A stretch of DNA of 36,873 nucleotides from Deltaproteobacteria bacterium (GTDB taxonomy: Bacteria; Myxococcota; Myxococcia; Myxococcales; 40CM-4-68-19). Positions 1 through 36,873 of this stretch are shown piece after piece (the first letter of the stretch is position 1; each line of letters begins with the position of its first letter). Position numbers and translations under genes: made by a program. The stretch is taken from contig VBKI01000073.1 in assembly GCA_005879535.1 (NCBI GenBank), positions 1-36,873 of the forward strand. The letters run 5' to 3'. The notes beneath the pieces are model-generated. The model saw only the letters and a list, made by a program, of their open reading frames with translations, did not search any database and had not been told where the DNA came from.

Positions 1-107
1 CCGATCATGAGGTTCTTCCCGTTTCCGCGTCGCGCGGGAGCGATGCTCGCTGCCGCGATCGCGAGCACGACGCCGGCCAGCGCGGCCACCCACAGTCCGA
101 GGTTCAC
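1..107 (-). CDS. Truncated membrane protein, N-terminus only
   Basis: The gene runs off the left edge and only about 35 codons are visible. It starts with GTG, and its first three bases overlap the TGA stop of msrB (GTGA), so it looks translationally coupled to msrB. The visible part starts [14 protein letters not shown] and is one hydrophobic stretch of about 20 residues followed by a basic turn (ARRGNGK). This fits an N-terminal signal anchor or the first transmembrane helix. Too little remains to name a family. The coupling suggests a shared transcript with the exported MsrB, but no function is inferred. Confidence 0.5.
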
Positions 108-658
108 TTCGCCCCCGCCTTCTCGAACAGTGGCAGGTACTTGCCGTACCCCTCCGCATCCAGCCTCTCCACCGGAACGAAGCGAAGCGAGGCGGAGTTC
201 ATGCAATAGCGCAGGCCCGTCGGCGCAGGGCCATCTTCGAAGACGTGCCCGAGGTGGGAATCCGCGAGCCGCGAACGGACTTCGGTGCGGCGCATGAAGA
301 GCACGTGGTCGGTCCTGGTGGTGATGTTCTCCGGCTCGAGCGGTCTGGTGAAGCTGGGCCAGCCCGTTCCCGAATCGAACTTGTCCAGCGAGCTGAAGAG
401 CGGCTCGCCGGAGACGAGATCCACGTAGATTCCTGCTTCGTGCTTGTCCCAATAGGGGTTGCGGAAGGGCGCCTCCGTACCCTCGTGCTGGGTCACCCGG
501 TACTGCTCGGGCGTCAGCCGCTTTTTCAACTCTGTGTCGGAAGGCTTGTGGAAAGCGTCCATGGTGGTCTTCCCGGAGGTTGCGGGCTCCGCCCGCGCCA
601 ATGAGATAGCAGCGAGCAGGCAGCAGACTCCTGCGCCAAGACTGATTCTAATGGTCAT
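104..658 (-). CDS. msrB: Peptide-methionine (R)-S-oxide reductase, exported
   Basis: This 184-residue protein reduces methionine-R-sulfoxide in damaged proteins. MsrB signatures are clear: [17 protein letters not shown] and [11 protein letters not shown], where the Cys is the catalytic nucleophile. The start at 658 gives an N-terminal hydrophobic segment ending SLARA, a likely signal peptide, so the enzyme probably acts outside the cytoplasm. Both zinc-binding CxxC pairs of the classical family are absent (VDLV and SRLA at those positions), and Thr replaces the common Cys in SGTGW. The mature protein therefore has a single Cys and no obvious resolving Cys. The next gene leftward overlaps its stop codon. 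Confidence 0.93.
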
Positions 659-788
659 GTCCCGGTTACGCCCGGAGCGGCGAGGTGGTTTCGACAGAGC
701 TGCGTCGCCTGACGTTTGCCAATCGCGACCAGGACAGCACCGATGGTGCCGCGCTGCAGTGCTCAGGGTCGCAGATCGACGTCGGCGA

Positions 789-1154
789 TTATTTCGTCTC
801 GGGCGGCGTGAGCCGTGGGATGCGCTTCTCCTGGATCGAGTAATCGATGAGCCTGGCGAGGCGTCTCTGGCGCGTCTCGGGTTTCTTCGCGCTGCTGACC
901 CAACAGAGCGTGATTTGGCGGTAGCCGGGCGGCTGCGCCTGAAAGAACTTCCACGCTTTCGCTTTGGTGCGGAAGCGTTTGTCGTCGGCAGGGTCGAGTT
1001 GCGCGTGCTTGCGCTGCTCGTAGGAGTAGATGACGGAGCGGTCGTCGGAGCGCGCTGCGAAGGCTTTGAGGCCGGCGGGCGACATGCGTTTGCGGTCCGG
1101 TGCAGTGGCGCTCGTGAGCATCTCGTCGCTTGCGGCTCTTCCGCATCGGTGCAC
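789..1154 (-). pseudogene. YdeI/OmpD-associated family protein, N-terminally truncated
   Basis: The reading frame encodes the C-terminal half of the YdeI/OmpD-associated family: [29 protein letters not shown] and [18 protein letters not shown] all resemble the family's C-terminal pattern. Family members of this type are usually near 190-200 residues with an N-terminal FATP...W domain. That half is absent here, and no other frame upstream supplies it before the collagen-like gene starts at 1227. The first dozen residues look unrelated. It is probably a remnant; a short functional product starting at an internal Met cannot be excluded. It lies upstream of msrB on the same strand. Confidence 0.6.
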
Positions 1155-1226
1155 TTGACACTACTGCGTGGATTCCGCTGAGATTCACACTCCATTCATT
1201 TTCATCCATTCAGCGAAAGACACTAC

Positions 1227-2456
1227 ATGGCATTTCGACGGCCCGCTTCTCCGACGTGTCCTGCTCTGATTGCAGCATTGCTCCTTGCTGCTTGCTCGGG
1301 CACCGGCACGACCAGTTCAGGACCCGCAGGCCCGGCCGGGCCCACCGGTCCCGCAGGCGCCACTGGGCCCCAAGGACCTGCGGGACCTCAAGGAGCGGCC
1401 GGCCCTGAGGGACCCGCCGGCCGTCCCGGTCCCACCGGGGCCACGGGACCTGCTGGCCCCGCAGGCACGGACGGCCGCGCCGGCCAGGACGGCAGCCTGC
1501 GCATCTACGGGGATGGGTCAGCCGGGGCGCACACCATTGACTCGGCGGCCGAGTCCGATTGGGTCTACAGCCCTCTCCCGGCGGTCGCGCTCAATCTTCA
1601 ATTCACCGATTTCACGGTGGCTGCCGGAGCGGGCCTTTACATCCCGAGCGGCGTGACGATCCGGTGCACTGGAACGTTCACCAACCGCGGCGTGATCGTC
1701 GTCGACAGTGGAAACGCTGCCTGGGGAATCTCGGTTGGACCCGGCTCGCTACCGATCGTGGCCGCGCGCATCGGTCCGCCCGCGATTGGAGTCGCTTCCA
1801 TGCTGCCGGCAGTGGGCGACGTGGGGGACGACTCGATCCTGCGGCTGGGCGGCATGTACGGCAAGGGATTGCTCGAGTTGCAGGCCCGCACCGTCCTGCA
1901 CCCCGGCCTCCAAGGTGGCGGCTCTGGCGCTGGCTTTGTCAACGGCGGCGGCGGGTCCTTCACCGTCCTGGCGATGGGCGGCATCGTCAACGTGGCGGGA
2001 GCATCCATCTTGGCTGCTGGCAGCAAGGGCGCCAACATCAATGATGTCGGTGGAGGAGCCGGAGGAGGCGGTGGCGGCGTGGTGATCCTGGCATCGAAGA
2101 CCAGCGTCATCAACGCGGGCACCATCGATGTATCGGGGGGCGACGGCGCCCCGAGCAATTTTGCTTCTGGGTTCGGCGGAGGTGGCGGAGGTGGCATTGC
2201 ACATCTGCTCGCCCCGGCGATCACCACGGCCGGTGGCTCGATCATCGTCAGGGGCGGTGCCCCCGGAACGAACGCCGTGCCCGTCTCCGCGCCGCTCCGC
2301 TCCGGCGGTAACGGAGGGGGCGGCTCGGGAGGAAACGGCGGTGCGGGAGGGGAAGTACCCCCTGGAGCGCCTGTCTTCTCGCGAAGCCCGTTTGGCAGTT
2401 CCGGCCAGCCAGGCTACGCGCTACAGTCGGTGCTCGACCCGACCTCGCTTTTCTAG
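1227..2456 (+). CDS. Collagen-like, glycine-rich surface lipoprotein
   Basis: This 409-residue protein has an N-terminal signal with a lipobox (LLAAC, Cys23), so it should be lipid-anchored. Residues 32-88 are 19 uninterrupted Gly-X-Y triplets rich in Pro at X (GPA, GPT, GPQ), a bacterial collagen-like triple-helix region. The rest is a repetitive beta-rich domain with glycine runs ([19 protein letters not shown]) alternating with short hydrophobic strands such as [21 protein letters not shown]. Such proteins are usually cell-surface adhesins or matrix proteins; the ligand is unknown. TTGACA at 1155-1160 could be a -35 box, but no good -10 follows. The gene stands alone between opposing neighbours. 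Confidence 0.8.
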
Positions 2457-2525
2457 GAGCGGATCTGGTCCGGGCCTCTGCGCTCGATTCGGCGTGCATC
2501 GTCGAGGTCTTGCGACGTCTGCGGA

Positions 2526-3506
2526 TCAGGCGCCGGGGACCACCACTACCTTCCCCTTCACCTTGCGCTGCAGTAGCCGCACCATCGCCCCGGGCGCTTC
2601 TTCGAGAGAGACGCGTTCGCTGATTGCGGGCTTGATCCTGCCCTGAGCGAACCACGCCGCCAGCTGCTCGACGTTGCGGCGTTGCCCTTCTGGATCGTGC
2701 TGCGTCCAGTCACCCCAGTACACGCCCACCAGCGATCGTTCCTTGAGTAGCGCCAGGTTCAGCTTGACCTGCGGGATGACGCCGGAGGCGAACCCGATGA
2801 CCAGCAGCCGCCCGCGCCACGCCGTCGCGCGCAGCGCCGCTTCGGTGTGCGCGCCGCCCACCGGATCGTAGACCACGTCGGCGCCCTTCCCTCGCGTCAG
2901 GTCGAGGATGCGCTGGCGGAGGTCGGATTTCTCGTAGTCGATGCCGTCGTCGGCGCCGAGTTCCTTGCAGAACGCGAGCTTCTCCTCGCTGGACGCGGCC
3001 GCGATGACCTTCGCTCCCATCGCCTTGCCCACCTCGATGGCCGAGGTGCCCACCCCGCCCGCCGCCCCCAGGACCACCAGCGTCTCGCCGGGCTGGAGAT
3101 GGCCGCAGTCCTTGAGCGCGTGCAGCGACGTGCAGTAGGTGAGCACGAATGCCGATCCGGTCTCGAAGTCCATCCCCGCCGGCAGCGGAGAGAGCCGGTC
3201 GGCAGCAACAACGCATTCCTGCGCGAATCCACCGCGGCCCGGTGAAGCGACGACGCGGTCGCCGCTCTTCACGCCGCGGACGCCGGCTCCGACGTCCTTC
3301 ACGATCCCTGCCAGCTCCATCCCGGGTGAGAAGGGCAACGGCGGCTTCACCTGGTAGAGGCCCTGCACCAGCAGCGCGTCAGGGAAGTTTAGGGAACTCG
3401 CCTTCACCTCGACGACCACCTCGGTCGGACCAGGCCGGGGCGAAGGGACTTCTTCCACCTTCAGCCGCTCGATGGGTCCATATTCGCGGCAGAGAAGAGC
3501 TTTCAC
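2526..3506 (-). CDS. NADPH:quinone oxidoreductase, zinc-free MDR family
   Basis: This 326-residue medium-chain dehydrogenase/reductase has an N-terminal GroES-like domain (NFPDALLVQGLYQ, PFSPGMELAGIV) and a Rossmann domain with AAGGVGTSAIEVGKAMGAKVIAA for NADPH. The catalytic-zinc Cys/His ligands of alcohol dehydrogenases are absent, so a quinone oxidoreductase or enoyl reductase role is expected. It begins with GTG three bases after the stop of the upstream acyl-CoA ligase, whose last codons carry a purine-rich AAGGAAAG ribosome site. The two form an operon, which suggests this enzyme reduces a double bond or quinone in the same carboxylic-acid pathway. The exact substrate cannot be read. 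Confidence 0.87.
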   Translation of the reverse strand: MKALLCREYGPIERLKVEEVPSPRPGPTEVVVEVKASSLNFPDALLVQGLYQVKPPLPFSPGMELAGIVKDVGAGVRGVKSGDRVVASPGRGGFAQECVVAADRLSPLPAGMDFETGSAFVLTYCTSLHALKDCGHLQPGETLVVLGAAGGVGTSAIEVGKAMGAKVIAAASSEEKLAFCKELGADDGIDYEKSDLRQRILDLTRGKGADVVYDPVGGAHTEAALRATAWRGRLLVIGFASGVIPQVKLNLALLKERSLVGVYWGDWTQHDPEGQRRNVEQLAAWFAQGRIKPAISERVSLEEAPGAMVRLLQRKVKGKVVVVPGA

Positions 3507-3509
3507 GGC

Positions 3510-5171
3510 TCACTTTCCTTTCAGGAGCGCCGTCTGCTCGCGCAGGACGCGCTTGAGCACCTTGCCAGTAGCGGTCTTGGGCAATGCATCGATGAAGCGG
3601 ACCTGCCGCGGCGCCTTGTACACGGACATGTTCGTCCGGCACCAATCGACAATCTGGTCCTCGCTGACGTTGCCCTTGGCGTCGGGCTTCAGCACCACGA
3701 ACGCCAGCGGATCCTCGCCGCGGTAGGGATCGGCGACGCCGACGACGGCCACCTCGGCGACGGCCGGGTGACGGTACATGATCGCCTCCACTTCCGCGGG
3801 AAAGACGCTGAAGCCGGATACCTTCAGCATGTCCTTCTTGCGCTCCTCGATGGAGAAGTAGCCCTCCTCGTCGACGCGGCCAATATCGCCGGTGAGAAAC
3901 CAACCGTCGTGGAATGCCCGGCGAGTCGCTTCGGGGTTCCGCCAATAGCCTTTCATTACCTGGGGGCCACGCACGGCGATCTCCCCGGACTTGCCGATTT
4001 CCAGCTCCGTCCCAGGATCGTTCACGTCCACCACCCGCACCTCCGTCAGCGGCAGCGGGACGCCGACCGTGCCGTACTTGGGCCGGTGCGGCGGGTTGAT
4101 GTGCGTCGGGGCAGTCGTTTCCGACAGCCCGTAACCCTCGATCAGCTTGTGTCCGGTGATCTCCTCCCAACGCCGCGCGATCGCGGGCGGCACCGGCGCT
4201 CCGCCCGAGTAGCATTGACGGAGCGAGGAGAGATCGAACTCTTTCGTCTTCGGGAAATTCACCACCGCCACGTTCACGGTGGTGATGAAGGTGGTCCGTG
4301 TGCAGCGATACGTCTCGATGGCCCGGAGCACGGTGACGAGATCGAAGCGGCCGATGGCCACGAGCGTCGCGCCCATGTACGCCATCATGTTCATCTGGCA
4401 TTCCATCCCGGTGATGTGGAACCAGGGCAGGACGCCGAGCCCCACGTCGTCGTCGCCCGAGCCGATGTAGACGTGCTGCAGCTCACAATTCGAAACCAGG
4501 TTGCCGTGCGTGATCTCCGCTGCCTTGGCGGTGCCGGTCGTGCCGGAGGTGTACTGCAGCAAAGCGGTGTCGGAGAGCGACCGCGGGACCTGCGTCTTCA
4601 GCTCGGGAGCGGAGTGCAGGACGTCCAGCAGCGGCTCGGTGCCGGGCCGCGGCCCGCCGTTGCTCTCCAGGAACGGGGGCGGCGGCGGTAGCGTCGGGGT
4701 CTCGGGCAGGAAGTCGCGGTACTCGGTCAGCACCACGGTGTCGAGCTTCGTCTGCGTCCGGATCGGCTCGACCACCAAGTACGCTTCATTCGTGGTGACG
4801 AGGACACGCGCCCCGGAGTCATCGAATTCGTGGAGCAGCTCGACCGCCTTGTGCATCGGATTCAGGCACACCGCGACGCCGCCGGCGCGCAGCGTGCCGT
4901 AGTAGGCGATGGCGAACTGCGGCGAGTTCTCCAGGAAGATGGCGACGCGGTCGCCGGGTGAAAGCCCGCGAGCCTGCAGGAAGCCCGCGAAGCGGCCCAC
5001 CGCCGAGTCGAGCTCGGCGAAGCTGACGGCGCGCCCGTAAAAGTGGATCGCCGGACGATCGGGCACGCGCTTCGCCTGGCGCGCGAGGATGGCCGTCAAC
5101 GGCTCTTCGGGCAGGCGGATCGACGCCTCGTGCACGGTCGCCGGCCAGTGCTTCTTCCAGATGGGCTCCAC
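3510..5171 (-). CDS. Acyl-CoA ligase (AMP-binding), fatty or aromatic acid
   Basis: This 553-residue member of the ANL superfamily activates a carboxylate to its CoA thioester through an acyl-adenylate. Motifs in order: the P-loop YTSGTTGTAKAAEITHGN (the usual PKG triad reads AKA), GYGLSETT, TGDIGRVDEEGYF, the hinge region KKDMLKVSGFSVFPAEVE, and the A10 motif TATGKVLKR with the catalytic Lys near the C-terminus. The GTG start has a strong GGGAGG site. It is the first gene of a two-gene leftward operon with the quinone oxidoreductase and is divergent from a second ligase. Long-chain fatty acid or aryl acid are both possible substrates. Confidence 0.9.
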   Translation of the reverse strand: MEPIWKKHWPATVHEASIRLPEEPLTAILARQAKRVPDRPAIHFYGRAVSFAELDSAVGRFAGFLQARGLSPGDRVAIFLENSPQFAIAYYGTLRAGGVAVCLNPMHKAVELLHEFDDSGARVLVTTNEAYLVVEPIRTQTKLDTVVLTEYRDFLPETPTLPPPPPFLESNGGPRPGTEPLLDVLHSAPELKTQVPRSLSDTALLQYTSGTTGTAKAAEITHGNLVSNCELQHVYIGSGDDDVGLGVLPWFHITGMECQMNMMAYMGATLVAIGRFDLVTVLRAIETYRCTRTTFITTVNVAVVNFPKTKEFDLSSLRQCYSGGAPVPPAIARRWEEITGHKLIEGYGLSETTAPTHINPPHRPKYGTVGVPLPLTEVRVVDVNDPGTELEIGKSGEIAVRGPQVMKGYWRNPEATRRAFHDGWFLTGDIGRVDEEGYFSIEERKKDMLKVSGFSVFPAEVEAIMYRHPAVAEVAVVGVADPYRGEDPLAFVVLKPDAKGNVSEDQIVDWCRTNMSVYKAPRQVRFIDALPKTATGKVLKRVLREQTALLKGK

Positions 5172-5267
5172 GGTTTCCTCCCGCGGCAGACGGGCGCGTC
5201 TCCATTACACCGGCCGGCGCCGCGCCGACAGGGTGACGGACGCAAGCTTTTCTGGTTTCCTCCCGCC

Positions 5268-6977
5268 ATGGACCCCCTGCAGCTCTACCTCTCGAGGCCG
5301 TGGGTGAAGTTCTACCAGCCCGGAGTACCGTCGTCCGTCGAGTTCCAGGCGCGCCCGGTGTTCCAGCTCTTCGACGAGGCGGCAGCCCGGTGGCCGGGAC
5401 GCGATGCGCTGGTTTTCTACGGCCGCGGCATCACCTATCGCGAGCTCAGCGATGCCATCGACAGGCTCTCCTGCGCTCTGGCGGAGCTCGGTGTCCGAAA
5501 GGGCCACCGGGTCGCCATCTATCTCGTCAACAGCCCGCAGTTCGTGATCGCGTACTTCGCCGCCCTCAAGTGCGGCGCCGCCGTCACCAGCATCAGCCCG
5601 CTCTATACGAGCCACGAGGTCCGCTACCAGCTCGAGGACAGCGGCGCGCGCGTGGTGGTCTGCCAGGACCTGCTCTACGAGAAGGTGGCAAAGTGCGGCG
5701 CGCCGCTCGACGCGGTCGTGGTCACCAGCGTGGGCGAGTTCCTTCCGCCGCTGAAGCGGCTGCTCGGCAAGACCGCGCTCGCGCGGCTGTTCCCCGAGGT
5801 CAATCTCGGCGCACCCCGGATCCGGCCCGCGGCAAACCTGCACTGGCTCCAGGATCTGCTGAAGAAGTACCCGCCGCGTCCGCCACAAGTCAGCATCGAC
5901 GCGAACGCCGACCTCGCCGCCCTGCCGTACACAGGCGGCACCACCGGCCATCCGAAGGGCGTCATGCTCACCCACGCCAACATGGTCGCGGCGCAGGCGC
6001 TGGCGAAAGCGACGTTCCCGGCGTTTGTCTCAGGCAAGGAAGTGGTGGTCGCGTTCCTGCCCTTCTTCCACATCTACGGGCAGATCGTGATCATGCTCAA
6101 CGGCCTCGCCCAGGGACACTTGCTCGTCCTCTTCACCTGTCCGGACACCGAGGCGATCCTCTCCGCCATGGAGCGTTACCAGGCCACGGTGTTCTTCGGC
6201 GTGCCCACGCTCTTCGAGTACCTCAAGGACCACAAGGACACCGACAAGGTGAACTGGAGGCGGCTCAAGCTGGTCCTCTCCGGCGCCGACACCCTGCACG
6301 AGACCACCACCAAGGGGTGGGCGCGGCGCACCGGCTCCAGCATCACCGAGGGGTATGGGCTCTCCGAGACCTGCGCCATGAGCCACGTCAATCCCGTGCA
6401 GCGCCCCAAGGCCGGCTCGTTCGGCTGCCCCGTACCGGACGTGCTGGCGGCGGTGATCGAGCCGGAATCGCTCGCCTTCGTCCCGCCCGGCGAGATCGGT
6501 GAGCTCGTGCTGTCGGGACCGAGCGTGATGGCGGGCTACTGGCGGCGCCCGGAGGAGACCGCGCGCGCATTCCTCGAGCGGGATGGCCGGCGCTGGCTGA
6601 GGACCGGCGACATCGTCCGCATGGACGACGAGGGCTATTTCCACTTCTACGACCGCTCGAAGGACCTGATCAAATGCAAGGGGTACTCGGTCTTCGCCAA
6701 GGACGTGGAGGAGGTCCTTTACGCGCATCCCCACGTGAAAGCGGCCGGAGTGATCGGAGTTCCCGATCCGGCTTTCGGACACCGGATCAAGGCCATCGTG
6801 GTGCTGCAGGCCGACGCGCGCGGAAAGGTCGACGAGGACGAGATCAAGGCGTACTGCCGCGAGCGTCTCGCCGAATACAAGGTGCCTCAGACGATCGAGT
6901 TCCGCGGCGAGCTGCCGCGCACCGACGTGGGGAAGGTCTCGCGCCGCGAGCTGCGCGACGACGGCCCGGCGGCCTGA
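5268..6977 (+). CDS. Acyl-CoA ligase (AMP-binding), second copy
   Basis: This 569-residue ANL-superfamily ligase starts at the ATG at 5268 (MDPLQLYLSRPWVKFY, a typical family N-terminus). The reading frame stays open far upstream, but that part is antisense to the other ligase. Motifs: YTGGTTGHPKGVMLTHAN, GYGLSETCAMSH, RTGDIVRMDDEGYF, KDLIKCKGYSVFAKDVEEV and a C-terminal DVGKVSRREL with the catalytic Lys. It heads a rightward operon with livG and livF; livG starts on the base after its stop. That linkage implies it activates the acid imported by the Liv-type transporter. No strong Shine-Dalgarno precedes its ATG. Confidence 0.91.
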   Translation: MDPLQLYLSRPWVKFYQPGVPSSVEFQARPVFQLFDEAAARWPGRDALVFYGRGITYRELSDAIDRLSCALAELGVRKGHRVAIYLVNSPQFVIAYFAALKCGAAVTSISPLYTSHEVRYQLEDSGARVVVCQDLLYEKVAKCGAPLDAVVVTSVGEFLPPLKRLLGKTALARLFPEVNLGAPRIRPAANLHWLQDLLKKYPPRPPQVSIDANADLAALPYTGGTTGHPKGVMLTHANMVAAQALAKATFPAFVSGKEVVVAFLPFFHIYGQIVIMLNGLAQGHLLVLFTCPDTEAILSAMERYQATVFFGVPTLFEYLKDHKDTDKVNWRRLKLVLSGADTLHETTTKGWARRTGSSITEGYGLSETCAMSHVNPVQRPKAGSFGCPVPDVLAAVIEPESLAFVPPGEIGELVLSGPSVMAGYWRRPEETARAFLERDGRRWLRTGDIVRMDDEGYFHFYDRSKDLIKCKGYSVFAKDVEEVLYAHPHVKAAGVIGVPDPAFGHRIKAIVVLQADARGKVDEDEIKAYCRERLAEYKVPQTIEFRGELPRTDVGKVSRRELRDDGPAA

Positions 6978-7751
6978 ATGGCGGAGCCGTTCTTCCGCGT
7001 AGAGCGCCTCACCCGTCGCTTCGGCGGGCTGCTCGCCGTCAACGACGTCGGCTTCGAGCTGCGCCGGGACCAGATCGTGGGGCTCATCGGCCCGAACGGC
7101 GCCGGCAAGACCACTCTCCTGAGGCTCATCACGCGCGTCCTGCGCGCGGACAGCGGAAAAGTGATCTTCAACGGCGAGGACATCAGCTCGCTGCGCGTGT
7201 GGGACGTCGTGAACCGCGGTATCGCTTGCACCTTCCAGAACACGAGGCCGTTCCGCCACCTGCCCATCGTCGCCAACGTGATGGTCCCCCTGCTCGCGCC
7301 GAGGGCGCATGCCCGTGGCGACTGGGTGCGGAAGATCGATGCGAAGGCGATGGACGCCCTGGAGTTCGTCGGAATCGCCGACCAGGCGCTCGAGCCGGCC
7401 TCGGCGCTCTCGCAGGGCGACCTGAAGCGGCTGGAGGTGGCGCGCGCCATCGCCACCGAACCGGAGCTGCTGCTGCTCGACGAGCCTCTCGGCGGCCTCA
7501 ATCCCGCGGAATCGGAGCTGCTCGCGCGCTCGATCAAACGGCTGCACAAAGGCGGCCGCTTCGGACGGTTGCATTCAGAAGGGCCCGCCGTGGTGATGAT
7601 CGAGCACAAGCTGAAAGAGCTGATGTCCATCGCCGACCGGGTGATCGTGATGGACCACGGCGAGGTGCTGGCCGACGCCGCGCCGGCGGAGATCGTGAAG
7701 AACCCGAAGGTGGTGGAAGCGTACCTGGGGTCCGCGCATGCCGCTCCTTGA
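6978..7751 (+). CDS. livG: Branched-chain amino-acid-type ABC transporter ATPase (LivG-like)
   Basis: This 257-residue ATPase belongs to the HAAT (LivG) family. It has Walker A GPNGAGKTT, a signature ALSQGDLKRLEVARAI, Walker B LLLLDEPLGGLNPAE and an H-loop VVMIEHKL. The signature reads LSQGD rather than LSGGQ, as is common for LivG. Its ATG directly follows the TGA of the acyl-CoA ligase, and its 3' end overlaps livF by 14 bases, so translation is probably coupled. It should energise the LivH/LivM permease encoded on the opposite strand. Given the ligase neighbours, a carboxylic acid is as likely a substrate as an amino acid. Confidence 0.93.
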   Translation: MAEPFFRVERLTRRFGGLLAVNDVGFELRRDQIVGLIGPNGAGKTTLLRLITRVLRADSGKVIFNGEDISSLRVWDVVNRGIACTFQNTRPFRHLPIVANVMVPLLAPRAHARGDWVRKIDAKAMDALEFVGIADQALEPASALSQGDLKRLEVARAIATEPELLLLDEPLGGLNPAESELLARSIKRLHKGGRFGRLHSEGPAVVMIEHKLKELMSIADRVIVMDHGEVLADAAPAEIVKNPKVVEAYLGSAHAAP

Positions 7752-8487
7752 GGTGAAAGACCTCGCCGTCCGCTACGACAAGGCGGTGATCCTCAACGGG
7801 GTGTCGCTGCGCGTGGACGAGGGCGAGCTCGTGGGCCTCGTCGGACCGAACGGCGCCGGCAAGTCCACGCTGCTGCGCGCCATCTCCGGGCTGGTCCGCT
7901 TCGAGGAGCGGATGAAGCGCGGCGCAGACGGCGACATCGTTCTCGAGGGAGAGGTGCGGCTCGCGGGAGAGCGCATCGAGGGCCTGCCGGCGCATGAGAT
8001 CCGCAAGCGCGGCCTGGTCCACTGCCCCGAGCGGCGGCGGCCGTTCCGCGAGCTGACGGTGGAGGAGAACCTGCTCGCAGGCGCGTACCTGTCGCAAAGC
8101 CCGGCGGGGACGCGGCGCAGCCTCGATCGAGCGTATGCGCTGTTTCCCAGGCTCGCGGAGCGCAAGAGGCAGCTGGCGGGGAAGCTCTCGGGCGGCGAGC
8201 AGCAGATGCTCGCGACGGCGCGCGCTCTGATGTACGAGGCGAAGCTGCTGGCGATCGACGAGCCATCGCTCGGCCTCGCGCCCCGCGTCCGCGAGGAACT
8301 GTTCGCCGCCATCGGGAAGATCCACGCGGAGGGCACCCCGGTCCTGCTCGTGGAGCAGGAGGTGGCGCAGGTCTTCCGCATGGCGAAGCGCAACTACGTG
8401 CTCTCGCAGGGGCGCATCATCGCCGAGGGCACCGCGGCGGAGATGATGGCGAACGAGACGCTGCGCGCCGGCTACCTGGGGCTCTGA
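7738..8487 (+). CDS. livF: Branched-chain amino-acid-type ABC transporter ATPase (LivF-like)
   Basis: This 249-residue second ATPase of a Liv-type importer has Walker A GPNGAGKST, signature LSGGEQQMLATARALM, Walker B LLAIDEPSLGLAP and VLLVEQEV at the H-loop. CPERRRPFRELTVEENL is the typical LivF Q-loop region. It has a short insertion (residues about 56-66) between Walker A and the EVRLAG strand. It overlaps livG at its start. Its stop lies only 9 bases from the stop of livM, which is transcribed toward it, so the two transporter transcripts converge here without room for a separate terminator. Confidence 0.93.
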   Translation: MPLLEVKDLAVRYDKAVILNGVSLRVDEGELVGLVGPNGAGKSTLLRAISGLVRFEERMKRGADGDIVLEGEVRLAGERIEGLPAHEIRKRGLVHCPERRRPFRELTVEENLLAGAYLSQSPAGTRRSLDRAYALFPRLAERKRQLAGKLSGGEQQMLATARALMYEAKLLAIDEPSLGLAPRVREELFAAIGKIHAEGTPVLLVEQEVAQVFRMAKRNYVLSQGRIIAEGTAAEMMANETLRAGYLGL

Positions 8488-8496
8488 GCGGGGGCC

Positions 8497-9552
8497 CTAC
8501 GCCGTGTGAAGGGAAGCCGTGCAGACGCGGCAGACGTCGCGCCAGGCGGGGTTCTGCTGCTTGCAGCGCGGGCACTTCGTCTCGATCCGGTCGCGGATCC
8601 AGGGGGTGAGCCCCCGCGGCATGAAGAGCAACACCAGGAGCACCACCACGGCGAAGATGAGCAGCCGCAGCTCGCCGAAGGCGCTGAAGCTGCCCAGCCA
8701 CTCGGTCAGCGGGTAGAGCACGAACACCGCGGTGACCGGGCCGTAGATGGTGGCGAGCCCTCCGAACACCCCCCAGATCACCACCTGGAAGGAGAGCGCG
8801 GTTTCGAGCGTCGAGGGGCCGGCGCCGCGCATGAAATGGGCGTAGAGCGCGCCGGTGATTCCGGCCGCGGCCGCCGAGATGCCGAACACGGCGAGCTTGT
8901 ACTGCGTCGTGTCGATCCCGGAGGCTCGCGCCGCCAGCTCGTCGTCGCGGATGGCGTGCAGGATCAGCCCCATCCTGGAGTCGGCCAAGGCCCAGATGCC
9001 GAACACGACCCCAAGCATGGCAACGGCGGCGACGTAGTAGTTGCCGACGCGCGAAGTGGCGAGCGGCTGCAGGCCCGTGATCCCCAGCTCGCCGCCCGAG
9101 AAGTCAGGAAAGGCGAAGAGCACCCCGATGAGGATGAGTGGAAACGCGAGGGTCGCGAGCGACAGGTACGAGCCGCGCAACCGCAGGCAGAGATAGCCCA
9201 CGCAAAGTCCGATCGCGGTAGCGATGAGCGCTCCGGTGCCGACAGCGACGACGGGCGAGAAGCCAAGGCGCAGCGAGAGCAACGCGCTCGAGTAGGCTCC
9301 CGCGCCGAAGAAGAGCGCGTGGCCGAAGTTGACCTGCCCGGCATATCCCGCCAGGAGATCCCAGCTGGCGGCGAAGGCGGCGAAGATGCAGGTCATCGCA
9401 GCCACCCGCAGCACGTACGGATCCGGGAGCACGAGCGGGAGCACGACGACCGCAACCACCCAGATCGCGGCGAGCGTGCGCGAGGGCAACACCAGGACCT
9501 CGCCGCGCAGCTGCGCCCAGGCGCGGCGGACGAGGAAGGTCGGCGCCGTCAG
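8497..9552 (-). CDS. livM: Liv-type permease (LivM-like) with C-terminal zinc-ribbon-like tail
   Basis: A permease of about 351 residues with many hydrophobic helices and the family motif SWDLLAGYAGQVNFGHALFFG. The permease domain ends around FMPRGLTPWIRD. It is followed by an unusual tail with Cys 327, 330, 341 and 344 (CPRC-x10-CRVC), the spacing of a small zinc ribbon. The start is uncertain: a CTG at 9552 overlaps the livH stop (CTGA) behind GAGGAGGAG, which is the best ribosome site, and no ATG, GTG or TTG lies in the next 15 codons. A start further upstream would overlap livH heavily and encode non-permease sequence. Confidence 0.88.
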   Translation of the reverse strand: MTAPTFLVRRAWAQLRGEVLVLPSRTLAAIWVVAVVVLPLVLPDPYVLRVAAMTCIFAAFAASWDLLAGYAGQVNFGHALFFGAGAYSSALLSLRLGFSPVVAVGTGALIATAIGLCVGYLCLRLRGSYLSLATLAFPLILIGVLFAFPDFSGGELGITGLQPLATSRVGNYYVAAVAMLGVVFGIWALADSRMGLILHAIRDDELAARASGIDTTQYKLAVFGISAAAAGITGALYAHFMRGAGPSTLETALSFQVVIWGVFGGLATIYGPVTAVFVLYPLTEWLGSFSAFGELRLLIFAVVVLLVLLFMPRGLTPWIRDRIETKCPRCKQQNPAWRDVCRVCTASLHTA

Positions 9553-10418
9553 CGCTCCTCCTCGAAGGCCACGCCGAAGAGCCCTTCGGGACGGACGAGG
9601 AGGACGATGACCATGATCGACAGCGCCACCGCGCCCTTGAGGAAGGCCCCCTGCGGCAGGACGAAGACCGTGATGGCTTCGACGTAACCAATCACCAGGG
9701 CGCCGATGACGCTGCCGTGGATGCTGCCGAGGCCGCCGAGCACGACGATGGAGAGCACGGTGACGAGCGGCGCGAGCCACATGAACGGGTCGACCACGAA
9801 CACCGGCGCCACCGACACTCCCGCCACCGCGGCCAGCGCAACCGAGATGGCGACGGTCGCCATGGCGACACGGTTGACGTCCATGCCCATGAGATTCGCG
9901 ACCTCGAGGTCGTTGGCGGTGGCACGGATGGCGAGCCCGAGGCGTGTGCGATAGAGCAGGAACCAGATTGAGGCGAGCATCGCGCCGGCGACGATCAGGA
10001 TCAGCAGCCGCTGCCAGGGGATGGCGATGCCGGCCACGTTCACGATGCCCCCGATCGCCGAGGGAATTCCCAGATAGTTGCCCCCGAAGAGGCGCAGCAT
10101 CGTCTCCTGGAAGATGAGCGCCAGCGCGATGGTGGAGATGAGCACCGCCGCCTCGTGCTGGCGGATTGGCTCGATCACCAGCCGATAGCAGACGAGCGAG
10201 AGCAGCGTGACCGAGACGACCGCTGCGACGCCCGAGAGGAGCATACCCAGCCCGAAGCCCACCAGCAGCGCGTAGAGGCAGTACGCCGCCAGCATGTAGA
10301 AGGCGGTGTGGGCGATGTTGACGATGCGCGCCACGCCGAACACGAGCGAGAAGCCGATGGCCAGGAGCGCGTAGGCGCTGCCGTTCACCAGGCCGGTGAC
10401 GAGGATGTCCTGGAACAT
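9549..10418 (-). CDS. livH: Branched-chain amino-acid-type ABC permease (LivH-like)
   Basis: This 289-residue inner-membrane permease starts MFQDILVTGLVNGSAYALLA and carries the LivH hallmarks GFSLVFGVARIVNIAHTAFYMLAAY and VLGGLGSIHGSVIGALVIG. About eight hydrophobic helices can be counted. It pairs with LivM to form the channel driven by LivG and LivF. It lies 7 bases downstream of livK and overlaps livM by four bases, so livK-livH-livM is one leftward operon. Confidence 0.94.
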   Translation of the reverse strand: MFQDILVTGLVNGSAYALLAIGFSLVFGVARIVNIAHTAFYMLAAYCLYALLVGFGLGMLLSGVAAVVSVTLLSLVCYRLVIEPIRQHEAAVLISTIALALIFQETMLRLFGGNYLGIPSAIGGIVNVAGIAIPWQRLLILIVAGAMLASIWFLLYRTRLGLAIRATANDLEVANLMGMDVNRVAMATVAISVALAAVAGVSVAPVFVVDPFMWLAPLVTVLSIVVLGGLGSIHGSVIGALVIGYVEAITVFVLPQGAFLKGAVALSIMVIVLLVRPEGLFGVAFEEER

Positions 10419-10425
10419 CCGCCGG

Positions 10426-11652
10426 TCAGCTCTCGCCCGGGAGCCCGAACTTCTTCATCCCCTTCACTTCGGGCGGCCAGAAGGGGACCTTCTTCCCGTT
10501 CTGCCATTGCACGGCGATGCCCGTGTACTTGCCGAGGCCCCAGACCGGATCGTGCGACTTGTCGAATTCAAGGAAGGCGCCGGTGCCGACAGTCTGCGTC
10601 TGCTCGAGGATCGGGACGAGCTTGTCGGCGTTGGTGGTGCCCGCTTTCTCGATGGCGGTCTTGAGCAGGTCGATGGCGTCGTAGGTGCCGGCGTTGTAGG
10701 TGGGCGACTTGTGGAAGCGCTCCTTGAACGCCTTGACGAAGGGGATCATCTTCGGCGTCATCTCCACCTCTGCGTAGGTGTCGAGCGTCGCCACGAAGTT
10801 GCCCTTGCCGGCGGTGGCGTCCCAGAAGCCGTCCTTCTGCGCCTCGACGTTGATGCCGAACGCCACCGCGCGCATCTTGCGCTCGCCCATCTGCCGGCCC
10901 ACCACGATCCCGACCGGCCCGGAGAGTGCGGTGAACACCATGTCGGCGCCGGCCCGATCGATGGCCGCCAGCTCGGCGGTCACGTCGGTGGCGACCGGCG
11001 ACGGCTGCCAGAGGCCCACCACCTCCATTTTCATCTTGGGAAGGTTGGCTTGCGCCGCCTTCACGATCGCCTCGGTCCAAATCACTTTCTCGGCGAGGAT
11101 GGCGACCTTGGGCGTCTCCTTCTTCAGATCCGCGCGGATCTGCCCGGCGATCGTGCCGAGGACCGCGAAGAGCGTCTTGCCCAGACCCGGGGAGTTGAGT
11201 GGCGCGACGCGGAACCAGTACTTGTACCGGTCGTAGTTCTTCTCCACGTTGGCGCCCAGCTTGGCGTCGGCGGCACCGCAACCGAGGAAGATCTTCTTGT
11301 TGTCCATCGCCACTTCCTGCATCGCGAGCACCGCCTCGGAGCGGAACCCGCCGATGACGAAGTCGGCCTTCTCGCGGGTGATCGCGCGCTCCATGGCGTT
11401 GGTGGCGTCGGAGACGGACTGGATCTCGTTGGTGTCCACGCGCACCAGCTCGACCTTCAACTTCTTGCCGCCGACGGCGATGCCGCCCTGTTTGTTGACT
11501 TCGTCGCGAGCCATCTCGGCGCCCGCCCACGCGTTCTCTCCCTGGGCGAAGGCCATCGGTCCGACGATGGCGATCTTGATGTTGTCCTGCGCGAGAGCGG
11601 CGGGCGCGATGGCGAGAACGGCGGCCGCGGCGACGATGAGCGGGCGAGGCAT
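10426..11652 (-). CDS. livK: Periplasmic substrate-binding protein of Liv-type transporter
   Basis: This 408-residue type-I periplasmic binding protein starts at 11652 with a clean signal peptide (MPRPLIVAAAAVLAIAPAALA, cleavage before QDNIKIA). The mature domain has the family opening IKIAIVGPMAFAQGENAW and the later QTQTVGTGAFLEFDKSHDP. Choosing the upstream in-frame GTG would add 32 residues before the signal and is unlikely. It is the first gene of the livK-livH-livM operon and probably the most abundant product. Its ligand sets the transporter's substrate; the adjacent acyl-CoA ligases point to a carboxylic acid (inference). Confidence 0.92.
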   Translation of the reverse strand: MPRPLIVAAAAVLAIAPAALAQDNIKIAIVGPMAFAQGENAWAGAEMARDEVNKQGGIAVGGKKLKVELVRVDTNEIQSVSDATNAMERAITREKADFVIGGFRSEAVLAMQEVAMDNKKIFLGCGAADAKLGANVEKNYDRYKYWFRVAPLNSPGLGKTLFAVLGTIAGQIRADLKKETPKVAILAEKVIWTEAIVKAAQANLPKMKMEVVGLWQPSPVATDVTAELAAIDRAGADMVFTALSGPVGIVVGRQMGERKMRAVAFGINVEAQKDGFWDATAGKGNFVATLDTYAEVEMTPKMIPFVKAFKERFHKSPTYNAGTYDAIDLLKTAIEKAGTTNADKLVPILEQTQTVGTGAFLEFDKSHDPVWGLGKYTGIAVQWQNGKKVPFWPPEVKGMKKFGLPGES

Positions 11653-11738
11653 GGGACCCCCGAAGGTAGGAAGAAACCGAGGCGGCGAAGGGATATTCTG
11701 ACAGCGCTCCGGCGCACAGTCGAGCCCCTGCGGCCGTC

Positions 11739-11757
11739 CGTTCCGCACATCGGAACG
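11739..11757. promoter_or_regulatory. Perfect dyad, candidate operator
   Basis: CGTTCCG-CACAT-CGGAACG is a perfect inverted repeat with 7-base arms and a 5-base centre. It lies in the divergent region between livK and the molybdopterin oxidoreductase, 23 bases before the latter's ATG. The position and symmetry fit a repressor operator or a short mRNA hairpin. No regulator gene is adjacent, so its owner is unknown. Confidence 0.4.
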
Positions 11758-11780
11758 CTGCCGTGCTAGAAGGCCCGCTG

Positions 11781-13892
11781 ATGGCGAAGCGGCTCCACAC
11801 CTGCATGCTCTGCGAGGCGGTCTGCGGGCTCGCGGTGGAGATGGAAGGTGCCTCGATCCAGAGCGTGCGCGGCGACCCGGACGACCCCTTCAGCCGCGGG
11901 CACATCTGCCCCAAAGCGGCCGCGATCGTCGATGTCCAGGACGATCCCGATCGCATTCGCGAGCCGCAGCGGCGCGAAGGCACACGCTGGCAACCGGTCT
12001 CGTGGGAAGCGGCTCTCGACGAGGCCGGCGATCGCCTCGCGCAGGTGCAGCGCAAGCACGGCCGCAACGCCGTCGGCGTGTACATCGGGAACCCGAGCGT
12101 CCATTCCTACGCCGCGTTACTGGGAATTCCGCTCTTTTCGCGCGCCCTGGGATCGCGGGCCCGCTTCTCGGCGACCTCCGTCGACCAGCTGCCGCAGATG
12201 CTGGCCGCGCTGGAGATGTTCGGGCACCAGCTGATGCTGCCCGTCCCCGACGTCGATCGGACCGGCTTCTTCCTCATGCTGGGCGCGAATCCGCTCGCCT
12301 CCAACGGAAGCTTGATGACCGCCGGCGGGATCTCGCGCCGGCTCGATGAGCTGCGCCGGCGAGGAGGCCGGCTGGTGGTCGTCGATCCCCGGCGCACGGA
12401 AACGGCCGCCATCGCCGACCAGCACTTGCCCATCCGTCCGGGGACCGATGCGCTCCTGCTTCTCGCGATGATCCAGGTCATCTTCGAGGAGAAACGCGAT
12501 CGCCCGCTGCCTTCCGCCGACGGCCTGCAGCAGTTGCGCGAAGCCGTAGCCGGTTTTCCCCCGGAACGAGTGGCGGAGCGCACGGGCATCCCGGCCCCAG
12601 TCATTCGCGACCTGGCGCGCGCCTTTGCTTCCGCGCCGGCCGCCGTGGCCTATGGCCGCGTCGGGACCAGCACGCAGGAGTTCGGGGCGCTCGCCTCCTG
12701 GCTGGTGATCGCGCTGAACGCGGTGACCGGCAATCTGGACCGCGAAGGCGGCTTCATGTTCACCACGCCGGCAGCCGACGTCGTCGGTCTCTCTGCGCGG
12801 ATAGGCGATCGCGGGCACTTCGGCTTGTGGAGGAGTCGCGTGCGCGGGCTACCCGAGTTCGGCGGCGAATTGCCCGCAGCGACGATGGCCGAGGAGATGG
12901 AGACGGAGGGCGAGGGCCGCATCCGGGCGCTCGTCACCTTCGCCGGCAACCCCGTGTTGTCGACTCCCAACGGCGCACGGCTGGATCGCGCGTTGTCGGG
13001 GCTCGAGTTCATGGTCTCGATCGACGTGTATCGAAACGAGACCACCCGGCATGCGAACCTCATCCTCCCTACCAGCTTCGGATTCGAGCGCGACCACTTC
13101 GATCTCATCTTCTATGCGCTCGCCGTCCGGAACGCAGCGCGCTACGTCAAGGCCCTGGTGGCGCCTCCCCCCGGCGTTCGCGGCGACTTCGAGGTGCTGC
13201 TCGATCTGGCCCTGAGCATCCGCCGGCACGGCGGAGGCCGCCCGGGCCGCGCGCGCGGTGCGGTGCTGCGGGCCATGCGCCTGCTCGGGGAGCGCAGGGT
13301 GCTCGACCTGCTGCTTCGCTTCGGCCCGCACAAGCTGTCGCTCCGCAAGCTCGAAGCCAGCCCCCACGGCATCGATCTCGGGCCGCTGCAGCCGCAGCTT
13401 TCCGCGCGGCTGGGGGCGAACGGGAAGCGGTTGCAGCTCGCGCCCGCCATCTTCCTGCGCGATCTGGCGCGGCTCGAAGCGAGCCTCAGGCGAGGCTCGA
13501 ACGGCCTGGTCCTGATCGGCCGCCGTGCGCTGCGCAGCAACAACTCCTGGATGCACAACAGCCTGCGCCTTGTGAAAGGGCCGCCGGGCTGCCTGCTGCT
13601 CATCCATCCGGAGGATGCGGCGGCGCGCGGGTTGAAAGCTGGGGACCGCGCGCGGATCTCGTCGCGTGCCGGCAGCGTGGAAGTCGCGGTCAGCGTCACC
13701 GCGGACGTCTCGCCCGGCGTGGTGAGCCTGCCCCATGGGTGGGGACACTCCCGCGCAGGTACCGCGCTCTCCATCGCCGGCCAGCATGCCGGTGCAAGCC
13801 TGAACGATCTGACCGACGAGCAATCGGTGGACGGGCTCTGCGGCAACGCTGCTTTCAGCGGCATTCCCGTCGACGTGCATTCGGCCGGATGA
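11781..13892 (+). CDS. Molybdopterin-dependent oxidoreductase, stand-alone catalytic subunit
   Basis: A 703-residue member of the DMSO-reductase/formate-dehydrogenase superfamily. The N-terminus holds a 4Fe-4S site (CMLCEAVC...GHICPKA). Molybdopterin-binding parts follow: GVYIGNP, LGANPLASNGS, VVVDPRRTETA, GNLDREGGFMF, FAGNPVLSTPNG, and a C-terminal MopB-type domain (HPEDAAARGLKAGDRARISSRAGSVEVAVSV...HGWGH). Near the usual metal-ligand position the sequence reads ATSVDQLPQM, suggesting Ser rather than Cys or Sec. The ATG at 11781 has AGAAGG upstream; an in-frame GTG at 11763 is the alternative. No electron-transfer or membrane partner is encoded nearby and there is no signal peptide, so it is probably cytoplasmic. 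The substrate is unknown. Confidence 0.9.
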   Translation: MAKRLHTCMLCEAVCGLAVEMEGASIQSVRGDPDDPFSRGHICPKAAAIVDVQDDPDRIREPQRREGTRWQPVSWEAALDEAGDRLAQVQRKHGRNAVGVYIGNPSVHSYAALLGIPLFSRALGSRARFSATSVDQLPQMLAALEMFGHQLMLPVPDVDRTGFFLMLGANPLASNGSLMTAGGISRRLDELRRRGGRLVVVDPRRTETAAIADQHLPIRPGTDALLLLAMIQVIFEEKRDRPLPSADGLQQLREAVAGFPPERVAERTGIPAPVIRDLARAFASAPAAVAYGRVGTSTQEFGALASWLVIALNAVTGNLDREGGFMFTTPAADVVGLSARIGDRGHFGLWRSRVRGLPEFGGELPAATMAEEMETEGEGRIRALVTFAGNPVLSTPNGARLDRALSGLEFMVSIDVYRNETTRHANLILPTSFGFERDHFDLIFYALAVRNAARYVKALVAPPPGVRGDFEVLLDLALSIRRHGGGRPGRARGAVLRAMRLLGERRVLDLLLRFGPHKLSLRKLEASPHGIDLGPLQPQLSARLGANGKRLQLAPAIFLRDLARLEASLRRGSNGLVLIGRRALRSNNSWMHNSLRLVKGPPGCLLLIHPEDAAARGLKAGDRARISSRAGSVEVAVSVTADVSPGVVSLPHGWGHSRAGTALSIAGQHAGASLNDLTDEQSVDGLCGNAAFSGIPVDVHSAG

Positions 13893-13905
13893 GCACCGGC
13901 GCCCA

Positions 13906-13924
13906 CTGCCGGATCTTCCGGCAG
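13906..13924. terminator. Terminator-like hairpin after the molybdopterin gene
   Basis: CTGCCGGA-TCT-TCCGGCAG is a perfect 8-bp stem with a 3-base loop, 13 bases after the stop of the molybdopterin oxidoreductase. No T-run follows, so if it terminates transcription it does so as a weak or L-shaped terminator. The next gene begins at 14059. Confidence 0.5.
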
Positions 13925-14058
13925 GGGCGTCGGGGTTGTCGTCATGTAGAGGTGCTGGTCGTTCCGCGTCACCCGCACCGACGAACCCGAGCAGCTGCGC
14001 TTCGTCATCGGCCGGGCCGCCTGAATGGTTCGGCACGGCGCCTGCAGCGCTCGCCATC

Positions 14059-15025
14059 ATGGGCAAGCAGGACAAAGGGATCGTACGGCAGGCCGCCGAG
14101 CACGTCTTCGACCTCTTCCGGACGGCGAGCGCCGGCAATGCGCTGCTGTTCCACTGCTTCAAGCGCAGCCGGCACGTCGTCGCCGCCTGCAAGGAGATCG
14201 CGAAGGAGTCGCGGCTGGACGACGGCGACACCCGCATCGTCCTCCTCGCAGCCTGGTTCCACGACGCCGCATATGGTCGTGGCCGACGGCGATCGGAAGA
14301 AGAGCGTCGAGCTGGCGCGCGCCTTCCTCACCGACCGCAGCCAGCCGCAGGAACTGATCGACTCCGTCGCCGCTTGCATCGAGTTGGCCCAGGCGCCCGC
14401 GCAGGACCAGCCCCTGCACGAGGTCCTGCACGATGCGCTGCTCTCGCCGGTGGCGGACAAGGACTTCATCCGCCAGGCGGACCTCTTCCGGCTGGAGCAG
14501 GAGCGCAGGACGGGGAAGCGGTTCACCGACGTGTAATGGACCCAGCAGTGCATCGGGTTCGTCGAGCACCACCGCTACCGGACCCGCCGCGCGCAGATCG
14601 AGTACGACCAGCGCCGCGAGGGGAATCTGATGAAGCTGTACAAGCTCCTCCGCAAGCAGCAGGAGGAGGCGGCGGCGCAGAAGGCCGACGAAGCGAAGGT
14701 CGCCAAGGGCGCCGGCAAGACGGTGGAGAGCGTCTTCTACTTCCTCACCAAGATGACCGTGCAGCTGATGGTGCTCGCAGACCGCCGCACCTCGACGATG
14801 ATCCACGTGAACGCAATCATGATCTCCGCCGTGGTCGCGCTGCTCCTGCGGAAGATCGAGGACCAGCGCTACCTGCTGGCGCCCACGCTGGTCCTGCTGG
14901 CCGTCAACCTGATCGTGATCTTCATCGCTATCTATTCGATGCGCCCGGCGATGAAGGGCTGCGGCGCTCCCCTGAACGTCCGCCGGTATTGCGTCGGGGT
15001 GGTCCGCACGCGCGCGCGAAATTGA
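14059..15025 (+). pseudogene. HD-domain plus PycTM-like membrane protein (Pycsar-effector-like), disrupted
   Basis: Two parts resemble proteins annotated as Pycsar system effectors: an HD phosphohydrolase domain (FHCFKRSRHVV, AAWFHDAAY with the HD pair near residue 69, later LHDALLSPVAD) and a PycTM-like pair of helices (DRRTSTMIHVNAIMISAVVA and LVLLAVNLIVIFIAIYSMRP). The frame is broken twice. An extra G at 14275-14276 shifts the frame just after DAAY, and an in-frame TAA at 14534-14536 follows GKRFTDV, after which family-like sequence (EHHRY...) continues in the same frame. The C-terminal region expected after the second helix is also missing; the last codons run antisense into the AraC-type gene. 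No nucleotide cyclase is adjacent. It is a decayed gene, or contains sequencing errors. Confidence 0.6.
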
Positions 15026-15927
15026 TGGCGCAGGTTGGCGGCGGTGCCCATCCCGGTGCGGTCCGCGATCGCCTCCACCGGCAGCAGCGTCGTCTCCAGC
15101 AACCGCTGCGCCGCGATCACGCGCTGGCCGATCAGCCAACGCGCCGGCGAGGTGCCGGTCTGCGCATGGAAGCGCCGGCAGAAGGTGCGCTCGCTCATTC
15201 CCGCGCGGCGCGCCAGGCGGCGCACGGAGATGGCTTCGCGGAGGTTCTGCAGCGCCCAGTCGAGCGCCGGCGCCAGCGGCGAGCCCGTCTCGGTCGGCGC
15301 GATCGGCTCGGGGACGAACTGCGCCTGACCGCCTTCGCGGTGCGGAGCGATCACCAGCCGCCGCGCCACCTCGTTGGCGATGGCCGCGCCGTAGTCCTTG
15401 CGCACGAGGTGCATGCACAGGTCGAGACCGGCGGCGCTCCCGGCAGAGGTCAAGAGCCGGCCTTCGTCGACGTAGAGCACGTCCGGCACGAGCTTCACGC
15501 GCGGAAACCGCTCGGCGAATGTCCGCGCGTAGCGCCAGTGGGTCGTCGCACGCAGCCCGTCCAAAAGCCCGGTGGCGGCGAGGACGAAGGCACCCGAGCA
15601 GATCGAGACCAGCCGTGCCCCGCGCCGGTACGCGCGCCGCAGCGCGGCCAGCACCGATGCGGGAATCGGCTCGTCGAGGTTGCGCCGCCACCCCGGGACG
15701 ACCACTGTCCCTGCGCCCTCGATCGCGCGCAGCCCGCGCTGAACCTGAAGCGTCACGCCGCCCTCGGCGCGCAACGCTCCGCGCTCGGCGGCGCAGACCT
15801 GGAAATCGTACCAGGGCACACCCAGCTCGGGCCGGCGCAGGGCGAAGACCTCGACGGCGATGGCGAACTCGAAGGTGCAGAGCCCGTCGTAGGCGAGAAC
15901 GGCGACGGATCGGTTCCGGGGCGGCAT
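14932..15927 (-). CDS. GlxA-type AraC-family transcriptional regulator
   Basis: This 331-residue protein has an N-terminal DJ-1/PfpI-like (amidase-fold) sensor domain (SVAVLAYDGLCTFEFAIAVEVFAL, LVSICSGAFVLAATGLLDG with the nucleophile-elbow Cys) and a C-terminal AraC double helix-turn-helix (ISVRRLARRAGMSERTFCRRFHAQTGTSPARWL, VEAIADRTGMGTAANLRHQFRARVRTTPTQYRRTF). The ATG at 15927 is the natural start. Its 3' end overlaps the disrupted HD-PycTM gene by about 94 bases. It is divergent from a rhodanese gene, and two operator-like dyads lie at and just upstream of its start, consistent with autoregulation. The inducer is unknown. Confidence 0.92.
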   Translation of the reverse strand: MPPRNRSVAVLAYDGLCTFEFAIAVEVFALRRPELGVPWYDFQVCAAERGALRAEGGVTLQVQRGLRAIEGAGTVVVPGWRRNLDEPIPASVLAALRRAYRRGARLVSICSGAFVLAATGLLDGLRATTHWRYARTFAERFPRVKLVPDVLYVDEGRLLTSAGSAAGLDLCMHLVRKDYGAAIANEVARRLVIAPHREGGQAQFVPEPIAPTETGSPLAPALDWALQNLREAISVRRLARRAGMSERTFCRRFHAQTGTSPARWLIGQRVIAAQRLLETTLLPVEAIADRTGMGTAANLRHQFRARVRTTPTQYRRTFRGAPQPFIAGRIE

Positions 15928-15962
15928 TGGCAGAGTATTGCCGAACCATGGCAGAACTGCCA
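15927..15962. promoter_or_regulatory. Paired dyads between GlxA-type regulator and rhodanese
   Basis: TGGCAG-AA-CTGCCA (15949-15962) is a perfect 6-base dyad. A second, looser dyad, GGCA-GAGTAT-TGCC (15929-15942), sits with its centre 20 bases away, about two helical turns. The second overlaps the region just before the regulator's start codon. The arrangement fits binding of a dimeric or paired regulator controlling both divergent genes. Confidence 0.45.
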
Positions 15963-16012
15963 GCGGCGCGCTCGTGCGGGGGACGGCAACTCGGCGGCTA
16001 CGGGAGGTCCAC

Positions 16013-16429
16013 ATGCCGACGCTGCCTTCGCGGTCTCCGGTCACCGAAATCCCGGCGCTGAGCTCCGCCGACGCCCTGCGCCACTTCAGCCGTCTTCTCG
16101 AGCTCGAAACGGACTGCTGGGACGTCCACGCCTCGCTCGAGAGCGGCGGTTTCGTGCTGCTCGACGTCCGCAGCGCCGAGCTCTTCCGGCGCGGCCACGC
16201 CCGGGGGGCGGTCAGTCTGCCGCACGCGCGCATCACTGCGCGCGCTCTCGAGCAGTACCCGCCCGAGACGCTGTTCGTCGTCTACTGCTCGGGTCCTCAC
16301 TGCAACGGCGCGGACCGGGCGGCGATCCGGCTCGCGACGCTGGGGCGGCCGGTGAAGAAGATGATCGGCGGCATGACTGGGTGGATCGGCGAGGGCTTCC
16401 CCCTCGCGGAGGGACCCGGCGGGGAGTGA
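16013..16429 (+). CDS. Rhodanese-like sulfurtransferase domain protein
   Basis: This 138-residue single rhodanese domain has FVLLDVRSAELFRRGHARGAVSLPH (the entry strand and CH2A region) and the active loop VVYCSGPHCNGADRAA, with the nucleophilic Cys after VVY, then MIGGMTGWIGEGFPL. It would carry persulfide sulfur or act as a thiol-redox module in the cytoplasm. The ATG at 16013 has an excellent GGGAGG site; an in-frame upstream ATG at 15938 lies within the regulatory region. It is divergent from the GlxA-type regulator, which probably controls it. Confidence 0.88.
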   Translation: MPTLPSRSPVTEIPALSSADALRHFSRLLELETDCWDVHASLESGGFVLLDVRSAELFRRGHARGAVSLPHARITARALEQYPPETLFVVYCSGPHCNGADRAAIRLATLGRPVKKMIGGMTGWIGEGFPLAEGPGGE

Positions 16430-16437
16430 CGGCACCT

Positions 16438-17430
16438 TCAGGCGCGGTGGGCCTTGGCCATCTGGCCGGCGATCCGCGCGACGCGCTCGCGGAGCGCAGC
16501 GGGCCCGACGACGCGGACGTCGGCACCGAAAGCGAGGACCCAGGCGACCACCTCGGGGCAGAGACGCACGCGCATACGGACGTGGATCCGGCCGCCGCGC
16601 ATGAACGCTTCCTGCGAGCGGTGCCAGCGGTGGCTGCGCACGAACGTGGCCCACCGGCGGGCCAGGCTGACCTCGACGACGCGCACGGGGTACTTCTCGT
16701 CCACGAAGATGCCGAAGCTGTCGGCGAACACGCGCTCCGGATCGTAGCGATCCTTGTCCGGGTACTGGAACGTCCCGCCCACCGACTCGGCGGCGTCGAT
16801 CCGCGAGAACCGGTAGGGGTGCGGCTCGCGGCCGCGCGGCCGGCCAATCACGTAAAGCTGGTGATCGTAGACCGCGAGCGAGAGCGGCTCGATGCGCAGC
16901 GATTGCCGCCTGCCGTCGAACGCGCGGTACCGGATCTGCAGGCCATGGCGCCGCTGCAGCGCATCGACGACCTCCTCGAGCAGCTCCTCCTTTTCCGGCA
17001 GCGATTTCTCGCCGCCGCGGACGAGGAACACGAACTGCCGCCGGTAGTCCTGGAACCGCTCCGGGTGGATCGCCTCGCGGCTCACGTACTGGACCAGGTC
17101 CCGCATGCCCTTCTCGTAGCTGGTTCCTTCGAACAGCCGGGAGAGGCTCGCGCCGACGCAGGCGGCGATCATCGTCGCGATCGGAGTGCGCTCGCCGCCG
17201 CCGGCCACCCTGGAGCGATCCACGCGAACGTGAATCCGCCCCCGCCTCTTCTCGCGCACCAGCGGAAGGTGCCGGCCGATCGCCTCGAGCTGCCGATCGA
17301 TCGCGGCGACGCGCACGCCGAGCAGCGCGGTCAGGTCGGAGCGCGTGAGGTCGCGTCCCGCGAGCAGCGCGGCGACGAGCTTCGCGGTCCGTTCGATGGA
17401 GGTGAGCCGTCCGAGCTCCGAGATCGCCAT
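16438..17430 (-). CDS. WYL-domain transcriptional regulator
   Basis: A 330-residue regulator with an N-terminal winged helix-turn-helix (TSIERTAKLVAALLAGRDLTRSDLTALLGV), a central WYL domain (IRYRAFDGRRQSLRIEPLSLAVYDHQLYVIGR, where the W-Y-L triad reads LYV) and a C-terminal WCX-like region ending REAFMRGG...AGQMAKAHRA-type sequence. WYL domains sense nucleic acid or small ligands. The chosen ATG at 17430 gives a typical N-terminus; the frame is open upstream to 17526, but that stretch encodes the tandem repeat rather than domain sequence. It ends 8 bases from the convergent rhodanese stop. Direct repeats directly at its start suggest autoregulation. Confidence 0.88.
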   Translation of the reverse strand: MAISELGRLTSIERTAKLVAALLAGRDLTRSDLTALLGVRVAAIDRQLEAIGRHLPLVREKRRGRIHVRVDRSRVAGGGERTPIATMIAACVGASLSRLFEGTSYEKGMRDLVQYVSREAIHPERFQDYRRQFVFLVRGGEKSLPEKEELLEEVVDALQRRHGLQIRYRAFDGRRQSLRIEPLSLAVYDHQLYVIGRPRGREPHPYRFSRIDAAESVGGTFQYPDKDRYDPERVFADSFGIFVDEKYPVRVVEVSLARRWATFVRSHRWHRSQEAFMRGGRIHVRMRVRLCPEVVAWVLAFGADVRVVGPAALRERVARIAGQMAKAHRA

Positions 17431-17464
17431 GATCCGCAAAGGATCCTCCGATCCGCAAAGGATC
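17431..17464. repeat. Tandem 15-bp palindromic repeats at the WYL gene start
   Basis: GATCCGCAAAGGATC occurs twice (17431-17445 and 17450-17464), separated by CTCC, a 19-bp period of nearly two helical turns. Each copy is itself a dyad (GATCC-GCAAA-GGATC). The first copy abuts the start codon of the WYL regulator. It is probably an operator, most simply for that regulator, and could also serve the small divergent gene at 17571. Confidence 0.55.
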
Positions 17465-17570
17465 TCAAGGCGCGGATCGGGCTTCCTTTGCATTGCCGCG
17501 CAGAGCCCGCGCGACAACCATTCCATCGCGGGCTCACGCAGCCCGCGTTTCGATCGAAAGGATGCCCGCC

Positions 17571-17723
17571 ATGCAGACGCTTTCCTTCTGGGTTCGTCCG
17601 GCCGTCTTTGCCGTCCTCTGGGTCCTGGCTGCCGCGCTCACCGTCGCTGAGGTCGCGACGATCGGTCCCTCCCTGCAATCGGCAGGCGGGATGCCACCTC
17701 CGCGGGTGGCGACCATCCCGTGA
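17571..17723 (+). CDS. Small membrane or exported protein, 50 residues
   Basis: This short gene starts at the ATG at 17571 with GAAAGGA 8 bases upstream. The product is a single hydrophobic segment (FWVRPAVFAVLWVLAAALTVA) after a short N-terminus, then a polar tail rich in Pro and Gly ending VATIP. It could be a signal-anchored peptide or a one-helix membrane protein. No family is recognised. It is divergent from the WYL regulator across the tandem repeats and may be its target. Confidence 0.5.
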   Translation: MQTLSFWVRPAVFAVLWVLAAALTVAEVATIGPSLQSAGGMPPPRVATIP

Positions 17724-17734
17724 CCTTCCCAACG

Positions 17735-18226
17735 CTACGCCGCCGCGCGCGTGCGATCGTTTCGCCGCAGACTGAGAACTTTTCGCACGCGCGCCACGGG
17801 CTCGCCCTGCGCGTCCGTGACGGTGACCTCGAACGACGGGTTGATCTTCCCCTTCTCGTCGATCTCCGCCCGAAGCTCGTCCGCTCGCGCCCGCGAGACC
17901 TCGAATCGCGCCTTCACCGTTCCACGGCCGGGCTTGAGGAAGTCGATGGACGCGCTCTTGTCCCAGATCGAGTACGCATCGCCGAGCTGCATCATCAGCA
18001 TCAGCATGAAGAACGGGTCGCACATCGAGTACAGCGACCCGCCGAACTGCGTCCCGACGAAGTTCCGGTTCCAGGCAGAGAGCTTCATCTCCACCTCGAC
18101 GACCGTCAGGTCGGGAGCGACATGCGTCACGGAGACGCCGGCGCCGAGATACGGTGGGTAGAAACGCATCAGCTTGAGGAACCGGTCGTTGCCGAGGCGG
18201 GCCGCGATCCGTTGCAGGAGGGTCAT
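17735..18226 (-). CDS. DUF4442 family protein, hotdog-fold thioesterase-like
   Basis: This 163-residue protein resembles DUF4442 (hotdog fold, PaaI-related): FYPPYLGAGVSVTHVAPDLTVVEVEMKLSAWNRNFVGTQFGGSLYSMCDPFFMLMLM. Such proteins are assumed to act on acyl-CoA or related thioesters, though activity is rarely shown. The ATG at 18226 is chosen over a TTG 10 codons upstream. It ends 11 bases from the stop of the small convergent gene and is divergent from the RMD1 gene. In this lipid-rich neighbourhood an acyl-thioester role fits, but that is inference. Confidence 0.82.
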   Translation of the reverse strand: MTLLQRIAARLGNDRFLKLMRFYPPYLGAGVSVTHVAPDLTVVEVEMKLSAWNRNFVGTQFGGSLYSMCDPFFMLMLMMQLGDAYSIWDKSASIDFLKPGRGTVKARFEVSRARADELRAEIDEKGKINPSFEVTVTDAQGEPVARVRKVLSLRRNDRTRAAA

Positions 18227-18272
18227 GTTCGAAACGATGCCGGAGAGCCCGCGCAAAGGGTAGATCTACGCG

Positions 18273-19061
18273 ATGACGGTTCCACGGACGCACCAATTCG
18301 CGGCAGTCGCCTTCGAGGAGAATCTCTCGCTGCGCGAGCTTGCCGCTTCCTATCCCGAGGCCAGGCTGGGCCTGCGCGACATGCGGCTTGCGGCGGGAGA
18401 CGGTGGAGGCATCTTCATCTATCCCTTCGGCGCAGTCGTCTTCCACGACGTGACGCCAGAACGGCGCGAGGCCGAGCTGGCCCGCCTGTATCGCGCGCGG
18501 CCGGGTCTGACCACCCAGGTCGTCCGGGAAAGCTTCACGGTGCGGGAAGAGCCGGGGAGCCGCGTGGACATCGCAGCCGGCAGCCTCGTCGTCGATCAGT
18601 TCGGGGAGGACCGCGCCGCGGTGGTGGCGCTGATCGTCGCGCAAAGTGCTGCCCTCGAATACTACGAGCGGATCGTTGCAGGGCTCTTCACGCGGACGGT
18701 CGAGCTGGTGGATCCGCTGGAGAAGCGCGGCTCGGTCTCCGCGCAGATTCGCAGGCTCCACCGCTTCATCGGAGAGGCGATCGCTACGCGGAACGAGGTG
18801 TTCACGGTCCTTGCCCTGCTCGACAAGCCCGACGCGACCTGGGACGATCCGGCGATGGACCGGATCTACGACGAGCTCCGCGCCGAGTTCGATCTGGTCG
18901 ATCGCTACACCACGATGGAGCAGAAGCTCGACGGTGTGCAGGAGGCGCTGGAGCTCGTGCTCGACGTCGCCCGCGACCGGCGCATGTGGCTCCTGGAAGT
19001 GACGATTGTCCTTTTGATCCTGTTCGAGCTCTTGCTCGAAGTGTTCCGACGGCTCCACTGA
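18273..19061 (+). CDS. RMD1/DUF155 family membrane-anchored protein
   Basis: This 262-residue protein matches the RMD1/SIF2 (DUF155) family: GGIFIYPFGAVVFHDV near residue 50, a helical middle (RIVAGLFTRTVELVDPLEKRG, RLHRFIGEAIATRNEVFTVLALLDKPDATWDDPAMDRIYDEL) and a C-terminal membrane helix (MWLLEVTIVLLILFELLLEVF). Yeast relatives affect meiotic division and mitochondria; the bacterial role is unknown. A perfect GTAGATCTAC palindrome (18260-18269) lies just before its ATG. A strong hairpin overlaps its stop codon. Confidence 0.85.
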   Translation: MTVPRTHQFAAVAFEENLSLRELAASYPEARLGLRDMRLAAGDGGGIFIYPFGAVVFHDVTPERREAELARLYRARPGLTTQVVRESFTVREEPGSRVDIAAGSLVVDQFGEDRAAVVALIVAQSAALEYYERIVAGLFTRTVELVDPLEKRGSVSAQIRRLHRFIGEAIATRNEVFTVLALLDKPDATWDDPAMDRIYDELRAEFDLVDRYTTMEQKLDGVQEALELVLDVARDRRMWLLEVTIVLLILFELLLEVFRRLH

Positions 19062-19073
19062 CCGTCAGTGGAG
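19053..19073. terminator. Hairpin overlapping the RMD1 stop codon
   Basis: CTCCACTGA-CCG-TCAGTGGAG is a perfect 9-bp stem with a 3-base loop containing the RMD1 stop codon. No T-run follows. It could end transcription or stabilise the mRNA 3' end ahead of the separate cupin promoter. Confidence 0.5.
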
Positions 19074-19082
19074 CGCCCGCGA

Positions 19083-19111
19083 TTGACCGCGGCGGCCGAC
19101 GCTCCTATGGT
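19083..19111 (+). promoter_or_regulatory. Sigma-70-like promoter for the cupin-SDR operon
   Basis: TTGACC (19083-19088) and TATGGT (19106-19111) are separated by exactly 17 bases, 28 bases before the cupin start. It follows the hairpin closing the RMD1 gene, so the cupin and downstream SDR probably form a new transcription unit. Confidence 0.5.
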
Positions 19112-19138
19112 CCCGCGCTCCAAGACGGGGAGCGCCAC

Positions 19139-19510
19139 ATGGAGCGGAAAGCCATGCTGCACCGGTGGGAATCGATGCCGACGGAGCAGCTGAGCGAGCG
19201 CATCGGCCGCCGGATGATCACGGGCGATCGGATGATGCTCGCGCACATCTACCTGAAGAAGGGCGCCGTGGTGCCGCGCCACCAGCACGAGAACGAGCAG
19301 ATCACCTACGTCCTGGAAGGGGCCCTGCGCTTTCACCTCGGCGAGAACGGCGAGCAGCAGGTCGACGTCCGATCGGGCGAAGTGCTCACCATTCCCTCGA
19401 ACCTGCCTCATACGGCGGAAGCGCTCGAGGACACCGTCGACGTGGACATCTTCGATCCGCCGCGCCAGGACTGGCTGAGCGGGAATGACGCGTACCTGCG
19501 CGGCAGGTAA
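19139..19510 (+). CDS. Single-domain cupin protein
   Basis: A 123-residue cupin with both motifs: LKKGAVVPRHQHENEQITYVLEGALRF (metal-ligand pattern H-x-H, with Gln further on) and SGEVLTIPSNLPHTAEAL. One small beta-barrel domain of this kind binds a metal and acts as a dioxygenase, isomerase or sensor; the sequence does not tell which. The ATG at 19139 has GGGGAG upstream. It precedes the SDR gene by 8 bases, so the two are co-transcribed and probably act on related metabolites. Confidence 0.85.
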   Translation: MERKAMLHRWESMPTEQLSERIGRRMITGDRMMLAHIYLKKGAVVPRHQHENEQITYVLEGALRFHLGENGEQQVDVRSGEVLTIPSNLPHTAEALEDTVDVDIFDPPRQDWLSGNDAYLRGR

Positions 19511-19518
19511 GACGCGCC

Positions 19519-20286
19519 ATGGATCTCGGCATCCGCGCAAAAGTCGCGCTCGTCACGGGCGCGAGCTCGGGGATCGGCGAAGCGGTAGCGCTCGGCCTCG
19601 CTCGCGAAGGCGTCCGGCTCGCCGTTGCCGCCCGGCGGCGCGAGCGGCTGGAGGACGTTGCCCGGCGCGCGACGGCCGCCGGAGCGCAGGAGGCGCGGGC
19701 GTTCACCGTCGATCTGACGGATGCCGTCTCGCTGCAGAGACTGACCGCATCGGTCGAGCGGGAGATGGGCCCCGCGGAACTGCTGATCGTCAACGGAGGC
19801 GGACCGAAACCGGGAACGTTCACGCAGACGGCGCCGGCCGATTGGGACGCCGCCTACGCTTTGACGCTGCAGAGCGCGCTGCGGCTGGTCCATGCCGTCC
19901 TGCCGGGCATGCGCGCCCGAAAGTGGGGACGCATCGTCGCGCTCGAGTCGGTCGTCGTGAAACAGCCGTTCGCAGGCATGGTCTTGTCCAACGCCTTGCG
20001 CGCGTCGGTGACCGCGGCCTTGAAGACGCTGTCTTCGGAAGTCGCGTCCGAGGGGATCACGGTCAACACCATCGCCACCGGACTGGTGGAGACCGACCGG
20101 CTTCGGTCGCTTTACGACACGCCGTCAAAGATGGCCGCCGCCGCAGCCGGCATCCCCATGAAACGTGCAGCTTCTCCCGCGGAATACGCCCCGCTGGTGG
20201 TGTTCCTCTGCGGCGAGCCCGCGGGCTACGTGACGGGTCAGACGATCTCGATCGATGGCGGCCTGACCGCCGGGATCTTCGGATGA
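19519..20286 (+). CDS. SDR-family oxidoreductase lacking the usual Tyr-Lys pair
   Basis: This 255-residue short-chain dehydrogenase fold has the cofactor loop VTGASSGIGEAVALGLA, an NGGGPKPG stretch where NNAG is usual, and the C-terminal GYVTGQTISIDGGLT. The catalytic YxxxK is missing: the aligned stretch is GMVLSNALRA, with Leu at both positions, preceded by ESVVVKQP. Relatives with this SNALR pattern exist and are annotated as FabG-like, but they must work differently or not as dehydrogenases. It lies directly after the cupin and 11 bases before the M3 peptidase. Confidence 0.87.
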   Translation: MDLGIRAKVALVTGASSGIGEAVALGLAREGVRLAVAARRRERLEDVARRATAAGAQEARAFTVDLTDAVSLQRLTASVEREMGPAELLIVNGGGPKPGTFTQTAPADWDAAYALTLQSALRLVHAVLPGMRARKWGRIVALESVVVKQPFAGMVLSNALRASVTAALKTLSSEVASEGITVNTIATGLVETDRLRSLYDTPSKMAAAAAGIPMKRAASPAEYAPLVVFLCGEPAGYVTGQTISIDGGLTAGIFG

Positions 20287-20297
20287 GGAGAGGACAG

Positions 20298-22490
20298 ATG
20301 ATCGATCTTCGCAGAAGCGCCGTGATCGTGGGATTGGTGGCGCTCGCCGCGGCTTGCGCGACGCAGCCGCCGGCACCGGACAAGGCGATGGCCAAGGCGC
20401 CCGACGCGAACAATCCGCTGCTCGTGCCCTGGTCGGGCCCGTACGGCGGGATCCCGCCCTTCGGGAAATTCAAGGTCGAGGACATCGCACCGGCGCTGGA
20501 AGCCGCGATGGCCGAGAACCTGGAGGAGATCGATCGCATCGCCCAGAGCCCGGACGCCCCGACGTTCGAGAACACCATCGTGGCGATGGAGAGGACCGGC
20601 CTGACTCTCGATCGGGTCAGCACCATCTACGGCATCTACACCTCGACGATGAACGACGCGAAGGTCCAGGCCATCGAGACCGAGATGGCACCGAAGCTCG
20701 CCGCCTTCAACGACAAGATCTTCCAGAACGGCCGGCTCTTCGCGCGCATCGCCGCGGTGTACGAGGCGCGCGATCGGCTCGGCCTCAATCCGGAGCAGCA
20801 GCGGCTGCTCTGGCTCGACTACACGACGTTCTCTCGCGCCGGCGCGAAGCTCGACGATCCCGCCAAGAAGCGTCTTTCCGATCTGAACCAGCAGCTCGCC
20901 TCGCTCTACACGAAGTTCAGCCAGAACCTCCTCGCCGAGGAGAGCACCCAGATGGTCGTGCTCGAGCAGGAATCGGATCTCGCCGGGTTGCCCCTGGCGC
21001 TGCGCGAGGCCGCCGCTTCCGCGGCCGCCAGTCGCGGCCAGGCGGGAAAGTGGGCCGTCGTCAACACGCGTTCGAGCGTCGATCCGTTCTTGACCCTGTC
21101 GACCCGCCGCGACCTGCGCGAGAAGGTGTGGCGGATGTTCATCATGCGCGGCGACAACGGCGGCGCGCGCGACAACAACGCTGCCATCGCGGAGATCCTC
21201 AAGCTCCGCGCACAGCGGGCCAAGCTTCTCGGCTATCCGACACACGCGCACTGGCGGCTCGAGGATTCGATGGCCAAGACGCCGGAGCGCGCGGTCGGGC
21301 TGATGGAAGCGGTGTGGAAGCCGGCGGTGGCGCGCGTGCACGAGGAAGTCGCCGACATGCAAGCCATCGCCGACCGCGAGAGAGCGGGCATCCGCATCTC
21401 TCCCTGGGACTACCGCTTCTATGCGGAGAAGGTCCGCAAGGCGAAGTACGATCTCGACGAGAACGACGTGAAGCCTTACCTGCAGTTGGAGAAGCTGCGG
21501 GAGGGCATGTTCTGGGTCGCGGGGGAGCTCTTCGGCCTGCGCTTTGCGCCGCTGGCGGACGGCTCGGTCCCCATCTACCACCCGGACGTCCGCGTCTTTC
21601 GGGTCACGGACGCGGCGGGAAAGCACGTTGGCCTCTGGTACTTCGACCCGTACGCTCGCCCCGGAAAGCGATCCGGCGCGTGGATGAACGAGTACCGGCG
21701 CCAGTGGCACCTCGACCACGACGTGCCGGTGATCGTTTCCAACAACGCCAACTTCGTGAAGGGCAAACCCGGCGAGCCCATCCTCATCAGCTGGGACGAC
21801 GCGCGGACGCTCTTCCACGAGTTCGGGCACGCGCTGCACGGGCTGAACTCCAACGTCACGTATCCGGCCCTCTCCGGCACGTCAGTGCCGCGCGACTACG
21901 TCGAGTTCCCTTCCCAGCTCCTCGAGCGCTGGCTCTATACGCGCCCGGTCCTCGATCGCTTCGCCCTGCACTTCCGGACCGGAGCACCGGTTCCCGCCGA
22001 GACGGTCCAGAAGATCGAGCGCGCCCAGAGGTTCAACCAGGGGTTCATCACCGTGGAGTATCTCGCCAGCGCGGTGGTCGACATGAAGCTGCATCTTGCC
22101 GGCGAGGTCCCGATCGATCCGCGGCAGTTCGAGCGCGATACGCTCGCGCAGCTCGGAATGCCTTCGGAGATCGTGATGCGACATCGGACCGCGCAATTCG
22201 GCCACGCCTTCGCCGGAGACGGGTATTCGGCCGGGTACTACAGCTATCTCTGGTCGGACACGCTCTCGGCCGACGCGTGGGAGGCGTTCCTCGAGGGCGC
22301 CGGCCCGTATGACAAGGCGGTGGCGAAGCGGCTCCACGATCACGTCTTCAGCGCGGGCAACACCGTCGACCCGGCGGTCGCGTACCGGGCATTCCGCGGT
22401 CGCGATCCGGACATCGGCGCATTGATGCGCAAGCGTGGGTTCCCCGTGCCCGGATCCAACGTCGCCGCCGAACGGACCGTCCGGCCATAG
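20298..22490 (+). CDS. M3-family zinc metallopeptidase, lipoprotein (oligopeptidase A/Dcp-like)
   Basis: A 730-residue thimet-oligopeptidase family enzyme with the zinc motif FHEFGHALHG at about residue 507 and the downstream ERWLYTRPVLDRFA and GYYSYLWSDTLSADAWEAF regions typical of peptidyl-dipeptidase Dcp. It cleaves short peptides. An N-terminal signal with lipobox (LAAACA) predicts lipid anchoring on the periplasmic side, unlike cytoplasmic OpdA. The ATG at 20298 follows GGAGAGGAC. It may be the third gene of the cupin-SDR operon. It is convergent with the large pseudo-thiolase gene, 18 bases between stops. Confidence 0.92.
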   Translation: MIDLRRSAVIVGLVALAAACATQPPAPDKAMAKAPDANNPLLVPWSGPYGGIPPFGKFKVEDIAPALEAAMAENLEEIDRIAQSPDAPTFENTIVAMERTGLTLDRVSTIYGIYTSTMNDAKVQAIETEMAPKLAAFNDKIFQNGRLFARIAAVYEARDRLGLNPEQQRLLWLDYTTFSRAGAKLDDPAKKRLSDLNQQLASLYTKFSQNLLAEESTQMVVLEQESDLAGLPLALREAAASAAASRGQAGKWAVVNTRSSVDPFLTLSTRRDLREKVWRMFIMRGDNGGARDNNAAIAEILKLRAQRAKLLGYPTHAHWRLEDSMAKTPERAVGLMEAVWKPAVARVHEEVADMQAIADRERAGIRISPWDYRFYAEKVRKAKYDLDENDVKPYLQLEKLREGMFWVAGELFGLRFAPLADGSVPIYHPDVRVFRVTDAAGKHVGLWYFDPYARPGKRSGAWMNEYRRQWHLDHDVPVIVSNNANFVKGKPGEPILISWDDARTLFHEFGHALHGLNSNVTYPALSGTSVPRDYVEFPSQLLERWLYTRPVLDRFALHFRTGAPVPAETVQKIERAQRFNQGFITVEYLASAVVDMKLHLAGEVPIDPRQFERDTLAQLGMPSEIVMRHRTAQFGHAFAGDGYSAGYYSYLWSDTLSADAWEAFLEGAGPYDKAVAKRLHDHVFSAGNTVDPAVAYRAFRGRDPDIGALMRKRGFPVPGSNVAAERTVRP

Positions 22491-22508
22491 CCGACGGCCG
22501 CGCGTGCG

Positions 22509-25232
22509 TCAGGTGCGGGGGCCGAGCCAGACCGCGGTCCCGTCCGCCCCCTCCGGCGCGCGCTCCCAGCCCGTCAGCCGCTGGCCGAGGAGCGCAACGA
22601 CCAGCTCCGAGGCGCCTTCGAGCGCGAACGCGGCGCGGTCGGGGGCGATCTCGCGCGCCGCCGCGAGCAGATCGGCGGCCCTGCGCGATGCTGGCGACGC
22701 GACCGCCGACCTCCCGTTGACGTCCTCGAAGAGCACCCCTTCCCCGGCGCAGACGGCGGCGCGGACGATGACGCCCTGATCGAGCGAGCTGCGGGCGATC
22801 TCCTGCGCGAAACGGGCGGCGCTGAAGAGCGCCGCTTCGACGCCGGTGCGCGCAGGCAAGCGCTCGAAGGCGACGACCGACAGCACCGGACCGACCTGGG
22901 TGGCTGCGGAACCATAGGCTTCGAGGAACGCGCGCGCGCGATGGGCGACGAATCCGAGCAGCTCGTGCGCTTCGCGGGCTGTGAGCTGGGATCCCGGGTC
23001 GGCCACTTCGCCGGCGTAGAAGACGGCGCGGACCGGCGCCCGCGGCGGTAGGGAAAGTCCCGCGTCGCGCATCGCGCGCTCGAGCAGCGGCCGCGGAGGA
23101 TCGAGCGAAAACCAGGTCCGGAGCAGGCGAAGCTCCGCGGCGGTGCGCGGCCCGCGGGCGGCGATCTCGCCCAGGCGCTCGGCTTCGCCGCTCGCCGGCG
23201 CCTCCGGGGCTTGCTCGGGCCGCACCGCACGAACCGTCCAGAAGGGCAGCATTTCCGGGCCCGCGTCGAGCCTCCGCAGGCTCTCTGCGGTGACGAAGTC
23301 TGCGTCTTGCAGCTCACCCGGTCCGACGAAGCACACCGTTCGGTGTGCTCCATCTTCTGTGGGCCGGGAGAGGACGACGAGCGAGACGCGCAGCGCCTCT
23401 TTCAGGCGGTCGACGATGCGGCGTTCGTCGAGGCCTGCCGCCTCGGGGCGGAGACGCCCATGCGTGCGGCACTCGGCGGCGATCTCCCGGATTTCGTCGG
23501 TGAGCAGGCGGAAGACGTCGAACATGGAGCTGAGGCGTTCGCTTTCCTGTTGCGCGACCCGCACCACGGCGCGCAGCCGATTGCGCAGCTCGGGCAGCGA
23601 CTGCGGAACCACCAGCTTTTCGAGCCCCTCGAAGTCGAGGTGCGCGACGTCCTCGGCGCTGAGCGCGCGCAGGCAGCTGCGGATGCTGACCGACGTCGTT
23701 CCCTCCACCAGCCATGCGTTCGGGACGGCGCGCAACTGCGAAGGCAGCAGGACGCGGAGCAGCCGCGCCTTGGCCTCCCACGCGGCGCTGATCGGAGACT
23801 GACCGTTGGGATCCCGACGCTGGCGGGGCGGCCGCTGCTCCTGGTGGCCGCCACGCAGGAGCGAGCAGACGATATGCGAAAGCGGTCCACCGACGGACGT
23901 GGTGAACGCCAGCGCGCCGTCCTCGCGGAAGCCCTGGCGCGATTCCGCCTCGAGCAGGTAGCGGCGGTCGACGCAGAAGAGATGGTGCGCCTTGTTGATC
24001 TGCACCAGGCCGGAGGCGCCCAGAGCGTGACCAAACGTCAAGAGGCCGCCGACGGGGTTCGACCAGCCCTCCGCCATCCGCTCCGTCGAGCGGTCCCAGC
24101 CGAGCCCGAGGGCGAGCAGAAACGACAGCTCGATGCTGGGAAAGGCGTCGTGGACCACGCCGAAGGCGCAGGAGGTGAAGGTCGATACGGGGACTTGGGC
24201 ATCGTCCGCGCAGCCGGCGAGCGCCCCGTACACGGCGGGGGCGAAGAGCAGCGGGGTCTTGCGGTGGAGGAGATCGGGGTTCGTCGACCCATCGCCGAGG
24301 CCGAGCACTTCCGTGAGCGGGGTGGTGCTGAAGCGCGCGCTCTTCGAGGAGGCGACCGCCTCGATCAGAGCGTCGTCGGAGGTGACGATGGTGGCGGCGG
24401 CGCCGCAGCAAGGCACCGCGATGTCGGTCGCGTCGAACCAAGGGGTCCGCGGCGTGTCCCGCTTGAAGGGCTTTCCGGCGTTGATTCCCGCCGGGTAGTT
24501 GGCGCCGACCTGCGCCTTGCGGGCGGCAACGCGCGCGAGAAGCGACTCCAACTCGCCCGGCGGCAGATCGAAGCTGCGCCGCATCACGTCCATGATCAGA
24601 TCGCCGACCGCGAGCATGTCGAGCCCACGGGCCTGGTCGTCCTCTCCCAGCACGGTGCGGATCTGGTATTGCGACGCGTAACCGCCGGGGATGATCTGCC
24701 CGGCGAGCACGAGGATGGTGGCGGGGTGCTCCGCGGTGCGGGCTGCCCGGACTGCCTCCGCGAACGCCTGCGCGCCGCTGTCCGAGGTTCCCACCACGAA
24801 CTGCGCCCGCGCGCGCGCGGAGAGGCCGAGTTGCACCTGCAGCGCCTGCGGGACCAGCCCGATGTTGACGCGCTCGTTGGGATCGAGACCCGGCATCGAG
24901 GTGACCAGCATGTCGGTGATGGAGTCGCAGGTGCGCCGCCAGTCGGCGCCGGTCAGCTCGTGCAGCGTGGTGAGCGCGCGGTGCGCGGCGGACGCGAGGA
25001 GATCGGGAAGCCCGATGGGTTCGCGGATGCCGAACGCCTTCTGCCATTCGTCCGGACGCGTCCGGCCGTCGTCGCTGCGGTTGGGATATCTAAAGAACAG
25101 GTGCGACGCCTCGCCGGGGCGAAGTTCTTGATGCGGCGCGCCGAAGAAGTCGCGACGCCGCCGCTCCGGCTGAAGATCGCGCGGGCTGGCGCTGTATTCG
25201 GCGGCGACGACGAAGACCCTGCGGCGCGTCAT
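22509..25232 (-). CDS. Pseudo-thiolase with C-terminal cyclase-like domain, 907 residues
   Basis: Residues about 1-470 follow the thiolase/SCP2-thiolase fold: ILVLAGQIIPGGYASQYQ, VPCCGAAATIVTSDDA, HDAFPSIELSFLLALGLG and SNPVGGLLTFGHALGASGLVQINKAHHLF. Catalytic residues are altered: the nucleophile region reads GTSDSGAQA (no Cys), HDCF is HDAF, and the last Cys motif is TSVGG; the GH histidine is kept. A middle region (about 500-770) has no recognised family. The end (about 780-890), with VIVRAAVCAGEGVLFEDVNGR followed by SPASRRAADLLAAA, weakly resembles a class III nucleotide cyclase core (G-DxVNxAxRL) without its metal Asp. There is no signal peptide. The ATG at 25232 is preferred over a GTG five codons upstream. 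Function unknown. Confidence 0.72.
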   Translation of the reverse strand: MTRRRVFVVAAEYSASPRDLQPERRRRDFFGAPHQELRPGEASHLFFRYPNRSDDGRTRPDEWQKAFGIREPIGLPDLLASAAHRALTTLHELTGADWRRTCDSITDMLVTSMPGLDPNERVNIGLVPQALQVQLGLSARARAQFVVGTSDSGAQAFAEAVRAARTAEHPATILVLAGQIIPGGYASQYQIRTVLGEDDQARGLDMLAVGDLIMDVMRRSFDLPPGELESLLARVAARKAQVGANYPAGINAGKPFKRDTPRTPWFDATDIAVPCCGAAATIVTSDDALIEAVASSKSARFSTTPLTEVLGLGDGSTNPDLLHRKTPLLFAPAVYGALAGCADDAQVPVSTFTSCAFGVVHDAFPSIELSFLLALGLGWDRSTERMAEGWSNPVGGLLTFGHALGASGLVQINKAHHLFCVDRRYLLEAESRQGFREDGALAFTTSVGGPLSHIVCSLLRGGHQEQRPPRQRRDPNGQSPISAAWEAKARLLRVLLPSQLRAVPNAWLVEGTTSVSIRSCLRALSAEDVAHLDFEGLEKLVVPQSLPELRNRLRAVVRVAQQESERLSSMFDVFRLLTDEIREIAAECRTHGRLRPEAAGLDERRIVDRLKEALRVSLVVLSRPTEDGAHRTVCFVGPGELQDADFVTAESLRRLDAGPEMLPFWTVRAVRPEQAPEAPASGEAERLGEIAARGPRTAAELRLLRTWFSLDPPRPLLERAMRDAGLSLPPRAPVRAVFYAGEVADPGSQLTAREAHELLGFVAHRARAFLEAYGSAATQVGPVLSVVAFERLPARTGVEAALFSAARFAQEIARSSLDQGVIVRAAVCAGEGVLFEDVNGRSAVASPASRRAADLLAAAREIAPDRAAFALEGASELVVALLGQRLTGWERAPEGADGTAVWLGPRT

Positions 25233-25287
25233 ACGCCAATCAAACACGCTGCGGCGTCCGGATGGAAGCGGGCAGTAGGTCCGGAAG

Positions 25288-25485
25288 CTACTTCCTGGTC
25301 CAGCGCGCCCGCCCCCTGCCGTCAGCCTTGCATTCCAGCGTCACGCCTTTCTTGTCCGTCGACGTCGTTCCCACGGCGCTCTTCGAGCAGTAACCGCCGG
25401 CGCGCGGGCCCTTGCTCGAGCTTCTGCGGGCGAACGCGGGCGCGGCGAGCAAGGAGAAGGCGAGGGAGACGGCGACCAGGCGCAT
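25288..25485 (-). CDS. Small exported protein, 65 residues
   Basis: A short gene with a strong GGAGGAAC ribosome site before the ATG at 25485. The product has a signal peptide (MRLVAVSLAFSLLAAPAFA) and a basic mature part of about 45 residues with two Cys (GYCSKSAVGTTSTDKKGVTLECKADGRGRARWTRK pattern, Cys 20 residues apart), probably disulfide-bonded. Similar tiny domains with CSK...T.C...RW are common in bacterial secreted proteins of unknown role. It is divergent from the acyltransferase gene. Confidence 0.72.
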   Translation of the reverse strand: MRLVAVSLAFSLLAAPAFARRSSSKGPRAGGYCSKSAVGTTSTDKKGVTLECKADGRGRARWTRK

Positions 25486-25562
25486 GCGGTTCCTCCGGAG
25501 AAGCTCCATTCTACGGCCAACCGCAAGGGAAGGGATCCGGTTCGTGTAGACTGCGCGCCGCG

Positions 25563-26339
25563 ATGCCCGACGAGATCGCCGAGCGCGTCGACCGGCTGGA
25601 ACTGCCGTTCGATGCCCGTGGCGTGGACGAATACGGCGCCTCGAAATGGCATCTGACCGTTGCCTTCCGCGCGCTGGCCGTCCTCTATCGGAGCTACTTC
25701 CGGGTGCGCTGCTCCGGGATCGGGCATGTTCCTGCGCGCGGGCGGGCGATGCTGGTCGGCAATCACTCCGGCGGAATCGCGATCGACGCCGCAATGGTGA
25801 TCGCCTCCTGCTTCCTCGAGATGGAGCCGCCGCGTCTCGCCCAGGGCATGGCGGAGAAGTTCATCAACCGCCTCCCGTTCGCGTCGGTATGGACGGCGCG
25901 CTGCGGGCAGCTGACCGGCTTGCCGGAGCACGCGCAGCGTTTGCTGGAATCGGAACGACTGCTGCTGGTCTTTCCCGAAGGCGCGCGCGGGACGGCGAAG
26001 CTGTGGAAAGACCGGTACTCGCTGGTCGACTTCGGCAGCGGGTTCATGCGGCTCGCGCTGCGCACGAAGAGTCCCATCGTGCCCTTCGCATTCCTCGGTG
26101 GAGGCGATGCCATCCCGACGGTGACGAACCTCTACAAGGTCGGGAACCTGCTCGGGCTTCCATACTTGCCGGTGACTCCATGGCTCTTGCCGTTGCCGCG
26201 ACCCGTCGGCCTGTCGGTGCACTTCGGCGAACCGATGCGATTCGAAGGGGGCGGCGCCGAGGACGACGACACCATGCACCGCCGCGCCGACGAAGTGAAA
26301 GCGCGGATCGCGGGCCTCATCGAGCGGGCCCGACGATGA
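25563..26339 (+). CDS. PlsC-like lysophospholipid acyltransferase
   Basis: A 258-residue acyltransferase of the 1-acyl-glycerol-3-phosphate acyltransferase superfamily. The catalytic block I reads GNHSGGIAIDAAM (His near residue 68, Asp spaced as in the NHSGG subgroup rather than HX4D) and block III reads VFPEGARG near residue 137. It transfers an acyl chain to a lysolipid at the inner membrane. No Shine-Dalgarno precedes the ATG; TAGACT (25547-25552) could be a -10 box that makes the transcript almost leaderless. Its stop overlaps the epimerase start (ATGA), so the two are coupled. Confidence 0.87.
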   Translation: MPDEIAERVDRLELPFDARGVDEYGASKWHLTVAFRALAVLYRSYFRVRCSGIGHVPARGRAMLVGNHSGGIAIDAAMVIASCFLEMEPPRLAQGMAEKFINRLPFASVWTARCGQLTGLPEHAQRLLESERLLLVFPEGARGTAKLWKDRYSLVDFGSGFMRLALRTKSPIVPFAFLGGGDAIPTVTNLYKVGNLLGLPYLPVTPWLLPLPRPVGLSVHFGEPMRFEGGGAEDDDTMHRRADEVKARIAGLIERARR

Positions 26340-27283
26340 AGGTGGTGCTTCCAGGCATCGCCAGCCTGCTCGCGCGCAACGTCGCCCGACGGCTCCTGGC
26401 CGCCGGGCACGAGGTGATCGGCATCGATCCGCGCGGCTGGCCGGACGCACCGCGCGAAGTCGAGCTGCACCGTGTGGACATCCGCAAGCGCGCGGCGGAG
26501 GACGTCTTCCGGCGGCACCGCCCCGAGGCCGTGATTCACATGGCCACCATCTCCGCCCTGCTCGCCGACCCGGAGGAGCGTTACCGGATCAACCTCGGAG
26601 GTACCCGGGCGGTGTTCGAGCACTGCGCAAATCACGGCGTCCGCCAGGTGATCTTCGTCGGCCGTCACACCTACTACGGCGCCGGGCCCGAGGCGCCGCT
26701 CTACCACACCGAAGCGGAGCCGCCGCAGGAACTGGGCGCCTATCCGGAGCTCGCCGATCTGGTGGCTGCCGATCTCTACGCGGCCAATGCGCTGTGGAGG
26801 ATTCCCGATCTGCACACCGCGGTCTTGCGCGTCTGCTACACCCTCGGACCGTCCGCACACGGGACGCTGGCGAGCTTCCTCAATGCCCGGTTCGTGCCGA
26901 TGGTTCTGGGCTTCGACCCTCTGTTCCAGTTCCTCCACGAGGACGATGCGGCGAACGCGATCGTCACCGCGCTCTCCTCGAAGCTGCGCGGCATCTACAA
27001 CGTGGCCGGACCGCAGCCGCTTCCCCTGAGCTTGATCGCGCACGAGGCCCGGCGCCGGACGGTGCCCCTGCCAGAAGTTGCGCTCGCGTTCCTCCTCGGG
27101 CGCGCCGGCTTGCCCCGCCTCTCGCGCGGCGCACTCGCGCACATCAAGTATCCGATCGTGGTGGACGCGGCCCTGTTCCGGCGCGAAACCGGCTTCCAGC
27201 ACCAATTCGACGAGCTGGCCACGGTCCATTCGTTCGCGGACGCCGTTCCGCCCGGCGGGCGATCGAGGCCGTTGCCAGCCTGA
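26336..27283 (+). CDS. NAD-dependent epimerase/dehydratase (extended SDR)
   Basis: A 315-residue extended SDR. The cofactor motif is degenerate at the start (VVLPGIASLLARNVARRLLAAGHEVIGIDPR instead of GxxGxxG). It has AVIHMATISALLAD, INLGGTRAVFEHC and VIFVGRHTYYG, while the YxxxK pair is not obvious (PELADLVAADLYAAN). FLHEDDAANAIVTAL and YNVAGPQPLPLS are family features of nucleotide-sugar and sterol-type members. It overlaps the acyltransferase by four bases, suggesting lipid or surface-glycan modification; the substrate is unknown. The cysteine-leader promoter begins one base after its stop. Confidence 0.83.
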   Translation: MKVVLPGIASLLARNVARRLLAAGHEVIGIDPRGWPDAPREVELHRVDIRKRAAEDVFRRHRPEAVIHMATISALLADPEERYRINLGGTRAVFEHCANHGVRQVIFVGRHTYYGAGPEAPLYHTEAEPPQELGAYPELADLVAADLYAANALWRIPDLHTAVLRVCYTLGPSAHGTLASFLNARFVPMVLGFDPLFQFLHEDDAANAIVTALSSKLRGIYNVAGPQPLPLSLIAHEARRRTVPLPEVALAFLLGRAGLPRLSRGALAHIKYPIVVDAALFRRETGFQHQFDELATVHSFADAVPPGGRSRPLPA

Positions 27284-27284
27284 C

Positions 27285-27314
27285 TTGACAGGTCGAGGGT
27301 ACCTCCGTTATCGA
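27285..27314 (+). promoter_or_regulatory. Promoter of the siroheme/sulfite operon leader
   Basis: A perfect -35 box, TTGACA (27285-27290), is followed after 18 bases by TATCGA (27309-27314) as a modest -10. Transcription would start near 27321-27324, at or just before the ATG of the Cys-rich leader ORF, predicting a nearly leaderless mRNA. Confidence 0.5.
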
Positions 27315-27323
27315 TCGCGGCCG

Positions 27324-27401
27324 ATGTCGCCTCGAATGCAGAGCAAGTGCGCATGTTGTTGTCGCCCCGGCATGTCGTGCCGGGCGCGCGCACGAGCCTG
27401 A
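27324..27401 (+). CDS. Cysteine-rich leader peptide (25 or 21 residues)
   Basis: A small ORF starts at ATG 27324 or ATG 27336 and ends with TGA at 27401. Its core reads KCACCCRPGMSC: five Cys in 11 residues, with three consecutive TGT codons (27354-27362), which are rare in this GC-rich genome, then an Arg/Ala tail. It sits between a TTGACA promoter and a sulfite-reduction operon. Polycysteine upstream ORFs that attenuate sulfur genes are established in actinobacteria; here the same logic is inferred. There is no Shine-Dalgarno at either start, consistent with leaderless translation. The function would be ribosome stalling when Cys-tRNA is scarce, not the peptide itself. Confidence 0.7.
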   Translation: MSPRMQSKCACCCRPGMSCRARARA

Positions 27402-27482
27402 CGGCGAATCACTCCTCATCGTCCCTCAGCTCCTTGCCCGCCCGGCTCCCCGTCGGCGCCGTGACTTTCCCGCAAGGAGCTG
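27366..27482 (+). promoter_or_regulatory. Leader RNA with mutually exclusive helices hiding the RBS
   Basis: Three helices can be drawn. Helix A, CCCGGCA (27366-27372) with TGCCGGG (27378-27384), starts four bases after the triple TGT codons. Helix C, CAGCTCCTTGC (27427-27437) with GCAAGGAGCTG (27472-27482), is a perfect 11-bp pairing that buries the AAGGAG ribosome site of the first operon gene. Alternative helix B, GCCGGGCG (27379-27386) with CGCCCGGC (27439-27446), is a perfect 8-bp pairing that uses the 3' arm of A and the loop of C, so it competes with both. A ribosome stalled on the Cys codons would mask the 5' arm of A, favour B and free the ribosome site. Confidence 0.6.
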
Positions 27483-27485
27483 TCC

Positions 27486-28046
27486 GTGGATTCGTACCCC
27501 GTCTTTTTGCACCTGCAAGGCCGTTCCGTTTTGCTCGTCGGCGGAGGCAACGTCGCCTCGGCGAAGATCGGCGGACTCATCGCCGCCGGCGCTCGCGTTA
27601 CCGTGGTTGCCCCGGCCATCCTGGACTCGCTCCGGCGGCCTGGAGTCCGCATCGAGCAGCGCGAGTTCGTCCCCGAAGACCTCGAGGGAACGTGGTTCGT
27701 CGTCGCCGCGGCAACCGCCCAAGTCAACCGGGCGGTCGCGGGCGCCGCGGAGATCCACGGGGTGTTCGTCAATGCGGTCGACGACACCGACTCCGCCAGC
27801 GCCTGGCTCGGCGGAGTGTTCCGCAAGGGCGGCGTCACGGTGGCGGTTTCCACCGACGGCCGCGCGCCAGCGCTGGCCGGCTTGCTGCGCGAGGCGCTGC
27901 AGGCGCTGCTGCCGGACGACCTCGAGTCCTGGGCGGAAGTTGCGCAGGAGCTCCGCACCCACTGGAAGGCGGACGGCGTGGCCCTCGCGCGGCGCAGACC
28001 GCTGCTGCTGCGCGCGCTCAACGAGCTGTACCGGGAGGTCGCATGA
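27486..28046 (+). CDS. Precorrin-2 dehydrogenase/sirohydrochlorin ferrochelatase (CysG N-terminal type)
   Basis: A 186-residue protein equal to the N-terminal (CysG-B/Met8p) part of siroheme synthase: YPVFLHLQGRSVLLVGGGNVASAKIGGLIAAGARVTVVAP binds NAD, then TWFVVAAATAQVNRAV and GGVTVAVSTDGRAPALAGLLREAL. It oxidises precorrin-2 to sirohydrochlorin and, in bifunctional members, inserts iron. The start is GTG at 27486 with AAGGAG six bases upstream; that site is paired in the leader hairpin. It overlaps the methyltransferase gene by four bases (ATGA). Together the two genes make siroheme for the downstream reductase. Confidence 0.92.
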   Translation: MDSYPVFLHLQGRSVLLVGGGNVASAKIGGLIAAGARVTVVAPAILDSLRRPGVRIEQREFVPEDLEGTWFVVAAATAQVNRAVAGAAEIHGVFVNAVDDTDSASAWLGGVFRKGGVTVAVSTDGRAPALAGLLREALQALLPDDLESWAEVAQELRTHWKADGVALARRRPLLLRALNELYREVA

Positions 28047-28792
28047 GAGGTTTCGTCTCGCTGGTCGGCGCAGGCCCCGGCGATCCCGACCTGCTCACGT
28101 TGCGCGCCGTCGACCGGCTCCGCGCCGCGGATTTGGTCCTGTACGACGCGCTGGTGGATCGCGCCGCCCTTCGTCACGCTCCGCAGGCGCGTTGGGCATA
28201 TGTCGGCAAGCGCGCCGGACGTCACTCCATCGAGCAAGAGACCATCGAGCGGGTGATGATCCGCCGCGCGCTGCGCGGCGAGCGCATCGTCAGGCTGAAG
28301 AGCGGCGACCCCGTCGTGTTCGGCCGCGGCGGGGAAGAAGCGCTCGCGCTCGCGGAAGCGGGTGTGCCCTGCGAGATCGTACCCGGCGTGTCCTCGGCGG
28401 TGGCTGCGCCGGCGCTGAGCGGCATTCCGGTCACGCACCGCGGGCTGGCCTCGGCCTTCCTCGTCGTCTCCGGACATGCGGAGGAGGCCTATGGACCCGT
28501 GCTCCGCTCTCTGTCGCCTGGCTCCGCGACGCTGGTGATCCTGATGGGGATCGCAACGCGCGCGTCGACCTCCGCGTTGCTCCTTGCCCGCGGATGGCCC
28601 GCCGATACTCCGGCGGCAATCCTGTTTTCGGTTTCGCTCCCCGACGCTTCCGCCTGGCGGGGGACCCTCGCGGGTGTCGCGTCCGCTCCGCGCAGCGGGG
28701 CGCCGGGAATCATCGTGGTCGGCTCCACCGTCGCTCTCGCCGACCGCCTTCACACCGCACACGCAGGAGGTCAACGTGCCGCTGCTCGATAG
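28043..28792 (+). CDS. cobA: Uroporphyrinogen-III C-methyltransferase
   Basis: A 249-residue SAM-dependent methyltransferase making precorrin-2 from uroporphyrinogen III, the first step to siroheme. Family motifs: VSLVGAGPGDPDLLTLRA, LVLYDALVD, YVGKRAGRHSIEQ, VRLKSGDPVVFGRGGEEA, EIVPGVSSAVAAPALSGIPVTHRG and ATLVILMGI. It is the CysG-A/CobA/SumT half of siroheme synthase, encoded separately from the dehydrogenase half. It overlaps that gene by four bases and the reductase gene by 17 bases, so the three are translated as a coupled block. Confidence 0.94.
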   Translation: MRGFVSLVGAGPGDPDLLTLRAVDRLRAADLVLYDALVDRAALRHAPQARWAYVGKRAGRHSIEQETIERVMIRRALRGERIVRLKSGDPVVFGRGGEEALALAEAGVPCEIVPGVSSAVAAPALSGIPVTHRGLASAFLVVSGHAEEAYGPVLRSLSPGSATLVILMGIATRASTSALLLARGWPADTPAAILFSVSLPDASAWRGTLAGVASAPRSGAPGIIVVGSTVALADRLHTAHAGGQRAAAR

Positions 28793-30485
28793 CAAGACGC
28801 TCGGCCCCGCCCGTCTCGGGTTCGCCGACGAGAAGGACCTGGATGCGTTCGTAGCGATGCTCGGCAAGTTCGAGCGCGGTGAGATCTCCGCCGACGCGTG
28901 GAAACAGTTCCGCCTGGTGAACGGCGTCTACAGCCAGCGCCAGGAGGGCGACGCGATGATGGTCCGCGTCAAGATCCCCCAAGGTGTCCTCACGCCGGCG
29001 CAGCTCCGAGCGCTGGCGGACGTCGCCGAGCGGTTGTCCACCGGTCGCGGCCACATCACGACGCGCCAGAATGTCCAATTCCACTTCGTGCACCTCGCGC
29101 AGACCGACGACGCCTTGCGTGTCCTCGCCGAGGCGGGCCTGACCACGCGCGAGGCCTGCGGCAACTCCGTCCGGAACGTCACTGCCTGCCCGTACGCGGG
29201 TGCATCCGGACTGGAGCCGTTCGACACCACGCCCTATGCGGAGGCGGTCACGCGCCACCTGCTGCGCGGCCCGCTCTCGTCGTCGTTGCCGCGGAAGTTC
29301 AAGATCGCCTTCGGCGGGTGCTGCGGATTCGACTGCGTCGGCGCCTCGTTCAACGACATCGGGTTCCTCGCCCGTGAGCGTAACGGGCGGCCCGGATTCC
29401 GCGTCACGGTGGCGGGCGGGCTATCGACGTTGCGGCGCACCGGGATCCTTGCCCACGACTTCGCGCCGGCGGAGGAAGTGGTCGACATCTGCGAAGCGGT
29501 CGTTCGCCTCTTCAACCGGACCGGCGACCGGCAACATCGCCATCGCGCGCGGCTCAAGTTCGTGGTCGAAAAGCTGGGGGCGGAAGAGTTCCTCCGGCAG
29601 TACCACGAGGAGCGCGCGTCGGTGCCGCCGAGGCCGGTCTCGCCCGGCCCGCCCGGTGCGCTCCGTCCGGTCCCAACGCCTTGCCGCCGCTCGCCTCACC
29701 CCGGCTTCGAGGAGTTCGTGCGCACCAACGTGCGTCCGCAGCGCGACCCCGAGCTGGCGGCGGTCGCGATCCGCATCCCGCTCGGAGATCTGACGGCGGC
29801 GCAATTCCACGCCCTGGCGGACATCGCCGAGGAGTTCAGCGCCGAGCGCGAGCTGCGCACGACCGTCGAGCAGAACGCGCTGCTGCGCTTCGTCGGCCGC
29901 TCGCACCTCGCTTCGCTCCATGCGGCGCTCGCCGCCGCCGGACTGGCACGGCCCGGCGCCCTCTCGATCTCCGACGTGGTCAGTTGCCCCGGCGCGTACT
30001 CCTGCCGCCTTGCCGTGACGCAGTCGCGGGGCATGGCCGACGCGCTGACCACGGCGCTGGCCGACCGGGGCGAGAGCTTGCCGATCAAGATCTCCGGCTG
30101 CCCGAACGGCTGCGGACAGCATTACGTCGCCGGGATCGGGCTGCAGGGCTCGGTGCGCAAGGTCGATGGCCGCGCGGTGCCGCAATACCACCTCTACGTC
30201 GGAGGAGAGCTCGGGGCGGAGCAGGCACGTTTCGGCCGGCTCGCGGCGAAGGTTCCCGCCAGGAAGGTGCCGGAGGCGGTGCGGCGTCTGGCGGACCTGG
30301 CAGTGCGCGAGGCGTCTCCCGGCGAGTCGGCGGCGCAGGTCCTCGGCCGCCTCTCGCCGCAGCGGGTTTCGGAGGTGCTCGCGGATCTCGAGCCGCTCGA
30401 TCACCCCGCTCCCGAAGACTTCGTCGATCTTGGCGAACAAAAGGCGTTCGAAGTGCAGACCACGGAAGGCGAATGCGCGGCTTGA
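28776..30485 (+). CDS. Ferredoxin-type siroheme sulfite/nitrite reductase
   Basis: A 569-residue siroheme-4Fe4S reductase performing a six-electron reduction of sulfite (or nitrite). It has two ferrodoxin-like half repeats (VRVKIPQGVLTPAQLRALADVAE and VAIRIPLGDLTAAQFHALADIAE), TGRGHITTRQNVQFHFV, and the cluster ligands CPGAYSC (Cys 404 and 410) and CPNGC (Cys 442 and 446). A Pro-rich linker (about 285-310) joins the halves. The start is GTG at 28776 behind AGGAGG. Sequence alone does not separate sulfite from nitrite reductase. The Cys-rich leader and the YeiH-type partner favour sulfite, while the absence of nitrate genes is only neutral evidence. Confidence 0.92.
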   Translation: MPLLDSKTLGPARLGFADEKDLDAFVAMLGKFERGEISADAWKQFRLVNGVYSQRQEGDAMMVRVKIPQGVLTPAQLRALADVAERLSTGRGHITTRQNVQFHFVHLAQTDDALRVLAEAGLTTREACGNSVRNVTACPYAGASGLEPFDTTPYAEAVTRHLLRGPLSSSLPRKFKIAFGGCCGFDCVGASFNDIGFLARERNGRPGFRVTVAGGLSTLRRTGILAHDFAPAEEVVDICEAVVRLFNRTGDRQHRHRARLKFVVEKLGAEEFLRQYHEERASVPPRPVSPGPPGALRPVPTPCRRSPHPGFEEFVRTNVRPQRDPELAAVAIRIPLGDLTAAQFHALADIAEEFSAERELRTTVEQNALLRFVGRSHLASLHAALAAAGLARPGALSISDVVSCPGAYSCRLAVTQSRGMADALTTALADRGESLPIKISGCPNGCGQHYVAGIGLQGSVRKVDGRAVPQYHLYVGGELGAEQARFGRLAAKVPARKVPEAVRRLADLAVREASPGESAAQVLGRLSPQRVSEVLADLEPLDHPAPEDFVDLGEQKAFEVQTTEGECAA

Positions 30486-30499
30486 ACCCGGAGGTAAAC

Positions 30500-30595
30500 G
30501 TGCTGAAGAGAGTGTCGTTGGACTGGTGGGCGGTGCTCGCGGCCCTGGCCTCGGTGGCCCTGGTGAAGTCGATCAACCTGACGGTGGGGTGGTGA
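30500..30595 (+). CDS. 31-residue single-helix membrane protein
   Basis: A very short gene between the reductase and the YeiH-type transporter. The start is GTG at 30500 with GGAGG five bases upstream. The product reads LDWWAVLAALASVALV then a short polar end (NLTVGW), one transmembrane helix. Its TGA is separated from the transporter ATG by one base. Longer YeiH-family proteins often begin with a similar DWWA-type segment, so this may be a detached N-terminal helix acting as a small subunit of the transporter (inference). Confidence 0.6.
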   Translation: MLKRVSLDWWAVLAALASVALVKSINLTVGW

Positions 30596-30596
30596 G

Positions 30597-31679
30597 ATGA
30601 GCGAGGCCATTGCACTACAGAGGCCGGCGGTCGCGTTGCCCTGGCGCTTGTTGCGGCTCCTTCCCGGCGTGGCGCTGCTCTTTGCCATCGGCTACCTCGG
30701 GAAGGTCACCGAGGCGCTGCTGCGCGATTACGGCAAGGCGCACCATCTGGCGCTGCCGAACATCGAGTACGTGCTCTGGGCGATCGTCTTCGGTCTGATC
30801 ATCGCGAACACCGTCGGTGTGGCGCAGATCTTCCGCCCCGGAGTGGCCACGTACGATTTCTGGCTCAAGGCGGGCATCGTGCTCCTGGGCGCGCGCTTCC
30901 TCCTCGGGGACGTGCTGAAGCTCGGCCGCGTCTCGCTGGCGCTGGTGGCCATCGAGCTGGCCGTCGCGATCGGGGTCATGACGCTGCTCGGCCGTTGGTT
31001 CCGCCTCAAGCCGAAGCTCACCAGCCTGCTCGCGATCGGTTCGTCGATCTGCGGCGTGTCGGCGATCATCGCCGCCAAGGGCGCCATCGAGGCCGACGAC
31101 GACGACGCGACGTTTGCCATCGCGGCCATCCTGGCCCTCGGCGCATTCGGCCTCTTCGCGTACCCGGCCATCGGCCATCTGCTGCACATGAGCGACCATG
31201 CCTTCGGCGTCTGGGCCGGTCTGGCCGTGGACAACACGGCGGAGGCCGCGGCGGCAGGCGCCATCTACTCCGATGTCGCGGGCAAGGTGGCCGTTCTCAC
31301 CAAGTCGACGCGCAACGCGATGATCGGCTTCGTCGTGCTCGCGTACGCAATCTACTGGGCCTCCCGCGGTCAGGCGAAGACGGTGCAGGGCAAGGCTGCG
31401 TTCCTCTGGCAGAAGTTTCCCAAGTTCGTCCTGGGATTCCTCTTCGTCTCGCTGCTGGCGACGCTCCAGGTCTTCGACAAGGTACAGATCGCCTCGCTCG
31501 CGAACCTGTCGCGCTGGGCGTTCCTGCTCACGTTCGCCGGCGTGGGACTGAAGACGGACTTCCGCGAGATCAAGCGGCAGGGCGTCCGGCCCTTCGTCGT
31601 CGGGGCGCTGGCGGAGCTGACGATCACCGCGATTACGCTCGTGCTAGTGCTGGCGGCCGCGGCGATCTTCAGCCTGTGA
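30597..31679 (+). CDS. YeiH-family putative sulfate/sulfite exporter
   Basis: A 360-residue polytopic membrane protein of the YeiH/UPF0324 family with about ten helices. Landmarks: ALPNIEYVLWAIVFGLIIANT, LKAGIVLLGARFLLGDVL, SICGVSAIIAAKGAIEADDDDA, HMSDHAFGVWAGLAVDNTAEAAAAG and LTFAGVGLKTDFREIKRQGVRPFVVGA. Family members are annotated as sulfate or sulfonate-linked exporters with weak experimental support. Position at the end of the siroheme/sulfite operon fits movement of sulfite or another sulfur anion. Its stop lies 3 bases from the convergent FAH gene. Confidence 0.9.
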   Translation: MSEAIALQRPAVALPWRLLRLLPGVALLFAIGYLGKVTEALLRDYGKAHHLALPNIEYVLWAIVFGLIIANTVGVAQIFRPGVATYDFWLKAGIVLLGARFLLGDVLKLGRVSLALVAIELAVAIGVMTLLGRWFRLKPKLTSLLAIGSSICGVSAIIAAKGAIEADDDDATFAIAAILALGAFGLFAYPAIGHLLHMSDHAFGVWAGLAVDNTAEAAAAGAIYSDVAGKVAVLTKSTRNAMIGFVVLAYAIYWASRGQAKTVQGKAAFLWQKFPKFVLGFLFVSLLATLQVFDKVQIASLANLSRWAFLLTFAGVGLKTDFREIKRQGVRPFVVGALAELTITAITLVLVLAAAAIFSL

Positions 31680-31682
31680 GGC

Positions 31683-32681
31683 TCAGGCGAGCTGGAACGC
31701 CAGCTCGCCGAGCTTCTCCACCCTGCAGGCGACCTTGTCGCCCGCCTTGAGCCACACCTGCTCGGCCTCGGGTTTGCCGAGGATCACGCCTTCCGGCGTG
31801 CCGGTGGAGAAGACGTCGCCGGGCTTGAGGGTGAAGATGGACGACGCGTAGGCGATGATCTTCGCGACGCTGAAGATCATGTCCGACGTGTTCGAGGACT
31901 GCCTGCGCTCTCCGTTGACGCTGCATTCGATGGCGAGCTTCTGCGGATCGCCGACGAGCTCCGCCCCGACCAGGTAAGGTCCGATGGGCATGAAACCGTC
32001 CGGCGTCTTGCCGATCATGAACTGGGATCCCTGCCTGCCGTCGCGGAGCTGGAGATCGCGGGCGGAGAAGTCGTTGCCGGTGGCGTAGCCGAACACGTAG
32101 TTCAGCGCCTCTTCCTCGCTGACGTCGCGCGCGGTCTTCCCCATGATCACCTGCAGCTCGACTTCGTAGTCGAACTTCTTCGCCACCTTGATCGGGAGGC
32201 GGATGGTTCCCCGGTGCGCCAGGAGCGAGTTGTTGTACTTGTTGAAGAGCACCGGCGCGGTGGGCATCGGCACTTTCACTTCCATCACGTGCTTCTTGTA
32301 GTTGAACCCGAGCATGATGATCTTCTCCGGGTTCGTGATGCAGGGCCCGAACTGCGCCTCGCTCTCCGCGACGGTCGCGTTCTTCGGAGCCGCCTGCACC
32401 ACCTTGCGGAGCCCGTCGGCGTTCTTTCCGGCGACCACTTCGTCGGTCGTCGCGGGCACCGGCACGTGAAGCTGTTGCGCGGCACGCCCGACGTCGAGGA
32501 TGCGGTCGCCCAGCTTCACGCCCACGCCGCTGCGCAGGTTGCAGTAGGTCAATCCGCGCGGCGAGGATCCACCCTGCACGGTCTGCGTGCCCTGCGCCTT
32601 CGTCTCGCCGGACGCGAGCAGCTTTCCCGCCACCGCTGCGACGCCAGCCGTCTTCAGCAACGTCCTTCGTGTCGGAGCCAT
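31683..32681 (-). CDS. Tat-exported fumarylacetoacetate hydrolase family protein
   Basis: A 332-residue protein with a twin-arginine signal (TRRTLLKTAGVAAVAGKLLASG) before an FAH C-terminal-type domain: MLGFNYKKHVMEVKVP, FDYEVELQVIMGKTARDV (Glu metal ligands), GNDFSARDLQLRDGRQGSQFMIGKTPDGFMPIGPYLV (Asp ligand) and KPGDVFSTGTPEGVILG. FAH enzymes cleave C-C bonds in diketones or act as isomerases or decarboxylases in aromatic acid breakdown. Export of this fold is unusual, and the Tat signal implies folding or metal loading before transport. Its ATG lies 18 bases beyond the CCA end of tRNA-Ser on the same strand. Confidence 0.9.
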   Translation of the reverse strand: MAPTRRTLLKTAGVAAVAGKLLASGETKAQGTQTVQGGSSPRGLTYCNLRSGVGVKLGDRILDVGRAAQQLHVPVPATTDEVVAGKNADGLRKVVQAAPKNATVAESEAQFGPCITNPEKIIMLGFNYKKHVMEVKVPMPTAPVLFNKYNNSLLAHRGTIRLPIKVAKKFDYEVELQVIMGKTARDVSEEEALNYVFGYATGNDFSARDLQLRDGRQGSQFMIGKTPDGFMPIGPYLVGAELVGDPQKLAIECSVNGERRQSSNTSDMIFSVAKIIAYASSIFTLKPGDVFSTGTPEGVILGKPEAEQVWLKAGDKVACRVEKLGELAFQLA

Positions 32682-32699
32682 TGTGCCCTCGTCAAGGAA

Positions 32700-32787
32700 T
32701 GGCGGAGGAGGCAGGATTCGAACCTGCGAGCCCTTGCGGGCCAGTGGTTTTCAAGACCACCGCCTTCAGCCACTCGGCCACTCCTCC
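32700..32787 (-). tRNA. tRNA-Ser (anticodon UGA)
   Basis: Read on the minus strand, the gene begins GGAGGAGTGG and ends CTCCTCC-G-CCA with the CCA encoded. The acceptor stem pairs perfectly over 7 bp. The anticodon loop is CTTGAAA, giving anticodon TGA. A long variable arm (GGCCCGCAAGGGCTC region) marks it as a class II tRNA, and GGTTCGAATCC is the T arm. A partial, degenerate copy of its 5' part lies at 36192-36239. Confidence 0.97.
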
Positions 32788-33161
32788 GCAGGAGTGAAAA
32801 CGGCACCTTAGCCGACAGGCTCAGGCGCCGTCGAGGCGGAGCGTAGCAGCGCTGCAGAATCAGCACGTCTCGGGCTTGCGCAGCGATCGCAGCGGATCGG
32901 GAAATTGAGCTGCGGCCAGGTGAGTGTGGCGGATTGCTTCACGAACCTTGCGACCGCACGCAGCGGCGATTAGCAACTCGTCTCTGGGCACATGACTCCC
33001 ACGAGTTTGGTCATGTCCTCGTTCACGATCCGTATCGGTTCGCAAAGATTGGTGTTGTTTGAACGGCAGCGTCGAAAGCGTCGCTCCATGCGTTGTGCAG
33101 TGTCAACCTTTGACGGATCCCCTTGCTTGGCCGCCGGCCAGCTGGCAGGGTCTGCGCCTAC
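32788..33161. other. Intergenic stretch without a supportable gene
   Basis: About 370 bases between tRNA-Ser and the ferritin-like gene. Short frames exist on both strands, but none has a family-like sequence or a good ribosome site. The first part must hold the promoter for tRNA-Ser and the FAH gene (minus strand). The composition is visibly less GC-rich than in the neighbours. No integrase remnant was recognised. Confidence 0.5.
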
Positions 33162-34043
33162 ATGAAGCGGCCAGATCTTCGTAGATTGTTTGGAGTCTCA
33201 ATCGCTGCTGCACGATTGGTAGGATGCGCGGATCGTTGCGGCTTCGAAACCATCGACGTGCGCGTGACGGCTGCGGAAGCGACTGACGCGGGAAGCGACT
33301 GTCTTCGCTTTTGCCCGGACAAGTTCGCGGAGGCGCGGATCCATTCCTGCTTCACGTATCCCCTGGACGGCGGGTTAACGATCACGACCGGAACGGTCGG
33401 CGTCTCGTGCTCCTGTTGCAACGACGTAGGCGGCTGCGGCCGCAGGCCTTTCGGACTGCGCCCGCCGGGCCCGGTCGCAGCCGGAAGCGCGCTCGGCACG
33501 TTCCTCGGCAGGATGGCGCACCTGGAAGCGGCGGCCGTACCGGCGTTCCAGCGCATCGCCGTCGAGCTCAGCGTGCACGGCGCTCCGGCAGGGCTCGTCG
33601 CACAAGCACTGCAGAGCGCGCAGGACGAACGCCGGCACGCGGATATGGTATGCGCGCTCGCGGTGCACTTCGGCGGCGCGGTGGCGCCCGTCGAAATCGA
33701 AGTGTTCCGCGTGCGCCCGATGGCTGAGATGGTCGCGGAGAATGCCGCGGAAGGATGCGCACGGGAGACTTACGGAGCGTTGGCGGCGGCGTGGATGGCG
33801 AGCGCTGCTGCCGACGCGGATATCCGGAACACCTTCGCCTCCATTGCACGCGACGAACTCCGGCACGCGGAGCTTTCCTGGGACATCGCGGCGTGGGGCG
33901 GCCTGCCCGCAAGCATCTACGAGAACGGCTTGGAGTCGTTGCGCATCGGGATTTCCGCCCGGCCGCCCAGCGAGATTTCCCGATTGGCCGGCGTGCCAGC
34001 CCCGGAAGACGCGTATCGCCTGTGGCGCGAGATCCGCGCCTGA
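33162..34043 (+). CDS. Ferritin-like domain protein, probable lipoprotein
   Basis: A 293-residue protein. Residues 1-21 form a short signal ending ARLVGC, a plausible lipobox. A Cys-rich segment follows (CLRFCPDKFAEARIHSC, VSCSCCNDVGGCG). From about residue 120 there is a four-helix ferritin-like domain with the paired iron ligands: HLEAAAVPAFQ, AQDERRHADM (ExxH), CARETYGAL and ARDELRHAEL (ExxH). Similar proteins with this ending are frequent in myxobacteria; their role, metal storage or diiron oxidase, is not established. The start at 33162 is chosen because it gives the signal; the ribosome site is weak. Confidence 0.75.
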   Translation: MKRPDLRRLFGVSIAAARLVGCADRCGFETIDVRVTAAEATDAGSDCLRFCPDKFAEARIHSCFTYPLDGGLTITTGTVGVSCSCCNDVGGCGRRPFGLRPPGPVAAGSALGTFLGRMAHLEAAAVPAFQRIAVELSVHGAPAGLVAQALQSAQDERRHADMVCALAVHFGGAVAPVEIEVFRVRPMAEMVAENAAEGCARETYGALAAAWMASAAADADIRNTFASIARDELRHAELSWDIAAWGGLPASIYENGLESLRIGISARPPSEISRLAGVPAPEDAYRLWREIRA

Positions 34044-34233
34044 CGCTCACAGCCGGCAGCGGCACTCGTTGCCCTGCAAGACCTGGCGGCACTCGAGGCA
34101 ATCCGGGAGACCGGCGGGAAGACGTGATGCGGCCAGCGACCTCGAACAAGCCGCGAGGCTGTTGCCGCCCGCGGACTCCGCCGCGCAGGGCAGGACGCAT
34201 CTGATAGTCTACCGCTTTTGCGGCAGGCGGCAG

Positions 34234-34577
34234 CTACCAGGCGGGCCGGGTCCGGACGGCGACGCCCGTCGCGGACGACACCTGCCCTCCGGGCTCGTAG
34301 CAGACCTGAATCACTGCGTCGCAGCCCAGCCGCGGCGCTTCCGCCTGCAGCGCACCGAGCACGGCTGCAAGGGTGGCGTTGCCGTTCGTCCCTCGCGCGC
34401 TGACCACGGCGACTTCGTCGTAGTCCGCGCCGGGCGGCGATCCGTTCATCACGATCCGGACCGCTCCGGTGTACGGGGCGGAAGGCACGCCCGTCAGGAC
34501 ACGCTCCGCGTCCACGGGGGCGGAGCGTGGCGGCAACCGAGCACCGCCAGCAGGAGCACCGCGGCGATTGTCCTCAT
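34234..34577 (-). pseudogene. Small lipoprotein, frameshifted in a C run
   Basis: The ATG at 34577 has an excellent GAGGGAGGGACG site and opens MRTIAAVLLLAVLGCRHAPP, a lipoprotein signal with Cys15. That frame then ends within a few codons. The remaining coherent sequence (VDAERVLTGVPSAPYTGAVRI...GVAVRTRPAW) is in another frame. Joining them needs a one-base change at the five-base run at 34516-34520. The body (PPGADYDEVAVVSARGTNGNATLAAVLGALQ) resembles the upstream lipoprotein's PPGAEELGIVEAHGSATLEAVLSAF. It overlaps that gene by four bases. A sequencing error in the run is as likely as decay. Confidence 0.6.
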
Positions 34578-35065
34578 CGTCCCTCCCTCGCCGTCCGGAA
34601 CGCGCGGCCGACGACGCTCAGCGTGACCACCTCCACGTCGCGCGTCTCCCGGCACGTCTGCGAGACGTACGTCGTCACGGAGACGGTCTCCGTGTCGGTG
34701 GAGAAGGTGCCATCCGGATTCGCGCGGGTGACGAACCGCGTCTCGTCGTGCGTCTGGTTCGAACCGCACTCGTACGAGCGCGACTCCTGGACCACCGCGT
34801 TCTTCGTGGCGACGACGTCGAGCCGCCCATAATCGCCGCCCATCCCGGCGACCCTCTGGCGGAATGCGGAGAGCACCGCCTCGAGCGTCGCGCTCCCGTG
34901 CGCTTCGACGATTCCGAGCTCTTCGGCTCCGGGTGGATCGCGCGTCGCGCTGATCCGCACGTTGCCGGCCGACGAGGGCTCGGCGCGCGCGACGGCATAC
35001 GCGCTCGACGCCACCGGTCGGTGGGCGCAGGAGAGAGCGAGCAAGAGCAGGCAGATGCCCTGCAT
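34574..35065 (-). CDS. Lipoprotein of unknown function, 163 residues
   Basis: It begins MQGICLLLLALSCAHRP with lipobox Cys13. The body has a short alpha/beta region (PPGAEELGIVEAHGSATLEAVLSAF, GRLDVVATKNAVVQESRSYECG) and a Thr/Val-rich C-terminus with two Cys. No named family is recognised. Its stop overlaps the start of a shorter, related lipoprotein gene (ATGA), so the pair looks like a tandem duplication. Probably anchored to the inner leaflet of the outer membrane. Confidence 0.68.
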   Translation of the reverse strand: MQGICLLLLALSCAHRPVASSAYAVARAEPSSAGNVRISATRDPPGAEELGIVEAHGSATLEAVLSAFRQRVAGMGGDYGRLDVVATKNAVVQESRSYECGSNQTHDETRFVTRANPDGTFSTDTETVSVTTYVSQTCRETRDVEVVTLSVVGRAFRTAREGR

Positions 35066-35106
35066 CTACCGATTGTAGCGGGCGCCCGGCTGCGCGCCTC
35101 TTGCAA

Positions 35107-35226
35107 CTATCGAATGAAATCAACCAGCAATTGATGCACCGCGATAGATGCGTCCGCCTGGACCCAATGCGAGGCCTCCGGGATGCGCTCCACGCGCACG
35201 TGCGGCACCCAGCGCGGATCGGCTGC
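35107..35226 (-). pseudogene. Alpha/beta-hydrolase C-terminal fragment
   Basis: About 38 codons ending in TAG at 35107 read PRWVPHVRVERIPEASHWVQ followed by an AVHQLLVDFIR end. This is the last part of an alpha/beta hydrolase such as an epoxide-hydrolase-like enzyme, including the catalytic His in SHW. Sequence upstream in this frame does not continue the domain; a neighbouring frame has GERD-like traces (EERDLRSR). The rest of the gene is missing, so this is a remnant. Confidence 0.6.
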
Positions 35227-35383
35227 GCAAGTCCCGTTCCTCTTGAGAGGAATCCTGGGAAGGGGCCCGCAGCGCCCCGGCGTGATCGGCTAGGCAGGAC
35301 ACTTCCATTGCTGCCGCTGCGGGCGTAGGTACGCCTTCCGCGAGCCTTGTTCGCCAGTGCGGCACAACAAGCGAGGTCACACC

Positions 35384-35689
35384 ATGAAGGAAAGTCAAAA
35401 ATACGCAGTGTGGTTGACGGACGAGGCAGCACGCGCGTTCCTTGGAATCGACACAAAGCAGCCGCAGAGTCGCTGGGTGGTATTGGGCGACTGCACAGGC
35501 GAGGAGGGCGGCGTCGGTTTCTGGTTGCGCGTCGACCACATCGAGCAATGGATGGCGATGGGCGACTCGAGAACGATCACGGTGTCGCCGCCCGACTGCC
35601 TCATCCCATGGAACTACGTCATCACGGTCCAAGCGCTGAGCCAATTCAAGGACCTGAAGGTGAGCGGGTTTAAGAAGGCGTCGGCGTAA
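35384..35689 (+). CDS. Hypothetical protein, 101 residues
   Basis: A small soluble protein starting MKESQKYAVWLTDEAARAF, with GAGG ten bases before the ATG. It contains several Trp residues (YAVWL, SRWVVLGD, GFWLRVDHIEQWM, IPWNYVIT) and reads like a compact beta-rich domain. No family was recognised. It lies in the degenerate, less GC-rich zone beyond tRNA-Ser, which suggests acquisition. It has intact start, stop and codon usage. Confidence 0.6.
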   Translation: MKESQKYAVWLTDEAARAFLGIDTKQPQSRWVVLGDCTGEEGGVGFWLRVDHIEQWMAMGDSRTITVSPPDCLIPWNYVITVQALSQFKDLKVSGFKKASA

Positions 35690-35690
35690 T

Positions 35691-36116
35691 TCACTCCCGC
35701 CGCTCCTTCGCATTCGCACCAGCCGCAAATCCTGTCAGGGCGAGGTCGAACGGCAGCACTGTGGGTTCCTGCGCCCCCGCCGCCGATGCGAGCCCCGTCG
35801 CAGCGCTGAGGACGGCGGCGACGAGATTGCCAAAGAGCCACGTGGTGCTCTCCGGATACGAGTTCGAGCGAACTGCAAAGCTGTCGGGAACCGCGTTCTG
35901 CCCGTTCCTTTATGCCAGATCGGCGACCCGCCAACGGGACCAAAACGAGTCGATTTTGACGGCAGCGATCAGCGCTTGGGACCGGTTCCGGACCGTACCT
36001 CCGTGAAAATAGATCCCGCCGTGGCACCCTTGACACTCTTGGCCGCCTTGAAGCGCGTAGCACCGGCGTAGCAGGCGGGCTGCTACATGCGGCGAAGAGC
36101 GGACAACACACGCCAC
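35691..36116 (-). pseudogene. Possible gene remnant with a CxxCH motif and a hydrophobic segment
   Basis: One minus-strand frame is open on both sides of a single TAA (35910-35912). The upstream piece contains GGQECQGCHGGIYFHGG, a c-type haem-binding CxxCH pattern. The downstream piece contains TTWLFGNLVAAVLSAATGLA, a membrane-helix-like stretch, and ends 2 bases from the stop of the convergent gene at 35384. Neither piece is assigned to a family, and chance is possible. The remainder of the 589-base gap to 36278 holds only the tRNA-Ser copy. Confidence 0.25.
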
Positions 36117-36191
36117 GGCGGCGCGTCGCTTCCACTCTGGAGATTGTCACGGGTTAGCCGCTGCTGTCCTGTGTTGGCAGCGCAGTCAGAA

Positions 36192-36239
36192 TTTCAAGCC
36201 CACCGCCTTCAGCCCCTCTCGGCCACTCCTCCGCAGGAG
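36192..36239. repeat. Partial tRNA-Ser copy (anticodon loop to beyond 5' end)
   Basis: This 48-base stretch matches 32748-32794 (part of tRNA-Ser(UGA) from the anticodon loop through its 5' end plus 7 flanking bases) apart from one substitution and a small insertion or change in the D arm. The 3' half of the tRNA is absent, so it is not a functional gene. Such partial tRNA duplications commonly mark one end of an integrated element. Confidence 0.75.
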
Positions 36240-36278
36240 CCTTCGGCAGTCTAGCGGGTCGCTGCCTTCAACGTCGAG

Positions 36279-36713
36279 TCAGGCGAAGCGGGACGAGAAC
36301 TCGCGCTCGAATTCCATCACGTCGAAATCCGTCAGCAGCACGTGGAAGGACGGCCCCCTCGCCCGCAGGGAGGGGAACAGGTCCTGAACCAGGGCTTCCG
36401 CTTGCCACGGCACCACCGTGCCGCTCGCGATGCGAATCCACTGGCCGGGCGGAAAGCGCACACCCTTGCCAACCAGTGCGAGCACCGGGATCGTCGTGTT
36501 CAGAAAGTACGCTGTCTCCGCTGCTATTTCGGGCATCGCGAGCGACTTTGCATTCTCCGCCGCCCGAGCGCGTAAGCGAGACGATGGGCACCGCGCTGTG
36601 ATCGCCGTCACGCTCCGCGTGCTCAGGTCTTCGAGTGAACAGCGGATCATGCGCGCCACACGCTTGCCGCGCGTGACCACCGGCCGGTAACGAAATGTAG
36701 TCAACAAATACAT
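36279..36713 (-). CDS. Hypothetical protein, 144 residues
   Basis: The C-terminal half reads convincingly as protein (TTIPVLALVGKGVRFPPGQW, ALVQDLFPSLRARGPSFHVL, LTDFDVMEFEREF). The N-terminal third is Arg/Ser/Ala-rich and less convincing, so the true start may lie further in. No signal peptide and no recognised family. It is the first frame after the tRNA-Ser fragment. Confidence 0.4.
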   Translation of the reverse strand: MYLLTTFRYRPVVTRGKRVARMIRCSLEDLSTRSVTAITARCPSSRLRARAAENAKSLAMPEIAAETAYFLNTTIPVLALVGKGVRFPPGQWIRIASGTVVPWQAEALVQDLFPSLRARGPSFHVLLTDFDVMEFEREFSSRFA

Positions 36714-36844
36714 GCGTGATCACCGAGCGTTAACGAAAGACGGAATTTCCTGATCCGCCTCCTTGTCCGCAGTCTCGATGAACGCTCGCGAAAGATCGCA
36801 CCGGACCGCACGCGTCCTGCCGTCCCGGCAGGAACGGAGGAACC

Positions 36845-36873
36845 ATGCATCGACGAATCGTCGCGATCGCGCT
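36845..36873 (+). CDS. Start of a gene cut by the window end
   Basis: An ATG follows GGAGGAACC, a strong ribosome site, and opens MHRRIVAIA, the kind of basic-then-hydrophobic start seen in signal peptides. Only nine full codons are present. A perfect CCTGCCG-TCC-CGGCAGG dyad (36816-36832) lies 12 bases upstream and could be an operator or leader hairpin. Confidence 0.5.

Follow-up and report, generated by a model that had tools for sequence, protein, structure and literature searches.

The window, here the whole 36,873-nucleotide stretch of DNA that was analysed, carries a short cysteine-rich open reading frame (ORF) ahead of a siroheme and siroheme-reductase operon, and this element is very probably a cysteine-responsive translational attenuator, its output being most likely, to judge from modelled folds, the sequestration of the Shine-Dalgarno (SD) sequence of the first operon gene. 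Sequence and computation establish the ORF, the retention of its Cys codons among relatives, the alternative pairings downstream of it and the tie between ribosome position and the cost of opening the SD. The mechanism proposed here is that the transcript would start a few bases ahead of the ATG at 27324, ribosomes loading at its 5' end without a Shine-Dalgarno. With ample Cys-tRNA, the ribosome would reach the stop at 27401, 27427-27437 would pair with 27472-27482 and the operon would be poorly translated. With scarce Cys-tRNA, it would pause at TGC GCA TGT TGT TGT and cover a first RNA arm (27366-27372), freeing a second (27378 onward); the freed arm would capture 27427-27446, the SD would open more easily, and siroheme synthesis and sulfite reduction would go up. 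The transcription start, leaderless initiation, pausing at Cys codons and the direction and size of the response are what we infer.

The leader ORF and its promoter-like sequence

The earlier note on this DNA had described a Cys-rich ORF containing TGT TGT TGT, 84 bases ahead of the operon, and both its coordinates and its sequence proved exact. The ORF encodes MSPRMQSKCACCCRPGMSCRARARA, with Cys codons TGC at 27348, TGT TGT TGT at 27354-27362 and TGC at 27378, and its stop is separated by 84 nt from the GTG start (27486) of the first operon gene. TGT makes up three of the five Cys codons of the leader, against two of 44 across nine window genes. The features concerned are the following.

27285..27314, + strand: promoter-like pair, TTGACA (27285-27290) and TATCGA (27309-27314) with 18 nt between them, read by eye, 9 nt ahead of the leader ATG
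27324..27401, + strand: polycysteine leader ORF, from ATG at 27324 to the stop codon TGA at 27399-27401
27348..27362, + strand: putative sensing codons TGC GCA TGT TGT TGT, assigned from sequence and codon bias

Relatives were gathered by scanning GTDB genome contigs once, the reductase serving as query, which gave 80 related loci. The GTDB family of the window is represented here by 12 genomes, and eight family loci have an intact upstream region, namely six of the window's genus together with L143 and L008; L007 (genome G006), also a congener, is cut by a contig end. In all eight, TTGACA is followed after 17-18 nt by a TA-box ending 6-10 nt ahead of the leader start, TTGACA itself being invariant across six congeners and also present in L008 and L143. 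A consensus promoter scanner left the weak -10 box of the window unscored. As a -10 box usually lies 6-7 nt from the transcription start, a 5' UTR of 0-4 nt is predicted, and the placement of the promoter-like pair suggests a near-leaderless ORF whose transcript would begin just ahead of the ATG at 27324.

Predicted alternative folds at the ribosome-binding site

Four arms, all lying between the sensing codons and the first operon gene, take part in the predicted pairings.

27366..27372, + strand: arm 1 (CCCGGCA) of a hairpin in the 3' half of the leader, pairing with 27378-27384 and predicted to lie under a ribosome paused at the Cys run
27378..27397, + strand: arm 2, pairing with arm 1, or with the spacer once arm 1 is covered
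27427..27437, + strand: anti-Shine-Dalgarno arm CAGCTCCTTGC, forming 11 bp with 27472-27482
27472..27482, + strand: Shine-Dalgarno arm GCAAGGAGCTG of the first operon gene, with the SD AAGGAG at 27474-27479

The anti-SD helix of the window is a perfect 11 bp, a length that no spacer sequence reached in 1000 dinucleotide shuffles, and is retained among relatives with differing letters: 9 bp in L002 and L003 (GCTCCTTGC:GCAAGGAGC), 8 bp in L079 (CTGACTCC:GGAGTCAG) and in L004 (ACTCCGGG:CCCGGAGT), and 7 bp in L007 (TGCTCCT:AGGAGCA). In L005 and L008 the helix is not significant against shuffles. The pairing of arm 2 with the spacer joins GCCGGGCG (27379-27386) to CGCCCGGC (27439-27446), adjoining the anti-SD arm; in L004 the equivalent pairing measures 9 bp and overlaps the anti-SD arm, so that its two folds directly exclude each other.

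The influence of the ribosome was modelled by masking the RNA under it and calculating the energy needed to open the SD, at equilibrium rather than cotranscriptionally. In the window this cost is 12.0 kcal/mol without a ribosome and 15.8 with a ribosome at the stop, and falls to 5.6-6.0 when the A-site is on either of the two final Cys codons in the run and to 4.8 kcal/mol at the next codon. Even in the paused state, the SD is predicted at equilibrium to need about 5 kcal/mol. The minimum lies at the Cys run or one codon past it in the window, L002, L003, L004 and L008. The shift in cost between stop and Cys run was beaten, per 100 spacer shuffles, by none in the window, one in L002 and none in L003, three closely related sequences whose tests are not independent, and by eight in L079, nine in L004, one in L005 and nine in L008. 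By computation, then, the ribosome-binding site is held in a fold that a ribosome at the Cys run would relieve, the modelled relief being small in L079 and L005.

Predicted translational and transcriptional outputs

Outside the window's genus, 31 of 34 Cys-leader loci, mostly from Acidobacteriota, have an intrinsic terminator after the leader and ahead of the gene, and each of the 31 outscores all of 30 shuffles. These terminators favour a reading in which the window element also responds to cysteine but does so by transcription attenuation, through termination by Rho or at a weak intrinsic site, ahead of or inside the first operon gene, SD sequestration being secondary. Untranslated mRNA can invite Rho, which also counts for this reading, as does the terminator of a second leader in the closest relatives described below. 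Rho has moreover been proposed for the mycobacterial leaders (Seliverstov et al. 2005, PMC1262725). Against it, the window and five congeners have no intrinsic terminator in the form of a stem then a T-run, and the pairing that is conserved involves the SD; transcription attenuation is accordingly judged unlikely in the window, and SD sequestration, an output that the earlier note had not mentioned, is preferred.

The second leader just mentioned, RCCCCACAIPWRSGELLE, is found in G001 and G004, 87-90 nt ahead of cysH-cysD. It is preceded by a TTGACT version of the promoter box and followed by CGAAGGCCCGCC...GGCGGGCCTTCGCATTTT, which looks like a terminator whose U-run is weak. Two leaders were thus found in each of these genomes and one in the window genome, where searches with the codon pattern C-x-C-C-C, upstream of PALP-family genes and around the ATP sulfurylase gene gave no further convincing Cys leader. 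From these sequences, the window's genus seems to possess one sensor with two outputs. When the terminator-type leaders were folded at equilibrium, a switch at the Cys run appeared only in L032, L043 and partly in L044, and in most the terminator always won or was not registered; since so few switches are seen in this way, these leaders call for a cotranscriptional model.

Several further Cys leaders were observed in passing. In another family of the order, L145 (reverse, 9048-9152) has the leader AACCCCACCCCRPAG directly before the reductase, followed by an apparent terminator. A Cys-run leader (CCC..RPASPA) is common to two genomes of another family (L147 5493-5612 and L148, reverse, 5760-5879), with TTGACA upstream and, downstream, a gene reading as an OsmC-type protein. 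In L025 (1338-1466) and L029 (1067-1189), Cys-rich leader ORFs stand ahead of a gene reading as homoserine kinase, a possible tie of the cysteine level to genes of the methionine/threonine branch. Separately, SAM riboswitches lie on the strand of the reductase gene, about 300-450 bases past it, in L036, L053, L058, L061, L068 and L075, which represent several Acidobacteriota and one Acidimicrobiia bin.

The operon and the substrate of its reductase

The operon downstream of the leader consists of the following genes.

27486..28046, + strand: cysGN-like gene with a GTG start, siroheme synthase N-terminal-type, precorrin-2 dehydrogenase (TIGR01470, PF13241)
28043..28792, + strand: cobA-like uroporphyrinogen-III C-methyltransferase, CobA/CysG C-terminal-type (TIGR01469, PF00590)
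28770..30485, + strand: ferredoxin-type siroheme reductase, most likely an assimilatory sulfite reductase (NIR_SIR domains and context)
30473..30595, + strand: protein of 40 residues, judged hydrophobic by eye, whose frame overlaps the stop of the reductase, with no family match
30597..31679, + strand: YeiH-type membrane protein (PF03601), also beside the reductase in L002-L005 and L079

The last two genes (30473-31679) follow the reductase throughout the genus, and a role in sulfite or sulfonate traffic would be a guess. Elsewhere in the window, 22509-25247 on the - strand holds an open frame of 912 residues that matched no NCBIfam model.

Assigning the reductase to nitrite or sulfite from family models and solved structures was not decisive, the best matches being named nitrite reductase and including mycobacterial NirA. 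As models and structures do not discriminate, gene context was used instead. The window genome has a separate nitrite operon at L151 (G000, contig C47, 278000-290000, at about 2271-9028) with NirB-, NirD- and formate/nitrite-channel-like genes and its own HemD-like, cysGN and cobA genes, the names being read from translations and supported by a NIR_SIR domain match. No Cys leader was found at this nitrite operon, so that of the two siroheme modules in the genome only the sulfite one has a leader. In a sister genus, the ortholog of the window reductase shares an operon with cysH and ATP sulfurylase, with a Cys leader in front; in L143 and L008 the leader precedes either cysH, or a TauE-like gene (a name read from its translation) and then cysH, ATP sulfurylase, cysGN, cobA and the reductase. 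The separate nitrite operon and the sister-genus context support the earlier proposal that the enzyme acts on sulfite rather than nitrite. Unexpectedly, PF01507 (CysH/CysD) had no match in the window genome, which is rated 100% complete, and is also absent from its congeners G003 and G005; an ATP sulfurylase gene is present in the window genome (C42:9177-9821).

That the operon makes siroheme as well would fit a leader that senses something other than Cys-tRNA, for example by a nascent-chain arrest that depends on sulfide, heme or redox state. No such leader was found at the nitrite operon's siroheme genes, however, and the peptide is unconserved outside its Cys residues, which makes this origin of the response improbable next to a shortage of Cys-tRNA.

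Conservation of the Cys codons

In the closest relatives (L002, L003, L004, L005 and L079) and in many Acidobacteriota, the operon is preceded by a Cys-rich short ORF. Across the 80 loci, short ORFs with at least four Cys per eight codons number 42 on the operon strand versus seven on the other strand. Within the GTDB family such a leader is present at every locus with an intact upstream region, and the Cys codons are retained in all eight, no loss being seen. The cysteine-attenuation reading offered by the earlier note draws support from these retained codons and from the promoter-like pair just upstream. Compared with L002/L003, third codon positions of the leader ORF are 95% identical, as against 55%/53% in cysGN, which places the codons and the RNA under constraint.

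A functional Cys-rich peptide without regulatory action, for instance a binder of metal or siroheme iron, would account for the CxCC(C)R retained across the family, with which metal binding is possible. The ends of the leader peptide nonetheless vary between relatives while the Cys codons persist, the synonymous positions are conserved as much as the remaining ones, and leaders elsewhere have little in common beyond Cys and the terminator that follows, all of which renders such a peptide very improbable and favours a regulatory leader. Cys-dense frames do arise randomly in this genome, where a pattern search for C-x-C-C-C codons gave 21 matches, fewer than its backwards control, but only one of the 21, the window ORF, is a short leader-like ORF ahead of an operon, and with the strand difference, the presence of the leader at all intact family loci and the third-position constraint a chance ORF without function is barely conceivable: the leader ORF is real, beyond chance.

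Relation to known leaders

Rfam 15 covariance models gave no match up to E=1 in 26900-27700, and leaders from 11 related loci gave none at the gathering threshold. In mycobacteria, polycysteine leaderless ORFs govern the translation of cysteine genes (Canestrari et al. 2020, as described in PMC13236596 and PMC9031893). As described there, the mycobacterial ORFs resemble the window element in being short, in having a Cys run and standing where the transcript of a sulfur operon is predicted to begin, and in a structure that masks the ribosome-binding site of the next gene, here by computation. The two differ in phylum and in the first gene, which in the window makes siroheme, and the cysteine response of the window element is inferred. 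Candidate cys leader peptides have also been listed for Mycobacterium, P. acnes and B. longum, without terminators (Seliverstov et al. 2005, PMC1262725). These peptides and the window share Cys codons in a run ahead of a cys operon and the absence of a terminator; no conserved hairpins were seen in that set, which was given a Rho model, whereas the window has a conserved SD-sequestering helix.

The earlier note held such attenuation to be established for actinobacteria, where it is indeed known, yet it is not confined to them: in Rhodobacterales the uORFC-8-2 motif before cysS has been predicted to act as a cysteine attenuator of the terminator type (Brewer et al. 2021, PMC8632094). There, too, tandem Cys codons of the upstream ORF lie within a stem and ribosome-mediated attenuation is predicted, but the motif belongs to a cysteinyl-tRNA synthetase gene in alphaproteobacteria and has an intrinsic terminator, while the window has cysGN downstream and no terminator. 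The classical trp and his attenuators likewise pair alternative RNA folds with a leader peptide in which the regulated amino acid is abundant; unlike them, the window lacks an intrinsic terminator, the terminator form being that of the Acidobacteriota relatives.

A literature search, weak on subscription papers, returned no report of such leaders for Myxococcota or Acidobacteriota. The window element therefore represents a known kind of control, around which the spread and the exchange of outputs are apparently unreported.

Implications for sulfur assimilation

On balance, it is probable that sulfur assimilation in Acidobacteriota and Myxococcota is widely controlled by cysteine sensing through a short Cys-rich, often near-leaderless ORF, with isolated examples in Chloroflexi- and Acidimicrobiia-labelled bins, and that lineages have exchanged the output beneath this sensor: an intrinsic terminator in most, sequestration of the SD in the genus of the window and, apparently, each of the two in one genome. 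If so, these bacteria, which are not Actinobacteria, would possess a cysteine regulon that spans several operons and has no dedicated transcription factor, and a cysteine control known experimentally in mycobacteria would extend, by sequence, to abundant and poorly studied soil phyla. The Cys leader would also serve as a sequence signature pointing a siroheme reductase to sulfite over nitrite, and two outputs under one sensor would offer a natural comparison.
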